Below are positions 1 through 64,000 of a DNA stretch of 64,000 nucleotides, one piece after another. The notes under the pieces were generated by a model. The model made no database searches. It was not told the DNA's origin and worked only from the letters and a program-made list of their open reading frames with translations. The stretch lies in contig JALCSB010000011.1 of NCBI GenBank assembly GCA_022653075.1, positions 1-64,000 of the forward strand, read 5' to 3'. The DNA is from Intestinimonas sp. GTDB lineage: Bacteria > Bacillota > Clostridia > Oscillospirales > Oscillospiraceae. Position 1 is the first letter of the stretch. Each line of letters opens with the position of its first letter. A program made the position numbers and the translations under genes.

Positions 1-66
1 CCTCTCGGGTGGAAAAAAGTCTTTGATACGTTCCCACTGTTTACTTGTTATCTCATAGCGTTTCAT
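1..66 (-). CDS. IS5-family transposase, N-terminal fragment (partial)
   Basis: Only the first 22 codons are inside the window. They begin MKRYEITSKQWERIKDFF and continue to PPER, the typical opening of IS5/IS4-type transposases, whose N-terminal domain has the pattern YxLTxxQWxxIxPLLPP. The ATG is at 66-64. The catalytic DDE domain is outside the window, so whether the gene is intact is unknown. Confidence 0.7.
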   Translation of the reverse strand, partial: MKRYEITSKQWERIKDFFPPER

Positions 67-122
67 ACCTTTAGTTTACGGAATCTTGCCCTTTTGTGCA
101 ACTTTTATTTTTCAAACAGGCC
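1..122 (-). mobile_element. End of an IS5-family insertion sequence (truncated by the window)
   Basis: The leftmost bases encode, on the minus strand, the start of an IS5-type transposase. Between that start (66) and about 122 lies a short AT-rich leader as expected between the terminal repeat and the transposase. The outer boundary is probably at 121-123, where a sequence reading GGGCCTGTTTGAAAA outward-in resembles an IS terminal repeat and is followed by CTAG, which fits the YTAR target preference of IS5-type elements. The other end lies outside the window, so neither the paired repeat nor the target duplication can be confirmed. Confidence 0.6.
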
Positions 123-1061
123 CTAGATCTTTTCCAGGCCCAGGAAGGCCGCAACCGCCATGGCGGCTAAAAACAGGAGTACCCCGACGGAGGTAAACAC
201 ATACCGGTAACCGCCGGTCCGGTTCTCCCGCAGATAGCGCACAATCTCTCCCCGCATCCGGATGAGGATAATCAGCCCGGCGGTCAGGAAAAAAAGATCC
301 ATACTGCTCAGAATCAGGTTCTGGACCTGCTCCGGCATACCCCGCGTGGCATAAAGCAGCAGGTCTCCAAACACACAGTTGTTGAGGATATGTAGCCCAA
401 TGGCCCACCCAAGGGAGTACTCCATGGCTACGTAGCCCAGCACCAGCCCCACTAAAAACGCAAAAATCCCCTGTACAAAGTTTCCATGATAAGCGCTGAA
501 CAATAGGGCAGACACCAGAATGGCGAAGGTTTTCCCATGTTTTTTCAGAGTTTGCATAACAAAACCGCGAAAAATCAGCTCCTCGGAGACTGGGCCCAGC
601 AGGGACGCATAGAGGAACATGGAGGTCGTGGTGCTTCCGGAGGAAGCCGCCTCGACAGCCCCGAGCACAGAATATCCCGCCAAATTAAACAAATGTTCCA
701 ATGCCCAGGCAAAGATCACAAAAATCATCTGTGCGGACATCAGCACACACAGAAGACGCAGGAATGCATCGGAGTTCATGCTCCGTCTCCGCTGGAACAT
801 ACGGGGACGCTCCAGCTTCCGATAAAAGAAGCGCAAAAATAGCAGTCCCAGCCCCATGGCAATCAGATAGCCCAACCCCGACTGGCCGCTTTGCTCCTCC
901 ATACGGGTCAGTGCCTCGTCTGAGATACCGCCCGCATTCACCAGCGCCTGTACCGTTACACAGACTACCATGAGAACGGAGTAGAGCAGCAGACCGGCCG
1001 CCAGCCGGCCCGATTCCTTTCGAATATGCAGGCCGTCCACGGTATTCCAAACAGATTCCAT
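123..1061 (-). CDS. CPBP family intramembrane metalloprotease
   Basis: 312-residue polytopic membrane protein of the CPBP (CAAX protease/bacteriocin-processing, Abi) family. The signature motifs are present: EELIFRGF near residues 160-167 (EExxxR), YHGN with His192, and the third motif HILNN with His224, all at membrane segments as in the Rce1 fold. Further hydrophobic segments lie near residues 20-40, 65-80, 100-120, 180-210, 250-268 and 285-308. The start at 1061 is chosen because GGAGG lies 8 bases upstream; an in-frame ATG at 1103 has no such site. Family members cleave membrane or prenylated substrates or give bacteriocin immunity; the substrate here is unknown. The stop codon lies inside the CTAG at the IS boundary, so the C-terminus may have been altered by the insertion. 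Confidence 0.85.
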   Translation of the reverse strand: MESVWNTVDGLHIRKESGRLAAGLLLYSVLMVVCVTVQALVNAGGISDEALTRMEEQSGQSGLGYLIAMGLGLLFLRFFYRKLERPRMFQRRRSMNSDAFLRLLCVLMSAQMIFVIFAWALEHLFNLAGYSVLGAVEAASSGSTTTSMFLYASLLGPVSEELIFRGFVMQTLKKHGKTFAILVSALLFSAYHGNFVQGIFAFLVGLVLGYVAMEYSLGWAIGLHILNNCVFGDLLLYATRGMPEQVQNLILSSMDLFFLTAGLIILIRMRGEIVRYLRENRTGGYRYVFTSVGVLLFLAAMAVAAFLGLEKI

Positions 1062-1213
1062 GATCCATTCCTCCGATTTCCCCGTATGCCTTCCTGTCCA
1101 CACCTATGTTCCTGTTCTATGACGCACAGGCTGTCATGATTCGGAACCATCGTATCACAGCACCCGGAAAAGGGGAAGGCCGGCCATAAAAAAGGGCATT
1201 TCTTACTCCCACT

Positions 1214-1252
1214 GCCGGCGCCCCTTTTGAAGCGCCGGTTTTCTGTTTTTTT
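1214..1252 (+). terminator. Terminator-like hairpin, possible leader attenuator
   Basis: CCGGCGC at 1215-1221 pairs with GCGCCGG at 1232-1238 around a 10-base loop and is followed by TTTTCTGTTTTTTT. No gene on the plus strand lies upstream inside the window, so it either ends a transcript started in this gap or is part of a long leader of the operon at 1462. The 5' arm can alternatively pair with 1168-1184. Confidence 0.5.
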
Positions 1253-1371
1253 CTCCTTATGTGGTTCCGCCGCAACATCTTTTATGCAATTCCGGTACTC
1301 TGCCGAGAGCAGTTTTTTACTGTCCATTGGCATTTTATACTTATTTTTCTTGTTTTACACGAAAATTATTG

Positions 1372-1400
1372 TTGACTTTTTTCAAGTTCCGTGGTACTTT
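1372..1400 (+). promoter_or_regulatory. Possible promoter of the dehydratase operon
   Basis: TTGACT at 1372-1377 matches the -35 consensus at five of six positions and is 17 bases from TACTTT at 1395-1400, which is a poor -10. The position, about 60 bases before the first ATG, is suitable, but the weak -10 keeps confidence low. Confidence 0.3.
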
Positions 1401-1461
1401 CTAATCAAAATAATTCTGTATACAAATTATTTTATATGAGAACTGTTTGGAGGGATGAAAC

Positions 1462-2259
1462 ATGTATGCACTGGGTGTAGATGTGGGGTCCGCCTCCTCG
1501 AAGGCCGTGATTCTGGACAGGAACCGGAAAATCGTGGCAGCAGAGGTTGTACAGGCCGGAACAGGGACCACCGGTCCCAGGCGAGTCATGGAGCAGATCT
1601 TTTCTAAAACCGGACTGCATCGGGAGGATATCGTCAAATTGGTGGCCACCGGTTATGGACGGATGCGGTTTGAGGGCGCAGACCGGCAGTTCAGTGAGAT
1701 TAGCTGTCACGCCCGCGGCGTCCATTACCTTGTGCCGGAGGCCAGAACCATCCTCGATATCGGGGGGCAGGACGCAAAAGCCATCCGTCTTGGAAACGGC
1801 GGCGAGGTAAAGCAGTTCTTTATGAACGACAAATGTGCTGCCGGAACGGGCCGTTTTCTGGAAGTTATGGCCAGAGTGCTGGAGACGGATTTGGAGCGCA
1901 TGGCTGCGCTGGACACCGCGGCGGATTCCCCCGTTTCCATCAGCAGTACCTGCACTGTTTTTGCGGAATCAGAAGTAATCTCCCAGCTCTCCCACGGGGC
2001 ATCCCGTGAGAACATTATCGCTGGCGTACATAACTCAGTCGCTGCCAAAGCCTGCGGCCTCGTCGGCCGGTGCGGCGTGGAGGGCACCGTAGTCATGACC
2101 GGCGGCGTCGCTCAGAATGCCGGCGTAGTCCGCGCTGTAAGCCGGGAACTGAACCGGGAAATTTTAGTGGCGCCGAATCCTCAGACCGCGGGGGCCCTGG
2201 GCGCGGCCCTGTATGCCTGGGACGACGCCCGGCGGGAGCGGGGAGATGAGACCGGGTAA
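1462..2259 (+). CDS. 2-hydroxyacyl-CoA dehydratase activator (ATPase, BadF/HgdC family)
   Basis: 265-residue archerase of the HgdC/HadI/LcdC type. These homodimeric [4Fe-4S] ATPases use ATP hydrolysis to push a low-potential electron into the dehydratase. The ASKHA phosphate-binding motif GVDVGSASSKAV is at residues 5-16, the second phosphate loop LDIGGQDAKAI near 98-108, and TGGVAQNAG near 213-221. The cluster cysteines are visible as NDKCAAGTGRF (Cys125) and SSTCTVF (Cys164); each lies two positions before Cys127 and Cys166 of the Acidaminococcus activator, with identical spacing. GGAGG 7 bases before the ATG supports the start. It is the first gene of a four-gene operon and lies 76 bp before the alpha subunit. 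The cluster makes the enzyme strictly oxygen sensitive. Confidence 0.93.
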   Translation: MYALGVDVGSASSKAVILDRNRKIVAAEVVQAGTGTTGPRRVMEQIFSKTGLHREDIVKLVATGYGRMRFEGADRQFSEISCHARGVHYLVPEARTILDIGGQDAKAIRLGNGGEVKQFFMNDKCAAGTGRFLEVMARVLETDLERMAALDTAADSPVSISSTCTVFAESEVISQLSHGASRENIIAGVHNSVAAKACGLVGRCGVEGTVVMTGGVAQNAGVVRAVSRELNREILVAPNPQTAGALGAALYAWDDARRERGDETG

Positions 2260-2335
2260 GAACGTGGCGCAGGCAAGACAACCGGAACAGATCGAAAGAG
2301 GGAAACCGAGTCTGAATGTGAAAGAAGGAGTTTAC

Positions 2336-3604
2336 ATGATTAGCACAACTGGTAAGTCCGCAAAAGAACTGCTGGCCTATTACCAGGCCAAGCTGGACGA
2401 GGAAGCACGGGAGGCGAAGGCCCAGGGAAAGCTGGTGTGTTGGTCCGCATCCGTAGCACCCCCGGAGCTATGTGTGGCCATGGACATCGCCATGGTCTAT
2501 CCGGAAACCCACGCCGCCGGCATCGGTGCCCGAAAGGGCGCGCTGGATATGTTAGAGGTAGCTGACCGTCACGGCTATTCCGTGGACTGCTGCTCCTATG
2601 GGCGGGTAAATATCGGCTATATGGAACTTCTAAAGGAGGAGGCCCTAACGGGTCAGACGCCCGAGGCTCTGGCCAAATCTCCGGCGGCCCGAATCCCGCT
2701 GCCCGACCTTATCATCACCTGCAATAACATCTGCAACACCCTGCTGAAATGGTATGAAAACCTTGCGGTCGAGCTGAACATCCCCTGCATTGTCATTGAT
2801 GTCCCCTTTAACCACACCATGCCGGTCCCCGAGTATGCCAAGGAGTACATCGCGGACGAGTTCCGCCACGCGATTTCCCAGCTGGAGGTCATCTGCGGCC
2901 GGCCCTTTGACTACAACAAATTCAGGGAGGTACGCCACCAGACCCAGCGCTCCATTGCCCAGTGGAACCGGATCGCCGCCATGAGCCGCTACAAACCAAG
3001 TCCGCTGAACGGTTTTGACCTCTTCAACTATATGGCCCTGGTCGTGTGCGCCCGCAGCCGGGACTATGCGGAAATTACGTTTAAAAAATTTGCCGATGAG
3101 CTGGAGGAAAAGCTAAAGAAGGGCCAATTCGCGTTCAAGGGCGCGGAGAAAAACCGCATCACCTGGGAGGGAATCGCGGTGTGGCCCTACCTGGGTCAGA
3201 CTTTTAAGACACTCAAGGCTCAGGGAACCATCATGACCGGCTCGGCCTATCCCAACATGTGGGACCTGAGCTACGACGCCGACGACGAGTCTCTTCACTC
3301 CATGGCGGAAGCCTATACCCGTACCTATATTAATACCTGTCTGGAAAACAAAGTGAGTACCCTGCTGAACATTATGGAAAACGGCCAGTGCGATGGCGTG
3401 GTGTATCATCTGAACCGCAGCTGTAAGCTCATGAGCTTTTTGAATGTGGAGACGGCGGAGCTGATTCAGGAGAAAAATGGCCTGCCTTACGTCAGCTTTG
3501 ACGGAGACCAGACGGACCCCCGGAACTTCGCACCCGCCCAATACGATACCAGAGTTCAGACCTTGTCTGAAATGATGGAACAGTCCACTGGGACTGAGTC
3601 CTGA
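2336..3604 (+). CDS. 2-hydroxyacyl-CoA dehydratase, alpha subunit (HgdA/HadB/LcdA-like)
   Basis: 422-residue subunit of an iron-sulfur dehydratase that eliminates water from an (R)-2-hydroxyacyl-CoA through a ketyl radical. Recognisable segments are CWSASVAPPEL near residue 35, VYPETHAAGIGARKG near 54-68, DCCSYGR (Cys85/86), CNNICNTLLKWYENL (Cys129, Cys133) and the C-terminal NRSCKLM / GLPYVSFDGDQTDPR. These follow the Clostridioides difficile HadB pattern more closely than Acidaminococcus HgdA. A longer in-frame ORF begins at 2213 but overlaps the activator; the ATG at 2336 has AAGGAG 5 bases upstream. The substrate cannot be read from sequence: lactoyl-, 2-hydroxyisocaproyl-, phenyllactyl- and 2-hydroxyglutaryl-CoA are all possible. 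The Pct-type transferase downstream favours a short 2-hydroxy acid. Confidence 0.9.
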   Translation: MISTTGKSAKELLAYYQAKLDEEAREAKAQGKLVCWSASVAPPELCVAMDIAMVYPETHAAGIGARKGALDMLEVADRHGYSVDCCSYGRVNIGYMELLKEEALTGQTPEALAKSPAARIPLPDLIITCNNICNTLLKWYENLAVELNIPCIVIDVPFNHTMPVPEYAKEYIADEFRHAISQLEVICGRPFDYNKFREVRHQTQRSIAQWNRIAAMSRYKPSPLNGFDLFNYMALVVCARSRDYAEITFKKFADELEEKLKKGQFAFKGAEKNRITWEGIAVWPYLGQTFKTLKAQGTIMTGSAYPNMWDLSYDADDESLHSMAEAYTRTYINTCLENKVSTLLNIMENGQCDGVVYHLNRSCKLMSFLNVETAELIQEKNGLPYVSFDGDQTDPRNFAPAQYDTRVQTLSEMMEQSTGTES

Positions 3605-3624
3605 GAGAAAGGGAGGCAACACAA

Positions 3625-4746
3625 ATGCGCAACGTGGAAACCATTCTTGCACAGTTCAAGGAAATCGCGGCAAATCCCCGGCAGGCCGTGGCCGACTATC
3701 GGTCGGAAACCGGTAAGGGTGCCATTGGAATCATGCCCATCTACGCCCCGGAAGAACTGGTTCACGCCACCGGCTATCTGCCGGTGGGCCTCTGGGGCGG
3801 CAACCAGTCCATTAATCAGGCGCGCACCTACCTGCCCCCCTTCGCCTGTTCCGTCATGCAGCAGGTCATGGAGCTGGAGTGCCAGGGCGCTTTTAACGAT
3901 CTGGCGGCCGTGGTTTTCTCCGTACCCTGCGATACCCTGAAATGCATGAGCCAGAAGTGGAAGGGCACTTCTCCCGTGCTGGTGTTTACCCACCCCCAAA
4001 ACCGCGGCCTGGAGTCCGCCAACCGGTTCCTGGTGGAGGAGTACACCCGGCTGCAAAGCAGGCTGGAGGAAATCACGGGCGTCAAAATCTCCAATGCCGC
4101 GCTGGAGAATTCTATTCGCGTCTACAACGAGAACCGGGCCGCTCTGCGGGAGTTTGTCCGGTTGGCCGCCGATTACCCTCAGTTCGTGGGGGCGGTCAGC
4201 CGCCATGCGGTATTTAAAGCCCGGCAGTTCATGGAGAAGTCCCGGCACACCGCTCTGGTCCGGGAGCTTATCGGCGCACTGACGGCTCAGCCTCTTCAGC
4301 CCTGGTCCGGCAAAAGGGTCGTGGTCAGCGGAATCCTGTTGGAACCTGACGGTTTGCTGGAACTCTTTGACGAACTGAAGCTGGCCATTGTGGACGATGA
4401 TCTGGCTCAGGAGTCCCGCCAACTGCGGGTGGATGTGCAGGAGGGCAACGAGGCGCCGCTCTATCGGCTGGCCAGGGTCTGGCAGCGGATGTACGGCTGC
4501 TCCGTGGCCACCGACACCAAGAAACTGCGGGGTAAAATGCTTATTGAAATGGCCCAGAAAACCGGAGCCGACGCCGTGATCGCGGCCATGATGAAGTTCT
4601 GTGATCCCGAGGAATGGGACTATCCCATCTATTTTGACGAATTGGAGAAGAAGGGAGTTCGCAACCTTATGATCGAAGTGGATCAGGGGGCCACCTCCTT
4701 CGAACAGGCCAGAACCAGGCTCCAAAGTCTGGCTGAGTTGCTGTAA
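3625..4746 (+). CDS. 2-hydroxyacyl-CoA dehydratase, beta subunit (HgdB/HadC/LcdB-like)
   Basis: 373-residue partner of the preceding subunit, 20 bp downstream with GGGAGG before the ATG. The family pattern is clear: YAPEELVHATGYLPVGLWGG near residues 40-59, FACSVMQQVMELECQG, VPCDTLKCMSQ, a central helical region, and the C-terminal MKFCDPEEWDYP. Cysteines in these motifs are candidates for the subunit's own [4Fe-4S] cluster. Alpha and beta form the heterodimer that receives the electron from the activator. No electron-transfer flavoprotein or acyl-CoA dehydrogenase follows, so the acid produced may be reduced by enzymes encoded elsewhere, or the 2-enoyl-CoA is used directly. Confidence 0.9.
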   Translation: MRNVETILAQFKEIAANPRQAVADYRSETGKGAIGIMPIYAPEELVHATGYLPVGLWGGNQSINQARTYLPPFACSVMQQVMELECQGAFNDLAAVVFSVPCDTLKCMSQKWKGTSPVLVFTHPQNRGLESANRFLVEEYTRLQSRLEEITGVKISNAALENSIRVYNENRAALREFVRLAADYPQFVGAVSRHAVFKARQFMEKSRHTALVRELIGALTAQPLQPWSGKRVVVSGILLEPDGLLELFDELKLAIVDDDLAQESRQLRVDVQEGNEAPLYRLARVWQRMYGCSVATDTKKLRGKMLIEMAQKTGADAVIAAMMKFCDPEEWDYPIYFDELEKKGVRNLMIEVDQGATSFEQARTRLQSLAELL

Positions 4747-4758
4747 TGGGGGCGCGTT

Positions 4759-6315
4759 ATGAGTAAGGTAAAACTGATCACCGCCGAGAAGGCGGCCATG
4801 CTGGTCAAGGACGGCGACACATTTACCACCAGTGGCTTTGTGGCCAGTTGTATCCCCGAGGCGCTCAACAAGGCGCTGGAAAAACGCTTTCTGGAGACCG
4901 GACATCCCAAAGACATCACTTACATCTACGCCGGCTCCCAGGGAAACCGGGACGGCAGAGGCGCCGAACACTACGCCCACAGAGGGCTGCTAAAGCGCTT
5001 TATCGCCGGCCACTGGGCCACTGTCCCGGCCCTGGCGGCGATGGCGCTCCGGAATGAGATGGAGGCCTACAATGTCTCGCAGGGGGCCCTGTGCCATCTA
5101 TTCCGGGATATCGCCGCTCACAAGCCGGGCACCATTACCTCCGTGGGACTGGATACCTTCATTGATCCTTTTAACGGCGGAGGAAAGGTCAACGACGTCA
5201 CCCATGAGGATATCGTGGAACGCATTACGATCAAGGGGAAAGACTATCTTTTTTATCCCGCCTTCCCCATTCACGTCGCCTTCCTGCGGGGTTCTTACGC
5301 CGATGAACGGGGCAACGTGACTCTGGAAAAGGAAATCGCCCCCCTGGAGGCCACTTCAGTGGCCCAGGCAGTCAAAAACAGCGGCGGCATCGTGGTTGTC
5401 CAGGTGGAATCCGTGGTGCGGGCCGGCACTCTGGACCCCCGCCTGGTTAAGATTCCGGGCATATATGTGGACTACGTGGTGGTGGCGGATGCAGAGGACC
5501 ATCAACAGTCCCTGGACTGCGCCTATAACCCGGCCCTGTCCGGAGAACGCCGGGCTCCCGATGTGACCGCCGCCGTTCTTCCCCTCAGCGCAAAAAAAGT
5601 AATCGGCCGCCGCGGCGCGTTTGAGTTGGAGCAGGACGTAGTGGTCAACCTCGGTGTGGGCGTGCCGGAATATGTGGCGTCCGTAGCCTCCGAGGAGGGG
5701 ATTGGCGACCGGATGACCCTTACGGTGGAAGGCGGCCCCGTCGGCGGCATCCCCCAAGGAGGTTCCCGCTTTGGATCGGCGGTCAACGCCGACGCAGTCG
5801 TGGATCAGGGCTATCAGTTCGATTTTTACGACGGGGGCGGCCTCGATCTGGCCTATTTGGGTTTGGCGGAGTGCGACGAGCGCGGTAACATCAACGTCAG
5901 CCGGTTTGGGCCGCGGATCGCAGGCTGCGGCGGCTTTATCAATATTACCCAAAATTCGGGGAAAGTGATTTTTTGCGGCACCTTCACCGCCGGCGGCCTA
6001 AAAGTGCGGGTGGAGAATGGAAAGGTGATCATCGACCAGGAGGGCAGGCAGAAAAAATTTATCCGTCGGGTGGAGCAGGTTACTTTCAGCGGCGACAGGG
6101 CCATATTGACCGGACAGCCGATCAAGTACATCACCGAACGGTGCGTATTTGATCTGCGGCCGGATGGGCTTCATCTCACGGAAATCGCCCCCGGGATCGA
6201 TCTCCAGACACAGATTCTGGACCAGATGGAGTTTCAGCCTGTCGTTGACCTGTGCGGCGGAGCAATTCCCCTCATGGACCCCCGCATTTTCCAGCCCGAC
6301 CTTATGAACCTGTGA
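4759..6315 (+). CDS. pct: Propionate CoA-transferase-type acyl-CoA:acetate CoA-transferase
   Basis: 518-residue class I CoA-transferase with the alpha- and beta-type domains fused, as in Pct of Anaerotignum (Clostridium) propionicum and YdiF. The catalytic glutamate lies in LTVEGGPVGGIPQGG at residue 324, the same number as the active-site Glu324 described for the A. propionicum enzyme. The N-terminal half begins KLITAEKAAMLVKDGDTF and GSQGNRDGRG follows near residue 59. It starts 12 bp after the beta subunit and ends before a strong terminator, so it is the last gene of the operon. In the acrylate pathway Pct exchanges CoA between propionyl- or acetyl-CoA and lactate to supply lactoyl-CoA to the dehydratase, which fits this context. 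The family accepts several short acids, so lactate is the favoured but unproven substrate. Confidence 0.88.
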   Translation: MSKVKLITAEKAAMLVKDGDTFTTSGFVASCIPEALNKALEKRFLETGHPKDITYIYAGSQGNRDGRGAEHYAHRGLLKRFIAGHWATVPALAAMALRNEMEAYNVSQGALCHLFRDIAAHKPGTITSVGLDTFIDPFNGGGKVNDVTHEDIVERITIKGKDYLFYPAFPIHVAFLRGSYADERGNVTLEKEIAPLEATSVAQAVKNSGGIVVVQVESVVRAGTLDPRLVKIPGIYVDYVVVADAEDHQQSLDCAYNPALSGERRAPDVTAAVLPLSAKKVIGRRGAFELEQDVVVNLGVGVPEYVASVASEEGIGDRMTLTVEGGPVGGIPQGGSRFGSAVNADAVVDQGYQFDFYDGGGLDLAYLGLAECDERGNINVSRFGPRIAGCGGFINITQNSGKVIFCGTFTAGGLKVRVENGKVIIDQEGRQKKFIRRVEQVTFSGDRAILTGQPIKYITERCVFDLRPDGLHLTEIAPGIDLQTQILDQMEFQPVVDLCGGAIPLMDPRIFQPDLMNL

Positions 6316-6345
6316 CGGTGCAGCCGTCGGAATACGTCATGGTTT

Positions 6346-6391
6346 AAAAAACGGAGCCAGCCGAAACGCATCGGTCGGCTCCGTTTTTTTG
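6346..6391 (+). terminator. Rho-independent terminator of the dehydratase/pct operon
   Basis: A hairpin with arms CGGAGCCAGCCGA and TCGGTCGGCTCCG (one mismatch) is followed by seven T and preceded by five A, so it can also act on the minus strand for the SLOG-family gene. Confidence 0.88.
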
Positions 6392-6460
6392 GCTGATCAG
6401 TCCCGTATGGTTCCGCCGGCCCGCAAATTTCATTTGCGCTGCCTGCAATATATTCTTGCG

Positions 6461-6991
6461 TCATGGATAGGTAATTTTAAATGTGTCCGGGTGAATGAAA
6501 ATCACCGGGCGCGTTTTGTCCCGCGCATACTCCATGGCCTTATCCACATCGTCGCCGCGGACAGAAGCGGGATCGTAAACGGCAAGAATCACGTCAGACT
6601 GGTTAATTATGTACTTGTAGGCGTTAAGTTGGGAAGAATGGGTTTTGTGCAGGGAGACCGCGCTGACATAGGTGCATTTTTCAAGCAGTTCAAAGTACCG
6701 TTTCCGTAAATACGGTGCCCACTTGGTTGCTTGTTCTTCATAAGGTAAGGCACAGTATAACTGAAGATCATCATTGCAGTTACGCAGGGCGTTTATTATC
6801 TCGCCGCACCAGAGTCCTACGCCGGGATCGCAGGCGGTCATAAATTGAGCTACGCCACTGCTTCGAAGCTTTTGAATCTGCTGCAGCAAAACCAATTTGA
6901 GCCTTATACAATCTATATCCTCTTCATCCCATCCGAACCGAAACCGCATTGGTCTTTGTCCAATCAGTGCACAACATATTTTTCTGTTCAT
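6461..6991 (-). CDS. SLOG-fold protein of the YpsA/DUF1273 type
   Basis: 176 residues. The N-terminal ALIGQRPMRFRFGWD, the internal DPGVGLWCGEIINAL, the YEEQATKWAPYLRKRYFELL region and the final NQSDVILAVYDPASVRGDDV / KAMEYARDKTRPVIFIHP follow the layout of DUF1273 proteins, a Rossmann-like SLOG family that binds nucleotide-type ligands. YpsA itself influences cell division and stress; other SLOG proteins are sensors or effectors in nucleotide-based immunity. The role here is unknown. The base composition is clearly more AT-rich than the surroundings. It is divergent from a small XRE regulator, with palindromic operators between them, so it is probably the repressed target. GGAG lies 6 bases before the ATG. 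Confidence 0.72.
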   Translation of the reverse strand: MNRKICCALIGQRPMRFRFGWDEEDIDCIRLKLVLLQQIQKLRSSGVAQFMTACDPGVGLWCGEIINALRNCNDDLQLYCALPYEEQATKWAPYLRKRYFELLEKCTYVSAVSLHKTHSSQLNAYKYIINQSDVILAVYDPASVRGDDVDKAMEYARDKTRPVIFIHPDTFKITYP

Positions 6992-7003
6992 ATCTATCTC
7001 CGG

Positions 7004-7103
7004 TTAGTGATTTATCACTACTATAACACAAAATTTGGCGTTAGTGAAGTATCACTAATATGTTTTCCCTTGGTGACATATCATTAAGACGATATATCAC
7101 TAA
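7004..7103. promoter_or_regulatory. Array of palindromic operators (TTAGTGA-N4-TCACTAA) between divergent genes
   Basis: Three sites share a 7-4-7 dyad: 7004-7021 (TTAGTGA/TCACTAC), 7041-7058 (TTAGTGA/TCACTAA, perfect) and 7070-7087 (TTGGTGA/TCATTAA, degenerate). A fourth half-site TCACTAA at 7097-7103 runs directly into the AAGGAGG ribosome binding site of the XRE gene. The sites cover the whole divergent promoter region, as expected for an autoregulated repressor that also controls the SLOG-fold gene. Confidence 0.75.
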
Positions 7104-7114
7104 GGAGGACGGAT

Positions 7115-7357
7115 ATGAATACTCAGCAAGCGGTAGCGTTCAGGATAAGGCAGCTCTGTAAAGAGAAGGGTCTTACGCCTAATGGCATAAGTAATTTATC
7201 GGCTGTTCCCCAAGGTACAGTAAAGAGCATATTAAATGGTGAAAGTAAAAATCCAGGAATTCTAAACATTAAAAAACTCTGTGACGGATTTGAAATTACT
7301 TTAGGCGAATTTTTCTCCACGCCGGAATTTGACGCATTGGAGCAGGAAATAAAATAA
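7115..7357 (+). CDS. Small XRE-family helix-turn-helix regulator
   Basis: 80 residues, essentially a single HTH_XRE domain: FRIRQLCKEKGLTPNGISNL at residues 9-28, a recognition helix around VPQGTVKSILNGES and a closing helix TLGEFFSTPEFDALEQE. There is no sensor domain, so it is probably a constitutive or partner-modulated repressor. AAGGAGG lies 6 bases before the ATG and overlaps an operator half-site, which suggests autorepression. It pairs divergently with the SLOG-fold gene and shares its low G+C content, consistent with joint acquisition. Confidence 0.82.
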   Translation: MNTQQAVAFRIRQLCKEKGLTPNGISNLSAVPQGTVKSILNGESKNPGILNIKKLCDGFEITLGEFFSTPEFDALEQEIK

Positions 7358-7439
7358 TCTATGACGGATATCGGACATAGATGCTCTGGTACCTGTCTGT
7401 ATTTTGTTTGCTATTTTGTATCCTACGGAATTATGAAAA

Positions 7440-7469
7440 AACGCCGTAAACAACTGTTTACGGCGTTTT
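7440..7469 (-). terminator. Bidirectional terminator between the XRE gene and tRNA-Arg
   Basis: A perfect 12-bp stem, AACGCCGTAAAC with GTTTACGGCGTT, encloses the loop AACT. A-run on one side and T-run on the other allow termination of the tRNA transcript leftward and of the XRE gene rightward. Confidence 0.85.
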
Positions 7470-7546
7470 TGGCACCCACGAGAGGATTCGAACCTCCGGC
7501 CTACCGCTTAGGAGGCGGTCGCTCTATCCAACTGAGCTACGTGGGT
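7470..7546 (-). tRNA. tRNA-Arg (anticodon CCT)
   Basis: The minus strand folds as a standard cloverleaf. The acceptor stem is ACCCACG/CGTGGGT, the D-arm is GCTCAGTTGGATAGAGC, the anticodon stem is ACCGC/GCGGT with loop CTCCTAA (anticodon CCT, reading AGG), the T-arm contains GGTTCGAATCC, and CCA is encoded (7472-7470). The discriminator base is G. Its 3' end faces the AT-rich SLOG/XRE islet, the side on which tRNA-targeting elements normally insert. Confidence 0.97.
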
Positions 7547-7746
7547 AAATCGGTATAAAATTAGCACACGGCAAAGGGCCGCCTTTTGGAGGGGGCGGTG
7601 GATGTTTATATCTTGTTACACTACAGACATCACACAACCTACACCGCGCTTTTCGTATTTTAACCGATGACAGTTCCTCTGTCAACCTGTGCGCTGGCCA
7701 AAAAGACGAAATTTCTGTACTATCTTTGCTTTTTTCTTGAAAAAAG

Positions 7747-7775
7747 TTGCGCTTTCTTTCGCGCCGATGTATAAT
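7747..7775 (+). promoter_or_regulatory. Probable sigma-A promoter of typA
   Basis: TTGCGC at 7747-7752 and a perfect TATAAT at 7770-7775 are separated by 17 bases. The start codon follows 58 bases downstream. Confidence 0.6.
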
Positions 7776-7832
7776 ATATGGTCGAGTCTAAAAATAATTC
7801 AGCAAAGCACAGAAAGTAAGAGGTGCCTGATT

Positions 7833-9656
7833 TTGCAGAATACCGAATTGAGAAATATTGCCATTATTGCTCACGTCGACCACGGCAAAACCACCCTGGT
7901 GGACGAAATGCTTAAACAGGGCGGCGTCTACCGGGAAAACCAGGCCACAGTGGACCGGGTCATGGATTCCAACGACCTGGAGCGCGAGCGCGGCATCACC
8001 ATCCTTGCCAAGAACACCGCCGTCCACTATAAGGGTGTAAAAATCAACATCGTTGACACCCCGGGCCACGCCGACTTCGGCGGCGAGGTGGAACGTATCC
8101 TCAAAATGGTCAACGGCGTCATCCTTCTGGTGGACGCGGCGGAGGGCCCCATGCCCCAGACCCGCTTTGTTCTGAGCAAGGCGCTGGATTTGGGTCACCG
8201 GGTCATTGTGGTCATTAACAAGATCGACCGGCCCGATCAGCGCATCCACGAGGTTTGTGACGAGGTGCTGGAGCTGCTGATGGACCTGAACGCCACCGAG
8301 GAACAGTTCGACTCTCCCACTCTGTTCTGCTCCGGCCGGCAGGGTACGGCCTCCTATTCGCCCGATGAACCCGGCAAGGACTTGATTCCTCTGTTCGAGA
8401 CCATCCTAAACTATATTCCCGCGCCGGAATCCGACAACGACGCCCCCTTTCAGATGCTGGTTTCCGCTATTGATTATAATGAGTTCGTGGGACGCATCGC
8501 CATCGGCCGCATTGAGCGAGGTACCATCAAGCAGAATCAGGAGATCGAGGTATGTAACTACCACGACCCGGACAGCCCCGGCAAAAAGGCCAAGGCGGTT
8601 TCCCTGTATCAGTTCGATGGTCTGAGCAAGGTCCCCTGCACGGAGGCCACCGGCGGCAATATCATCGCCATGAGCGGTATCGGCGACATCACCATCGGTG
8701 ATACCATCTGCTCTCCTCAGGCGGTGGAGCCCATTGAGTTTGTCAAGATTTCCTCTCCCACTATCGAGATGACCTTCTCCGTGAACGATTCTCCCTTTGC
8801 CGGAAGGGAAGGGAAGTATGTCACCTCCCGAAATCTGCGCGACCGCCTGACCCGCGAGACACTGAAAGACGTATCTCTTCGGGTGAACGAGACTGCCAAC
8901 ACGGATTCTTTCAACGTGGCCGGCCGGGGAGAGATGTCCCTGTCTATCCTGATTGAGACGATGCGCAGAGAGGGCTATGAATTTCAGGTCTCGCCTCCAC
9001 GGGTGCTGTATAAAGAGATCGACGGCAAGAAGTGTGAGCCCCTGGAACGTCTGGTGGTGGACGTGCCAGCCGACTGCGTGGGCGCCGTTATTGAAAAGAT
9101 GGGGAACCGCAAGGGCGACATGCTGGAGATGACCCCCGTGGGTAACCGCATGAAGGTGGAATTTCTGGTTCCGTCCCGAGGCCTGTTTGGTTACCGCAAC
9201 GAATTTCTGACCGACACCCGGGGCGAGGGCATCATGGCCTCCGTCTTTGAGAAATACGCCCCCGCGAAGGGCGAGATCGCCCGCCGCAGCAGCGGCAGCT
9301 TGGTGTCCTTCGAGACCGGCGAGTCCATCACTTACGGCCTGTACAACGCCCAGGAGCGGGGCGTCCTCTTCATTGGGGCAGGTGTGCCCGTGTATGCGGG
9401 CATGATCGTGGGGGAGACTCCAAAAAGCGAGGACATTTCGGTAAATGTCTGCAAGAAAAAGCAGCTTACCAACACCCGAGCCTCCGGCAGCGACGATGCC
9501 CTGCGCCTGATTCCGCCCCGCCAGATGTCCCTGGAGCAGTGTCTGGAATTTCTGGGCGACGACGAACTTCTGGAGGTCACTCCCCAGAACCTGCGTCTGC
9601 GCAAGCGCATCCTGGAACACAGCGAACGCATGAAGGCCCTCAAGGGCGGCAAGTAA
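7833..9656 (+). CDS. typA: Ribosome-associated translational GTPase TypA/BipA
   Basis: 607-residue translation-factor-type GTPase that binds the ribosome and assists 50S assembly and stress or cold adaptation. G1 is [15 protein letters not shown] at residues 13-27, the switch region contains [11 protein letters not shown]3 is [16 protein letters not shown] and G4 is NKIDRP. Domain II, the EF-G-like domains III and V, and the TypA C-terminal domain follow, and the length is typical. The open frame extends upstream to 7689, but the family begins at about [17 protein letters not shown] at 7833 is preceded by AAGAGGTG at a 7-base distance and gives the normal N-terminus. A hairpin terminator follows directly, so it is monocistronic. 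Confidence 0.96.
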
Positions 9657-9705
9657 GGAGCTCGAGCGCGTCATTGCACAGCGGGCAATGGCGCTCTCCT
9701 TTTTA
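9657..9705 (+). terminator. Terminator of typA
   Basis: Stacked stems GAGCGC/GCGCTC and CATTGC/GCAATG, with an outer GGA/TCC pairing, are followed by TTTTT. A second small hairpin CGGCGG-GATT-CCGCCG follows at about 9706-9721. Confidence 0.75.
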
Positions 9706-9748
9706 CGGCGGGATTCCGCCGTGTGATTTAGTCTATAAGGAGAACAAC

Positions 9749-11350
9749 ATGATCACTGTTTCCGATCTCAGCCTGCAATACAGCGGCGCCCCACTTTTTT
9801 CCCATGTGGACCTGCAGTTTACCCAGGGCAACTGTTACGGCATTATCGGTGCCAATGGCGCGGGTAAATCCACCTTTCTGAAAATCCTGTCCGGCCAACT
9901 GGAGCCCACCAGCGGCGAAGTCGCCATCCTGCCCCGGACCCGCATGTCGGTTCTGAAGCAGGACCAGAACGCCTACAACGCATTTTCCGTCATGGCCACT
10001 GTTATCATGGGTAATCCGCGCCTGTATGATATCGGTAAGGAAAAGGACGCCCTCTACGCCAAGGATGAGATGACCGATGAAGACGGCATCCACGCCTGTG
10101 AGCTGGAGGAGGAGTACGCCGAGCTGGGAGGCTGGGAGGCTGAGTCCGACGCCTCCCGCATTCTGCAGGGTCTGGGCGTGGCGGTGGATCTCCACGGCGA
10201 CCTGATGGCTAACCTGGACGGCCGCCTGAAGGTGAAAGTTTTGCTGGCCCAGGCACTGTTCGGCAATCCCGATATTCTCATGCTGGACGAACCTACCAAC
10301 AACCTGGACATCGAGGCCATCAACTGGCTGGAGGATTTCCTGCTGGATTTTCCGGGAACCGTGATCGTGGTTTCTCATGACCGCCACTTCCTCAACACCA
10401 TCTGCACCCATATCGTGGACATCGACTACGGTAAGATTAAAATGTATGTGGGTAACTACGACTTCTGGTACGAGTCCTCGCAGCTGATGCAGAACCTGAT
10501 TAAGAACCAGAACAAGAAAAATGAGGAAAAGATCAAGGAGCTGCAGGACTTTATCTCCCGCTTTTCCGCCAACAAGTCCAAGTCCAAGCAGGCTACCTCC
10601 CGCCGAAAGCTGCTGGATAAGCTCACGGTGGAGGAACTGCCCGCCTCCTCCCGCCGCTATCCGTGGGTGGGTTTTTCGCCCGACCGGGAGGTGGGCAAGG
10701 ACATTCTGTTCGTCACCGACGTTTCCAAAACGATCGACGGTGTGAAGATATTGGATAAGGTCTCCTTTACTGTGAACCACGGGGACAAAATTGCCTTTGT
10801 GGGGGAAAATGAAAACGCCCATACCGTGCTGTTCAAAATCCTGACCGGGGAACTGGAACCGGACGAAGGTACTGTGAAGTGGGGCCAGACCGCCACCTTC
10901 TCCTATTTCCCCAAGGATAACACTCCGTTCTTTAAGGGCAACAATGACAGCCTGCTGGATTGGCTGCGCCAGTTCTCCGAGGACAAGCACGAAAGTTATC
11001 TGCGGGGCTTTCTGGGCCGGATGCTCTTTTCCGGCGACGACATCCACAAGCAGGTAAAGGTGCTCTCCGGTGGCGAGAAGGTCCGCTGCATGCTCTCCCG
11101 CATGATGCTCTCCGGCGCCAATGTGCTGCTGCTGGACCAGCCTACCAACCACTTGGACCTGGAGTCCATCACCGCCGTCAACAACGGTCTTTCCGAAGTA
11201 AAGTGCAATGTTCTGTTTTCCTCCCACGACCACCAGTTGGTGCAGACGGTGGCCAACCGCATTTTTGACTTTACCGCCGGCGGAACCCTTATCGACCGGC
11301 AGACATCCTATGACGACTATCTGGAGCAGCAGGTTGTGGAAAAGCTTTAA
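9749..11350 (+). CDS. ykpA: ABC-F family ATPase, YkpA/YbiT type, with a degenerate second site
   Basis: 533-residue soluble ABC-F protein with two nucleotide-binding domains and no membrane segment; such proteins act on the ribosome E-site. NBD1 has Walker A GANGAGKST (34-42) and Walker B/catalytic Glu MLDEPTNNLD (Glu181), with a degenerate signature (NLDGRLKVK). The linker RFSANKSKSKQATSRRKLL is typical of YkpA/YbiT. NBD2 has a normal signature LSGGEKVRC (439-447), but its P-loop is GENENAHT (352-359), lacking the GKS/T lysine, and its Walker B reads LLDQPTNHLD with Gln464 where Glu is normal. The degenerate P-loop also occurs in B. subtilis YkpA as I recall it; the Glu-to-Gln change is extra. 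The start at 9749 has AAGGAG upstream. Confidence 0.92.
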   Translation: MITVSDLSLQYSGAPLFSHVDLQFTQGNCYGIIGANGAGKSTFLKILSGQLEPTSGEVAILPRTRMSVLKQDQNAYNAFSVMATVIMGNPRLYDIGKEKDALYAKDEMTDEDGIHACELEEEYAELGGWEAESDASRILQGLGVAVDLHGDLMANLDGRLKVKVLLAQALFGNPDILMLDEPTNNLDIEAINWLEDFLLDFPGTVIVVSHDRHFLNTICTHIVDIDYGKIKMYVGNYDFWYESSQLMQNLIKNQNKKNEEKIKELQDFISRFSANKSKSKQATSRRKLLDKLTVEELPASSRRYPWVGFSPDREVGKDILFVTDVSKTIDGVKILDKVSFTVNHGDKIAFVGENENAHTVLFKILTGELEPDEGTVKWGQTATFSYFPKDNTPFFKGNNDSLLDWLRQFSEDKHESYLRGFLGRMLFSGDDIHKQVKVLSGGEKVRCMLSRMMLSGANVLLLDQPTNHLDLESITAVNNGLSEVKCNVLFSSHDHQLVQTVANRIFDFTAGGTLIDRQTSYDDYLEQQVVEKL

Positions 11351-11382
11351 CCCGTTTTTCTAATTTCTTCAAACGATAAAAA

Positions 11383-11424
11383 CCGGCCCCGCGCACGGAG
11401 TATTTCGTGCGCGGGGCCGATTTT
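11383..11424 (+). terminator. Strong bidirectional terminator between ykpA and ftsH
   Basis: A 14-bp G+C-rich stem (11384-11397 with 11406-11419) is flanked by ATTTT on the right and, on the other strand, GTTTTTATCG. It serves the convergent ykpA (plus) and ftsH (minus) transcripts. Confidence 0.9.
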
Positions 11425-11452
11425 GCTCTCTTTTTTCCAATAGCCATGGACC

Positions 11453-13354
11453 CTATTTCTTTATTTCCGGCAGCACGTCAGTGATCAGGTCTTTCATGGC
11501 GTCCCGCAGGACCTCCGGCTGAGTGAACACCTGCTCGAACGTGGCGGCATCCATGGTCTCAAACTCCAGCAAATAGGCAGCGGTCAAGTCCAGCTGTGCC
11601 CGGTGCGCGCCCAGAATCTCCTCACACTTGGCGTAGGACCGGTCGATAATGGCCTTGATCTCCTCGTCAATGAGGCCGGCCACCTCTTCCGAATAGGTGC
11701 GGGTCTGGGCCATGCTGCGTCCGATGAACACCTCGTCGTGCCCGGTGTCGTAGACGACCGTACCCAGCTTCTCGCTCATGCCGTACTTGGTAACCATACT
11801 GCGGGCGATGGCGGAAGCCCGTTCCAGGTCGTTGGACGCACCGGTGGACACGTCGCCCAGCACCAGTTGCTCCGCCACCCGGCCGCCCAGGCAGACGGTA
11901 ATACGCTCCTGCAGCTCTTTGCGGGACTGATAGCTTTTGTCCTCCCGGGGCAGGGAGATGGTCATGCCTCCGGCGGGGCCGCGGGGGATAATGGTGATCT
12001 GATGGACGGGGTCGGGGGTATCCAGCGTATGGGTGACAATGGCGTGACCGGCCTCGTGGAAGGCGGTAAGTTTTCTGGCGTAAGGTGTTACCACCCGGCT
12101 CTTTTTCTCCGGTCCGGCAATGACCTTCAGCATCGCTTCATGGAGGTCCGCCATCGTGATAAACGCATGGCCGGTGCGGGCGGCCAGCAGGGCGGCCTCG
12201 TTCATCAGGTTTTCCAAATCAGCTCCCGTAAAGCCGCCGGTGGCGCGGGCCAACGTGTTGAGATCCACGTCGTCCCCCAGCGGCTTGTGGCGGCTGTGTA
12301 CTTTCAAAATGGCGGCGCGGCCTTTGATGTCGGGCAGGCCCACGTAGACCTGCCGGTCGAATCGGCCGGGCCGCAGCAGAGCGGGGTCCAGAATATCCTG
12401 CCGGTTGGTGGCGGCCATGACGATGACCCCCTCGTTGGCGGCAAAGCCGTCCATTTCCACCAGCAGTTGGTTCAGGGTCTGTTCCCGTTCGTCATGCCCA
12501 CCGCCCAAACCGGCTCCGCGCTGACGGCCCACCGCGTCGATCTCGTCGATAAATACGATGGCAGGTGACTCCTTCTTGGCCTGATCAAACAGATCGCGAA
12601 CGCGGGAGGCACCCACGCCCACATAAAGCTCCACAAAGTCGGAGCCGGAGATGGACAGAAAATGGACCCCAGCCTCACCGGCTACGGCGCGGGCCAGCAG
12701 CGTCTTGCCGGTACCCGGCGGGCCCACCAGCAGTACGCCTTTGGGAATGCGGGCACCCAGCTTCACATAGCGCTTGGGGTCCCGGAGGAATTCCACAATC
12801 TCTCGCAGCTCCTCTTTTTCCTCCTCGGCTCCCGCCACATCCTCAAATGTAACCTTTTTGTCGCCCTGATCTTCCAGCGTCCGGGTCCTTGCGTGGCTGA
12901 ACCGGGCGGTCTTGTCACCGCCCACGCCGCCGGCACTTTGCCGCAGGAACAGAAAATACCACATGAGCAGAAACAGTGCGCCGATGGCGATATAGGGCAG
13001 GTAGGTGGTCCACGTGGGTGGGGTTGGGTCATCCGGGTAGTCATAGTCACTGATAATGCCCGCCTGCCACTGATGCACAATCAGGTCGTTAAAGTCGTCA
13101 TAGAACAGCTGGAAGGAGTAGAGATTATAGGTCACCGTATCCTGTCCGTCCTGTGCCTGCTTCAGGGTGAGCGTAAGGGTATTGCTGTCGTCCACCTTCA
13201 GGCTCTCCACCTGCTGCTGCTCCAGCAGGCGCCGGATCTCCGCATAGCTGGGTTCCGTGGTCCGGTTCATATTCTGCAAAGTATACAGGGTTCCCAGTAA
13301 AATGAGCAGAATGAGGCTATAAAACGCGATGTCCCGCATGCTGAACTTTTTCAA
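11453..13354 (-). CDS. ftsH: ATP-dependent zinc metalloprotease FtsH (first copy)
   Basis: 633-residue membrane AAA+ protease that degrades misfolded membrane proteins and regulators. Transmembrane segments lie near residues 8-28 and 118-137 with a small extracytoplasmic domain between. Walker A is VGPPGTGKT (210-218), Walker B FIDEID, the second region of homology ends LLRPGRFDR, and the zinc site is HEAGH (433-437). It is the last gene of the gdpP-rplI-dnaB-tilS-hpt-ftsH run, 53 bp after hpt; tilS-hpt-ftsH is a classic Firmicutes order. The annotated start is TTG at 13354, which gives the expected MKKF-type N-terminus but has a distant AAAGGA; an ATG five codons later is the alternative. 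A second FtsH is at 48226. Confidence 0.95.
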
Positions 13355-13407
13355 AACTGGACCACATCCTTTACGTTACGATTGGGGCCATAGTGTCCAC
13401 ACTCGGC

Positions 13408-13965
13408 TCAATCCTTAATCATATCTTCCTCATAAACCCGGCGCTTTAAAACGCCGATATAGGGCAGGTTGCGGTACTTTTCTCCATAATCCAGCCCGTA
13501 ACCCACCACAAACTCGTCCGGAATGGAAAAGCCGCTGTAATCGGCAGTGACCGGCTTGGTGCGGCGGGAGGGCTTATCCAACAGAGTACACAGCCGGATA
13601 GAGGCCGGCTTGCGGGCTTTCAAAAGTTCGAGCAGATAGCTGAGGGTATTGCCACTGTCCAGGATATCCTCCACCACCAGGATGTCTTTCCCCTCCGCGC
13701 TCTCGGTCAGGTCCTTGATCATTTTCACCTGGCCCGAGGACTTGGTTCTTGTACCATATGAGGAAACCGCCATAAAATCCACCGTGCAGGGCAGGGTGAT
13801 GCAACGGGTCAGATCTGCCATGAAGATAAAGGACCCCCGCAGTACGCTGACCAGCAGCGGTTCCTTCCCGGCGTAATCCCGGTCAATTTGTGCCGCCATC
13901 TCCACCACCCGCTGATGTAGTGTCTCCTCGGAAAACAGAATATGGTCAATATCTTGCTCTAACAT
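13408..13965 (-). CDS. hpt: Hypoxanthine phosphoribosyltransferase
   Basis: 185-residue purine-salvage enzyme converting hypoxanthine (or guanine) and PRPP to IMP (GMP). The PRPP loop VVEDILDSGNTL is at residues 97-108, SVLRGSFIFMADL near 40-52, and the C-terminal FVVGYGLDYGEKYRNLPYIG is the HPRT signature. AAGGATGG precedes the ATG. It lies 15 bp after tilS, as in B. subtilis, where TilS and HprT also act together on ftsH expression. The window's second purine phosphoribosyltransferase is xpt at 58930. Confidence 0.95.
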   Translation of the reverse strand: MLEQDIDHILFSEETLHQRVVEMAAQIDRDYAGKEPLLVSVLRGSFIFMADLTRCITLPCTVDFMAVSSYGTRTKSSGQVKMIKDLTESAEGKDILVVEDILDSGNTLSYLLELLKARKPASIRLCTLLDKPSRRTKPVTADYSGFSIPDEFVVGYGLDYGEKYRNLPYIGVLKRRVYEEDMIKD

Positions 13966-13980
13966 AAAAATTCCATCCTT

Positions 13981-15345
13981 TTATTTTTCTTTCTGGACAA
14001 AAGCAAGCTCGAAAGCCGCCTCGCCGGGCCTGGCCAGAGCCCCCTCCGCTGGGCCAATACCGGCCACAGCCAGCACGCCTGACGCACCGGCCAGCACGGG
14101 AAGCCGGTCCCGAACCCACCTAGGCACTTTCTCCTCCACCAGCAGCTTTTTAAGCGTCTTGGTTCTGCGGCCGGGCAGACGCAAAACATCTCCGCTCTGC
14201 CGGGGGCGCACCGTGACGCCGTGTTCCATGGCACTGCCGGCCAGAAAAAAACGATCCCGCTTGGGAGAAGACGGGGGGCAAACGGCGGGGTGGCATAAAA
14301 TAAGCCAACCGGTCCCAGCCGGTTCCGTGATGCCGTCGGTACAAAGCGACACGGGGGCAAACGGCGCGGGTAATTTCTCCCGGGCAAGCCACAGGAGGTC
14401 ATAGGACCGGCGGGCCGTAATGCCGCCTGGCAGGGACAGAGACGCGGAGGGGTCCCCGCTCCGGCACAGCGCCACCAACGCGGTGAGATGGGCGGCGGAG
14501 CATTTGCCGGAGCCGTCGCCCGCCCGGGCCAGCAGGATGCGGGCCGCCCGCGCGGCCACCGGGTCGGGTTCCCGGGCAATGCGCGCGGCTGGGAAAAACA
14601 GACCCGCCTCCGTCTCCCGGGCGGGGAGAACCGTCTGGGCGGCTCTGGCATTCAGGCAATCATTGTCGGCCCGTAAACGGGCCATGGCCGCCGCCGTATC
14701 TTCCACAAAGCGTGGATTAAGTGCCCGGAGCACCGGGAGCACCTGATGGCGCAGCCGGTTGCGGGTGTAGGCCTGGTTTGCGTTGGTGCTGTCCTCCACA
14801 TGGGGGATGTGATGCTCCACCAGATATTGCTCAATCTCCGCCCGGGTAGTGGTGAGAAGAGGGCGGATCAGGCCGCCCCGGCGGGGCGCGATGCCGCCGA
14901 GTCCCTGAAGACCCGTCCCTCGGACTAAGTGCAGCAGCAGAGTCTCGGCGTTGTCATCTGCGGTATGGGCGGTAGCGATACGTTCGGCGCCCACCCGTGC
15001 AGCGGTCCGGCGTAAAAAAGTGTAGCGCAGCCGGCGCGCCGTCTCTTCCACACCTTGCTTCCGCCGGACGGCCTCGCCGGCCACGTCGCCGGAGCCCACA
15101 GTCAGCGGCACCCCCCACTTCCCGCACATGGCACGGACAAAGTTGGCGTCCCGTGCCGACTCCTCGCCCCGTAAGCAATGGTCGTAATGGGCGGCGGCCA
15201 CGGTGAACCCCCCGTCGCTGGACAGGGCCAGCAGCCGATGCAGCAGACACATAGAATCCGCGCCACCGGACACCGCGCACAGCACTGTCCCTCCCTGGGG
15301 CAGCATCCCGTATTCCCTTGTCAGCGCCATCAGGGCGTCCAGCAT
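13981..15345 (-). CDS. tilS: tRNA(Ile)-lysidine synthase TilS
   Basis: 454-residue N-type ATP pyrophosphatase that lysidylates C34 of tRNA-Ile(CAU) so that it reads AUA. The PP-loop SGGADSMCLLHRL is at residues 26-38; AAAHYDHCLRGEESARDANFV and IATAHTADDNAETLLLHLVRG carry the conserved catalytic and binding residues. The second half contains the TilS substrate-binding and C-terminal domains (VRPRQSGDVLRLPGR). GGGAGG precedes the ATG. It lies 21 bp after dnaB and 15 bp before hpt, so it is co-transcribed. The gene is essential in nearly all bacteria. Confidence 0.95.
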   Translation of the reverse strand: MLDALMALTREYGMLPQGGTVLCAVSGGADSMCLLHRLLALSSDGGFTVAAAHYDHCLRGEESARDANFVRAMCGKWGVPLTVGSGDVAGEAVRRKQGVEETARRLRYTFLRRTAARVGAERIATAHTADDNAETLLLHLVRGTGLQGLGGIAPRRGGLIRPLLTTTRAEIEQYLVEHHIPHVEDSTNANQAYTRNRLRHQVLPVLRALNPRFVEDTAAAMARLRADNDCLNARAAQTVLPARETEAGLFFPAARIAREPDPVAARAARILLARAGDGSGKCSAAHLTALVALCRSGDPSASLSLPGGITARRSYDLLWLAREKLPAPFAPVSLCTDGITEPAGTGWLILCHPAVCPPSSPKRDRFFLAGSAMEHGVTVRPRQSGDVLRLPGRRTKTLKKLLVEEKVPRWVRDRLPVLAGASGVLAVAGIGPAEGALARPGEAAFELAFVQKEK

Positions 15346-15366
15346 AAAAAGTCCTCCCGGTGCGTG

Positions 15367-16716
15367 TCAGGATTCCTCATGGGTGCGATCCAGAGAAGAA
15401 AAGGTGGTATAGGCGGGCAGCCACTGCAGTTCAATCTTCCGGGTCTCTCCGTGGCGGTTCTTGGCCACGATACACTCCGCGATATTACGGTTTTCCGAGT
15501 CCTCATTATAATAGTCGTCCCGATACAGGAACATGACGATGTCGGCATCCTGTTCAATGGCGCCGGATTCCCGCAGGTCGGACAACATAGGGCGCTTGTC
15601 AGAGCGGCCCTCCGGCGCGCGGGAAAGCTGGGACAGGCAGAGGACAGGCACGTTCAGTTCCTTGGCCATGATCTTCATGGCGCGGGAAATGTCGGAAACC
15701 GCCTGTTGGCGGTTTTCTCCGGCGTAGCGATTCTTGCCGCCGGCCGATTGCATGAGCTGTAGGTAATCAATGATAACAAGCCCCAGATTTTCCACCCGGC
15801 GGCACTTGGCGTTCATATCCGCCACCGAGAGGGCGGGGTTGTCGTCGATGAGAATATGCGTTTTACCCAGTGAGGCGGCTGCCAGAGCGATCTTGTCCCA
15901 GTCGTCATCGCTGAGTTTTCCGGTGACCAGCTTCTGATTGTCCACAAACGCTTCGTTGGAAATCAGGCGCATGGCCAGCTGTTCCCGGCTCATCTCCAAC
16001 GAGAAAAAAACCGCCGTTTTTCCGGAAAATTTCCCCGCGTGGAGCAGAATATTGAGTGCCATGGAGGTCTTGCCCATGCCAGGGCGGGCGGCCAGCAGAA
16101 TCAGGTCCGAGTCGTTTAGCCCGGAGATGGCGGCATCCAGGTCAGGCAGGCCGGTGGAGAGGCCGGGAACAGCCGCGCTGTTCTGGGACAACTCCTCCAA
16201 CCGGTCCAGTACGGACAGAACCACCGTGGAGATGGGGGTCAGTCCCTGGGCAGCCCTGCCCTGCCGGATGGCATAAATGCGCTGTTCGGCCGCGTCCAGC
16301 ACCTCTTGGGCGGTACCGGTACCCTCCTGGATCATGCCGGTGAGATCCGCAGCGGCCTCAGCCACCCGCCGCAGGAGGGACTTGTCTTTGACGATCTGGA
16401 TATATTCTCCCACATTAGCGGCGGTGGGAGTCACTTCCATAAGCTGAAGAATGTAATTCCGGGAGTTATTTTCGTCGTAAACCCCATTCTGGCGCAGGCC
16501 CTCCAGTACGGTGACCGGGTCAATCGTCTCGGAGAAGTTGAACATGGTGTAGATCGTCTCGAAGATTTCCCGGTTCTGCCGGAGGTAGAAGTCCTCCGGA
16601 TGCAGGTTCTCCACCACCTCCGGTACACACCGTGCATCGATAAGCACGGAACCGATAACCGCCTGCTCCGCCTCTACACTGTGCGGCATCTGCCGGATCA
16701 GAAGTTCTTCTTCCAT
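15367..16716 (-). CDS. dnaB: Replicative DNA helicase DnaB
   Basis: 449-residue hexameric replicative helicase. The N-terminal helical domain begins PHSVEAEQAVIGSVL. The RecA-like domain has Walker A AARPGMGKTSMA (209-220), Walker B LGLVIIDYLQLM, and the later DADIVMFLYRDDYYN and NRHGETRKIELQW motifs. The start was moved from 16740 to 16716 because GGGAGG sits 8 bases before the latter ATG. rplI lies 92 bp upstream; gdpP-rplI-dnaB is the B. subtilis yybT-rplI-dnaC arrangement, usually not far from the replication origin. Confidence 0.96.
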   Translation of the reverse strand: MEEELLIRQMPHSVEAEQAVIGSVLIDARCVPEVVENLHPEDFYLRQNREIFETIYTMFNFSETIDPVTVLEGLRQNGVYDENNSRNYILQLMEVTPTAANVGEYIQIVKDKSLLRRVAEAAADLTGMIQEGTGTAQEVLDAAEQRIYAIRQGRAAQGLTPISTVVLSVLDRLEELSQNSAAVPGLSTGLPDLDAAISGLNDSDLILLAARPGMGKTSMALNILLHAGKFSGKTAVFFSLEMSREQLAMRLISNEAFVDNQKLVTGKLSDDDWDKIALAAASLGKTHILIDDNPALSVADMNAKCRRVENLGLVIIDYLQLMQSAGGKNRYAGENRQQAVSDISRAMKIMAKELNVPVLCLSQLSRAPEGRSDKRPMLSDLRESGAIEQDADIVMFLYRDDYYNEDSENRNIAECIVAKNRHGETRKIELQWLPAYTTFSSLDRTHEES

Positions 16717-16808
16717 GCTAATCGCCTCCCTGAATGTCATCCGTACCCGGTTTAGGTCTTGCCGCCCGCTTCACCTGTGCACCGGCTCCCTAGCTCCGCG
16801 CTTCTTTT

Positions 16809-17258
16809 CTATTTCGCCTCGGACACCACTACATAGACGGTGCCCGTCACTTCATACCCCAGTTTACACTTGATCTGATAGGTGCCGAACGCTTTGATTG
16901 GTTCGTCCTGTACCATCTTGGTCTTGGCCACATCCAGCCCGAACTGGGCTTTCAGCCCTTCGGAGATCTCCTTGGTGGTCACCGCGCCAAATAGACGCCC
17001 ACCAGTACCCGCCTTGGCAGTCAGCTTTACCACACTGGTCTTGAGCTGCTCGGCGGTTTTCTCCGCCTCGGCCTTTTCCGCGGCTTCGCGGGCCTTACGT
17101 GCCTTCTCCTCCAGTTTCATCCGGTTCACGTTATCGGCGTTGGCTTCCACGGCCAGCTTGCGGGGAAGCAGGTAGTTGCGGGCATAGCCGTCGGACACTT
17201 CCATCAGTTGGCCCTTCTTGCCCTGACCTCTTACATCCTTCTGTAAAATCACTTTCAC
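16809..17258 (-). CDS. rplI: 50S ribosomal protein L9
   Basis: 149 residues, normal for L9. The N-terminal domain VKVILQKDVRGQGKKGQL and GYARNYLLPRKLAVEAN are diagnostic; a long basic/acidic helix (KLEEKARKAREAAEKAEAEK) connects to the C-terminal domain. The start is GTG at 17258, with AAAGGA about 10 bases upstream; this gives the family N-terminus, whereas the frame remains open to 17315. L9 binds 23S rRNA near L1 and helps keep reading frame. Confidence 0.95.
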   Translation of the reverse strand: MKVILQKDVRGQGKKGQLMEVSDGYARNYLLPRKLAVEANADNVNRMKLEEKARKAREAAEKAEAEKTAEQLKTSVVKLTAKAGTGGRLFGAVTTKEISEGLKAQFGLDVAKTKMVQDEPIKAFGTYQIKCKLGYEVTGTVYVVVSEAK

Positions 17259-17311
17259 GGTCGGTTCATCCTTTCTTGTGGTCCAGCCCGCAGAGCGGGC
17301 CGGGGTATGGC

Positions 17312-19300
17312 TCATTCGTCCTCGAAATACTGGTCAATGGCCTGCAGCAGTTCCTGAGACACCTGCGCAAGAGACTGGCCCGCCACCTGCGCACCCGCGG
17401 TGGCGGCGTTTCCGCCGCCGCCCAGTGCCTCCAAAATGACCTGCACGTTGGTGTCTCCCATACTCCGCGCGGAGATAATGACGCGGTCCCCGTCCGGAAA
17501 CAGGACAAAGGAGGTGTCGATACCGGAGATGTTCAGCAGTTCGTCCGCTGCCTGCGCGGCAGTAATGCGCCCCACGGTGTGGTCTACCACCGCCACGGCA
17601 ATATCCTCGTGGTACATTTTGGCATTTTGAATAATATCATAGCGGGCAATGGTTCCCGTCAGATCGTTTTGAAACAGCTTACGCACGTCACCGGTATCCG
17701 CGCCGGAGCGGCGCAGGAAAGCGGCTGCTTCAAAGGTACGGCTGCCGGTGCGCATAGTAAAATTCTTGGTGTCCAGCACAATGCCCGCCAGCAGGGCCTC
17801 AGCTTCAATTCTCAGCAAATCGGCAGGTTCCATCACATATTGCAGCAGCTCGGTGACCAATTCGCTGGCGGAGGAGGCATAAGGTTCGTGAAAATTGAGA
17901 GCCGCGTCCGCGATGTAGGAGGCGGCCCGGCGGTGATGGTCGATCACAGCCACGCGTGTACAGCACTCCAGCAGGTCCTGCGACTGGACCTGCTCGGGCC
18001 GGTTGGTATCCACCACCACCAGAAGGGTCCTAGGGTCTGCCTCCAGCAACGCGTCCTGTTCAGAGAGAAACACATCCCGGTATTCCGGGCTCTGACTCAG
18101 CAGCTCAACCATTCCGGAGGCCGGGTTTTCGCCCGGCGCGCGGACAATTTTCACCGCCACACCACGTTTCCGCGCCAGTGCGCAGATGCCGGTGGCCGCA
18201 CCGATGGAATCCAGATCTGGAAATTTATGCCCCATCACATACACCCTGGAGGAGTCCGCCACCAGTTCGCCCAGCGTATTGGCCATGACCCTGCTCTTCA
18301 CCTTGGTGCGCTTTTCCATTTCTTTGCTGCGGCCACCGTAAAATTCAAAGTTGTATTCATTTTTCACTACGGCCTGGTCCCCGCCCCGGGAGAGGGCCAT
18401 TTCAATGGATAGGGAGGCATATTCAAACAGTCCTTTGAAAGACGGTGCCTCCCGGCCCACGCCGATGGACAGTGTGATCCCCACGCCCGTGGGTCCTGTA
18501 ATGGCATGTACCTCATCCAATATGGAGAATTTTCCGCCGCGGAACTTCTCCAGATAGCGCTCTTCAAAAAGGAACAAATACCGGTCCCGGTCATACCGGA
18601 GAAACAGGCCGCCGGTCGGCTCCACCCACTGGGACAGCATCTGGTTGACCTGGCTGAGCGCGGCTGTGCGGGCGGCCTCGTCGCCCCCCTTCACCGCATC
18701 TTCGTAGTTGTCCAGCAGCAGGATGGCCACCACGGGCCGGGACTCGAAAAACTCCTCCTTCACGGAGGAATATTCGGTTATATCCACCCAATAGGTGGTG
18801 GCGAGTGTGGAGTGTCCCCCCCTGGTGTCGGTGTGAACCAGGCTGCCAAATACCAGGAAACGCCGGTCTTTCACCTTGACCTCTCCGGGGTACTCGGTTT
18901 TGCCCTCCATGAGCCAGCGGGTATCAAAGTCCGGCACAGCGGTGGCAAGGCTGGTGTCAAACAGATGTTCCCGCTCACCGGTCATGCGGAGGAACTGCTC
19001 GTTACTCCAGATCACCTCGTTGGTGTCCGGATGAAAAATGACCATGGGCAGCGGTGCGTTGAGCAGCGTATCTTTTGTGGCCAGATCCATTGTGCCGGTA
19101 ACGGTTTCGATATATTGCAGCATCTCCTGCTTGCGGCGGGCGTTGCTGCTGCGCAGATAGGCTGCCAGAATAATCACCACCAGCCCCTCCGCGAGAGCCA
19201 GCGGAGGGCTGAAGAAGGCAGTGACAACGGTAAAACAGATCAGACATCCAAAGTAGAGCTTCAGGCTTGGCGCCAGAAGTTGAGATAATTTCTGATTCAT
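17312..19300 (-). CDS. gdpP: Cyclic-di-AMP phosphodiesterase GdpP (DHH/DHHA1)
   Basis: 662-residue membrane phosphodiesterase that hydrolyses c-di-AMP. Two transmembrane segments lie near residues 14-50, then a PAS-like domain (about 80-170) and a degenerate GGDEF domain (about 185-310) as usual for GdpP. The DHH domain has MGHKFPDLDSIGAA (His358, Asp362, Asp364), VVVDTNRPEQ and AVIDHHRRA (454-456), followed by DHHA1 at the C-terminus (ALGGGGNAATAGAQ). All metal ligands expected are visible. A good ribosome binding site (AAAGGAGG) and an upstream promoter support it as first gene of the run ending in ftsH. GdpP sets c-di-AMP levels and so affects potassium uptake, osmolyte handling and beta-lactam tolerance. 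Confidence 0.95.
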   Translation of the reverse strand: MNQKLSQLLAPSLKLYFGCLICFTVVTAFFSPPLALAEGLVVIILAAYLRSSNARRKQEMLQYIETVTGTMDLATKDTLLNAPLPMVIFHPDTNEVIWSNEQFLRMTGEREHLFDTSLATAVPDFDTRWLMEGKTEYPGEVKVKDRRFLVFGSLVHTDTRGGHSTLATTYWVDITEYSSVKEEFFESRPVVAILLLDNYEDAVKGGDEAARTAALSQVNQMLSQWVEPTGGLFLRYDRDRYLFLFEERYLEKFRGGKFSILDEVHAITGPTGVGITLSIGVGREAPSFKGLFEYASLSIEMALSRGGDQAVVKNEYNFEFYGGRSKEMEKRTKVKSRVMANTLGELVADSSRVYVMGHKFPDLDSIGAATGICALARKRGVAVKIVRAPGENPASGMVELLSQSPEYRDVFLSEQDALLEADPRTLLVVVDTNRPEQVQSQDLLECCTRVAVIDHHRRAASYIADAALNFHEPYASSASELVTELLQYVMEPADLLRIEAEALLAGIVLDTKNFTMRTGSRTFEAAAFLRRSGADTGDVRKLFQNDLTGTIARYDIIQNAKMYHEDIAVAVVDHTVGRITAAQAADELLNISGIDTSFVLFPDGDRVIISARSMGDTNVQVILEALGGGGNAATAGAQVAGQSLAQVSQELLQAIDQYFEDE

Positions 19301-19383
19301 AATTATACTGCCTCCTTTCGGGTGCAGCCTGGTCCGGGCTGCTGTGCGTGTGCCTGTAAATCAGTGCTTACAGATAAATAAAT

Positions 19384-19412
19384 ATTATAACAGACGGGTC
19401 TTTGAAATACAA
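19384..19412 (-). promoter_or_regulatory. Probable promoter of the gdpP-ftsH run
   Basis: On the minus strand TTGTAT (19412-19407) and TATAAT (19389-19384) are 17 bases apart, about 85 bases before the gdpP ATG. Confidence 0.5.
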
Positions 19413-19438
19413 GAGTTCCCCGTTAACGCGGCCCGGGG

Positions 19439-20809
19439 TCATTTTCCCACACAGAAGCGGGAAAAGATCCGGTCCACCACATCCTCCCGGACTGTGCGTC
19501 CAGTCAGCTCTCCCAAAGCCCCCATGGCCTCCTCCACATCGGTGAGAGCGGCGTCGGGCGTGATCCCGGCCAAAAAGCCACGGTGAGCCTCCCGCAGCGC
19601 ATCCAGCGCCCGGGTGACGGCCTGGGCCTGCCGGGCGTTGGTCAGCATGGCCAGCCCGCCGCCCGCGCCGGGCTGGGGAAACAGAGCCGCCACGGAGGCG
19701 GACAGGTCGGAAAGGCCCGCACCCGTCCGGGCGCTGACCAGACACAGGGCCGGATAACGGGCGCGCAGGGCCGGCAGGTCCACCACAGTACCCCGGTCGG
19801 CCTTATTGACTACGCACAACACCCGTTCCGCCCGTTGGGCCTCTGCCATGGCAATCTTGTCCTCCGGCGTGAGGGGGACAGAGCCATCCAGTACCAGCAG
19901 GGCCAGCGCCGCCCGATCCAGCGCCGCACGGCTGCGCTCCATACCCAACCGCTCCACCGCATCGCCGCCTTCCCGCAGGCCGGCGGTGTCGATGAGCCGA
20001 AGCAGCACGCCGTCCAGGCGGACGGTCTCCTCCACCGTGTCACGCGTGGTGCCGGGTATGTCGGTGACAATCGCGCGCTGATAGCCCAGCAGGGCGTTGA
20101 GCAGGGAGGACTTGCCTGCATTGGTCCGGCCCGCCAGCACACAGGGTACCCCTCGGGCCACAAACCTGCCCCGCTCATAGGTATCCAGCAGTGCGGACAG
20201 GCCGTTTTCCCCCCGTTCCAGTGCTTTGGAGAGGGTCTCGGCCCGGAACGGGTCGATGTCCTCGTCCGGATAATCCAGCACGGCGTGAAAATGGGCCGAC
20301 AAATCCACCAGTTCCCTGTAGATCTCTTCGGCCCGGCGGGAGATGCCCCCGGCCAGCTGCCCCGCCGCAGTGTGGACGGCGGCATCGGTCTGGGCCTCCA
20401 GCAAATCGCCCACCGCCTCCGCCTGCGTCAGGTCCAGCTTCCCGTTGAGAAAAGCCCGCCGGGTAAATTCTCCAGGCTTTGCGGGGCGGGCTCCGGCGGC
20501 GTACAGGGCCTCCAGGCCCAATGCCAGTACGGCCGGGGCGCCGTGGCACTGAAGCTCTGCGGTGTCTTCGCCAGTATAGCTGTGGGGTGCGCGGGAGATG
20601 GTGGCCAGTACCCGGTCAATGGGCGCGCCCTCTCGGTCCAGCAGAGTCCCGTAGACCAGCGCCCGGTCCGGTGCCTGGGTCATGGTCCGGCCGGAAAAGG
20701 CCCGGAACACCTGGTCCACCGCAGCCGCCGCGCCTGGTCCGGACAGCCGCAGGATACCAATGGCGCAGGGTATGGGTGGGGTAGCGATAGCGGCGATCAG
20801 ATCTGACAT
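19439..20809 (-). CDS. mnmE: tRNA uridine-5-carboxymethylaminomethyl modification GTPase MnmE
   Basis: 456-residue potassium-dependent GTPase that with MnmG modifies wobble U34 of tRNAs. The N-terminal formyl-tetrahydrofolate-binding domain begins AAIATPPIPCAIGILRLSGP. The G domain has GRTNAGKSSLLNALLG, the switch sequence TDIPGTTRDTVEE, DTAGLREG and NKAD. The C-terminus ends FCVGK, the conserved CxGK motif. The start was moved to 20809, where GGGGGA precedes ATG, from an open frame reaching 20866. In many bacteria mnmE is followed by mnmG near oriC; here mnmG is not adjacent and the next gene is gdpP, 138 bp away. Confidence 0.95.
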   Translation of the reverse strand: MSDLIAAIATPPIPCAIGILRLSGPGAAAAVDQVFRAFSGRTMTQAPDRALVYGTLLDREGAPIDRVLATISRAPHSYTGEDTAELQCHGAPAVLALGLEALYAAGARPAKPGEFTRRAFLNGKLDLTQAEAVGDLLEAQTDAAVHTAAGQLAGGISRRAEEIYRELVDLSAHFHAVLDYPDEDIDPFRAETLSKALERGENGLSALLDTYERGRFVARGVPCVLAGRTNAGKSSLLNALLGYQRAIVTDIPGTTRDTVEETVRLDGVLLRLIDTAGLREGGDAVERLGMERSRAALDRAALALLVLDGSVPLTPEDKIAMAEAQRAERVLCVVNKADRGTVVDLPALRARYPALCLVSARTGAGLSDLSASVAALFPQPGAGGGLAMLTNARQAQAVTRALDALREAHRGFLAGITPDAALTDVEEAMGALGELTGRTVREDVVDRIFSRFCVGK

Positions 20810-20936
20810 GATACTTCCCCCTGTCTGTACTGGGCCCCTTTTGGGGCCGCGCCTATTTTTGTGCAATCCGCCCTCTTGACAGTCCGTCCTCAGCGGAAAA
20901 ATGAATAAGTGTACATCTCAGGTTTCCATAACAATG

Positions 20937-20957
20937 TGTGGACAAACCTGTGGATAA
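20937..20957 (-). promoter_or_regulatory. Tandem DnaA-box-like pair
   Basis: On the minus strand the segment reads TTATCCACA-GGT-TTGTCCACA. The first nonamer is a perfect match to the DnaA box consensus TTATNCACA; the second differs at one position. Both are in the same orientation, 12 bp apart, 128 bp upstream of mnmE. Confidence 0.55.
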
Positions 20958-21039
20958 TGTGCAAAACTCCTGTGATGCTTTCTTTTCTTCTGGATATGGC
21001 GCGTTATTTTCTTGAATACAGGAATGAATATCCCGTGTA

Positions 21040-21084
21040 AAAAAGTCACAGGCCGCCGAAAAGGCCGGCAGTCTGTGACTTTTA
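21040..21084 (-). terminator. Terminator of the FAD oxidoreductase gene
   Basis: AGTCACAG (21044-21051) pairs with CTGTGACT (21073-21080), with an inner GCCGGC-rich pairing; on the minus strand the hairpin is followed by TTTTTT. Confidence 0.75.
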
Positions 21085-21105
21085 TGCATAAGCGCTTCCC
21101 TCCGG

Positions 21106-22509
21106 TCAGACTTTCTGATCCAACCGTTTGGAAATGACCTGAGCCACTTTGACGCCGGAAGCGCCGGCCTGAGCCAGCCCGCGGGTAATTCCGGCGCCGT
21201 CACCGATGGCAAAAAAGCCGGGCAGGGCGGTCTCCAGTTCACCGGACAGCTCCAGCCGGGAAGAATAAAACTTGACCTCCGCGCCATAGAGCAGGGTGTC
21301 GTAGTTGGCAGTACCGGGGGCCAGCTTGTCCAGCTGGTAGATCATCTCAATGATATCGTCCAACTGCCGCTTGGGCAAAGCCAGAGAGAGGTCGCCGGGC
21401 ACGGCGGCGGTGAGGGTGGGACGCGTAAATGATTTGGACATTCTGTGTTCATTGGTGCGCACGCCCTTCACCAGGTCACCAAAGCGCTGAACGAGCACGC
21501 CGCCTGCCAACATGTTGGACAGGGAGGCAATGTGCTTGCCATAACGGTAAGGTTCGTCGAAGGGCTGGGTAAATCGGTTGGATACCAGCAGAGCAAAGTT
21601 GGTGTTCTCACTGCGGAGGGCCGGGTCGGCGTAGGAGTGGCCGTTGACGGTATTGATTCCCTCCACATTTTCCGCCACCACATGCCCGTAGGGGTTCATG
21701 CAGAAGGTGCGCACCTGGTCGCCGTACTGCTTGGTGCGGTAAACCAGTTTGGACTCGTATACCACATCGGTGATGTGTTCAAAAACAAGGGCGGGCAGCT
21801 CCACCCGCACACCGATATCCACCTGGTTGTTGATGAGGCGCAGTCCCAGCTTCTTGCATTGGTTGGAAAACCACTCCGCGCCGGAGCGCCCGGGGGCGGC
21901 AATAAGCCAGTCGCAGGAAATTCCGCCGCCGTTCTCCAGCTCCAGCCGGTAGCCGGCGTCGGCCTGGCGGATGGAGGCCACGGCGGTCTGGAATCGGAAC
22001 TCAATGCCCATCGTGCGCAGGTCCTCATAGATATTCTCCAGGATACGAAGATTGTTTTCGGTACCCAGATGCTTTACCCTGGCCTGCAGGAGATGCAGGT
22101 CATATTCCAGCGCTTTTTTTTCCAGGGCGCGGGCGGCGGGGGTATCCGTGGAATAAAACTCCGTGGTGGCACCGTGGGCCACGTTGATGGAATCCACATA
22201 GCCGATGAGATCCATGATCTCCGCCGCGGGCATAAAATCGGTAAGCCAGCCGCCAAACGCGGTGGTAAAATTGAACTTTCCATCGGAGAACGCGCCCGCG
22301 CCGCCAAAACCGCACATGGTACCGCATATTTTGCACTGAATACAGTCTTTCACTTTTTTGGTCACAATCGGGCAGCTGCGGCTGTAAATGTCGCGCCCCT
22401 GCTCCAGCACCACCACGCGCAGGCCCGGATTCCGGCGCATGAGCTCATAGGCCGCGTAGATACCGGCTTCTCCGCAGCCGATAATCGCAACATGATATCG
22501 TTCGTTCAT
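21106..22509 (-). CDS. FAD-dependent oxidoreductase (uncharacterised dehydrogenase type)
   Basis: 467 residues. The Rossmann FAD-binding motif VAIIGCGEAGIYAAYEL starts at about residue 6 with a following acidic end VVVLEQG. A cysteine group CIQCKICGTMCGFGGAGAF at about 75-93 resembles the cluster-like motif of the COG2509 group of FAD dehydrogenases. A second dinucleotide-type segment FFAIGDGAGITRGLAQAGASG near the C-terminus closes the fold. Similar proteins are often annotated as NAD(P)/FAD-dependent oxidoreductases with unknown substrate. The start at 22509 has AAAGGAG upstream; the frame is open to 22551. It is a single-gene unit ended by its own terminator. Whether the cysteines hold an iron-sulfur cluster cannot be decided from sequence. 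Confidence 0.8.
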   Translation of the reverse strand: MNERYHVAIIGCGEAGIYAAYELMRRNPGLRVVVLEQGRDIYSRSCPIVTKKVKDCIQCKICGTMCGFGGAGAFSDGKFNFTTAFGGWLTDFMPAAEIMDLIGYVDSINVAHGATTEFYSTDTPAARALEKKALEYDLHLLQARVKHLGTENNLRILENIYEDLRTMGIEFRFQTAVASIRQADAGYRLELENGGGISCDWLIAAPGRSGAEWFSNQCKKLGLRLINNQVDIGVRVELPALVFEHITDVVYESKLVYRTKQYGDQVRTFCMNPYGHVVAENVEGINTVNGHSYADPALRSENTNFALLVSNRFTQPFDEPYRYGKHIASLSNMLAGGVLVQRFGDLVKGVRTNEHRMSKSFTRPTLTAAVPGDLSLALPKRQLDDIIEMIYQLDKLAPGTANYDTLLYGAEVKFYSSRLELSGELETALPGFFAIGDGAGITRGLAQAGASGVKVAQVISKRLDQKV

Positions 22510-22560
22510 GGACGTTCTCCTTTGAATTTCAAGCTCGCGCCACACGGGCACAGCGGAGCA

Positions 22561-22589
22561 AGTATAACATAGTTTCAGCCATTTGAAAA
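22561..22589 (-). promoter_or_regulatory. Possible promoter of the FAD oxidoreductase gene
   Basis: On the minus strand TTTTCA and TATACT are separated by 17 bases, about 50 bases upstream of the ATG and overlapping the end of the DUF1294 gene. Confidence 0.35.
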
Positions 22590-22898
22590 GATTTTAAGCA
22601 TCTGGGCGGAAAGCAGCGGTGAGCACCACGCCAGCAGGGCAAGCTGCGCCAGTGCCAGCAGGGAAAACCCCACTCGAAATTCCCTGTGCAGGGTCTTATG
22701 GCGGAATACCCGCATGCCCAGCCATGCTCCCATGCCGCCAAGCAGCAGGGCCAGTAACCACAGAGTCCGTTCCGGCACCCGCCACGCACCGCGCCTGGCC
22801 TTCCACTTATCCACGCCCATGGCGCAGAAGGCCAGCGTGCTCATTCCCAGGATCAGAACACCCAGCGCGCCCCAGTGCCGGCATAGAAAGGGGATCAA
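22575..22898 (-). CDS. DUF1294 family small membrane protein
   Basis: 107 residues. The diagnostic DUF1294 core is GVDKWKARRGAWRVPERTLW followed by LLLGGMGAWLGMRVFRHKT. Three hydrophobic segments are visible: N-terminal (ALGVLILGMSTLAFCAMG), central (LLALLLGGMGAWLG) and C-terminal (GFSLLALAQLALLAWCS). The start is inferred as TTG at 22898, with GGGAGGGGA four bases upstream. It overlaps the stop of the preceding gene (TTGA), indicating translational coupling. The function of DUF1294 proteins is unknown. Confidence 0.8.
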   Translation of the reverse strand: MIPFLCRHWGALGVLILGMSTLAFCAMGVDKWKARRGAWRVPERTLWLLALLLGGMGAWLGMRVFRHKTLHREFRVGFSLLALAQLALLAWCSPLLSAQMLKIFSNG

Positions 22899-23548
22899 GC
22901 CGTCCCCTCCCGCGGGATATAGAGAAGCCCGCCACCCAGGCGGGTGGTGATAAGCCACAGGCGAAAATCCACTTTTATCTCCCGGCCACCGTCCAACACC
23001 GTACAGAAAATAGGACCTTCCGGCCGCTCCTCCACTTCGATAATGGTCATCCAGTGCCACCGTTCCATCTTCTCGCACCGGCCCGATGACAAATTCAGGA
23101 AAGCCACCGGGCAATCCGCCCGCAGGGCGGTGCGCAGGAAAGCAGCGCACTGGTCGGCGGTGGGCCGCGCCACCCGCAGCAGGGGCGGCACGTCCAGTTC
23201 CCGCACAGGCAAAACCACACCCCGGTCGGCGGCAAAGGCGGTCAGTCCCTTCCGGAACATCCGCAGAGTATGCACGCCCAGCCGCCCCGGCGTGATATAC
23301 CGCCACGTCTCATTCATAAGGGCCAAAAATTCCGCCCGGGTCTGATTGCCGGAGGGGTAAAATACGCGGCACTCCGGGCGAGTTCCGGCCAAATAGCGGG
23401 CCAGATGAGCCGCTACCGTAGCGCCGCAGCCCGCCTTTTGCTTTTCTTCCTCGGCATACCACATCTGATCGGCGCCGCGCCATGCGCTGCCGTCTTCCGT
23501 CAGCGTAAACAGCTCCGGACGGGTCAGGGTCTCCGTTCGCTCCACCAC
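22895..23548 (-). CDS. Papain-like (C39-type) cysteine-peptidase-fold protein, function unknown
   Basis: 217 residues, no clear signal peptide or membrane segment. The layout suggests a papain-fold protein: QKAGCGATVAAHLARYL puts Cys41 at the start of a helix, RWHWMTIIEVEE gives His165 at the start of a strand, and Asp186 (TVLDGG) could complete the triad. The central MNETWRYITPGRLGVHTLRMF region is characteristic of this group of uncharacterised Clostridia proteins as far as I can judge. The start is GTG at 23548 with GGAGG six bases upstream. Its stop overlaps the DUF1294 start, so the two are probably co-expressed. Protease activity is inferred only from residue spacing. Confidence 0.62.
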   Translation of the reverse strand: MVERTETLTRPELFTLTEDGSAWRGADQMWYAEEEKQKAGCGATVAAHLARYLAGTRPECRVFYPSGNQTRAEFLALMNETWRYITPGRLGVHTLRMFRKGLTAFAADRGVVLPVRELDVPPLLRVARPTADQCAAFLRTALRADCPVAFLNLSSGRCEKMERWHWMTIIEVEERPEGPIFCTVLDGGREIKVDFRLWLITTRLGGGLLYIPREGTA

Positions 23549-23709
23549 GCATTCCTCCGTGTTTCCGCTCCCGCGTAAGCGGGAGTGATGCGGCCGCTTA
23601 CGCGTCCGTTTTTTTAAAGCTTACCGCATTTTCCAAAAAAACGCAAGCAGGGCATCCGCTTTCTTATCCGTGAAACCGGTTTAGAAAATTACATTTTTAT
23701 GAAAAGACC

Positions 23710-23738
23710 TTTTCAATATAAAAAATATAAGCTATAAT
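23710..23738 (+). promoter_or_regulatory. Probable promoter of the pilus-cluster regulator
   Basis: TTTTCA at 23710-23715 and a perfect TATAAT at 23733-23738 are separated by 17 bases in a very AT-rich stretch. The resulting leader would be about 85 bases. Confidence 0.6.
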
Positions 23739-23827
23739 GTTTTTATTAAAGTATATGGTACTTCCCGCTCGAAGTCTGAGCAGATAACTCCGGAACCACC
23801 GGAATGGAAGAGGACGGTGATGCATCG

Positions 23828-25042
23828 ATGAAGCAGAAAGCAAAAACTTCACCTATGGGAGTCGTCCGGGTTACTTTTCTGGGCAAGTTTTCTCTGGAGG
23901 CAAACGGAACTACGCTGGACGACAGTTTGAACCGCTCCCTCAAACTGTGGAGCGTACTGGCCTACCTGATTCTGCATCAGGACCGCTTGGTCCCTCAGTC
24001 TGAATTTATTGAGCTTTTCTGGCCTGAAGAAAATAGTTCCAATCCGGTCAATGCGCTGAAAACACTGCTCTATCGTATCCGCGTCATGCTGGCGCCGCTG
24101 TTCGGCCCTGCCTCGCATCCTATTCTTGCACACCGGGGTGCTTATGGCTGGAACCCGGCCTTGCCCTGCGTGCTGGATATTGATCAGTTCGAACGGCTGT
24201 GCCATGCAGCGGCGGCGCAAGGCCTGGCTCCTGACCGCCGCATCATGCTCTACCGTCAGGCATTGTCCCTGTACGCCGGTGACCTGCTGCCCAAGCTCTC
24301 CGGTTATATGTGGATCACCACACTCTCCGCCCGGTATCACGCCATATATCTGGCGGCGGTTAAGTCCCTGGCAGGCTTGCTGGACGATGCCCAGTACTAT
24401 AACGAGATGCACGACATCTGCTCCCGCGCCAGTGATCTGGACCCTCTGGACGAGGACCTGCACGCCTTGGTTATTCGGGCACTTATACATATGGGCAGAG
24501 ATTCCGCCGCCCTCAGCCGCTATGAAAATGCCACCGATTTGCTCTACCGTAATCTGGGCGTCCGCCCGTCAGAGGCCCTGCGCAGCCTGTACACTGAATT
24601 GATGTCCACTGAAAAGTCACTGGAAACCGATTTGGGCGTTATCATGGGCGACCTGCGGGAAGCCGCACGGCCTAAAGGTGCTTTTGTCTGCGAATACGGC
24701 TTTTTTAAGGAAGCTTACCGGTTGGAAGCCCGCCGCGCTGTGCGCAGCGGCAACAGCGTACATATCTGCCTGATCACCGTCTCTCTCCCCGATGGGGATA
24801 TCCCGCCGCTGGACGTTCTCTCCATTACGATGGATCAGTTGTTGGCTGCTCTGACCGGTAGTCTGCGTCAGGGCGACGTGGTATCCCGGTATAGCGGAGC
24901 CCAGTATGTAGTCATGCTTCCGGGCGCCAGCTATGAGGACAGCAATATGGTTATGGACCGCGCGATGGATGCTTTCTACCGGCAACATCGCCGCAGTTTC
25001 CTCAAGCTAAACGTGCGGATCCGGGAGTTGGATCTCGTATAA
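23828..25042 (+). CDS. BTAD/SARP-type transcriptional regulator with a degenerate GGDEF-like C-terminal domain
   Basis: About 404 residues. The N-terminal winged helix (VTFLGKFSLEANGTTLDD, LWSVLAYLILHQDRLVPQSE, NALKTLLYRIRVML) is the OmpR-like DNA-binding domain of BTAD/SARP proteins. The bacterial transcriptional activator domain with TPR-like helices follows (LCHAAAAQGLAPDRRIMLY to RYENATDLLYRNLGVRPSEA). The last 140 residues resemble a GGDEF fold whose signature has become SRYSGAQYVVMLPGAS in place of xRYGGDEFxVLLPGxS, so diguanylate cyclase activity is not expected. ATG 23828 is chosen (GGTGA 7 bases upstream); ATG 23804 is possible. It precedes the transglutaminase/pilus genes by 56 bp, so it probably regulates them. 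What it senses is unknown. Confidence 0.75.
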   Translation: MKQKAKTSPMGVVRVTFLGKFSLEANGTTLDDSLNRSLKLWSVLAYLILHQDRLVPQSEFIELFWPEENSSNPVNALKTLLYRIRVMLAPLFGPASHPILAHRGAYGWNPALPCVLDIDQFERLCHAAAAQGLAPDRRIMLYRQALSLYAGDLLPKLSGYMWITTLSARYHAIYLAAVKSLAGLLDDAQYYNEMHDICSRASDLDPLDEDLHALVIRALIHMGRDSAALSRYENATDLLYRNLGVRPSEALRSLYTELMSTEKSLETDLGVIMGDLREAARPKGAFVCEYGFFKEAYRLEARRAVRSGNSVHICLITVSLPDGDIPPLDVLSITMDQLLAALTGSLRQGDVVSRYSGAQYVVMLPGASYEDSNMVMDRAMDAFYRQHRRSFLKLNVRIRELDLV

Positions 25043-25098
25043 GTTTTTTCCCATTACAAACCGTCATTCCGCCTGGATAGGAGGAGGGACATTTTTTC

Positions 25099-26025
25099 AT
25101 GAAACATACTCGATTGAAACGTCTGGCCTTTTTGGGGCTGTCTCTGGCCGTGATGGCGGGAGCCGTTACGGCGCTTGGCTCCGCATCGCTCTCCAAAACG
25201 GCAAAAGCCGCCGAACTGCCGGTGAAGCAGCCGGTCCAGACGGGCGTTACCGTCTACGCCAACGACAAGGCCACTGTGGATGCCTCCAACCTGGCCGAAG
25301 GATATGTCATGGTGAAGTATACCGGCGGCAAGCAGGTGCGCATCAAAGTACAGATCACAAAGTCCGGCGGCATCACCTATACCTATAACCTTAACTCCGG
25401 CGGCAATTACGAGACTTTTCCTCTCACGGAGGGCGACGGCACTTATGCGATCAAGGTTTTCGAAAATGTCAGCGGTACCAAGTATGCCCAGGCGCAGGCC
25501 TGCACGGTAAATATGGTTCTGCGCAACGACTTTCTGCCTTTTCTATACTCCAACCAGTATGTGGACTACGACAGCGGTCCTCAGACGGTGGCCAAGGCCG
25601 CCGAGCTGACCGTCGGCGCCTCCGGAGATTTGGACAAGGTGCAGAAAATCTTTGACTTTGTGGTAGACCAGTTTACCTACGACTACGAGGAGGCCGCTAC
25701 CGTGCAGAGCGGCTATCTGCCCCGGCTGGACCGTGTGCTGGCCAGCCGGAAGGGAATCTGTTTCGACTACGCCGCAGTGATGACCGCCATGCTCCGCAGT
25801 CAGAACATCCCTTGTAAGCTGGTCGTGGGTTATGCGGGTACCGTTTACCACGCATGGATCAATGTCTATATCGCCGGAACCGGCTGGGTGGATGGTCTGA
25901 TTGTGTTTGACGGTACCAGCTGGACACTGATGGACCCCACCTTCGTCTCCAGCGGAGGCCGCAGCCAATCCATTATGAGCTATGTCACCAACAGCAGCAA
26001 TTATACACAGAAATACGCCTACTGA
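25099..26025 (+). CDS. Secreted transglutaminase-like protein
   Basis: 308 residues with a Sec signal peptide: basic start MKHTRLKRL, hydrophobic core to about residue 28, and likely cleavage after AKA near residues 36-38. A beta-rich domain (about 45-140) precedes a transglutaminase-core domain. The catalytic triad is visible as RKGICFDYAAVMTAML (Cys221), YHAWINVYI (His251) and TLMDPTF (Asp279). Bacterial proteins of this group are usually proteases, peptide amidases or crosslinking enzymes at the cell surface; the sequence does not say which. It lies between the BTAD regulator and the GspF-like gene, so it may act on the surface structure those genes build. AGGAGG precedes the ATG. Confidence 0.85.
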   Translation: MKHTRLKRLAFLGLSLAVMAGAVTALGSASLSKTAKAAELPVKQPVQTGVTVYANDKATVDASNLAEGYVMVKYTGGKQVRIKVQITKSGGITYTYNLNSGGNYETFPLTEGDGTYAIKVFENVSGTKYAQAQACTVNMVLRNDFLPFLYSNQYVDYDSGPQTVAKAAELTVGASGDLDKVQKIFDFVVDQFTYDYEEAATVQSGYLPRLDRVLASRKGICFDYAAVMTAMLRSQNIPCKLVVGYAGTVYHAWINVYIAGTGWVDGLIVFDGTSWTLMDPTFVSSGGRSQSIMSYVTNSSNYTQKYAY

Positions 26026-26103
26026 CGGCCGGTCTGCCTGGAAGAAAATCTTTCGGTCCGCCGGAAGTCTTCCACGTTTTCCTTTGCCTGCGGGAGGGTC
26101 ACG

Positions 26104-27144
26104 ATGCCGGACACATCTGCAAATCGAATATCTGCCCCGTTGTCCGCAGAAGAACTGGCCTCCCTATGCTGGGAGCTGGCCCTTTTGTACCGCGCAGGCT
26201 TGTCCGGTATGGACAGCGCCGCATTGCTGGCCGAAGAGTCCCAGCCGCCGCGGGTAGCAGAGGCACTGCGGGACCTGAGCGGGCGGCTGGCGGGCGGTGG
26301 AACGCTGTCGGCCGCTCTGCGCGAAAGCGGCAGGTTCCCGGCCTATCTGTCCGGTGTGGTGGAATTGGGCGAGGCCACCGGCCGAATGGACCAGGTCCTT
26401 TCGGCACTGTCCGACTACTATAAGCGCGAGGCCTCTGTAACCGCCGCGGTCCGACGGGCGGTTACGTATCCCGCGGGCATGTCCGCGCTTATTGCCCTCG
26501 TCTTTCTGGTTATGGTGGTACGGGTACTGCCTGTCTTTTCTCAGGTTTTATCTCAATTGGGGGCCAGTCTGCCCCCGCTGTCGCTCGCACTGCTGGGCGC
26601 CGGCTCCGCCGGACGGACCGCAGCCCTTGTTCTGGCCGGCATATTGCTGGCCGGTGCGCTCCTGCTGCTGCTCCTGTTCCGTGGGGACCGGGGCATGATT
26701 CTCTTTTCTCGAGGTGCCGTAGCGTGGGCAGTAGCCAGAGGCCGGTTCGCCGCCTCCATGGCTCTGATGCTGGAGAGCGGACTGCCTCTGGATGAGGCTG
26801 TGGAGCGCACCTCCTCACTGCTGGAGGACTCGCCTCTGGCCAGCCCTCTGGCGAACTGCCGGGTCCGGATGGCCAAGGGTACGTCCTTTCCCCAGGCTGT
26901 AGAGGAAAGCGGCGTGCTGACCGGTCTGCCGGCCGGCCTGCTGGCCGCTGGGTTCCGGGCGGGTGCACCGGACCAGGCCATGGCCGAGGCGGCCCAGCGC
27001 TGCCAGGAAACTGCGCAGGACCGGCTGGACCGGGTTTTAAGTCATTTTGAATATGCACTGGTCCTTGTTCTCTGCACCGCCGTGGGGCTGATGTTGCTGT
27101 CCGTGATGCTGCCGCTGGCGGGTGTGCTAACTGCCATTGGCTAA
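26104..27144 (+). CDS. Type II secretion/type IV pilus inner-membrane platform protein (GspF/PilC family)
   Basis: 346 residues. Two T2SSF repeats are present: the first (about 18-125) contains LALLYRAGLSGMDSAALLAE and YLSGVVELGEATGRM, the second (about 215-320) contains FAASMALMLESGLPLDEAVE and LPAGLLAAGFRAG. Three membrane segments follow the PilC topology: about 130-150, 175-200 and 315-345. In pili and type II systems this protein anchors the assembly or retraction ATPase. GGGAGGG five bases before the ATG supports the start. The four pilin-like genes and the ATPase follow with spacings of 14, 29, -4, -4 and 15 bp, so the group forms one operon. Confidence 0.9.
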   Translation: MPDTSANRISAPLSAEELASLCWELALLYRAGLSGMDSAALLAEESQPPRVAEALRDLSGRLAGGGTLSAALRESGRFPAYLSGVVELGEATGRMDQVLSALSDYYKREASVTAAVRRAVTYPAGMSALIALVFLVMVVRVLPVFSQVLSQLGASLPPLSLALLGAGSAGRTAALVLAGILLAGALLLLLLFRGDRGMILFSRGAVAWAVARGRFAASMALMLESGLPLDEAVERTSSLLEDSPLASPLANCRVRMAKGTSFPQAVEESGVLTGLPAGLLAAGFRAGAPDQAMAEAAQRCQETAQDRLDRVLSHFEYALVLVLCTAVGLMLLSVMLPLAGVLTAIG

Positions 27145-27158
27145 CGGGAGAGGATGTT

Positions 27159-27473
27159 ATGCGGTTGTCCTATCAAAACCGGGTTTGGCGGCTTCTGCGG
27201 CTGCTCTTCCTGCTGGTCGGCCTGCCGGCGGTCCTTTACACGGCCTCCGGCGTCCTGAGCAGCCGGGTCCATACTCAAGCGCTGGTCCTGACCGAACAGT
27301 CGGTCCGCCGGGCTGCGGTCCAGTGCTACGCGCTGGAGGGAGCCTACCCCATTACACTGGACGTACTCACGAAACACTATGGGGTCTCCATTGACGAGAC
27401 TCGTTATTTTGTGGATTACCGCTATGTGGCGTCCAATCTCATGCCGGAGATCACCGTGCTGCCCCGGTCCTGA
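27159..27473 (+). CDS. Small pilus-cluster membrane protein (pilin-like)
   Basis: 104 residues. One N-terminal hydrophobic segment (about 14-32) is followed by a short soluble domain with TEQSVRRAAVQCYALEGAYP, which resembles the alpha-helix and ALEGxYP turn of pseudopilins. The usual prepilin peptidase motif (G followed by FTLxE) is absent, so processing by a PilD enzyme is doubtful. GAGAGG precedes the ATG. Placed directly after the GspF-like gene and before three other one-pass proteins, it is probably a minor component of the same apparatus. Confidence 0.7.
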   Translation: MRLSYQNRVWRLLRLLFLLVGLPAVLYTASGVLSSRVHTQALVLTEQSVRRAAVQCYALEGAYPITLDVLTKHYGVSIDETRYFVDYRYVASNLMPEITVLPRS

Positions 27474-27502
27474 GTCCGGCACTGTCAGGAAGGAGGTTCT
27501 CC

Positions 27503-27988
27503 ATGTCCGGCAAGCTGTATTCCGCACTGGCCATTTTTTTGTGTGCCATGTTTTTTTTGCTGGCCATGGGGCTTACTCTGCTCTCGGCCGAAGCCTATCG
27601 AAACACCGCCGCCGCCGCGTCGGAAAATGACACCCGCCGCACCGCGCTTTCCTTTCTGGTAAACCAAGTCCGGAGGAACGATGCGCAAAACAGCGTCTCC
27701 CTTGCTTCGTTTGGGGACGGGGACGCGCTGATTCTGTCCGAAACAGTAGACGGTTCTCTCTACAAAACCGTGTTGTACTGCTTTGACGGCCAGTTGCGGG
27801 AGCTGTATGCCGCGGCTGACTCCGGCCTCGGTCCGGCGGACGGGCTGGCCATTCTGCCTCTCAAAACCCTGACCATTTCCGTATCGGACGGTTTGCTTAT
27901 CACCTTTACCGTTACCGACGAGAACGGCACCGCGTCCTCCGCCTCCGTATCCCCCCACTGTTGGTCCGAGGGGGTGGCGGCCTCGTGA
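27503..27988 (+). CDS. Pilin-like protein (DUF4860-type)
   Basis: 161 residues. A hydrophobic N-terminal segment (about 6-28, SALAIFLCAMFFLLAMGL) is followed by RRTALSFLVNQVRRNDAQNS and LILSETVDGSLYKTVLYCF. This pattern is found in the DUF4860 pseudopilin-like proteins of Clostridia pilus clusters. The globular part is mainly beta. No classical prepilin cleavage site is seen. GGAGG lies six bases before the ATG, and the stop overlaps the start of the next gene by four bases. Confidence 0.68.
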   Translation: MSGKLYSALAIFLCAMFFLLAMGLTLLSAEAYRNTAAAASENDTRRTALSFLVNQVRRNDAQNSVSLASFGDGDALILSETVDGSLYKTVLYCFDGQLRELYAAADSGLGPADGLAILPLKTLTISVSDGLLITFTVTDENGTASSASVSPHCWSEGVAAS

Positions 27989-28308
27989 AAGACCACTCTG
28001 TTTCCACCTCCCGTCTGCTCCTGCTGGAACTGGTATGCAATCTGTTTCTCTTTGCCCTGTGCGCCGCAGTATGCATCCTGTTTCTGGTCCGCGCACGGGC
28101 ACTTTCCCGGGAGAGCACCGATCTAACGCATGCGGTATATCTGGCGCAGAGTGCCGCCGAGGTCTGGCGGGCGGGGGATATCCCCGTCCACACACAGGAA
28201 AACGGATATACCGTCATCACGGAGTCAACTGGTGCGGATACCTGTGTTATCACGGTCTCCCGGAACGGCACGGTCCTGTACACGTTGGAGGGGGTGGCGC
28301 GCTCATGA
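27985..28308 (+). CDS. Pilin-like protein
   Basis: 107 residues, starting at a GTG that overlaps the preceding stop (GTGA). The N-terminus contains SRLLLLELVCNLFLFALC, which looks like a prepilin helix with a glutamate at the fifth position after a possible cleavage site, but the residue before the site is Arg rather than the usual Gly. THAVYLAQSAAEVWRAGD is typical of the pseudopilin spine. The remaining 45 residues form a small beta domain. It is co-translated with its neighbours. Confidence 0.68.
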   Translation: MKDHSVSTSRLLLLELVCNLFLFALCAAVCILFLVRARALSRESTDLTHAVYLAQSAAEVWRAGDIPVHTQENGYTVITESTGADTCVITVSRNGTVLYTLEGVARS

Positions 28309-28703
28309 AACACGGAACGAGTAGATTCTCTCCCCTAGGCACAGGCGTTCTTACGGTGTTTAACGTCTTAGTCATCCTGCTTATGGCTGTATTGGCAGTT
28401 CTCGCGCTCTCCTCCGCCCGGGCGGATCTGGTCCTCTCCCGCATTAACGCCGATACCGTTTCCGCCTACTACCGCGCGGATGCGCAAGCCGCCGCACTGA
28501 AAAAGCAGTTTTTGGCCGGCAGTACCCCTGAGCTGGAGGTCACGCTGCCCATGACCCAGGCACAGAACCTGTATATCCATTTGGTGCGCACGGAAAATGG
28601 CGGCTGCCGGGTGCTGGCCTGGCAGACAGTTCCCACGCAGGCCAGTCTGACCGGGGAAGAGGATACTCTCCCGGTATGGGATGGTACGCCGCCCGGCACA
28701 TAA
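28305..28703 (+). CDS. Pilin-like protein
   Basis: 132 residues, ATG overlapping the previous stop (ATGA). A hydrophobic helix lies at about 12-36 (LTVFNVLVILLMAVLAVLAL). It is followed by a helix with ADTVSAYYRADAQAAALKKQ and a beta-rich end with LEVTLPMTQAQNLYIHLV. No prepilin peptidase motif is visible. Overlap and order indicate that it belongs to the same apparatus as the three preceding small proteins. Its individual role is unknown. Confidence 0.66.
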   Translation: MKHGTSRFSPLGTGVLTVFNVLVILLMAVLAVLALSSARADLVLSRINADTVSAYYRADAQAAALKKQFLAGSTPELEVTLPMTQAQNLYIHLVRTENGGCRVLAWQTVPTQASLTGEEDTLPVWDGTPPGT

Positions 28704-28718
28704 ACTGGAGGTATTTTT

Positions 28719-29774
28719 TTGTCTCTTCTGGAAATTCTTCATGAGGCGGTGCGCCGCGCCGCCTCTGACATCCTGATTATCGCGGGCCTGCCGGTGGCCT
28801 ATAAGGTAAATGGCAGGATCAGCCGGGATGGGGAAACCCTGTATCCCGGCCAGACGCTGAATCTGGTCCAGGACATGTACCGGCTGGCTGGCCGGGGCAT
28901 GGATACCCTGCTGGACACGGGTGACGACGATTTTTCTTTCGGGATGCCCGGGCTGTCCCGTTTTCGGGTCAACGCCCTCCGGCAGCGCGGCTCTCTGGGC
29001 CTGGTCATCCGGGTGGTGTCCTTCACGCTGCCCGATCGGAATACCCTGGGTATCCCGGTCCGGGTCATGGACTTTTCCCAGTGTGATCATGGTATGGTCC
29101 TCTTTACCGGCCCAGCCGGCAGCGGCAAAACCACCACGCTGGCCTGTCTGGTGGATGCCGTGAACAATACCCGCGCCCTGCATGTTATCACCATCGAGGA
29201 CCCCATTGAATACCTCCATCAGCATAAAAAGAGCGTGGTTACCCAGAGGGAACTGTTCACCGATACCGCGTCCTATGATTCCGCCCTGCGGGCAGCCTTA
29301 CGGGAGGCCCCGGATATTATTCTGCTGGGCGAGATGCGGGATGCCGAGACGATTCGCGCCGCCGTCACCGCCGCAGAGACCGGACATCTGGTCATCTCAA
29401 CCCTCCATACCATCAGCGCAGCCAGCACCGTGGACCGGGTGGTGGACACCTTTCCGCCCTCCCAGCAACAGCAAATCCGCACCCAGTTGGCGCAAGTTCT
29501 GGAGGGCGTGGTATCCCAGCAGCTTCTGCCCGCTGTGGACGGCACGCTGCGCCCCGCCTTTGAGATTATGATCGTCAATCCCGCTATACGGAACATGATC
29601 CGGGAGTCCAAAATGTTTCAGCTTGACACCATTATCTCTTCGTCCGCTGACCAGGGCATGATTACCATGGATCAGAGCATCCTTTCCCTGGCCCGGTCCG
29701 GGCTTATTACTTCCACCACCGCCCTGCGCTACGCCATTAATCCGGACTGGATGCAGCGGCGTCTGACTCAATAA
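28719..29774 (+). CDS. PilT-like secretion/twitching ATPase
   Basis: 351-residue hexameric ATPase of the PilT branch of the secretion ATPases. The N-terminal PAS-like domain carries DILIIAGLPVAYKVNGRI. Walker A is GPAGSGKTTT (131-140), the Asp box ITIEDPIEYLH, Walker B DIILLGEMRDAETI (199-212) and the His box STLHTISAASTVDRVVDTFP. PilT powers retraction; no PilB-type assembly ATPase is in the window, so either PilB is elsewhere or this ATPase drives both directions. The start is TTG at 28719, 8 bases after GGAGG. Confidence 0.9.
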   Translation: MSLLEILHEAVRRAASDILIIAGLPVAYKVNGRISRDGETLYPGQTLNLVQDMYRLAGRGMDTLLDTGDDDFSFGMPGLSRFRVNALRQRGSLGLVIRVVSFTLPDRNTLGIPVRVMDFSQCDHGMVLFTGPAGSGKTTTLACLVDAVNNTRALHVITIEDPIEYLHQHKKSVVTQRELFTDTASYDSALRAALREAPDIILLGEMRDAETIRAAVTAAETGHLVISTLHTISAASTVDRVVDTFPPSQQQQIRTQLAQVLEGVVSQQLLPAVDGTLRPAFEIMIVNPAIRNMIRESKMFQLDTIISSSADQGMITMDQSILSLARSGLITSTTALRYAINPDWMQRRLTQ

Positions 29775-29786
29775 AGGAGGTACGGC

Positions 29787-30239
29787 ATGATGGGAAACGG
29801 CTTTACACATCAGAATAGTTTTCTGTACCTCTGCGTGGATTGTGTGGAAAACGGGCACATTTCCGGCCGGGTGTTCAGCCAGCGGTTAACTCAGCCCATG
29901 GGCTTCTCCGATCTGGGAAGCCTGTTTCTTCAGGTTGACCATCTGATGGACCAGCAGGGATTCCCGCAGGCTTTTCAAGATATTCGGTCCTTTGTGAGCG
30001 AGCACTCCTTCACGCCGGAGCTTCCCGCCGCCGCCACACCGCAGCAGGGCATGCCTATCGGCGAGGTTCTCGAGGCCCGCGGCGCACGGGATACCCTGGT
30101 TCTCAGCATTGTAACCCGGCAGAACGCCACATGGCAGGGGCGGATCCACCGTCTGGATTGTGGAAACGCCACTCAATTCTCCAGCGCGCTGGAACTGCTG
30201 GCTTATCTGGAGCGTGAACTGAACACACGGGCTAAGTGA
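29787..30239 (+). CDS. Protein of unknown function at the end of the pilus cluster
   Basis: 150 residues, soluble, without signal peptide or membrane segment. I do not recognise a family. Visible features are an N-terminal stretch LYLCVDCVENGHISGRVFSQ, a helix-rich middle (DLGSLFLQVDHLMDQQGFPQ), a proline/alanine linker (ELPAAATPQQG) and a C-terminal beta/helix part ending in ALELLAYLERELNTRAK. GGAGG precedes the ATG and the gap to the PilT-like gene is 12 bp, so co-expression is certain enough to suggest a role in the same apparatus. A bidirectional terminator follows. Confidence 0.65.
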   Translation: MMGNGFTHQNSFLYLCVDCVENGHISGRVFSQRLTQPMGFSDLGSLFLQVDHLMDQQGFPQAFQDIRSFVSEHSFTPELPAAATPQQGMPIGEVLEARGARDTLVLSIVTRQNATWQGRIHRLDCGNATQFSSALELLAYLERELNTRAK

Positions 30240-30260
30240 GGCTCGTGACCCGGATAGAGA

Positions 30261-30298
30261 ATAAACCGCGGGATCCAGAATGATCCTGCGGTTTATTT
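30261..30298. terminator. Bidirectional terminator between the pilus cluster and the GGDEF gene
   Basis: A 15-bp stem (30261-30275 with 30282-30296, one G-T pair) closes a six-base loop and has TTTTA on the right; it serves the two convergent transcripts. Confidence 0.82.
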
Positions 30299-32391
30299 TA
30301 TGTACAATGGAGCTTCCAGCCCGCCTTATGTTCCTGAAGGTCGGGACGGCTGATAATGCTGTTCATGCCCGGTTTATAAAACGCGAGGCGGCATTTTCCA
30401 GCCTGCTTGGCCGCGTACAGCGCCTGATCCGCACACCGGAACAGGATGTCATAGGTATCCCCGTCCCGTGGACACAGCGCTACGCCCATGCTGACCGAAT
30501 ACTGATAATTTTCCGGCGGGGCTGAAATGGCATCGTAAAGCCGGTGAATGCGCCGGCAGGCGCTGTGCGAATCACCAATATCCCACAGAAAGATCAAAAA
30601 TTCGTCCCCGCCGATCCGGGCGGCCATATCATCCCGCCGAATATTCTGCTGTATCCGGGCCGCCACAAATTTCAGTACGCTGTCACCGAAGGCGTGGCCA
30701 TAGCTATCATTGATACTTTTGAAATCATCCACATCGAATATCAGCAGCGCGGCTGATGCCGACCCGCCGTTCAGAATATCGTTTACGTGGCGGCACGTGG
30801 TTTCACGGTTAAACAGGTCTGTCAGGCAATCCCTCTGCGCCAAAAAGCGCAAGTGCTCACGTTCCATAATATCGGAGTGGATATTGGCCATATTGCCGAT
30901 CCAGCTAATACAGCGGGGCGGCTCATCGCGGGACCACAAGGTACGCAGCGTGACTTTATGCCACTGACTGGAACCATCCGGCAGTTTCAGCAAATAGTCG
31001 TGGCTGACCACCGGCTCCTCCGGCGAGGTGGCCAAAACGCGTTTCCGCATATCCTTCAGGTCACTGAGGGGCAGGCAGGCACACTGCTCGGGGTGGGACA
31101 GTAATCCGGTGACGATGGGCGAGACGCCCAGCTTCCGGGCGCTGCTGCCGGGAAAGGATAGCGTATCGGTACCCACATCGTATTCAAACAGGATCTCATG
31201 GGACAGGGAAGCGAAAAACTGGTATTTGGTCCGTTCCTGCTCCAGCAGAAACACCGTGCGCTCCGAGAGGGATGGTCTTCGCTCCGGCAACAGCGGGCGG
31301 GGCATCGGATAGGACTGAAACGGATACTCCTGACAGATAGATTCCGGCGAAGCCTCCACGGCAAGCTGCCTGTTCAGCGTAACAAGGCACTTAATGAGCG
31401 CGGGGTGGAACATACCGCATTCCCCGCTCAGGATCATCTTCATGGCGCGCTCATGGGGGAAGGCGGGCCGTTGAAGCCAGGGACCGGTCAGCGTACTGTA
31501 CACATCGGCAAGTGCTACCACCTGGGCGGAAATAGGAATCACCTCGCCCTTGAGTCCATCCGGATATCCGCTTCCGTCGTACCGCTCGTGATGCCAGCGG
31601 CAGATATCCCGCGCGGTCAGAATGAGTGGTTCCTTCTGCCAGGGCTTTAAACGCTCCATGAGTTCGGCGCCAAGCGTGGTATGTGTCCGGAGCATCCTGC
31701 GCTCCTGTAGTGTCAGCCGGCTAGGCTTGCGCAGAGTATCCAGGGGAAGCATCATTTTTCCGATATCAAGAAGGGGGGCGGCATTGACGATCTGCGTGAT
31801 CCGCTCCGGCGTCAGTTCATATTCCTGATGGCGGAGGCTTAGTGTCTCCAGCAGCATGCGGGTAACATGGCGGATGCGCAGCACATGCAGTCCGGACCGC
31901 CCGTTCCGGGCTTCCACAATACTGCCTAAAATGCCCATTATCAAGGTACAGTTTTTGTCGTTTTCCTGGATCTGATGGGTGATCATGTCACGCAGTTCTC
32001 TTTGCCGACTGGCCAGCAGCAGAATATTCCGCACGCGGCGGCGGACTACTGTACCGTTAAAAGGCCGGACGATACATTCGGCAACGCCTAAATTATAGGC
32101 CCGGTCCAGGTAAGGCGGAGATTCCTCCGCCGTAATCATGACCACCGGGATATCAGTCAGGAGCCTGGTCGCCCGCAGCCGGGCCAGCAACTCCAACCCG
32201 TCCATATGCGGCATGACCATATCCAGCAGGATTAAGTCCGTCTTTTCCGTCCGGCGCGCAAGGATACTCAGGGCTTCCGCACCGGACGCTGCCTCGGCTA
32301 CGGTGTACTCTTCCTGCAGAATATCGACCAGCAGCGCCCGGTCGACCTCTGCGTCATCCACAATAAGAATCGCATGCCTTTTCCCCGCCAT
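30298..32391 (-). CDS. Response regulator with HD-GYP, PAS-like and GGDEF domains
   Basis: 697 residues. REC domain: acidic pocket LIVDDAEVD, phosphoacceptor Asp57 in LILLDMVMPHMDG. HD-GYP domain (about 155-345): HHERYDGSGYPDGLKG (267-282) is intact, but the HD motif reads LLDIGK, with Leu208 where the metal-binding His is expected. A PAS-like region (about 390-500) precedes GGDEF: RIGGDEFLIFL (594-598) with an intact product-inhibition site RRDD (585-588). It is therefore a likely diguanylate cyclase with an impaired phosphodiesterase domain. No histidine kinase is adjacent. AAGGAG before ATG 32391 sets the start. It is convergent with the pilus cluster, and c-di-GMP often controls pili, but a direct link is inference. 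Confidence 0.9.
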   Translation of the reverse strand: MAGKRHAILIVDDAEVDRALLVDILQEEYTVAEAASGAEALSILARRTEKTDLILLDMVMPHMDGLELLARLRATRLLTDIPVVMITAEESPPYLDRAYNLGVAECIVRPFNGTVVRRRVRNILLLASRQRELRDMITHQIQENDKNCTLIMGILGSIVEARNGRSGLHVLRIRHVTRMLLETLSLRHQEYELTPERITQIVNAAPLLDIGKMMLPLDTLRKPSRLTLQERRMLRTHTTLGAELMERLKPWQKEPLILTARDICRWHHERYDGSGYPDGLKGEVIPISAQVVALADVYSTLTGPWLQRPAFPHERAMKMILSGECGMFHPALIKCLVTLNRQLAVEASPESICQEYPFQSYPMPRPLLPERRPSLSERTVFLLEQERTKYQFFASLSHEILFEYDVGTDTLSFPGSSARKLGVSPIVTGLLSHPEQCACLPLSDLKDMRKRVLATSPEEPVVSHDYLLKLPDGSSQWHKVTLRTLWSRDEPPRCISWIGNMANIHSDIMEREHLRFLAQRDCLTDLFNRETTCRHVNDILNGGSASAALLIFDVDDFKSINDSYGHAFGDSVLKFVAARIQQNIRRDDMAARIGGDEFLIFLWDIGDSHSACRRIHRLYDAISAPPENYQYSVSMGVALCPRDGDTYDILFRCADQALYAAKQAGKCRLAFYKPGMNSIISRPDLQEHKAGWKLHCT

Positions 32392-32500
32392 AGCGCATCG
32401 GCTCCTTCTTTCTGATCCGTTAACACTCCCTGAACAGGATAACGCGGGCTCCGCCTCAGCCATACAGAATATGGAACAGATTACAAGATATACATTTTAT

Positions 32501-32529
32501 ATTATAGAGCAGAACCATGCCGGAGTCAA
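32501..32529 (-). promoter_or_regulatory. Promoter of the GGDEF/HD-GYP gene
   Basis: On the minus strand TTGACT (32529-32524) and a perfect TATAAT (32506-32501) are separated by 17 bases, about 110 bases before the ATG. Confidence 0.7.
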
Positions 32530-32576
32530 TAAAATTGCCGGGATAAATATATGCAGAGCTGACGGTTCCTTTTGCA

Positions 32577-32627
32577 AAAAAAAGCCGCCGGACTGTTCCC
32601 AGAAAAGGGTACGGTCCCGGCGGCTTT
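32577..32627 (-). terminator. Terminator of pta
   Basis: AAAGCCGCCGG and CCGGCGGCTTT (minus strand) form a long stem around an imperfect inner hairpin, followed by TTTTTT. Confidence 0.82.
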
Positions 32628-32668
32628 CAGGTCCGGTGCAGGGACCCGTCTGATATCTGATCTATGTA

Positions 32669-33649
32669 TTACTTGAGTGCGGCGGTAATGATTGCCATGG
32701 AATAGACCTCACTGGCATTGCAGCCCCGGGAGAGGTCGTTGACCGGAGCATTTAAGCCCAGCAGGATGGGGCCGTAGGCCTCAAAACCGCCCAGACGCTG
32801 GGCAATCTTGTAGCCGATGTTGCCCGCGCTGATGTCCGGGAAAATAAAGGTGTTGGCATGACCGGCCACCGTGGACTGGGGACATTTGGTCTCTGCCACC
32901 CGGGGGGACACGGCGGCATCAAACTGCATCTCGCCATCCACTTCCAGTTCAGGATGGGCCTCCTTCAGCTTGGTGGTCGCGTTGCGCATCTTGTCAACAT
33001 CCTCGCCCTTGCCGGAGCCGAAGGTGGAGTAGGACAGCATGGCAATCTTCGGCTCCGCCCCGAAGATCTCAGCACATTTTGCCGTCTCATAGCCGATCTC
33101 CACCAGGTCATCTTCAGTGGGCTTAATATTAATGGCGCAGTCGCCCATGGCCAGCACTTCGTTGCCGCCGGTAGCAAAGGAGCGCACCATGATAAAACAG
33201 GAGGAAACGATTTTGTTGCTCGGCTTTGTCTTGATGAGCTGCAGCGCGGGGCGCACGGTGTCCGCCGTGGAATAGGTGGCACCGCCCAGCAGGGCGTCGG
33301 CCACGCCCATCTTGACCAGCATGGTGCCAAAATAGTTGCTCTTTTTGAGGGCCGTGCGGCATTCGTCGGCAGTCATTTTACCTTTGCGAAGCTTCACCAT
33401 TTCATCCACCATCTTATCTATATCGGGATAAGCTTCGGGATCAATGATAACCGCACCGCGGATGTTAAACCCGTACTTTTCGGCTGCCGCCTTGACTTCG
33501 CTTTCATCCCCTACCAAAATAGGGGTCAGAAACGTACCGGACAGCAGCCGGGCACTCGCTTCCAAAATACGGGGGTCCGTACCCTCGGTAAATACAATTT
33601 TACGCGGATCCTTTTTCAAAACGTCGATCAGCATACCAAAACCAAACAT
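32669..33649 (-). CDS. pta: Phosphate acetyltransferase
   Basis: 326-residue short-form Pta, interconverting acetyl-CoA and acetyl phosphate. Characteristic segments are KIVFTEGTDPRILEAS near residue 17, KMGVADALLGGATYSTADTVRPALQLI, MLSYSTFGSGKGEDVDKM and GEMQFDAAVSPRVAETKCP with the final ANTFIFPDISAGNIGYKIAQR. It has its own good promoter and terminator. No acetate kinase gene is adjacent. In a butyrate producer Pta links acetyl-CoA to acetate and ATP, and the acetate can be consumed by the But enzyme at the right end of the window. GGAGG lies 10 bases before the ATG. Confidence 0.95.
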   Translation of the reverse strand: MFGFGMLIDVLKKDPRKIVFTEGTDPRILEASARLLSGTFLTPILVGDESEVKAAAEKYGFNIRGAVIIDPEAYPDIDKMVDEMVKLRKGKMTADECRTALKKSNYFGTMLVKMGVADALLGGATYSTADTVRPALQLIKTKPSNKIVSSCFIMVRSFATGGNEVLAMGDCAINIKPTEDDLVEIGYETAKCAEIFGAEPKIAMLSYSTFGSGKGEDVDKMRNATTKLKEAHPELEVDGEMQFDAAVSPRVAETKCPQSTVAGHANTFIFPDISAGNIGYKIAQRLGGFEAYGPILLGLNAPVNDLSRGCNASEVYSMAIITAALK

Positions 33650-33694
33650 AATCGTTACGCCTCCTATATTTTTCGCACAATTGGCTGTTTTTCA

Positions 33695-33723
33695 TTATAC
33701 ACAGGAGTTCCTAAAATCTCAAT
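33695..33723 (-). promoter_or_regulatory. Promoter of pta
   Basis: On the minus strand TTGAGA (33723-33718) and a perfect TATAAT (33700-33695) are spaced by 17 bases, 46 bases before the ATG. It is back to back with the promoter of the XRE gene. Confidence 0.75.
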
Positions 33724-33745
33724 GCTTAATTCAATAAAATATACT

Positions 33746-33774
33746 TTACTTTTTGTATTTTTTCATATACAATA
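33746..33774 (+). promoter_or_regulatory. Probable promoter of the XRE regulator
   Basis: TTTACT at 33746-33751 and TACAAT at 33769-33774 are 17 bases apart; the start codon follows 37 bases later. Confidence 0.55.
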
Positions 33775-33810
33775 TACACATTGTTTAATTGGCTCGGGAG
33801 GGTATTGTTT

Positions 33811-34521
33811 ATGGATTCCGATTTTTCCAGATCTTTGTCCCTGCTGCGAAAAGAGAAGGGTATCAGCCAACGCAGCGCAGCTAAGGAGCTTGGTATTTCT
33901 CAGGCGCTACTGTCCCACTATGAAAACGGTATTCGGGAACCTGGTCTGGCATTCGTAGTCCGGGCCTGTGATTTTTATGGCGTATCCGCAGATTTTCTGC
34001 TGGGCCGCACCCTGTCCCGGGACGGCACCACCATTCTGGACGCCGATACATTATACGATTACAGTAAAGAAAAAGACAATATTCTGCGGGGCAGTGTTAT
34101 GGCGACTTTGTCGAAAAAGCTGCTGGTTAATTCCATCGTGGTCCTTTTCGACCTGCTGGGCAAGGTGGGAAGCAAGGCCGCCATCCGAAGCGCGTCCGAT
34201 TATCTTTCCACTGCGATTTACAAACTCTACCGCCACCTGTACCGCGCGGACGGCACACTGAACGAGGACTTTTTCTCCGTATCCACTTCGCATTTTCTCG
34301 GCGGCATTCCCACGGTGGAAATGGTCATCAACGAGGTGGAATACACCAACGCGCTGAATCAGCAGACAAAGGAAAAAAATCCGTTTCCACCCATGAGCAA
34401 CGATGCACTCATGGCCGCGTATCCCGGAACCTATCAGTCTCTTCTGCAGATCATCCACTCCACCGGTGAGCGTATCAAGCGGCACATTGACGCCCGCAGA
34501 GAGGAAGGCCGCCTTCTCTGA
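33811..34521 (+). CDS. XRE-family transcriptional regulator
   Basis: 236 residues. The N-terminal HTH_XRE domain (about 5-62) reads SLLRKEKGISQRSAAKELGI, SQALLSHYENGIREPGL and CDFYGVSADFLLGRT. The long C-terminal part is predicted helical, with no membrane segment and no family I can name (ATLSKKLLVNSIVVLFDLLG; YLSTAIYKLYRHLYRADG). The start at 33811 has GGGAGGG upstream; the frame extends back to 33781. It is divergent from pta, with facing promoters, so regulation of pta is possible but not shown. lepA follows 95 bp downstream. Confidence 0.85.
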   Translation: MDSDFSRSLSLLRKEKGISQRSAAKELGISQALLSHYENGIREPGLAFVVRACDFYGVSADFLLGRTLSRDGTTILDADTLYDYSKEKDNILRGSVMATLSKKLLVNSIVVLFDLLGKVGSKAAIRSASDYLSTAIYKLYRHLYRADGTLNEDFFSVSTSHFLGGIPTVEMVINEVEYTNALNQQTKEKNPFPPMSNDALMAAYPGTYQSLLQIIHSTGERIKRHIDARREEGRLL

Positions 34522-34616
34522 TTTCGATTTGCGTCGTGGCAAAACGCTGGCTTCACGCGCCGCGCGGCTTGGGCTGTGGCGGCACATGTGGATTTGCGTA
34601 AGAAGGAGAAATATTT

Positions 34617-36425
34617 ATGACCAATCAGAATAATATCCGTAATTTTTCTATTATCGCCCACATCGACCACGGCAAATCCACGCTGTCGGACCGGCTGATC
34701 GAGTTGTGCAAGGCCGTTCCGCAGCGTGAGATGGAAAGTCAGCTTCTGGACAACATGGATTTGGAGCGGGAGCGCGGCATCACCATCAAGGCCCGGGCCG
34801 TGCGCCTTAATTACAAGGCGGAGGATGGCCAGACCTATGAGCTGAACCTAATCGACACGCCCGGCCATGTGGATTTCAATTATGAGGTTTCCCGCTCCCT
34901 GGCGGCCTGTGAGGGCGCGGTGCTGGTGGTGGATGCCGCTCAGGGCATTGAGGCCCAGACGCTGGCCAACACCTATCTCGCCATGGAGCACGATTTGGAA
35001 ATTTTACCGGTTCTCAATAAAATCGACCTGCCCGCTGCCGACCCAAAGCGGGTTAAAGAGGAAATTGAAACTGTTATCGGCCTGCCGGCCCAGGATGCGC
35101 CGGAGATTTCCGCCAAACTGGGCACCAACATCGGTGCGGTGCTGGAGGACATTGTAAAGCATGTGCCTGCGCCCAAAGGTGACCCCGCCGCTCCGCTCCG
35201 CGCCCTGATTTTCGACAGCCAGTACGACAGCTACCGGGGCGTTATCGTCTATTTCCGCGTGATGGAGGGTACGGTCAAAACCGGTCTGCCCGTGCGGATG
35301 ATGGCCTCGGGCGCGGAGCACACGGTGTTGGAGTGCGGCCACCTGCTGCCCATCGGTATGGAGCCCTGTAACTGTCTTACCGCTGGCGAGGTAGGCTATC
35401 TCACCGCCTCCATTAAAAACGTGAAAGACACTCAAGTGGGCGACACCGTCACAGAGGTCCAGCGCCCAGCCACCCAGCCGCTGCCCGGCTATCGCCCCGC
35501 CCGGCCCATGGTCTATTGCGGCATCTATACAGAGGATGGCTCCAAATACCCCGACCTGCGGGATGCGCTGGAAAAGCTCCGTCTGAACGACGCCTCTCTG
35601 TCCTTCGAGCCGGAGTCATCCAGCGCCCTGGGTTTCGGCTTCCGCTGTGGTTTTCTGGGTATGCTCCACATGGAGATCATTCAGGAACGGCTGGAACGGG
35701 AATTCGACCTGGACCTTATCACCACCCTGCCCTCCGTGATCTACGAGGCGGTCAAAACCGACGGCTCCGTGGTGCGGGTGGATAATCCCCACGACTATCC
35801 CGACCCCTCCGTTTTATCCGAAACCCGGGAGCCGTTCGTCAAGGTCTCCATCATCACGCCGCCGGAGTATGTGGGCAATATTATGCCCATGTGTCAGGAC
35901 CGGCGGGGGGAGTTTCTGGATATGCAGTATCTGGACACCAATCTGGTGGAAATGCACTATCATATGCCCCTCAATGAGATTATCTACGACTTCTTTGACG
36001 CGCTCAAAGCCCGTACCAAGGGTTATGCATCCCTGGACTACGAGTTCAGCGAGTACCGGTCCAGCGATCTGGTGAAGGTGGACCTGCTGCTCAACGGGGA
36101 GCAGGTGGATGCGCTTAGTTTTATTGTTCACCGGGAAAAGGCCTATCACCGCGCCCGCCGCATCTGTGAAAAACTGAAGGAAAATATTCCCCGCCAGCTC
36201 TTTGAAGTACCCGTACAGGCCGCCATCGGCGGCAAGGTTATCGCCCGGGAGACCGTGAAAGCCATGCGGAAGGATGTGCTGGCCAAGTGCTATGGCGGCG
36301 ATATTACCCGGAAAAAGAAACTGCTGGAAAAGCAGAAGGAGGGCAAAAAGAAAATGCGGACGCTGGGCACCGTCCAGCTGCCCACCGAGGCGTTTATGGC
36401 CGTTCTCAAGCTCGATGATGAATAA
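34617..36425 (+). CDS. lepA: Elongation factor 4 (LepA)
   Basis: 602 residues, normal length for LepA/EF4, a ribosome-associated GTPase that affects translation initiation and back-translocation. G1 is [14 protein letters not shown], the switch region [13 protein letters not shown]3 [16 protein letters not shown] and G4 NKIDLP. Domains II, III and V are followed by the LepA-specific C-terminal domain with [20 protein letters not shown] and [28 protein letters not shown] precedes the ATG. A perfect inverted-repeat terminator follows at 36533. Confidence 0.97.
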
Positions 36426-36532
36426 GTATCGCCTGCAATTCGGAAGCAGGCGCACCGTGCGGCCGTTATGGAGCGCACTTGCATAGCGGCATAGCACCGG
36501 AGCAGTCTGGCACACAAGCTCTCAAATGTAAC

Positions 36533-36571
36533 GTCCCGGAAACGCGGATCCGCGTTTCCGGGACCTTTTTC
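36533..36571 (+). terminator. Terminator of lepA
   Basis: 36533-36564 is a perfect 32-base palindrome (16-bp arms, arm GTCCCGGAAACGCGGA), followed by CTTTTTCTT. Confidence 0.88.
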
Positions 36572-37843
36572 TTATTCCGAAGCCGCCGCATCCAGCAGGG
36601 CACGGTACGACTCTCCGCTCTCTACCCGGCCCACAGCGGACAGGGAAGCCCGACTGAAATCGAACAGCCGGCGGGCCAGTTCCCGCACACCGTCGGCGGT
36701 GACGGCGTCATAGGCGGCGATAACCTGATCCGTTTTGAGCACCCGGCCGGTGAGCAGCAGCCCGCGGCCCAAGCTGCTCATGCGGGCCTGGGTGGATTCC
36801 AGTCCCATAAGGACGTTGGCCTTGGACAGTTCCCTGGCCCGTTCTAGTTCCGCGGCAGTGGGGCCGTCCGCGGCAAAGCGCTTTACCTCGCGGAAAATGG
36901 TCTCCAGCGCCTTACGCTCCGTTCCCTGATTGACCGCGGTGTAGATAGCAAACACGCCGGTCTCCGCGTGGCCGGCTCCATAGGTGTAGATAGAATAGCA
37001 CAGACCACTTTTGTCCCGCACCTCCTGGAACAGGCGGGAGGACATACCGCTGCCCAGGATGGTGGAGAGAACCTGCAGCGTAAAGCGGTCTGGATGCCCA
37101 TAGGGAAGACCGGGAAATGCCACCGTGAGGTGGTTCTGTTCAATGGCCTTTTTCTTCACCGTAACGGCCGGCGTATAGGTTACCGGCCTGGGTGGTTTTC
37201 CCTTTCCGCCGTCAAGGCCGCCCAGCCGTTTTTCCAGCTCACCCACCACCTCATCGGAGAAGCTGCCCGCCAGGGAGACCACCATATCCCCCGGCAGGTA
37301 GTGGGTCTTCTGATATTCCCGGAGCCATGCGCCCGTCATCCGATCCAGCGTGGCTTTCTTGCCCAGAATGGGGCGTCCCAGCGGCGTGCCCTTGTAGATG
37401 GCGGCCATAAGCCGCTCGGAGGTCAGGTCGTCGGGCGTATCTTCATACATTCCAATTTCCTCCAGAATGACCCCGCGCTCAGTCTGCACGTCGCTCTCAT
37501 CGAACCTGGAACAAAACACCATGTCACACAGCATATCCAGCGTGCGGTCCAGATGGGTGTCCAGGCTGCGTCCGTAAAAGCAGGTACACTCCTTGGTGGT
37601 ATAGGCGTTAACCTGACCGCCGATGGCGTCCATCTCCTGCGCCAGCTGTTCAGCCGTGCGCCGCTTGGTGCCCTTAAAGACCATGTGCTCAATAAAGTGG
37701 GCCGCACCACTCTCCGAATTTTTCTCATGCCGGGAGCCGGTACCCACCCAGATACCCAGAGAAGCGGAGCGTACCGCAGGCACATGTTCCGTGGCAATGC
37801 GCAGACCATTTTTCAAGGTGATGATGTCATAACTCTCTACCAT
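36572..37843 (-). CDS. M16 family zinc peptidase (processing-peptidase type)
   Basis: 423 residues. The inverted zinc motif HFIEH is at 49-53, and ERGVILEEIGMYEDTPDD near 122-139 supplies the third ligand Glu. The family sequence ITLKNGLRIATEHVP opens the protein, and LPGDMVVSLAGSF and SGMSSRLFQEVRDKSGLCYS are further M16 hallmarks. It is cytoplasmic, with no signal peptide; B. subtilis MlpA/YmxG is a comparable enzyme. It is the last gene of the run from recJ, 22 bp after the Mur-kinase fusion. The start at 37843 has AAGAGG upstream; the long frame to 37954 overlaps the preceding gene. Confidence 0.9.
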   Translation of the reverse strand: MVESYDIITLKNGLRIATEHVPAVRSASLGIWVGTGSRHEKNSESGAAHFIEHMVFKGTKRRTAEQLAQEMDAIGGQVNAYTTKECTCFYGRSLDTHLDRTLDMLCDMVFCSRFDESDVQTERGVILEEIGMYEDTPDDLTSERLMAAIYKGTPLGRPILGKKATLDRMTGAWLREYQKTHYLPGDMVVSLAGSFSDEVVGELEKRLGGLDGGKGKPPRPVTYTPAVTVKKKAIEQNHLTVAFPGLPYGHPDRFTLQVLSTILGSGMSSRLFQEVRDKSGLCYSIYTYGAGHAETGVFAIYTAVNQGTERKALETIFREVKRFAADGPTAAELERARELSKANVLMGLESTQARMSSLGRGLLLTGRVLKTDQVIAAYDAVTADGVRELARRLFDFSRASLSAVGRVESGESYRALLDAAASE

Positions 37844-37865
37844 TTTAATCCTCTTATCTCGTGGT

Positions 37866-40271
37866 TTAGGACGAAAAAGCGTCCCGCTCCGGCTCGTCCG
37901 GCGTAATGGCGGTACCCATGGTCTGTCCGGACACGGTGTCCAGCAGCAGCACATGGCCGATGCGCCCGTCCAGAATCACCACCTGCCGCACGCCCTGGTC
38001 CAGCGCCCGGATGCAGCTGGTGAGCTTGGGCACCATACCGCCCTGAATGAGGCCGGCATCCATCAATTCCCGGGCGCGGGAGACCGTCATGTTGGGAATG
38101 GCGGTCTTCTCGTTACGGCTGTCCATCAGAATGCCGTCCACATCGGTAAGGAACACCAGCTTGTCCGCCCGCAGGGCCTGTGCCACGGCGCAGGCCGCGT
38201 CGTCGGCGTTGCAGTTATAGCTTACCCCATTTTCTCCCTCCGCAACCGGAGAAATAACGGGAATATATCCACCTGAGAGCAGCAGGCGGATCAGCGTGTC
38301 GTCAACCCGGTCCACCTCGCCCACCCGGCCCAGCGCCGGGTCTTTTTGCCGGGCGGAAAGAATGCCGCCATCCCGGCCGGAAACACCTGCGGCGGGCACC
38401 TGAAGCCGTCGCAGGGCGGAGACAACCTGCTTGTTCACAAGGCCGGAGAGAGCCATTTCTGCCACGTCCATGGCGGTTTCGTCCGTGACTCGATAGCCGT
38501 TCTGGAATCGGGTGGGGACCTTCATGCGGGTCAGCCACCGGGTGATGTCCTTCCCGCCGCCATGGACCAGCACGACATGGACCCCCGCCATCTGCAGGGC
38601 AGCCACATCCCGCAGAATGGAGTCCACCGCGCCGCCCTCACCCAGCGCGGAGCCACCGTACTTGAGCACGATGGTCTTTCCTGCGCTGGCTTTCAGCCGG
38701 GGCAGGGTATCCAAAAGGCCCAGCACCTTTTCCATACCGTCCAGATGATGCTGCACGTCGTACTCATGCAGAAAACGCTTGGTATACTCCACATCCGAGG
38801 GGCATTCGATATACGCGGTGCCTCGTTTCTGCCTGGTCTCCGCTCCCTTGCCAGTGATGAGAATAACGGTGGGATCTTCGCATCCCATGACAGCCTGCCG
38901 GATGGCCTCGCCGCGATCAGGCTGAATGGAATAGTCACAGCCCATGGCCTCCACATGGACGGCCACCTCCCGGCAGATGTCCTCTACGTTCTCCTCGCCG
39001 GGGTCCTCCTCGGTGAGGATGACGAAATCGGAATACTTCCCGGCAATTTCACCCAGGTCTTTCCGGCGGTCCAGCGCCTTTTTGCCCGGGCAGCCGAATA
39101 CAATGCCGATATGGCGGCCGGGGTATTCCTGTCTTACCGACTCGAACAGCTTCTGAAAGGACAGGCGGTTGTGGGCGTAGTCCACAATTGCGGTAACCCG
39201 GCTGTCCGCGTTGGTGTAGACCTCCATTCGCCCGGGTACCCGGGCCTTCATGAGGCCCACATAAATGCAGCGCTCCGGAATACCCAGTCCTTCGCATACG
39301 GCGATGGCGGCCAGGGCGTTCTGGACGTTAAACAGGCCAGGCATAGTCAGGCGGAACTCCCGGCTCATACGCGGCGTTCTCACCCGGAACAGGATATCGC
39401 GGCCCGCTTTGCGCACTTTTGTGGCGTATACCGTGGCGGCGGGGTCCTTTTCGGAGAAAGTAATCAGCCGGGGACACTCGGCGGCCGCATTCAGCACGCG
39501 GGGTACCTCGTCAGAATCCAAATTCACCACCGCCAGATGGGAATGGCTGAAAATTTTTAATTTGGACGCAAAATAGTCCTCAAAGTCCGGGTGTTCAATA
39601 GGGGAGATGTGGTCATAGCCGATGTTCAGAAACACGGCAGCGGCTAAGTCCACACCGAGCATGCGGTCATACTTAAGCGCCTGACTGGATACCTCCATGG
39701 TCAGGTATTCGATGCCGCTGGCGGCGGCGTGGGCGAAATGGCGCTCCAAATCCAACGGCTCGGGCGTGGTCAGGTGAGATTCAAACCGTTCCACACCGTC
39801 ATAGGTGTCGATGGAGGAGACCACGCCGCTCTCCGGCGCATTCCGAGAGGCCAGGTACTCGTCAAAAATATACTTCAGGTAATAAGTGGTCGAACTTTTC
39901 CCTTTTGTGCCGGTAATACCCACCACATTCAGCTTGCCGCTGGGGTGATCATAATAAAAGTCGGCCAGCAGAGCCATCGCCCTGCGGATATCGGTGACAG
40001 TCAGGCAGGGGACCGCGCCGCCCTCGGAGAAGGGTTTCTCGGCCAAATAGGCGAACGCACCGCCGGCAATGGCCTCCTTCAGGTAGTCGCCCTTGAAATG
40101 GACGCCCTTGCAGAGAAACAGGGTGTTGGGTTCCACCGCTTTGGAGTCGCAGGACACCAGCGCCACGGGATGGGCCAGCAGAGCGGCGGGCAGCGGCTCC
40201 TGGGAAGCCAAAAGATCGTTTTTTTGCAGCAACTGCCAGTAGTCGCCCAGCGTATGCGTGGAATGCTCCAT
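37866..40271 (-). CDS. Fusion of a MurE-like Mur ligase with an N-acetylglutamate-kinase-type domain
   Basis: 801 residues in one uninterrupted frame. Residues about 1-510 are a Mur ligase: P-loop VVGITGTKGKSSTTY (117-131), TTPEPLDLE, MEVSSQALKYDR (normally SSHAL), NIGYDHISPIEHPDFEDYFA, DYAHNRLSF, and GKGAETRQK near the end. The MurE substrate motif (DNPR in DAP-adding enzymes) is replaced by EEDPGEEN (about 421-428). Residues about 530-795 match ArgB: VLKYGGSALGEGG, VLVHGGGKDITRWL, RFQNGYRVTDETAM, VSGRDGGILSA, YNCNADDAACAVA, FLTDVDGI and GGMVPKLTSC. Mur ligases add an amino acid to a carboxylate; ArgB phosphorylates N-acetylglutamate. It starts 21 bp after a racemase gene. ATG 40271 has GGAGG 8 bases upstream. 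The substrate of either half is unknown. Confidence 0.85.
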   Translation of the reverse strand: MEHSTHTLGDYWQLLQKNDLLASQEPLPAALLAHPVALVSCDSKAVEPNTLFLCKGVHFKGDYLKEAIAGGAFAYLAEKPFSEGGAVPCLTVTDIRRAMALLADFYYDHPSGKLNVVGITGTKGKSSTTYYLKYIFDEYLASRNAPESGVVSSIDTYDGVERFESHLTTPEPLDLERHFAHAAASGIEYLTMEVSSQALKYDRMLGVDLAAAVFLNIGYDHISPIEHPDFEDYFASKLKIFSHSHLAVVNLDSDEVPRVLNAAAECPRLITFSEKDPAATVYATKVRKAGRDILFRVRTPRMSREFRLTMPGLFNVQNALAAIAVCEGLGIPERCIYVGLMKARVPGRMEVYTNADSRVTAIVDYAHNRLSFQKLFESVRQEYPGRHIGIVFGCPGKKALDRRKDLGEIAGKYSDFVILTEEDPGEENVEDICREVAVHVEAMGCDYSIQPDRGEAIRQAVMGCEDPTVILITGKGAETRQKRGTAYIECPSDVEYTKRFLHEYDVQHHLDGMEKVLGLLDTLPRLKASAGKTIVLKYGGSALGEGGAVDSILRDVAALQMAGVHVVLVHGGGKDITRWLTRMKVPTRFQNGYRVTDETAMDVAEMALSGLVNKQVVSALRRLQVPAAGVSGRDGGILSARQKDPALGRVGEVDRVDDTLIRLLLSGGYIPVISPVAEGENGVSYNCNADDAACAVAQALRADKLVFLTDVDGILMDSRNEKTAIPNMTVSRARELMDAGLIQGGMVPKLTSCIRALDQGVRQVVILDGRIGHVLLLDTVSGQTMGTAITPDEPERDAFSS

Positions 40272-40292
40272 TGTCATTTCCTCCAATCCAGG

Positions 40293-40997
40293 TCAGACGT
40301 TACGCAGGGGATAGCCACAGGCGGTGATGGCCGCCTCGGCCAGGACCTCCATGGCATCGAGATAAAATCCAGGCAGGCCGTGATAGATCCGGTAGACGGA
40401 CAGTTCCGTGCAAGCCAGCACGGCCCCGTCGCAGTTCCGGGCACGGAGCTCCCGGTCAGCCAGGGCAAATTTCTCCCGGCTGCCTGTCTCGCCCCGCTTA
40501 ATCTCATCGTAAATGATGCTCATAATCGCCTTCTGGGTGTTGGTTCCCGGGGCTATGCCCTCCATGCCCAAGGCAGCGCATTCCGTCTGGTACAGGCCGG
40601 TCCGAATCGTACCGTCGGTGGCCAAAATGCCCACCCGGCGGCAGCCCCGCCGGGACAGCACGCGGACGGTTTCCCGAATCATATGCAGTACGGGAATGCC
40701 CACCTCACTCTGGAGCCGATCCACAAAATAGTGAGATGTGTTGCAGGGGATGGCAATAACCGTGCAGCCGCTGTGCTCCAGCAGTCTGGCGTCGGCCAGC
40801 AGGCGCTGATAGACCGGCTCGGTCCCGCCGGAGAGAATGGCGGCCGTACGGTCAGGCATCTGGGTATCGCTGAGGATGATGGTGGGTACATGGTCCTGGT
40901 CACAGTCGGCCTCAGTGCGGTCCAGCACACGCTGATAGAACATCTGCGTAGCCTGCGGACCCATGCCGCCCAGGACTCCTAAACGAGCATTGCTCAT
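40293..40997 (-). CDS. Aspartate/glutamate racemase family protein
   Basis: 234 residues of the Asp/Glu racemase superfamily (RacX/RacD/YgeA group). The two catalytic cysteines are visible: AIPCNTSHYF (Cys85) and LACTELS (Cys196). LGVLGGMGPQATQMFYQRV at the N-terminus is the typical opening. These PLP-independent enzymes interconvert L- and D-aspartate, glutamate or other amino acids by a two-base mechanism. GGGAGG precedes ATG 40997. It lies between the ATP-grasp ligase (158 bp upstream) and the Mur-kinase fusion (21 bp downstream), an arrangement that suggests it supplies a D-amino acid to one or both. Confidence 0.9.
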   Translation of the reverse strand: MSNARLGVLGGMGPQATQMFYQRVLDRTEADCDQDHVPTIILSDTQMPDRTAAILSGGTEPVYQRLLADARLLEHSGCTVIAIPCNTSHYFVDRLQSEVGIPVLHMIRETVRVLSRRGCRRVGILATDGTIRTGLYQTECAALGMEGIAPGTNTQKAIMSIIYDEIKRGETGSREKFALADRELRARNCDGAVLACTELSVYRIYHGLPGFYLDAMEVLAEAAITACGYPLRNV

Positions 40998-41154
40998 TGA
41001 AAATCCTCCCATCAGAGCTTTGCCGCGTTTGCGGCGTTCCAAAAGGTTTGGACCTCTGATCCAACCCCTTTGCTGCCGGGCGGAATCGTTCCGCCCATGC
41101 AGATTCGATTACTTGGGGCCCCGCACGGTCGAGGCGGGGTGAGGGCATCCCCCT
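40998..41154 (-). other. Intercistronic region with hairpins
   Basis: The gap between the ATP-grasp gene and the racemase gene holds GGGCGGAA-TCG-TTCCGCCC and CCCCGC/GCGGGG hairpins without a T-run. They may stabilise or partially attenuate the transcript; no promoter was convincing. Confidence 0.4.
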
Positions 41155-42363
41155 TCAGTTCGGTCTGTCATAATATTTTTTGAACTTGATAAAATGGCCC
41201 AGCTGGTTCTTTGCCACCTGCAGGCGGCGCCGAAGCCCGCGGTCCGCCTCATAGCGCAGGGGATTCGTCACCTTACCCGCACTGATGAGCTCCCGCATTT
41301 CGGCGTGGTACTGACGGGGCGTATAATCATACGCCACCTTAAAAGGAACCACTGTCCACAGGGAATGCTCCCGCGCGATGGTAAAGTCCATAGGTTTGTG
41401 TTCCAGTCGGTCCTCCACCAAAAGTCTGGCAATGTTGTGGCCTGCGCCAGTCACATAGAAATTGCTGCGGCCCTGCCGGCAGTTGATCTCAAACACCTTG
41501 TATTTTCTGTCCCGCTGGTCAAATTTAATGTCGAAGTTGGAAAATCCGGTAAAATGTAAGGCCTCAAGAAATCCCTGCAGCGTCCGGCACAGCTCTTCGT
41601 TGGGTTCGGTTAGGATAACGGCATGGTTGCCGATACCGTGGGGCGTATGTTCCTCCAGCAGAACATGACCCAGACACATAAGCTTCACTCCGCCCTCCGC
41701 ATCGGAGTAGTTGGTGAGCACCCGCATATAGCTGTCATCCCCGGGGATAAACTCCTGGATAATCATGCTGTCGGGATAGCCAGCGGCGTAAACCTTGTCC
41801 AGCGTGGCCTCCAGGACACGGCGGTCGCTCAGCTTAAAGACTTTCTTGTTGCCCTCAAAGGGGTGCTCCCAATAGGCCACGCCATTTGCCGGCTTGCAAA
41901 TGTACGGTGCCTCGAAGGGAAGCTTGAAGTGATGCCCCATCTCCGGACGGTAGACAAAAGTGGCGGGGTAGTCGATGCCATATTCGTCGCACAGAGTATA
42001 GAAGTGCTCTTTGTTGATGAGCTGGTCCATCTGCTCCCCGCTGATATAAGGGGCCACCACGTTGCCTGGATACTGTCCCAGGTACTCGGCGGCCAGACGC
42101 ACATAGCTGTCTCCGCAGCCCAGAAGGAGAACCGGACTTTCGCTGTGTTCGGCGGCAAAGTCACAGACATTTTTGAAAAACGTGGGCCCGTCCTCATTTT
42201 TGGCACAGACCCGATAGTCAAGGATGGCGCTTCCATAGCAGGGGCCTGTGGCAAACTTGCCATAGGCCGTGCTTTTGATGCCGTAGGCCTCGTGAAACGC
42301 ACGTGCTACGCTGTATACATTGATATCCCCGCCAAACAGCAGGGGAAAAATTTTCGTTTCCAT
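41155..42363 (-). CDS. ATP-grasp carboxylate-amine ligase, D-aspartate-ligase-like
   Basis: 402 residues. The N-terminal pre-ATP-grasp domain starts FPLLFGGDINVYSVARAFHE. The ATP-grasp core contains APYICKPANGVAYWEHPFEG, MIIQEFIPGDDSYMRVLTNY, the CLGHVLLEEHTPHGIGNHAV loop and the metal-binding end FSNFDIKFDQRDRKYKVFEI followed by NCRQGRSNFYVTGAG. This layout resembles the D-aspartate ligase (Asl) group, which in Enterococcus faecium adds D-Asp to the peptidoglycan stem lysine and is encoded beside an aspartate racemase. Here a racemase and a Mur ligase follow. It is a cytoplasmic enzyme joining a carboxylate and an amine with ATP; the exact pair is unknown. GGAGG lies 9 bases before ATG 42363. 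Confidence 0.82.
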   Translation of the reverse strand: METKIFPLLFGGDINVYSVARAFHEAYGIKSTAYGKFATGPCYGSAILDYRVCAKNEDGPTFFKNVCDFAAEHSESPVLLLGCGDSYVRLAAEYLGQYPGNVVAPYISGEQMDQLINKEHFYTLCDEYGIDYPATFVYRPEMGHHFKLPFEAPYICKPANGVAYWEHPFEGNKKVFKLSDRRVLEATLDKVYAAGYPDSMIIQEFIPGDDSYMRVLTNYSDAEGGVKLMCLGHVLLEEHTPHGIGNHAVILTEPNEELCRTLQGFLEALHFTGFSNFDIKFDQRDRKYKVFEINCRQGRSNFYVTGAGHNIARLLVEDRLEHKPMDFTIAREHSLWTVVPFKVAYDYTPRQYHAEMRELISAGKVTNPLRYEADRGLRRRLQVAKNQLGHFIKFKKYYDRPN

Positions 42364-42418
42364 AGATGCTCGCCTCCGCAGCAAATCTGTTTCTTTCGCC
42401 GATTTTCTCTTTCCTGAC

Positions 42419-44650
42419 TTATCTTCTGGCCCGTTTGACCTGATAAACACCCTGGATCTGGCCCAGTTTATTGATCACCGTGTTCAGTTCCTCCCGGTCC
42501 CCGACTTCTAGGACCAGGGAAATGATGGCATACCCGTCAGGCATGGACCGGGCGGAGAGGGAATTGACCTTCACCTTGGCCGAGGACAGGGCCATGGCCA
42601 CATCCAGCGTCAGGTTGTCCCGGTCTTTGGCGGAGATATCCAGCGAGGTCTGATAACCTTCCAAGTCGCCCTCTACCCAGGAGACGTTCACCCAGCGTCC
42701 GGCTTCCTCCGGCTTGCGTTTCTTCGGGTCGGCATTGGGGCAGTCGCACCGGTGAACCGATACGCCGAAGCCCCGGGTAATAAAGCCCACCACCGGGTCC
42801 CCGGGGACCGGCGCACAACACTTGGCGAACTTCACCAGACAGTTGCCCAGTCCTTCCACCACAATACCGGACTCCGTGTGCCGGGGCGCGGCGGGTTTTT
42901 GGGCCGTGGCCGTGTTCTGTGGTGCGGGAACAATAAGGCTGTTCTGGAGTGTCTTTTCCACATTGGCCCGCTCGTTCCGCTCCCGGCTCAAACGGACCAT
43001 CTCATCCCGCACCCGGCCCACCGCCTTCTGCGCGGTCATGCCGCCGTAGCCGATGGCGGCGTACAGCTCGTCCAGCGTGCCGAAGCGCACCTTTTTGAGA
43101 ATATGGGGTAATGTGTCCTCTGTGGTGATGGCGGCCAGAGAGTAGCCCACATGCTTCATCTCTGACTCAAACGCGGCGCGGCCGGTGGCGATGTTCTCCT
43201 CACGGCGTTCTTTTTTAAACCACTGGCGGATTTTATTCTTGGCCTCGTTACTTCTGGCAATCTTCAGCCAGTCCCGGCTGGGTCCGTGGGGGGCCTTCGT
43301 GGTGATTACCTCTACAATATCGCCGCTTTGAAGGGGATAGTCGAAGGTGACGATGCGTCCGTTCACCTTGGCCCCGGTCATGGCGTTGCCCACGGCGGAA
43401 TGGATGTTATAGGCGAAGTCGATGGGGGTAGCCCCGGCGGGCAGGTTCACCACGTCGCCCCGCGGGGTGAACACGAACACCTCGTCGGCAAACATGTCCA
43501 CCTTTAGGGTGCGGACGAACTCCTCCGCGTCGGTGTTCTGCTGGTTTTCCAGCAACTTCCGAATCCACTCAAAATTGGCCTCCGTACCCAGCTTGGTGTT
43601 GGCCAGACCCGTCTTGTATTTCCAGTGGGCCGCAATGCCGTACTCCGCCGTGTGGTGCATCTCCCAGGTGCGGATCTGGACCTCAAAGGGGATACCCTCC
43701 CGGCCGATGACCGTAGTGTGCAGAGACTGATACATATTGGGCTTGGGTGTACCGATATAGTCTTTAAACCTGCCCAGTACGGGTTTAAACAGGTCGTGGA
43801 TGCAGCCAAGCACATTATAGCAGCCCGGGATATCATCCACAATCACCCGGAAGGCGTAGAGATCAAATATTTCGTCCATGGTTTTGTTTTGGGTATACAT
43901 TTTGCGGTAAATGGAATAAATGTGCTTCACCCGACCATACACCGTGGCCTTGATGCCATCGGTGGCCAGCCGGTCCTGAATTCTTTTTTGGATGGCGGCC
44001 ATAAACTCTTCGTGGGCGGTGGAGCGGCGGTTCAGTTCCTCGGCAATCTCCCGGTAACCCACCGGGTCCAGGTACTTGAGGGACAAGTCCTCCAGTTCCC
44101 ACTTCACCCGCTGCATGCCCAGCCGGTGGGCGATGGGCGCATAAATCTCCATGGTCTCCAGCGCCTTCTCCCGCTGCTTGCGGGCGGACTGGTAATTCAT
44201 GGTGCGCATATTGTGCAGGCGGTCGCAGATCTTGATGAGAATAACCCGGATGTCCCGTGCCATGGCCATGAGCATTTTCCGCAGGTTCTCCATCTGCTCT
44301 TCTTCCTTGGAGGTATAGGTGACCCGGGTCAGCTTGGTGACACCTTCCACCATGTCGGCCACCGATGGGCCAAACAGCCTGGCGATCTCCTCATGGGTGG
44401 CGGAGGTATCCTCGATGCAGTCGTGCAGCAGGGCGGCAATGATCGAATCGGTGTCTAGTTCCAGATCGGCCACAATGTCCGCCACCGCCAGCGGGTGGGT
44501 GATGAACGGGGACCCGTCCTTCCGGCGCTGCCCGCTGTGGGCGCTGTCCGCATACTGGAAAGCGGAATAAAGCCGCTTCGTATCCAGATGCGGGTTGTAT
44601 TTCTCTATTTTCCCTTCGAGCGCCTGGTAACTTTCCAGAACAGGGTCCAA
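42419..44650 (-). CDS. relA: Bifunctional (p)ppGpp synthetase/hydrolase (RelA/SpoT family)
   Basis: 743-residue long RSH enzyme. The hydrolase HD domain has SGQRRKDGSPFITHPLAVA, ALLHDCIEDTSATHEEIARLF and CDRLHNMRTM. The synthetase domain has GRVKHIYSIYRKMYTQN, YAFRVIVDD, MYQSLHTTVIGREG and EVQIRTWEMHHTAEYGIAAH. TGS (DMFADEVFVFTPRGDVVNLP), a helical/zinc-finger region with CLVKFAKCCAPVPGDPV, and a C-terminal ACT domain follow. All hydrolase and synthetase residues I can check are present, so it should be bifunctional. The start is TTG at 44650, 7 bases after GAGAGGTG. It sits between recJ (28 bp) and the ATP-grasp gene (55 bp). recJ-relA adjacency occurs in other Firmicutes. Confidence 0.96.
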   Translation of the reverse strand: MDPVLESYQALEGKIEKYNPHLDTKRLYSAFQYADSAHSGQRRKDGSPFITHPLAVADIVADLELDTDSIIAALLHDCIEDTSATHEEIARLFGPSVADMVEGVTKLTRVTYTSKEEEQMENLRKMLMAMARDIRVILIKICDRLHNMRTMNYQSARKQREKALETMEIYAPIAHRLGMQRVKWELEDLSLKYLDPVGYREIAEELNRRSTAHEEFMAAIQKRIQDRLATDGIKATVYGRVKHIYSIYRKMYTQNKTMDEIFDLYAFRVIVDDIPGCYNVLGCIHDLFKPVLGRFKDYIGTPKPNMYQSLHTTVIGREGIPFEVQIRTWEMHHTAEYGIAAHWKYKTGLANTKLGTEANFEWIRKLLENQQNTDAEEFVRTLKVDMFADEVFVFTPRGDVVNLPAGATPIDFAYNIHSAVGNAMTGAKVNGRIVTFDYPLQSGDIVEVITTKAPHGPSRDWLKIARSNEAKNKIRQWFKKERREENIATGRAAFESEMKHVGYSLAAITTEDTLPHILKKVRFGTLDELYAAIGYGGMTAQKAVGRVRDEMVRLSRERNERANVEKTLQNSLIVPAPQNTATAQKPAAPRHTESGIVVEGLGNCLVKFAKCCAPVPGDPVVGFITRGFGVSVHRCDCPNADPKKRKPEEAGRWVNVSWVEGDLEGYQTSLDISAKDRDNLTLDVAMALSSAKVKVNSLSARSMPDGYAIISLVLEVGDREELNTVINKLGQIQGVYQVKRARR

Positions 44651-44678
44651 GTTCCGTCACCTCTCTTTTTATACTTTT

Positions 44679-46751
44679 TCATTCTCCCGCCAGCTTTCTC
44701 AGCCGGCGCATAATGGTGGCCGCCTCCAGATCTACTTTTCCCTCCGGCCGGCTCAGGTCGATGCATAGATGGTCCGTGCTCTGCTCCATACGAATCAGCC
44801 CATGCTCATGAAATACGGTAAGGCAGACCATGGTGCGGGCAATCGTCTCCCGCATACCATATGTACGGGCTATGTTCCGGGCCAGACGCCGGGCGGTATC
44901 CTCCACCCGGCCCAGCCGGGCCTGGCCGTTAAGGTACCGCCAAACCGCAGTGAATTCCGCCCGGCTTGGGATCATCTCGGTGGCCTCCTGGGGGGAGATG
45001 GCCTCGCCCTGGCACAGCCGATCATACATGGCGCGCTCCAGCTCCGCCCGACTCACTGCGGGGCGGAGGTCGCATAAGAGCAGCTGCACTGAGCGCGTAC
45101 CGCGGAATTCGTTGATCTGGGGCGTAAAGGCCACATCCACCCGCTCCCCCACGGCTACGTTCAGCGCGGCGGCGTTCATGGAAAAGAAAATGGCGTCCAG
45201 CCTCCGGCCGCAGCGGGACAGACGCAGTTTCAGGTGACGGCCGCAGCCCACCTCACTCAGAGCTGCCACCGTGCAGCCAGCCAAGCTGAACACCGGCTTG
45301 GGATTTCCCGCGCCGAATGGCTCCAGCAGGCTCAATTTTTCCACGTTCTCCGTGATCAGCAGGTCTGGCCCGTCCAGCTCACCGTCCAAATGGAGGACGG
45401 CAGTCAGGGGCTCCCCCCCCGACCATGCATCCACATATTCCTCCATTCTGGCACGGAACGCATCGATGTTCTCCGCCAAGATGGTGAAGCCGGCGGCCAG
45501 CTTGTGCCCGCCAAACCCCTCCAGCAGATCAGCGCATGCCTCCAGCGCACGGAACAGATCAAAGTCTCCGAAGGAACGGCAGGATGCCTTGCCCCGGCCG
45601 TCCTGCAGGCAGATCATAATGGTGGGACAGGAAAACCGCTCGGCCAGCCGGGATGCCACGATACCCACCACGCCCTGATGCCAGTGGGTGTCGGCCAGCA
45701 CGATGACACGCCGGCTGTGCGTAGGCTCCCGTTCCAGCCGGCGCAGGCAGTCTTCAAAGATCTCACTTTCCAGACTCTGCCGTTCCCGGTTCAGTGAGCA
45801 GAGATAGCGGGCCAGCACCTCGCCCCGGGCGGGGTCGCTGGTAAGCAGCAGCTCAACCGCCACGTCCGCCTTGCCCATGCGGCCAGCGGCGTTGATGCGG
45901 GGAGCCAGCGCAAAGCCCACCATGGTTGAGCAGGCCGCCCGCTCTCCACACGCCTCCCGCATCAGGGCGGTCAGACCTGGGCGGTGAGACATCCCACTGT
46001 TCAGGGCGGCCAGGCCCCGGATAACGATGGTACGGTTCTCTGCGGCCAGCGGCACCACATCCGCCACCGTCCCAATGGCGGCAAGGTCGGCGTATTCCCT
46101 AAACGTCTGTTCACGCATTGGCTCCGGTGTCAGGGCCAGTACCAACTTAAGGGCCACCCCTACACCAGCCAGGAAGGGCGTGGGGCTGTGATCACCGGGG
46201 CAGCACGGGTCCACCACGGCGGCGGCGGCGGGCAGCACCCCTTTGTACTCATGGTGATCGGTCACCACTACATCCATGCCAAGGGCAACCGCATCGGCCA
46301 CCTCTTCCATGGCGGTAATCCCACAGTCCACGGTGACCACTAGCGTGACGCCCTGCGCCCGTAAGGTATGCAGTGCCGCTTGGTTCAGGCCATAGCCTTC
46401 CTCCAGCCTGTTGGGGATGTAGGGAACGACACACCCTCCACGAGAGCGCAAAAAGCGCGTAAGCAGGCAGGTGGCGGTAATCCCGTCCACATCATAGTCG
46501 CCGTAGACCGCAATTGTCTCTCCGCTCTGCAACGCGGCAGTGAGACGCCGGGCCGCCTGGTCCATATTCTTAATTAAATACGGGTCGCAGAGCGGCGCGC
46601 CTCCTTCCGACAAAAAAGCGCCGGCCTTTTCCGGCGTATCCAGTCCCCGGGCGCACAGCACTCTGGCCACCAGTGGGGAATACCCTGCGGCGATCAGCCC
46701 GGTTACAGCCGAACAATCCGCATGGGTTTGCTCCCATTCTTTGTACCTCAT
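44679..46751 (-). CDS. recJ: Single-stranded-DNA-specific exonuclease RecJ
   Basis: 690 residues. The DHH phosphoesterase motifs are VYGDYDVDGITATCLL, VTVDCGITAMEE and VVTDHHEYKG. The DHHA1 part contains RINAAGRMGKADVAVELLL and GFGGHKLAAGFTI, and an OB-fold and a Firmicutes-type C-terminal RecJ domain follow (MYDRLCQGEAISPQEATEMI). RecJ degrades 5' single-stranded ends in recombination and mismatch repair. ATG 46751 has GAGG eight bases upstream; the frame stays open to 46796. It is the first gene of the leftward run through relA to the M16 peptidase. Confidence 0.95.
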   Translation of the reverse strand: MRYKEWEQTHADCSAVTGLIAAGYSPLVARVLCARGLDTPEKAGAFLSEGGAPLCDPYLIKNMDQAARRLTAALQSGETIAVYGDYDVDGITATCLLTRFLRSRGGCVVPYIPNRLEEGYGLNQAALHTLRAQGVTLVVTVDCGITAMEEVADAVALGMDVVVTDHHEYKGVLPAAAAVVDPCCPGDHSPTPFLAGVGVALKLVLALTPEPMREQTFREYADLAAIGTVADVVPLAAENRTIVIRGLAALNSGMSHRPGLTALMREACGERAACSTMVGFALAPRINAAGRMGKADVAVELLLTSDPARGEVLARYLCSLNRERQSLESEIFEDCLRRLEREPTHSRRVIVLADTHWHQGVVGIVASRLAERFSCPTIMICLQDGRGKASCRSFGDFDLFRALEACADLLEGFGGHKLAAGFTILAENIDAFRARMEEYVDAWSGGEPLTAVLHLDGELDGPDLLITENVEKLSLLEPFGAGNPKPVFSLAGCTVAALSEVGCGRHLKLRLSRCGRRLDAIFFSMNAAALNVAVGERVDVAFTPQINEFRGTRSVQLLLCDLRPAVSRAELERAMYDRLCQGEAISPQEATEMIPSRAEFTAVWRYLNGQARLGRVEDTARRLARNIARTYGMRETIARTMVCLTVFHEHGLIRMEQSTDHLCIDLSRPEGKVDLEAATIMRRLRKLAGE

Positions 46752-46861
46752 GCATGTAACCTCAAAATCAGAAAAAATCATCTTATAGTATAACAAAAAT
46801 AGAACATGGTTACAAGCTGAAAGATGCGCCTGCTTATAATTTCAGCCCACGCCTGCCGCTG

Positions 46862-46901
46862 TTTCAGAAAGACGCGCCGCCCCTTCTGAGGGCGGCGCGT
46901 C
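46862..46901 (-). terminator. Terminator of the M42 peptidase gene
   Basis: A perfect 12-bp stem (46871-46882 with 46890-46901) around CTTCTGA is followed on the minus strand by TTTCT, a weak T-run. Confidence 0.6.
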
Positions 46902-46978
46902 CCGATACGCGGGAAAAAGCGTGGTATGTTATGACGTAAGCAGGTCCAGCTTTCCGTATACACCCCTTTTTCCAAGCC

Positions 46979-48019
46979 CTATTGGCACTCCAGGTACAAC
47001 TCCATCAGCTCCACCGTGTTCCGCATGCCGTCGGCATGCGTCCGCTCCATGCCGTGGGAGGCGTGGACACCAGGGCCGATGAGGGCGGCCCGAACGTCGG
47101 AGCCGGCCTTCCAGGCCACCGTCGCGTCGGAGGTATAATGGGGGAATACATCCACGGCATAGTCCACACCGTGTTCTTTTGCCAGTGCCGCCAGCCGGGA
47201 TACCAGCTCATAATCGTATGGGCCTCCGGAATCCTTGGCACAGATGGATACCTGGTACTCGGTCCCGGTGAGGTCCAGTCCCACGCAGCCCATGTCCACT
47301 ACCAGAAGCTCGATTAAATCGGGAGCAAAGGCCGCGCCGCCGTGCCCTACCTCCTCGTAGACCGTGAAGTAGAGTTCCGTATCATACCGAGGCCTCTCAC
47401 CTGTGTCGGCCATCCACTTGAGCAGCGTAATCAGGCAGGCGGCACTGCCTTTGTCATCAATAAAGCGGGACTTCAAAAAGCCCCGGTCCGTTACCACGGT
47501 CTTGGGATCGATGCAGATATAATCGCCCGCCTCGATACCCAGCGCGCGGACGTCGGCGGCGTTCTTCACCTTCTCGTCGATGCGCACATACATGTTCTGC
47601 TCGTCCCGAGTGCGGCTGTCCGCGTCATCAAAAACATGGGCGGCGGGAGACAGGGACAGCACCGTACCGGTATAAACCCGGTCATCCCGGGTGTAGATGC
47701 GGCAGTACTCTCCATCCAGTGTGGGAAGGATGGGACCGCCGATCTTCGTCAGGTTCAGTTCTCCCTTCTCCCCAATGGAACGAACCATCAGGCCCAGCGT
47801 GTCCAGGTGGGAACACAGCCCCACCCGTTTTCCGTGCTCCCGGCCGGGAACGTGGACAATCAGGCTGCCCTTATTGGAGTAAGACGTCTCATAGCCCAGG
47901 CCGCGGAGGATGGTCTCCGTCTTCTCCACCACGCGCCGGGTAAACCCACTGGGACTGTCGGTTGAGAGCAGCGTACGGGCCGTCTCCAGCATAAAGTCCT
48001 GATAGTTGCCGAAATCCAT
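46979..48019 (-). CDS. M42 family metallopeptidase (glutamyl aminopeptidase/endoglucanase-like)
   Basis: 346 residues of the M42 (FrvX/YsdC) aminopeptidase family, dinuclear metal enzymes that form tetrahedral dodecamers and degrade peptides in the cytosol. Metal-binding motifs are VGLCSHLDTLGLMVR, FIDDKGSAACLITLLKWMAD, YFTVYEEVGHGGAAF, VVDMGCVGLDLTG and ALIGPGVHASHGMERTHADG with the closing His. The length is usual. The start at 48019 is preceded by AAGGAAG; the frame extends to 48058. It stands between recJ and ftsH and probably has its own transcript, since hairpins lie on both sides. Confidence 0.92.
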   Translation of the reverse strand: MDFGNYQDFMLETARTLLSTDSPSGFTRRVVEKTETILRGLGYETSYSNKGSLIVHVPGREHGKRVGLCSHLDTLGLMVRSIGEKGELNLTKIGGPILPTLDGEYCRIYTRDDRVYTGTVLSLSPAAHVFDDADSRTRDEQNMYVRIDEKVKNAADVRALGIEAGDYICIDPKTVVTDRGFLKSRFIDDKGSAACLITLLKWMADTGERPRYDTELYFTVYEEVGHGGAAFAPDLIELLVVDMGCVGLDLTGTEYQVSICAKDSGGPYDYELVSRLAALAKEHGVDYAVDVFPHYTSDATVAWKAGSDVRAALIGPGVHASHGMERTHADGMRNTVELMELYLECQ

Positions 48020-48180
48020 ATTTCTGCGCTTCCTTTCCTGTTTCTGCGGCACAACCACTTTTTTCTGCTTTTTCTATTTTACCCATCCGCTCCGCGTGCT
48101 AAATCATAACAGAACCGCCGGGGATTTTGCGGGTCGACTTTATTTTTATTTATCCTTGTAAAACTAACCTCTATAACTTT

Positions 48181-48217
48181 TTAAAAGGCCCCGGAAACGG
48201 ATGTTCCGGAGCCTTTG
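48181..48217 (-). terminator. Terminator of the second ftsH
   Basis: AAGGCTCCGGAA and TTCCGGGGCCTT (minus strand, one mismatch) form a 12-bp stem with loop CATCCGT, followed by TTAAAAAG. Confidence 0.65.
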
Positions 48218-48225
48218 GAAATCAT

Positions 48226-50322
48226 TCAGGACTCAGAGGAGGGTTCCTCGCCACTCGAGGTCTCCTCGCCACTCTTTGAAGTTTCCGGCGCGGGCGCGTC
48301 GCCCCCGGAAAGAGGAATAGGAGCTGAAGGGTCCTCTATCTTCGGCGCGGCCGGCGGTTCGGACGCGGGGCCCGCTCCGAATTGATCCTCGGCCTGCTCC
48401 GGATCCTTGCCAGCCAAAATGGCCATCATCTCGGCACCTGTGATGGTCTCCTTCTTCAGCAGGTACAACGCAATGGCATTCAGCATGTCCCGGTTCTCCT
48501 CCAACAGTTTTACCGAATCGGCATGGCACTTCTGGAGAAGGTCCTGGACTTCCCGGTCAATCACCGCGGCGGTCTCCTGGGCGCAGTTGAGGCCATAATT
48601 ACCCTCCAAATACTGACTTTTTACCGTGGCCAAGCCCATCATGCCAAACTTGTCGCTCATGCCGTACATAGTGACCATCTTCCGGGCCAGATCGGTGGCG
48701 CGCTCAATGTCGTTGGAAGCACCGGAGGTCATGGTGCCGAACACCACTTCCTCGGCGGAGCGACCGGCCAACAGCGTGCGGATTTCGGTAAGCAGATCAT
48801 CTTTGGTCATGAGGAACTTCTCCTCCTCGGGCAGCTGCATGGTATAGCCCAGTGCGCCCTGGGTGTGGGGCACAATTGTAATCTTGGAAACCGGCTGGGC
48901 GTTCTTCTGCCGGGCCGCCACCAGGGCGTGGCCCACCTCGTGATACGCAATCAGTTTCTTCTCCTTCTCGGTAATGACGGTACCCTTCTTCTCACTGCCG
49001 GCAATCACCAGCTCGAAGGAGGCCAGCAGATCCCGCTGGTTGACCGCCCGGCGGCCCAGACGCACGGCCCGAAGAGCGGCCTCGTTGACCAGATTGGCAA
49101 GGTCTGCACCCACACAGCCTGCGGTAGCCTGCGCAATTTTATTGAGGTCCACGTCCTCCGCCAGCCGGATATTACGGGTGTGAACCTGAAGCGTGGCCAG
49201 ACGGCCCGCCAGATTGGGCCGGTCCACAATGATGCGCCGGTCAAACCGGCCGGGCCGCAGCAGAGCCTTGTCCAGCACCTCCGGCCGGTTGGTAGCCGCC
49301 AGGACGATTACACCCTTGGTGGGATCGAAGCCATCCAATTCCGCCAGCAGCTGGTTTAGGGTCTGCTCCCGCTCGTCGTTGCCGCCCATACGGTTGTCCC
49401 GGCTTTTGCCAATGGTATCGATCTCATCGATGAAGATAATGCAGGGGGCCATTTTGGCGGCCTCCTTGAACAGGTCCCGGACCCGGCTGGCGCCCACGCC
49501 CACAAACATCTCCACGAAATCGGAGCCGGAAATGGAGAAGAAGGGTACGTTGGCCTCGCCGGCCACGGCCTTGGCCAGCAGCGTTTTGCCGGTACCGGGG
49601 GAGCCCACCAGCAGCGCGCCCTTGGGCAGCTTGGCCCCAATCTCGGTATATTTTTGTGGATTATGGAGAAAGTCGATGATCTCCTCCAGACTCTCCTTGG
49701 CCTCGTCCTGACCGGCCACATCCCGGAAGGTGACTCCGGTCTTTTTCTCCACATAGACCTTGGCGTTGGCTTTACCCACGCCGCCCAGGCCGCCGCCCAT
49801 CCGGGTGGACATGCCGCGGAACAGCAGGGACATAAGGACCATCATAACGGCCATGGGCAGCACCCAGGATACCAAGAAAGAAATAATGGGGGACAGCTCC
49901 TCCACGTAGGGGGCACTGTAGGTCACGTCATGCTCATCCAGAAGGGAGATCAAACGCTCCCTGTCCTCGTTGATGGGGGCGCAGTAATAGGTTGCGGCGG
50001 CGCCATCGGACAGATCTCCCAAGCTTTCCAGGCCAGGGACAACCGTCGTATCCTGCTGGTCGTCGTCTGCGGACGCGTCCTCTTTAGGGGTAATGGTAAT
50101 TTTGTTGTTGCCGCTTTCAAAAACCACCTCTTTTACCTTATCGTCCTTCACCATCTGGATCAGGTCGCTGTATTTAATCTCAGTGGTATGGGAGTTGGAT
50201 AGGGAGGAGGTAAAGTAATTGACGGCAAGGGTAATAATAAGGGCCCAGAGAATGATAGAAATGATGCCCATCATGTTGCGGTTTGAGTTGTTGCCGGACC
50301 CGGTTCCCTTTTGGGGTTTCAA
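48226..50322 (-). CDS. ftsH: ATP-dependent zinc metalloprotease FtsH (second copy)
   Basis: 698 residues. Transmembrane segments lie near 18-38 and 145-168 with an extracytoplasmic domain between. Walker A is VGSPGTGKT (239-247, with Ser where Pro is usual), Walker [21 protein letters not shown], and the zinc site HEVGH (461-465). The C-terminal 50 residues form an acidic, serine/glutamate/proline-rich tail ([15 protein letters not shown]), which the first FtsH lacks. It starts at TTG 50322, eight bases after GGAGG, and is monocistronic. The standard FtsH-type N-terminus suggests this copy may be the general housekeeping enzyme, but that cannot be decided from sequence. Confidence 0.95.
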
Positions 50323-50586
50323 GGGCGTAGCCTCCTTAAAAGTGAAAAGCAGTTTGATTTCCGTTTGATCTGCATTTCTTTTCTGATTGGTTTGAATATA
50401 TCACAAATGCCACCGGAACACAAGGAATCCACTCGTAAACTTTCTATGACCGAAACAAAAGAAAAACTCCCGCTTTCTTCTTTATAATTGTACCTTTTTC
50501 TGCACCGGTTTTTGTGTTACAATGATGAATACTGAATCAGCCCGAATACGGCGCATCCGCTTCGGGCACCGGAAAGGCGGAATACC

Positions 50587-51360
50587 ATGAAACAGCGAAA
50601 GACGGTTCGGGACTCCGAAGCCGGGGCTGACGGCATTATTGAAGGACGAAACGCGGTTATGGAGGCCCTTCGGGCCGGAAGCCCCATTGACAAAATCCTC
50701 ATCGCCAGGGGCGAGACTGATGCCACGCTTGGGCACATCGCCAGCACAGCGCGGGACAGGGGCATCGTGGTGGTGGAGGCGGACCGGAAAAAACTGGACT
50801 ATATGAGCGCCACCCATGCCCATCAGGGCGTCATCGCGGTGGCCGCCGTACGGGAATACGCCTCCGTGGAGGATATTCTACAGGCAGCCCGGGATAAAAA
50901 CGAGCCGCCCCTTATCGTGGTGTGCGATGAGCTGTCGGACCCCCACAATTTGGGAGCCGTCATCCGCACCGCCGAGTGTGCCGGCGCGCACGGGGTTATT
51001 ATTCCCAAGCGGCGCAGCGCCGGTCTGACCGCCGTGGTGGCCAAAACCTCCGCCGGCGCGGTCTCCCATCTGCCCGTGGCACGGGTACCCAATCTGCCGT
51101 CTCTTCTCAAGGAGCTCAAACGCGAGGGGATCTGGGTGTTCGGCACCGCCGCCGACGGCGGTACGTTTTTGTACGACGCCGACCTGAAGGGGCCCGCCGC
51201 CATCGTGATCGGTTCAGAGGGCACCGGCATGGGCCGTCTGGTCTCCGAATGCTGTGATTTCCAAGTCAGTATCCCCATGCGGGGAAAACTCAATTCCTTA
51301 AATGCCTCCGCTGCCGCCGCCATTTTTCTATATGAGGCCGTACGTCAGCGGATAGGCTGA
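50587..51360 (+). CDS. rlmB: 23S rRNA (guanosine-2'-O-)-methyltransferase RlmB, SpoU/TrmH family
   Basis: 257 residues. A short N-terminal substrate-binding domain (GIIEGRNAVMEALRAGSPID; MSATHAHQGVIAVAA) precedes the SPOUT knot domain with its three motifs: DPHNLGAVIRTAECAGAHGV, IVIGSEGTGMGRLVSECCD and VSIPMRGKLNSLNASAAAAI. The family methylates ribose 2'-OH groups in rRNA or tRNA; RlmB acts at G2251 of 23S rRNA. GGCGG lies close before the ATG. TACAAT at 50518-50523 may be its -10, but no good -35 was found. The next gene follows 58 bp downstream. Confidence 0.9.
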   Translation: MKQRKTVRDSEAGADGIIEGRNAVMEALRAGSPIDKILIARGETDATLGHIASTARDRGIVVVEADRKKLDYMSATHAHQGVIAVAAVREYASVEDILQAARDKNEPPLIVVCDELSDPHNLGAVIRTAECAGAHGVIIPKRRSAGLTAVVAKTSAGAVSHLPVARVPNLPSLLKELKREGIWVFGTAADGGTFLYDADLKGPAAIVIGSEGTGMGRLVSECCDFQVSIPMRGKLNSLNASAAAAIFLYEAVRQRIG

Positions 51361-51418
51361 CGGTTTTCAGCCCGTTGGCACGGCCCACTTTATCTTTATT
51401 AATCAGGTGATCTTTCGT

Positions 51419-53788
51419 ATGGCAAAGGACCGTGAACAAAAAGATCAAATTAAGACCGACGCCACCACCGCCGTGGACAAGCCGTCGGAATTTTCGCTGG
51501 AGGATATTCTGGCGGAATTCGGCAGCGGGCACGCGGAGACCGGGCGCTCCGGAGAACAGGGGGACAGCGGCAGGCCCGACCTCCCCTTGCCGGAGGCTGA
51601 ACATCATCCGGTACCGGGAAATATTGTGCCGTTTCCACGCAGCGAAACGGACGAATTAAACGGTGCCGAGCCCTTGCCCAACAGCGATGAGCCGGACGAT
51701 GACGGGCCTCCGCCGGACGGCGATGAGCCGGACGATGACGGGCCTCCGCCGGACGGCGATGAGCCGGACGACGACGGGCCTCCGCCGGACGGCGATGAGC
51801 CGGACGACGACGGGCCCCCGTCTGACGGCGATGAGCCGGACGACGACGGGCCCCCGTCTGATGGCAATGAGCCGGGCGATGACGGGCCCCCGCCTGACGG
51901 CGATGAGCCGGACAGCGGCGACAAGATATTGCCCTTCTCCGAATATACCCCGGAGCAGAGCCCGCTGCAGGACGCCCTGGACCGGCTTCGGAAAAAGGCG
52001 GATGATTACGCCGAACAGATGTTTACAGAGGAGGGCAAAGAGCACAAACCCAGGACCATGAGACTGGAGCGCCTGATCCCCGGCGTGGATGAGGAGGAAA
52101 AAGCACCGCCCAAGCCTAAAAAGGTCCGGCGAAAAACGTCACCCCCGCCCGATCTGTCCCCATCGGAGCTGACGGCACGTTATGCCAAAGGATTAGGGCT
52201 TCTGCGTCTTCGCTCGGTTCTGGTGCTGTTGCTGGCCCTGCCGCTTTTATATCTAGCGGTGGCGGAGCTGTCCCCGCTGTTTTTGCCCGGCATTCTGGCA
52301 AATTCCTTTTCCACACAGGTTTTGTGTTCGGCGGTGCTGCTGGGCGCCGCCATGCTGCTGGGCGTGGACGTGCTGCTGCGGGGCGTGTGGGATTTGTTTC
52401 TGCTTCGTCCCGGTGTCCACACCCTGTGTTCATTTGCCTGTGCAGCCACGCTGGCCGACGCACTGACTCAGTTCCGGCTGACTCCGGAACGTCACGTATT
52501 GCCGCTCTGTTGTGTCTGCGTGCTGTCCATCTTCTTCGCCCTGCGGGGCGAGTACATCGGTCGCCAGGGCCTGCGTCTGTCCTGCCGGACGGCGGCGTCC
52601 GCGGCGGAGCCGTACCTGGTTACCCTGGATGAAAATTGTTGGAATGGAAGGGATACCTACGCAAAGTGGTCCGGTCTCATCCACGGCTTCGGCAGCCAGA
52701 TTCAGGAGGATGATCTGTCCCGCAAAGTCTGGAAACGGGCGGCACCTCTGCTGTTGCTGGCATGTTTCCTGCTTTCTCTGGTGGCCTCGGTGGGCCACCG
52801 TACGCCGGAGCATATGTTGTGGTGCCTGTCCGCCATGCTGACCGCCTGCACCTCGTTTTCCGGATTTTTGACTTTCGCACTGCCTTTCCGTACGCTGACC
52901 CGGAGGCTGGCCGCCTCCGGTGCGTCCCTTCCCGGCTGGTCCGCCGCAGAAAAGGCGGGCGGGGCGCTGCTGGTCAACGACACCGATCTGTTTCCCCCCG
53001 GCTCCGTCTCTATGAACGGTATTAAAGTATTCGGCGACTTTCCCGTGGAAAAAGTCGTCGGCGTTACCGCCACTCTGATTCGGGACTCCGGCAGCGGCCT
53101 CGATCAGCTATTCCACGACCTGCTGCGGACGCAGGGGGCCGTTTACCGTCGGGCCGCCGATGTAACACGGCACGAAGGCGGCGGTCTGTCCGGCGTCATC
53201 CGCGGAGAACAGATTCTGGTCGGCTCGGCCGCTTTTCTCTCTCTAATGGCAGTTCCGCTGCCTCCGGGGCTTAAGGTACATAATGCGGTGTTCTGCGCAA
53301 TTGACAACCAACTGGCCGGGGTGTTCGCCCTCAACTACACCATGAATCTCCCCATACCGCCGGCCCTCTCCGCCCTGATCTCCGCTTCGGTGTCACCGGT
53401 GCTGGCCACCCGGGACTTTAATCTTATTCCCGCTATGCTGCGGCAGAAGTTCAAACTACCTGTGGATAAAATGGCCTTTCCCGCCACCGACCGAAGGGCG
53501 GAGCTGTCCGACCCCAACCGGCCCCATAGCGGGCGTATCGTCGCCGTGCTCTGCCGGGAAGGCTTAGTCCCCTTCGCCGAGGCCATCATCGGCGCCCGGC
53601 GGTTACGCGGGGCGGTCCGGCTGTCCACCGGCCTGTCCGTACTGGGCGCGCTGGTGGGGCTGCTGCTGTCCTTCTATCTCAGCTTTATCTCTGCCTGGAT
53701 CTCCCTTGCGGCCATTCATCTGGCCTTCTTTCAGCTGGCCTGGCTGGTACCGGTCTGGCTCATCAGTGGTTGGGTAAACCGATACTAA
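51419..53788 (+). CDS. Membrane protein resembling a catalytically dead P-type ATPase, with an acidic tandem repeat
   Basis: 789 residues. Residues about 90-161 are six copies of a 12-residue acidic/proline repeat (DEPDDDGPPPDG). Hydrophobic segments lie near 262-285, 300-320, 335-350, 362-377, 442-460 and 470-492, and two more near the C-terminus. After MLTACTSFSGFLTFALPF (where P1B ATPases have CPC) comes EKAGGALLVNDTDLFPPGSV, aligned with the DKTGTLTxG phosphorylation loop. N-domain-like HEGGGLSGVIRGEQILVGSAAF follows. The region that should hold GDGxNDxP contains VAVLCREGLVPFAEAIIGAR instead. The phosphorylatable Asp motif and the hinge motif are both lost, so transport is unlikely and a scaffold or regulatory role is more plausible. 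Start 51419 has AGGTGAT 7 bases upstream. Confidence 0.7.
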   Translation: MAKDREQKDQIKTDATTAVDKPSEFSLEDILAEFGSGHAETGRSGEQGDSGRPDLPLPEAEHHPVPGNIVPFPRSETDELNGAEPLPNSDEPDDDGPPPDGDEPDDDGPPPDGDEPDDDGPPPDGDEPDDDGPPSDGDEPDDDGPPSDGNEPGDDGPPPDGDEPDSGDKILPFSEYTPEQSPLQDALDRLRKKADDYAEQMFTEEGKEHKPRTMRLERLIPGVDEEEKAPPKPKKVRRKTSPPPDLSPSELTARYAKGLGLLRLRSVLVLLLALPLLYLAVAELSPLFLPGILANSFSTQVLCSAVLLGAAMLLGVDVLLRGVWDLFLLRPGVHTLCSFACAATLADALTQFRLTPERHVLPLCCVCVLSIFFALRGEYIGRQGLRLSCRTAASAAEPYLVTLDENCWNGRDTYAKWSGLIHGFGSQIQEDDLSRKVWKRAAPLLLLACFLLSLVASVGHRTPEHMLWCLSAMLTACTSFSGFLTFALPFRTLTRRLAASGASLPGWSAAEKAGGALLVNDTDLFPPGSVSMNGIKVFGDFPVEKVVGVTATLIRDSGSGLDQLFHDLLRTQGAVYRRAADVTRHEGGGLSGVIRGEQILVGSAAFLSLMAVPLPPGLKVHNAVFCAIDNQLAGVFALNYTMNLPIPPALSALISASVSPVLATRDFNLIPAMLRQKFKLPVDKMAFPATDRRAELSDPNRPHSGRIVAVLCREGLVPFAEAIIGARRLRGAVRLSTGLSVLGALVGLLLSFYLSFISAWISLAAIHLAFFQLAWLVPVWLISGWVNRY
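51686..51919 (+). repeat. 36-bp in-frame tandem repeat (about 6.5 copies)
   Basis: Units begin at 51686, 51722, 51758, 51794, 51830 and 51866, with a partial seventh at 51902. Each encodes a variant of DEPDDDGPPPDG. Copies differ by a few substitutions (ccg/tct, gat/gac), so they are not very recent. Confidence 0.9.
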
Positions 53789-53795
53789 TCTCCAT

Positions 53796-53840
53796 AAAAA
53801 TACCGGGGTACGGACCTAAATTCGTACCCCGGTATTTTCT
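53796..53840. terminator. Bidirectional terminator between the P-type-like gene and the BMP transporter operon
   Basis: A perfect 15-bp stem (53798-53812 with 53823-53837) is flanked by A- and T-runs and separates two convergent transcripts. Confidence 0.9.
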
Positions 53841-53899
53841 ATATTCACCCGGCAAGCCGCGGAATGTTTCCACACTGCGGGAAGTTCTTGGGGAAACTT

Positions 53900-54886
53900 T
53901 TACCGTTCCTCCCGAAAATAGGCCAGCCCCAGCGACTCAGGCGGCTGGTTTTCCCGCTTTTTACGCAAACTGACCGCAATTAAGACCATCACCGTGGCAA
54001 TGTAGGGAAAGATATCATAAATCTGCGCGGGAATGCCCAGCGGTACATAAAACCGCATGATGGACAGTGCACCAAATACGAGGCTGCCCAGCAGCGCCCG
54101 GGCGGGGCTCCAGGTGGCGAAGATAACCAGCGCCACTGCGATCCAGCCTTTCCCGTTCATACAGTTATAAACCCAGACGCCGCCCACACCGCTGGCGGAA
54201 TTCATCACCACATACAGTCCCCCCAAGCCGCAGATGCCGCCGCCCAGGCAGGTGGACAGGTATTTATATCGGGTTACATTGATGCCCGCGGCATCCGCGG
54301 TGGCGGGGCTTTCGCCCACGGCGTGGAGGTTGAGGCCGGCGCGGGTGCGAGAAAAGAACCAGGCCATGACGCCCGCTACCGCCAGTGCCAGGTAGACCAT
54401 AAAATTATAGGAAAAAAGCAACTGGCCCACCACAGGCAGGTCACGCAGCACAGGTATACCGCTGTTAAAAACAGCCTTGGTCACGTCACCCACCGCCATA
54501 TAGTGGCTGGCGGTGGAGTTGCCGATGGCCTCACCGAAAAAATTACCAAAGCCTGTGCCGAAAATGGTCAGCGCCAGGCCGGTTACATTCTGGTTGGCCC
54601 GCAGAGTGATGGTGAGCACGCTGTAGATAAACGCACCGAAGGCCGCACATAAAAATGCGCACCCCATGGCGAGAAGGGCGGAGACTACGGCGGAAGGGTC
54701 TGCGGCGGACTGCTCATAGTAGAAGGAACCGGCCAGGCCGGCCACACCGCCCATGAACATCATACCTTCCACACCAAGGTTCAGATTACCGGATTTCTCT
54801 GTCAGGATCTCGCCCAGCACGCCGAACAGTAACGGCGCACCCGCCAGGACCGCCGCCATCAGCATACCCATGAAGTTAATGCTCAT
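53900..54886 (-). CDS. ABC transporter permease (nucleoside/BMP type, NupQ-like)
   Basis: 328 residues, polytopic. The opening MLMAAVLAGAPLLFGVLGEI, the loop TEKSGNLNLGVEGMMFMGGV and LTITLRANQNVTGLALTIFG are typical of the second permease of BMP-family nucleoside importers (B. subtilis NupQ/YufQ, Treponema PnrE). Its ATG lies inside the end of the other permease gene (11-base overlap), so the two are translationally coupled and presumably form the heterodimeric channel. It is the last gene of the xpt-BMP operon. A convergent terminator lies 60 bp downstream. Confidence 0.9.
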   Translation of the reverse strand: MSINFMGMLMAAVLAGAPLLFGVLGEILTEKSGNLNLGVEGMMFMGGVAGLAGSFYYEQSAADPSAVVSALLAMGCAFLCAAFGAFIYSVLTITLRANQNVTGLALTIFGTGFGNFFGEAIGNSTASHYMAVGDVTKAVFNSGIPVLRDLPVVGQLLFSYNFMVYLALAVAGVMAWFFSRTRAGLNLHAVGESPATADAAGINVTRYKYLSTCLGGGICGLGGLYVVMNSASGVGGVWVYNCMNGKGWIAVALVIFATWSPARALLGSLVFGALSIMRFYVPLGIPAQIYDIFPYIATVMVLIAVSLRKKRENQPPESLGLAYFREER

Positions 54887-55964
54887 GTCCGGATTCCCCT
54901 TTCCCTCGGATAATCACACGATAGCGGATAAAGAATTCACAGCCCAGCATGAAAAACAGGATAATGCCGGTGAGTACTTCCGCCGCGGAGGCCGGAATTT
55001 TAAAGCTGGTCTGAATGGTGTTCGAACCCTTTTCCAAAATGGCCAGAAAAAAGGCAATAAACAGCATAATAATGGGGTTGAGGCCCGCCAGCCACGCCAC
55101 GGTAATAGCGGTAAAGCCCGTGCCGCCGGCGGTGTTGGCATTCAAAGTGTAGTCCGCGCCGGCGGCCACCAGGAAGCCAGTAATACCGGAGATAGCGCCA
55201 GAGAGGAACATGGTTCGCATAATGATATGCGGGACATTCATGCCCGCGTAGCGCGCCGTGCGCTCGCTTTCCCCCACCACGGCGATCTCATAGCCCTGCT
55301 TGGAGTACCGCAGGTAGACGAACATAGCTACCATGAACACCAGTACGATGATCCAGCCCACATGGACCCCCAGCACTTTGGGTAGCCGGGCATTTTTCGC
55401 GAACATGGCGATAATGGGAAAACCGGTGCCTTTGGGGTCCTTCCACGGCCCGTTCTGGAGGTACTGCTCCATACCCAGAGCGATGTAATTAAGCATTAAG
55501 GTAAACAGGGTTTCATTGGTACCCCATTTGGCCTTAAACGCCGCCGGGATCAGGCCCCATACGCCGCCTGCCACAGCGGCGGCCAGAAACATGGCCACCA
55601 GCAGGGCGGTTTGTGGCAGGTGGACCTGATACAGGCCAAAATAGGTGGCAGCGATGGCACCAACCAGAATCTGTCCCTCCGCGCCGATGTTCCAGAATTT
55701 CATTTTGAAAGCCGGAGCGATCGCCACGGCCGCACCCAGCAGGGGAACCGTCAGTTTGACGGTCTCCCTCAGTCCGGTATGGGTACCCAGCGCGCCCCGC
55801 GCCATGTCGGCATACACCGCCATGGGATTATGGCCCAGCGCCATAACGATCAGCCCGCCGGTGCACAGGGCCAGCAGAATGGCGGCAGCCCGGATCATCA
55901 GCGCCCTGCCTTTGGAAATATCTCCCCGCTTGGCGATACGGAAAAGCGGCTGCTTATGCTCCAT
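54876..55964 (-). CDS. ABC transporter permease (nucleoside/BMP type, NupP-like)
   Basis: 362 residues with about ten hydrophobic segments. RETVKLTVPLLGAAVAIAPA followed by FKMKFWNIGAEGQILVGAIA is the signature of the first permease of BMP-family importers (NupP/YufP). AAGGA six bases before the second ATG (55964) favours that start over 55970. It overlaps the ATPase gene upstream and the other permease downstream by 11 bases each, so the three are coupled. Confidence 0.9.
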   Translation of the reverse strand: MEHKQPLFRIAKRGDISKGRALMIRAAAILLALCTGGLIVMALGHNPMAVYADMARGALGTHTGLRETVKLTVPLLGAAVAIAPAFKMKFWNIGAEGQILVGAIAATYFGLYQVHLPQTALLVAMFLAAAVAGGVWGLIPAAFKAKWGTNETLFTLMLNYIALGMEQYLQNGPWKDPKGTGFPIIAMFAKNARLPKVLGVHVGWIIVLVFMVAMFVYLRYSKQGYEIAVVGESERTARYAGMNVPHIIMRTMFLSGAISGITGFLVAAGADYTLNANTAGGTGFTAITVAWLAGLNPIIMLFIAFFLAILEKGSNTIQTSFKIPASAAEVLTGIILFFMLGCEFFIRYRVIIRGKGESGHEH

Positions 55965-57513
55965 GTCCATTCCTTCCTTCCGCGTCTGTACGGGTCATCA
56001 TCAGTCCAATCTGCTCCTTGGTGGCGGTACGGCCGTCCGCCACGCCGCTGACCTTTCCGCCGCAGAGAACCAGGATGCGGTCGCACAGCTCCAACAGTAC
56101 GTCCAGATCCTCGCCCACATAGAGGACGGCCACACCCCGCTGCTTCTGCTTGTTCAGCAGGTGATAAATAATGTAGGATGAGTTAATGTCCAGTCCACGT
56201 ACTGGATAGGCGGCCATGAGGACAGAAGGTCCGGAGGCAATCTCCCGGCCCACCAGCACCTTCTGCACGTTGCCGCCCGACAGACGGCGCACCGGTGTAC
56301 TGACATCCGGAGTTACAACCTCCAGCTCTCTGATAATGGTCTCCGCCAGTTCGCGGGGCGGCTTTCGATCGGCGAGAAAAGGGTGGCCCCGGCGGTAACT
56401 CCTGAGCATCATGTTGTCGGTCATACCCATACCGGCCACCAGACCCATGCCCAGCCGGTCTTCGGGGACGAAGGCCAGCGAAATACCCAGTTGGCGGATG
56501 GCCATGGGGTCCCTTCCCACAAGCTCTATCCCCTCCGCACTTGCCGCAGTCCCGTCCTCTGACGGAAAGTAGCGGATATGACCGGTAACCGGCTGGAGAC
56601 CGGCAACCGCCTCGCAGAGCTCCTTCTGACCGCTGCCGGCGATACCGGCCACGCCCAGAATTTCACCGCCCCGGGCGGTAAAGGACACGTGGTCCAATAC
56701 GGTAACACCTTCGTCATTTACGCATGTCAGGTCTTCTACCCGCAGACGGTCCACAGGTTCCTTCGGCTCCGGCCGATCGATGTTCAGGCTGACTGAACGG
56801 CCCACCATCATCTCGGTGAGCTTCAGAGGATCGGTCTGGTCGGTGTCCACCGTACCGATGTAGGCTCCTTTGCGCAGCACAGCCACCCGATCGGACACCT
56901 CCATGACCTCATGCAGCTTATGGGTGATGATGATAATGGCCTTACCGTCCGCCTTCATATTGCGCAGAACGGAAAAGAGTTTTTCCGTTTCCTGGGGCGT
57001 CAGTACGGCCGTAGGCTCGTCCAAAATGAGAATATCGGCGCCCCGGTATAGGACCTTTACGATTTCCACCGTCTGCTTCTCTGATACGGCCATCTCGTAA
57101 ATTTTCCGGTTTGGATCGATCTCAAAGCCGTATTTCCGGCTGATCCGGCTAATCTCGGTGGCGATGGCCTTCCGGTCCAGCGGGCCTTTTCCCGGCAGTC
57201 CCAGAATGATATTCTCTGCCGCAGTCAGCACATCCACCAGCTTAAAATGCTGGTGGATCATTCCGATCCCCAACTCGTAGGCGTCCCGGGGGGAGCGGAT
57301 CGTTACCTCCTTCCCACCCACGAAAATCTGGCCGCTGTCCGGAAAGTAAATGCCCGAGAGCATATTCATAAGCGTCGTTTTACCGCTTCCGTTCTCGCCC
57401 AGCAGGGATAAAATCTCCCCCCGACGCACCGTGAGGCTAATCTTATCGTTGGCCACCACTTCACCAAACGTCTTGGTAATGTCCTTTAGTTCAATCGCAT
57501 TGCTTGGTTCCAT
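55954..57513 (-). CDS. ABC transporter ATP-binding protein, double domain (nucleoside/BMP type, NupO-like)
   Basis: 519 residues with two ABC domains. NBD1: Walker A LLGENGSGKTTLMNML, Q-loop IGMIHQHFKLV, signature position MAVSEKQTVEIVKVLY (no LSGGQ), Walker B DILILDEPTAVLTPQE. NBD2: P-loop GVAGIAGSGQKELCEAVAG, in which GSGQ replaces GKS/T, signature LSGGNVQKVLVGREI, and Walker B region VLMAAYPVRGLDINS. This asymmetry is characteristic of the sugar/nucleoside tandem ATPases of the RbsA/NupO type. ATG 57513 follows GAGAGGTG. It is separated from the BMP lipoprotein gene by a hairpin at 57605-57631. Confidence 0.92.
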   Translation of the reverse strand: MEPSNAIELKDITKTFGEVVANDKISLTVRRGEILSLLGENGSGKTTLMNMLSGIYFPDSGQIFVGGKEVTIRSPRDAYELGIGMIHQHFKLVDVLTAAENIILGLPGKGPLDRKAIATEISRISRKYGFEIDPNRKIYEMAVSEKQTVEIVKVLYRGADILILDEPTAVLTPQETEKLFSVLRNMKADGKAIIIITHKLHEVMEVSDRVAVLRKGAYIGTVDTDQTDPLKLTEMMVGRSVSLNIDRPEPKEPVDRLRVEDLTCVNDEGVTVLDHVSFTARGGEILGVAGIAGSGQKELCEAVAGLQPVTGHIRYFPSEDGTAASAEGIELVGRDPMAIRQLGISLAFVPEDRLGMGLVAGMGMTDNMMLRSYRRGHPFLADRKPPRELAETIIRELEVVTPDVSTPVRRLSGGNVQKVLVGREIASGPSVLMAAYPVRGLDINSSYIIYHLLNKQKQRGVAVLYVGEDLDVLLELCDRILVLCGGKVSGVADGRTATKEQIGLMMTRTDAEGRNGHGA

Positions 57514-57594
57514 GCAATCACCTCTCTCAGCCGTCGGCCGGCATATCGGTGCGTCCCGCAGCGCGGGGCGGACGGATACGGCGGCCGGCTCTGA

Positions 57595-57631
57595 AAATAA
57601 AATTGGCGGGGCCGCAGGGCGCGGCCCCGCC
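57595..57631 (-). terminator. Intercistronic hairpin with T-rich tail inside the transporter operon
   Basis: On the minus strand GGCGGGGCCGC and GCGGCCCCGCC form a perfect 11-bp stem with a five-base loop, followed by AATTTTATTTT. It lies 35 bp after the lipoprotein gene and before the ATPase gene, so it probably terminates part of the transcription and protects the upstream mRNA. Confidence 0.75.
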
Positions 57632-57665
57632 ATGGGGACTTTTAGAATGAGTTCCGGGTGGGGGT

Positions 57666-58853
57666 TTACTGCACCACCGTAATCCCTGGAATAATATAGT
57701 CGAAGGAAGGTGCGGAAGCCTCTTCGCTCTCGTGGTAGTACTCGCCCTGCTTCAGGTCCAGAGCCTCGCCGTCGGCGTTGGTACCGGTAAGCGGACCGTC
57801 GAAGACGTGAATCTCACCGGAAATGATCTTCGCCTTGGCGTCCTCGATGGCGTCAGCGGTACCGGGAGCCGCAATATCAGTGTTCAGGGGGGACAGGTAA
57901 ACAGCGCCCTCCTTCAGGCCCTGGCACCAGTCCTGAGCAATGGCGGCACCCTTGATCATGCAGCCCACAGCGTACTTATAATACACACCCCAGTCTACAC
58001 GGGCCGACACCAAAGAGGCGTGGGGCGCGGCAGAGATCATGTCGGCGTTATAACCCACCTGGAATGCGCCGTTGGACTCGGCGGTGGTGGCGGGAGCCGT
58101 GGTGTCGGAGTGCTGGGAAATAACGCCGCAGCCGTCGTCAATCAGGGCCTGAGCCACCTGGGCCTCCAGCGTAGCGTCGCTCCACTCGTTGGTATACATG
58201 ACCTCCATCGTCGCATCGGGATAGACGCTCTTGGCGCCCAGATAAAAAGCGGTGTAGCCGGAGATGACCTCAGCAAAGGGTTTAGCGGCCACATAGCCCA
58301 GCTTGGTGTTGCCAATTTCCTTGGCTTTCAGGCCTGCTGCAATACCGGTCAGGTAGCGGGCCTGGAAGATGGAGGTGAAGTAGTTATGGGTGTTATCCTT
58401 GTCGTCAGAGGCGGAGATATAGCCGGTGGCGTGGCAGAACTGGACATTGGGATAATCGGCGGCCACCTCCACCATATAGGGTTCATGGCCAAAGCTGTTG
58501 CAGAAAATAATCTGGCAGCCGGCTTCCACCAGCTCACGCAGAGCGGTATCGCAGCCGGCGTCCTCATGGACGTTGGTCTTGTAGATGATCTGGTCATCCT
58601 TCAGGCCGTATTCCTCCTGCATCTCCTTGATACCGACCACATGGTTGTAGTTATAACCGTTGTCGTTTTCCTCGCCCACAAGAACGACTCCCACTTTGAG
58701 GTCGTCCTTGGAGACGCCGGCCGGGGATTCGCTGGCGGCGGGGGTGCTGGTGCTGGGGGAAGGGGTTGCAGAACCGGAGCCGCTGCCGCCGCAGGCGGCC
58801 AGACTCAGCATCATGGTGCCGGCCAGGAGCATGCCAAAAATACGCTTCTTCAT
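57666..58853 (-). CDS. BMP-family substrate-binding lipoprotein (nucleoside/purine ABC importer)
   Basis: 395 residues. A lipoprotein signal ends in LSLAACGGS, with the lipidated cysteine at residue 21, followed by a Ser/Thr/Pro-rich linker (about 24-47). The mature domain is of the BMP/PnrA/Med type: LKVGVVLVGEENDNGYNYNH, GCQIIFCNSFGHEPYMVEVA, FQARYLTGIAAGLKAKEIGN and the late HASLVSARVDWGVYYKYAVG. PnrA-like proteins bind purine nucleosides; the xpt gene 76 bp upstream in the same operon supports a purine substrate. A good ribosome binding site (AGGAGG) precedes the ATG. Confidence 0.93.
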   Translation of the reverse strand: MKKRIFGMLLAGTMMLSLAACGGSGSGSATPSPSTSTPAASESPAGVSKDDLKVGVVLVGEENDNGYNYNHVVGIKEMQEEYGLKDDQIIYKTNVHEDAGCDTALRELVEAGCQIIFCNSFGHEPYMVEVAADYPNVQFCHATGYISASDDKDNTHNYFTSIFQARYLTGIAAGLKAKEIGNTKLGYVAAKPFAEVISGYTAFYLGAKSVYPDATMEVMYTNEWSDATLEAQVAQALIDDGCGVISQHSDTTAPATTAESNGAFQVGYNADMISAAPHASLVSARVDWGVYYKYAVGCMIKGAAIAQDWCQGLKEGAVYLSPLNTDIAAPGTADAIEDAKAKIISGEIHVFDGPLTGTNADGEALDLKQGEYYHESEEASAPSFDYIIPGITVVQ

Positions 58854-58929
58854 GATGATTTTTCCTCCTTCATTTTTGCAAGAATGACAGTTATGGTATC
58901 GGCCTCAGTCAGCCGCAGAACCAACTGAA

Positions 58930-59502
58930 TCAACAGAATTCCACGCCGCGCTCCTCACTCATGCTCTTAATGCGGGCCAGGGACTCCACCCGGATGCCGC
59001 GGGAGCGGATCAGGTCTCCGCCGGGCTGAAATGCTTTTTCAATGGCAATGCCGGCTCCCACCACGGTGGCACCGGCATCCTCCACCAGTTTAATTAGACC
59101 CATAAGCGCGCTGCCGTTGGCCAGAAAGTCGTCGATAAGCAGCACCCGGTCCTCCCGGCGCAGGAATTCCTTGGAGACGATGATATCATAGACCTTGCCG
59201 TGCGTAAAAGATTCTACTTTAGATGTGTAGACCTCCCCGGCAATATTTTTAGTCTGGCTTTTTTTCGCAAAAATAACGGGAACATCAAAAAATTGCGCCG
59301 TAACACACGCAATTCCGATTCCCGATGCCTCGATGGTCAAAATTTTCGTCACGCCGCAACCGCCGTATATTCTTTTGAACTCTTTCCCCATCTCTGCAAA
59401 AAGACGGACATCCATCTGGTGATTCAGAAAGCTGTCCACCTTGAGGACATCGTCGCCCCGGACCTTGCCGTCCCGGCGAATTCGCGCCTCCAGAAGCTCC
59501 AT
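58930..59502 (-). CDS. xpt: Xanthine phosphoribosyltransferase
   Basis: 190 residues, full length for Xpt, which converts xanthine and PRPP to XMP. It begins MELLEARIRRDGKVRGDDVL; VDSFLNHQMDVRLFAEMGKE, KILTIEASGIGIACVTAQFF and the PRPP loop VLLIDDFLANGSALMGLI are characteristic. It is the first gene of an operon with the BMP nucleoside transporter, so import and salvage of purines appear coupled. In many Firmicutes a purine riboswitch precedes xpt; none could be recognised in the 260 bp upstream. Confidence 0.95.
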   Translation of the reverse strand: MELLEARIRRDGKVRGDDVLKVDSFLNHQMDVRLFAEMGKEFKRIYGGCGVTKILTIEASGIGIACVTAQFFDVPVIFAKKSQTKNIAGEVYTSKVESFTHGKVYDIIVSKEFLRREDRVLLIDDFLANGSALMGLIKLVEDAGATVVGAGIAIEKAFQPGGDLIRSRGIRVESLARIKSMSEERGVEFC

Positions 59503-59712
59503 ATTCTCTCTCCCATTCTCCCTAATCGAATACTATTCATTCTACAGGAAAACACGGGCGCTTTCAATTAATCATATTTAACAAAAAGAGTGCGCGGTTT
59601 CTGTCTTTTTTAGCAATATAAACGGACCGTTTTTCTGTTTTCCGGCGTATCCCTGTTTTTTTTACATTTTTTCTTCCAAGATATCTCGAAATTCGAATTT
59701 ATTATTTTTCAA

Positions 59713-59741
59713 TTGTTTCTTGTGGTCTGGTCTGGTACAAT
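59713..59741 (+). promoter_or_regulatory. Promoter of the SLH/GH18 gene
   Basis: TTGTTT at 59713-59718 and TACAAT at 59736-59741 are exactly 17 bases apart, 25 bases before the GTG start, in a strongly AT-rich region. Confidence 0.6.
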
Positions 59742-59766
59742 AGAGGATGAAAGTGAGGTTCTGTCC

Positions 59767-61428
59767 GTGTTATTTCGTAGGTTTTCCGCTCTTTTTCTGT
59801 GCGGCGTACTCCTTTTGTCCATCCCCGCTTCCGCCGCCGGGATCTCTTACCCCGACGTGGCAAAAGAGTACTGGGCCTGGTCCGACATCCAGTCTGCCAC
59901 CGAGTACGGTTTGATGCAGGGTTATGAGAACGGTACCTTCGGCCCGGAGGACACGCTTAACCGCGCCAGCTTCGTCACGGTGCTCCAGCGGATGTTCGGT
60001 TGGAAGGCGGTCGTCCCCGCCTCTCCTTCGTTTACCGACTGTTCCCCTGGGGCCTGGTACTACTCCGCCGTGGAAACCGCTGCAGCCCACGGCATTACAG
60101 AAGGTGGAGTTCCGTTTCGCCCCTCCGACTCCATCACCCGTGAGGAAATGGCCGTCATGCTGGTCCGCGCGCTGGGTTATGGTACGCTGGCCAGCCAGAT
60201 CACCGAATGCCCCTTCCCTGATGTGACCTCCAACCCCGGCGCCATTGCCTTGGCCTACGCCATCGGTATGACCACCGGCATTGTGGAAAACGAACGGCTG
60301 CTGTTCAAGCCCGACAGCACCGCCGTCCGCGCACAGGCGGCGGCCATGCTGGTGCGGGTCTACCAGCGGTATACTTCCCGTATCGACTGGCTCCACGGCT
60401 TTTACGCCTTCGCCTCTTACCCCCAGATCGGTTTTACCGACCAGATGGACGGTGTGAGCGTGGGCTGGGCACGGATGTGCTTCGACCCTTCATCCGGACC
60501 CTGGCTCAATGATACCTCATCCGGCGGCAATGACTGGGTAAAGCCCTCCGGCGCCGACAGCGTCACCCGCTACTTTGCCGCGAACGGGACCCCCTGCAAC
60601 CTAAACGTGTATGCAACCACCGCCCAGAATGTGACCCTGTCCGACGGCACCACAACCAGCGTGGTGGCCTCCGTGACCGCGCCTGCGCAGCGGGCCGCCG
60701 CCATCTCCGCTTTGGTATCGGCCGCCGGGGATTATGCCGGCCTCACCATTGACTTTGAAGGTATGAAGTCGGATTTGAAGGACCAGTTCACCGCCTTTAT
60801 GCAGGAGCTTCGGGACGCGCTCCCCGCATCCAAGACCCTGTACGTATGCGTCCCCCCCGACAAGTGGTATACCGGTTTTGACTACCGCGCGTTGGGTGAA
60901 GTTTGCGACAAAGTCATCCTGATGGCCCATGACTACCAGTGGACTTCTATCCCCGCATCTTATGTGGGCACCGACAAAACCAATTCGCCCGTAACCCCTT
61001 TTTCCCAGATCTACACCGCACTTTGTCATATTACCGACGCGGATACGGGTGTACAGGACCGTAGCAAACTTGCGCTGGCCATATCCTTCGGCACGGCAGG
61101 TTTCCATGTGGACGAAAATGGAATCCTGCTGGACACCACCATCTATCACCCCTCGCAAACCGTTATTGCCACCCGTCTGGCTCAGCCGGACACCACGGTA
61201 ACCTATAGCGATCTCTACCGCAATCCCTGCATGACCTATACCACCGAGGACGGCAGCCGGTATCTGCTCTGGTATGAAAACGCGCAGAGCGTATCGGACA
61301 AGCTGACCCTGGCCCGAATGTTTGGCATAACCGGTATATCCGTATGGCGACTGGGCAATATTCCAAATGTAACGGAGAATCCGGCCCTCAATTACGATGT
61401 GTGGGGTGCCATTCAGGCTCAGAGATAG
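59767..61428 (+). CDS. Secreted SLH-domain protein with a GH18-type domain
   Basis: 553 residues. A signal peptide is followed by three S-layer homology repeats (about 25-205): SYPDVAKEYWAWSDIQSATE, GYENGTFGPEDTLNRASFVT, ITREEMAVMLVRALGYGTLA and FKPDSTAVRAQAAAMLVRVY. The remaining part (about 208-550) resembles glycoside hydrolase family 18 proteins of the YaaH/SleL type: WLHGFYAFASYPQ, the active-site strand AGLTIDFEGMK (Glu331 as catalytic acid) and SVWRLGNIPN near the end. SLH repeats bind pyruvylated cell-wall polymer, so the protein is probably wall-anchored and acts on peptidoglycan or another glycan. Start is GTG 59767, with GTGAGG eight bases upstream. Confidence 0.87.
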   Translation: MLFRRFSALFLCGVLLLSIPASAAGISYPDVAKEYWAWSDIQSATEYGLMQGYENGTFGPEDTLNRASFVTVLQRMFGWKAVVPASPSFTDCSPGAWYYSAVETAAAHGITEGGVPFRPSDSITREEMAVMLVRALGYGTLASQITECPFPDVTSNPGAIALAYAIGMTTGIVENERLLFKPDSTAVRAQAAAMLVRVYQRYTSRIDWLHGFYAFASYPQIGFTDQMDGVSVGWARMCFDPSSGPWLNDTSSGGNDWVKPSGADSVTRYFAANGTPCNLNVYATTAQNVTLSDGTTTSVVASVTAPAQRAAAISALVSAAGDYAGLTIDFEGMKSDLKDQFTAFMQELRDALPASKTLYVCVPPDKWYTGFDYRALGEVCDKVILMAHDYQWTSIPASYVGTDKTNSPVTPFSQIYTALCHITDADTGVQDRSKLALAISFGTAGFHVDENGILLDTTIYHPSQTVIATRLAQPDTTVTYSDLYRNPCMTYTTEDGSRYLLWYENAQSVSDKLTLARMFGITGISVWRLGNIPNVTENPALNYDVWGAIQAQR

Positions 61429-61458
61429 GCGACATGTTCCATGCCGGGGGAGGGAATC

Positions 61459-62310
61459 ATGAAACAAAAGCTGCAAGCGTTCTTTTTCCTGACCATAGGA
61501 ACCCTGCTGGTGGCCTTGGGTGTCCACTTCTTTAAATTTCCCAACAACTTCTCGCTGGGCGGCGTGACGGGCTTAGCCATCATTCTCAGTCGGGCTGTTC
61601 CCGCACCCGCCCTCTCACCCGGTACATACGTAATGATCCTCAATGTTTTGTTTCTTGCTGTCGGCTTTCTGGTCCTGAACCGCGGCTTTGGCCTGCGCAC
61701 TGTGTATTGCTCCCTGCTTTTTTCGGGGCTGTGCAAAGTCTTTGAGTGGATTTTTCCCCTATCCAGGCCCCTCACCGACCAGAAACTGCTGGAGCTGTTC
61801 TTTGCCGTTATTCTGCCCGCGTTAGGTTCCGCCATTCTGTTTAATCTGGAGGCTTCCACCGGCGGAACGGATATCGCCGCCATGATTTTGAAAAAATTCT
61901 CCAGTCTGGACATCGGCAAGGCACTGCTCTGCTCCGATATCGTTATCGCCTCGTCCACCTTTTTTCTCTTTGATGTGGAAACCGGCCTGTTTTCCGTATT
62001 GGGTCTGGTTCTCAAATCCGTGCTGGTGGATACGGTGATCGAATCGCTGAACCGTCACAAATTTTTTCTGATCATCACGTCCAACCCAGAACCTGTCTGC
62101 GGCTATATTATTAGCAGCTTGCACCGAGACGCTACCTTTTGGAGTGCTCAGGGTGCCTATACCCGTCAGAACCATGCGGTGGTACTCACGGTACTTTCCC
62201 GCGGGCAGGCTGTGATACTGCGCCGCTATCTGCGCGTGCAGGACCCAAATGCATTTATGCTGGTTGCTAATTCCAGCGAGATTTTCGGTAAGGGTTTTCT
62301 GCGAGCCTGA
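61459..62310 (+). CDS. YitT family membrane protein (DUF161 and DUF2179)
   Basis: 283 residues. The membrane half carries the YitT repeats: [31 protein letters not shown] and [20 protein letters not shown], about five hydrophobic segments. The cytoplasmic C-terminal DUF2179 domain (about 205-280) reads [20 protein letters not shown] and [20 protein letters not shown]. The function of YitT proteins is not established. GGAGGGA lies three bases before ATG 61459. It follows the SLH/GH18 gene by 30 bp, so the two are likely co-transcribed. Confidence 0.9.
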
Positions 62311-62386
62311 ACGATTTACCTATGTTTTCCCCGTTGGGTCAACGAATAAACGATATACAGAATTCTTAACAGGAGATGAACTACCA

Positions 62387-63733
62387 ATGGATTACACGGC
62401 AGAATATCAGAAAAAACTGACCACCGCCGAAGAGGCCGTCAAGGTGGTCAAGTCCGGTGACTGGGTGGACTACGGCTTCTGTGCCACGCATCCCGTCGCT
62501 TTGGATAAAGCCTTGGCCAAATGGATTGAAGAAAATGATCTGCACGACGTGAATTTTCGCGGCGGTGTAGCCATGTTTCAGCCTGAGGTGACCAAGCTTC
62601 CCGATGCCATCAACCGGATTACCTGGAATTCCTGGCATGCTTCCGGAATTGAGCGTAAATTGATACCCCAGGGTTTTGGGTTTTATATTCCCATGCGTTT
62701 TTCGGAATTGCCCCACTATTATCGTAAAGACATTCGTCACCTGAACGTGGCCATGCTCCAGGTAGCCCCCATGGACAAGCACGGTTTCTTTAATTTTGGC
62801 TTGTCCGCCACCTACGTTACCGCGGTCTGCGAGTGCGCCGATATTATCATTGTAGAGGTCAACCAGAATATGCCGGTCTGCTTCGGCGGTAACTCCGCCA
62901 GCGTTCACCTAGACAAGGTGGACATGGTGGTAGAGAGCGACAACACGCCGATGCCCGAGTTGGGCACCTCCAAGTCCTCCGACATTGACGAGGCCGTGGC
63001 CAAACTCATCGTACCCGTTATTCCCAACGGTGCCTGCCTGCAGCTTGGTATCGGCGGCATGCCTAACGCCGTGGGCGCCATGATTGCCAGATCCGATCTG
63101 AAGGATCTTGGCGTACACACGGAGATGTACGTGGACTCTTTCGTGGATATGAGCCTGGCCGGCAAGATCAACGGCCGCTTTAAGAATATCGATAAGGGCC
63201 TTCAGGTCTTTGGCTTCGGCGCCGGCTCCCAGAAGCTTTATGATTTTGTGGACCGGAATCCCTCCGTCCGCGCGGCTTCCGTAGGCTATGTAAACAACAT
63301 CGGCACCGTTTCTTCCATTGATAATTTCACCTCCATCAATAATGCCATTGAGCTGGACCTGTTCGGCCAGGTGGTTTCCGAGACTGTCGGTGTGCGTCAT
63401 ATCAGCGGCTCCGGCGGACAGCAGGATTTCGTAATGGGCGCTTACCTATCCCATGGCGGCAAGAGTATTATCTGCTGCTCCTCCACCGTGAAAGCCAAGG
63501 ACGGCACCGTCTCCAGCCGAATTCGTCCCACAATTACCCCGGGCGGCGTTGTCACCGTTACCCGTACCAATATCCACTATCTGTGTACGGAGTACGGCAT
63601 TGTTAACTTGAAGGGCTCCTCCACCTGGCAGCGCGCCGAGGCGATCATCTCTGTGGCCCACCCCGACTTCCGCGACGAATTGATTCGTAACGCCGAGAAA
63701 ATGCACATCTGGCGCAGATCCAACCGCCGTTAA
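62387..63733 (+). CDS. but: Butyryl-CoA:acetate CoA-transferase
   Basis: 448 residues, the size of Roseburia/Faecalibacterium But. Segments that match the family are [82 protein letters not shown] (catalytic Glu246), [20 protein letters not shown] and the C-terminal ending [10 protein letters not shown]. It moves CoA from butyryl-CoA to acetate, the last step of butyrate formation in many gut Clostridia. Related 4-hydroxybutyrate or propionate transferases are the alternative, but the match to But is better. AGGAGA before ATG 62387 sets the start; the open frame extends back into the YitT gene. A strong terminator follows. Confidence 0.92.
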
Positions 63734-63755
63734 TCGGCTTTTCGTTCTCTCACTT

Positions 63756-63796
63756 AAAAAACAGCCGCCGGCTTTCATAAGCCGGCGGCTGTTTCC
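63756..63796. terminator. Bidirectional terminator between but and the DegV gene
   Basis: A perfect 16-bp stem (63759-63774 with 63779-63794) around TCAT is flanked by A- and T-runs; it ends both convergent genes. Confidence 0.92.
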
Positions 63797-63805
63797 ATTC
63801 TCTGT

Positions 63806-64000
63806 TTAGTTCTCTTTGAGAAAATAGGCTATACCTGCCGCGCCAGGGCCCATATGGGTACCCACCACACTGCCTACCTCGTTCGTGGTATAACGGGCGC
63901 CGGGCAGATTGGGCAGCAGCGTATCCATACACTCCTGCAGGGCCTCCGGGCAGTCTGTATGCCCAAAAGACACGGGGAAGGACAGGTCCGCCGGTTCCTT
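63806..64000 (-). CDS. DegV family protein, C-terminal part (partial)
   Basis: The last 64 codons and the stop of a leftward gene whose start lies beyond the window. The end reads NEVGSVVGTHMGPGAAGIAY and closes FLKEN, matching the DegV family C-terminus (VGxVIGxHxGPGxxGxxF). DegV proteins bind fatty acids; in Firmicutes FakB members hand exogenous fatty acids to the FakA kinase. The paralogue type cannot be told from this fragment. Confidence 0.85.
   Translation of the reverse strand, partial: KEPADLSFPVSFGHTDCPEALQECMDTLLPNLPGARYTTNEVGSVVGTHMGPGAAGIAYFLKEN

Follow-up and report, generated by a model that had tools for sequence, protein, structure and literature searches.

Why would a kinase of arginine synthesis be carried on the same polypeptide as a cell-wall ligase? 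The question is raised by a gene of Intestinimonas sp. (Oscillospiraceae), located in a contiguous stretch of 64,000 nucleotides that was analysed as a whole (contig JALCSB010000011.1, positions 1 to 64,000; referred to as the window). The original prediction, made from this stretch without database searches, described a fusion of a MurE-like ligase and an N-acetylglutamate kinase (NAGK, ArgB), knew of no pathway uniting both activities and considered either an arginine-related kinase joined by chance or a kinase acting on the substrate or product of the ligase.

The fusion and the ordinary murE and argB of the genome

The predicted coordinates of the gene are correct, and its strand, absent from that prediction, is minus (Table 1). 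The 801-codon frame runs uninterrupted from an ATG at 40271 to the stop codon at 37868..37866, and all motifs quoted for it are found (GTKGKSS, SSQAL, EDPGEEN, GKGAETRQ, VHGGGKD, RVTDETAM and YNCNADDA). Pfam assigns Mur_ligase_M (132 bits), Mur_ligase_C (94 bits) and AA_kinase (171 bits), and the NCBIfam models for murE and argB are both passed; the protein is a second MurE-type ligase and an ArgB-type kinase, both complete, in one chain. Since the same three Pfam domains are present in the best 120 of 4875 database matches and the full-length fusion occurs in 33 of 400 genomes of the family, it is neither a chance product nor an assembly error. No homologue covering 80% of the fusion was found in plasmid records, and a literature search on MurE, acetylglutamate kinase and fusion gave no title dealing with such a protein. 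As predicted, a Pfam scan of 27 proteins of the window revealed no other arginine gene. Elsewhere in the window, two complete FtsH-type proteases are encoded (11453-13354 and 48226-50322), as are a 793-codon frame on the plus strand (51407-53788) with no Pfam match and, in a row at 23804-29774, a BTAD regulator, a transglutaminase-like protein and type II/IV secretion F and E proteins.

Table 1. Features of the fusion locus; positions refer to the window unless another locus is named.
Feature	Position	Strand	Basis or remark
Fusion gene, MurE-type ligase and ArgB-type kinase	37866..40271	minus	801 aa
Mur ligase half, residues 1-505	38757..40271	minus	TIGR01085, 304 bits (NCBIfam cut-off 257); tree clade
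Residues 195-197, SSQ	39681..39689	minus	shared with the MurEs of E. faecalis, L. curvatus and Collinsella
Residues 420-428, TEEDPGEEN, amino-acid specificity loop	38988..39014	minus	counterpart of E. coli DNPR and S. aureus DNPA
ArgB-type kinase half, residues 514-790	37902..38732	minus	TIGR00761, 239 bits (NCBIfam cut-off 151); N-helix first (about 514-529)
Asp/Glu-type amino acid racemase	40293..41042	minus	ORF from TTG; likely ATG start at 40997 or 41012
ATP-grasp carboxylate-amine ligase, D-aspartate-ligase-like	41155..42450	minus	likely ATG start at 42363
RelA/SpoT, upstream neighbour	42419..44650	minus	same direction as operon
M16 peptidase, downstream neighbour	36572..37843	minus	Pfam; 22 bp gap to fusion
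Terminator-like inverted repeat after M16 gene	36533..36564	.	sequence repeat
XRE-like regulators in relatives	L033 8070-8735; L056 4456-4686; L058 12154-12736; L043 8615-8851		read by eye

The fusion is not the only murE and argB of its genome (2.05 Mb in 28 contigs, 97.7% complete). A separate murE (488 bits) with the SSHAL and DNPR motifs lies within a dcw cluster, and a separate argB (266 bits) is located between argJ (453 bits) and argD of an argG-H-C-J-B-D-F operon, the neighbours in both cases being named by eye from protein starts. Exactly two murE-type genes (E up to 1e-40) were found in all 26 genomes with the operon that were tested, one scoring 373-519 bits and one of the fusion-ligase group; the loop motif of the higher-scoring gene was read in the genome of the window and in five named loci. 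In the genus g67, the other murE lies directly downstream of the operon ligase gene in six of eight genomes (G145, G247, G285, G319, G351 and G377), where it is the only other murE-type gene found, and on another contig in the remaining two.

Class of the ligase and its operon

The original prediction took two positions of the ligase half for non-standard specificity positions, namely SSQAL instead of SSHAL and EDPGEEN instead of the DNPRxED of MurE adding diaminopimelate (DAP). The first did not hold, since relatives carry, downstream of the operon, MurEs that combine SSQ with DNPR (loci L085, L092, L115, L117 and L118), so that SSQ alone is no mark of specificity. A further murE directly downstream of the operon is also found in L106. 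For the second, the DAP-recognising arginine is indeed missing, but the loop is not odd; according to the alignments it is the non-DAP form. In an alignment with seven other MurE-type sequences, D406, N407, A409 and E460 of S. aureus MurE correspond to E422, D423, G425 and E478 of the window protein, and the DAP-binding arginine of E. coli DNPR corresponds to G425. E422, D423, G425 and E427 are kept in all 121 full-length fused sequences (window included), none of which thus has the arginine of DAP-adding MurE. In S. aureus MurE, D406 and E460 hold the side-chain amine of lysine and the missing arginine disfavours DAP (PMC3829189).

In a MurE class tree of 26 rows, in which the Collinsella row is long, the operon ligases form one clade (100/100 support) with the L-Lys MurE of E. 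faecalis and the MurEs of L. curvatus and Collinsella, apart from DNPR-type MurEs including those with SSQ. The operon ligases alone group at just 59/24, so that the exclusion of Collinsella is unsure. Database records name the L. curvatus and Collinsella enzymes as DAP ligases; we take both to be non-DAP enzymes. The L-lysine ligase equivalog PRK14022 is matched at 339 bits, below its cut-off of 536. Deinococcus MurE was dropped as an ornithine yardstick because its loop is unlike all others, and no L. fermentum murE was present among 60 of 62 records listed. From its clade and loop, the fusion ligase is predicted to be of the lysine/ornithine, non-DAP kind. With the L-Lys-type MurEs of S. 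aureus (4c12) and E. faecalis it shares the three Mur domains and the lack of the DAP-binding arginine, and the lysine that is carbamylated in the S. aureus enzyme is also present. It differs from S. aureus MurE by a Glu in place of D406, and from this type in general by the fused kinase and by being a second MurE in a genome with a DAP-type one. Another natural fusion of MurE with a further enzyme is the MurE-MurF protein (8f5d), in which the partner is the next Mur ligase and not a kinase of arginine/ornithine synthesis.

A context for the fusion, for which no pathway had been proposed, is provided by the two genes upstream of it, an aspartate-type racemase and an ATP-grasp enzyme resembling D-aspartate ligases, which are conserved with the ligase. 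The racemase (searched part 40293-41006) passes the amino acid (aspartate) racemase model TIGR00035 (203 bits, cut-off 93) and is 37% identical to the racemase adjoining a ligase gene in L. curvatus. The ATP-grasp enzyme (searched part 41155-42360) gave no Pfam match above cut-off and no credible relative in a PDB sequence search, while a fold search showed an ATP-grasp fold, with L-amino acid ligase (3vot) and PylC (4ffl) within the top three rows. Across its entire length it shares 36% identity with the racemase-adjoining ligase of L. curvatus, and on this basis it is predicted to be a D-aspartate ligase of the AslA type; two sources name its orthologues D-aspartate ligase (P0227, P0233). 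A relative in L. crispatus adjoins asnB. D-Asp bridges of lactic acid bacteria are made by AslA and RacD (PMC4155827). As in the AslA/Aslfm and RacD systems of Lactococcus, Enterococcus and lactobacilli, in which racD may share the aslA operon, the two genes are neighbours and homologous over their full length, although this likeness rests on the L. curvatus pair (36-37%) and not on AslA or Aslfm themselves. Unlike those systems, the window pair adjoins a matching MurE gene in an organism which also has a DAP-type MurE. Relatives of the ATP-grasp ligase with 32-44% identity, two of them covering 98-99% of it, also occur in phage-labelled records (LT985590.1, MT835538.1 and three contigs labelled as Listeria phage), which may be bacterial DNA or wall-modifying phage genes.

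In the window, about 150 bp separate the ATP-grasp gene from that of the racemase; the fusion follows the racemase gene after 21 bp and is itself followed by the M16 gene after 22 bp. Among 20 loci of the family fetched by the Mur gene, the ATP-grasp gene adjoins it in 17 and the racemase in 16; L044 begins at a contig edge, L046 and L047 are without both and L038 is without the racemase. A second set of 80 named loci was found via the ATP-grasp enzyme, whose presence is therefore a given; in the 59 of them with at least 4 kb downstream of its gene (21 with under 4 kb being left out), the Mur gene is present in 53 and both racemase and Mur gene in 48. In four Intestinimonas loci (L052, L053, L054 and L055), the ATP-grasp gene is followed over 5.6-10 kb by neither a racemase nor a Mur gene. 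Of the 69 loci that extend more than 3 kb beyond the ATP-grasp gene on its upstream side, 29 encode RelA/SpoT there, within 2.5 kb of the gene. An extra conserved gene between racemase and Mur gene was rejected, as the intervening genes vary across 15 loci; four of these have small regulators of the helix-turn-helix type (XRE-like by eye), in some cases in tandem, and a similar protein of about 430-500 aa is encoded in L081, L094, L101 and L108.

Because the ligase falls into the non-DAP clade and the upstream genes match the lactobacillar racemase/ligase pair end to end, what the operon encodes is most likely a peptidoglycan set of the lysine/ornithine-plus-D-Asp type, in addition to the DAP set; a second, non-DAP MurE accompanied by D-Asp genes is a reading in which our confidence is high. 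It is very improbable that ligase, racemase and ATP-grasp enzyme instead make a non-wall peptide, for example with D-cysteate, on a UDP-MurNAc-like or other carrier. The racemase does pass the cysteate racemase model NF052483 (CuyB; 209 bits, cut-off 190), of which the L. curvatus racemase falls slightly short at 185 bits, yet all three genes are homologous to lactobacillar genes of D-Asp-bridged walls, and in six of eight g67 genomes the sole other murE-type gene is located directly downstream of the operon ligase gene. Two peptidoglycan types occur in Lysinibacillus sphaericus, with Lys-D-Asp and DAP precursors in one organism. For the window operon, a sporulation link (a second wall, vegetative cell versus cortex) was rejected, as no association beyond the family background was seen: spoIVA was found in 74 of the 80 genomes with the operon (56 of 57 among the good ones) compared to 55 of 60 good genomes without the operon.

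Residues and decay of the kinase

The kinase half retains the catalytic residues of NAGKs (the Lys, the Arg, NxNAD and GGMxPK): K537 and R594 are found in 121 of 121 fused sequences and N686, N688, D690 and K749 in 120. A helix predicted at 513-529 aligns with the N-helices of NAGKs, as in the arginine-inhibited enzymes. Two further residues of such enzymes, both present in the NAGKs of T. maritima and P. aeruginosa, are replaced: the N-helix Tyr (position 525) is present in all of 15 canonical ArgBs of the family and in one of the 121 fused sequences, and the first Gly of GxGT (position 784) in all 15 and in none. E778, a further likely arginine-site residue, is kept (Glu in 90 and Asp in 30 of 121). 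The arginine site of NAGKs lies between the N-helix, helix H and the following loop (PMC3329491). In Corynebacterium, mutations named H268N and G287D have a moderate effect on inhibition (PMC10464499); judged by spacing, G287 would be residue 784 here. We take argJ to be a marker of the acetyl-recycling route. In this route, NAGK is the arginine-inhibited step (PMC10464499). As the predicted arginine site has lost its Tyr and its Gly and argJ is present in the genome, an arginine-deaf enzyme of ornithine supply is the simplest reading of the kinase. It would thus differ from the arginine-sensitive hexameric NAGKs (T. maritima 2bty, P. aeruginosa 2buf, cyanobacteria) in its arginine site as well as in its location behind a Mur ligase.

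The 38 rows of fused kinases group in a single clade, separate from the 15 canonical ArgBs (SH-aLRT 100). Compared to these, the fused clade has P replaced by K/R at 574 (107 and 9 of 121), L by Y at 593 (119 of 121) and T by D at 691 (all 121), in or next to substrate motifs. Such fixed changes would suit a kinase phosphorylating a carboxylate on a wall precursor, e.g. D-Glu or D-Asp, as considered originally, and the D-Glu of the precursor is an N-acylated glutamate. Against this, position 593 also varies in arginine-pathway NAGKs (His in 2bty, Met in 2buf), the curated argB model accepts the domain, and the part of the window between the ATP-grasp and M16 genes showed neither a reductase nor an amidase as partner; moreover, Mur and ATP-grasp ligases generate acyl phosphates by themselves. 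Precursor phosphorylation is ranked below ornithine supply and regarded as improbable.

A separate argB was found in 29 of the 33 genomes with the full fusion, as would be expected if the fused kinase were a spare arginine isozyme joined by chance, with no functional coupling. The repeated loss described below would also fit. That the fused kinases form one clade across many genera and keep their catalytic residues makes joining by chance unlikely, and the loss of two arginine-site residues also speaks against a mere isozyme, to which we give only a small chance. G397 (97% complete) and G188 (83%) are fused genomes without separate argB, argC and argJ, which speaks against ornithine supply by the fused kinase, though in either case the gap could be due to a single operon absent from the assembly. 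G037, a candidate for the fused kinase as only ArgB, was rejected, as its contig ends inside argJ.

The Mur gene (E up to 1e-110) is present in 85 of the 400 family genomes, of which, classed by aligned length and open frame, 33 have the full fusion, three a shortened kinase and 49 no kinase. Named relatives include Intestinimonas, Evtepia, Lawsonibacter, Flavonifractor and Pseudoflavonifractor; kinase-less ones are Clostridium paraputrificum, Anaerovorax and Bacilliculturomica. The orthologue in Intestinimonas butyriciproducens shares 79% identity with the window protein. In a Mur tree without four short or truncated loci (L077, L088, L089 and L103) and with identical copies in four of its 88 rows, seven changes are needed among four labels, a number compatible with a single gain and repeated later loss and decay; the kinase was probably gained once. 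As it disappeared or degenerated on several occasions in loci that retained the ligase, it is dispensable. The arg genes also count against the supply of ornithine by the kinase: argB and argC are absent in seven of 44 kinase-less operon genomes tested, so that the core operon genes persist without ornithine synthesis by that route. The absence of argC is not clearly different between fused (2 of 33) and kinase-less genomes (7 of 44). Counts of arg genes and spoIVA omit five of the 85 operon genomes, all kinase-less (G154, G209, G290, G380 and G393).

Ten named loci (L070, L071, L081, L082, L083, L087, L094, L095, L127 and L129; open frames of 640-719 aa) keep the fusion, but up to about 130 residues of the kinase are gone, every catalytic motif among them; the N-helix and the C-terminal helix are retained. 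The genome G396 shows the same shortened length. The remnant state was read from the sequence for the ten loci and from length alone for G396, G128 and G189, as well as for locus L143. The retained helices are the parts lining the arginine site of NAGKs (PMC3329491). These eleven remnants would be in line with a lysine-adding MurE whose kinase part is an oligomerisation or sensing module and not a metabolic enzyme. We consider this unlikely, since the catalytic residues, needless for a scaffold, are present in 120 or 121 of the 121 full-length fusions. A second, divergent argB is found beside argC or other arg genes in G128 (C1:1116593-1118223), G133 (C12:736-2360) and G189 (C60); its location among other arg genes in G128 and G189 speaks against a relocated kinase.

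Predicted diamino acid and second wall precursor

Residue 422, aligned with the lysine-binding D406 of S. aureus MurE, is Glu in all 39 full-kinase rows (four of them identical copies), in nine of 11 remnants and in 18 of 32 kinase-less rows, the others having Asp. The 14 kinase-less rows with Asp make up the whole of a 14-row clade that is sister to all other rows (SH-aLRT 82). Outside the operon, Glu is found in Collinsella MurE and Asp in the E. faecalis and L. curvatus enzymes. Glu, one methylene longer than Asp, would suit a side chain one methylene shorter, i.e. ornithine. This is a hint of ornithine; against it, residue 422 changed on few branches, Glu is also found in rows without a kinase and support for the sister clade is limited. 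Collinsella walls contain ornithine. A Collinsella paper is among the references cited for a table row including type A4-beta in a gut-peptidoglycan review (PMC11382707).

The best explanation as a whole, an ornithine-fed second wall precursor made by the fusion and the D-Asp genes, is in our estimation as probable as its opposite. The racemase would make D-aspartate, which the ATP-grasp enzyme would attach to the side-chain amine of the residue added by the ligase, so that an Orn/Lys-D-Asp precursor would arise in addition to the usual DAP one, while the fused kinase would act as an arginine-deaf acetylglutamate kinase supplying ornithine to the ligase. This supply from kinase to ligase is the weakest step, with a chance that is even at best and perhaps slightly lower. 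That the organism has two peptidoglycans, one with DAP and one with ornithine-D-Asp, the latter fed by a bifunctional enzyme coupling a feedback-deaf committed step of ornithine synthesis to the consuming ligase, is a tentative proposal and rather unlikely in this complete form.

For the family, the second MurE in 85 of 400 genomes predicts a second wall precursor. Among Oscillospiraceae, the table of the 2024 gut-peptidoglycan review gives mesoDAP for Faecalibacterium and has no entry for Oscillibacter (PMC11382707). Peptidoglycan chemistry bears on the host receptors and wall-cleaving enzymes that act on a bacterium. If the explanation is true, arginine-pathway metabolism and wall synthesis would be directly and physically linked, and the fusion would exemplify an enzyme of metabolic supply that is covalently joined to a ligase of the cell wall.
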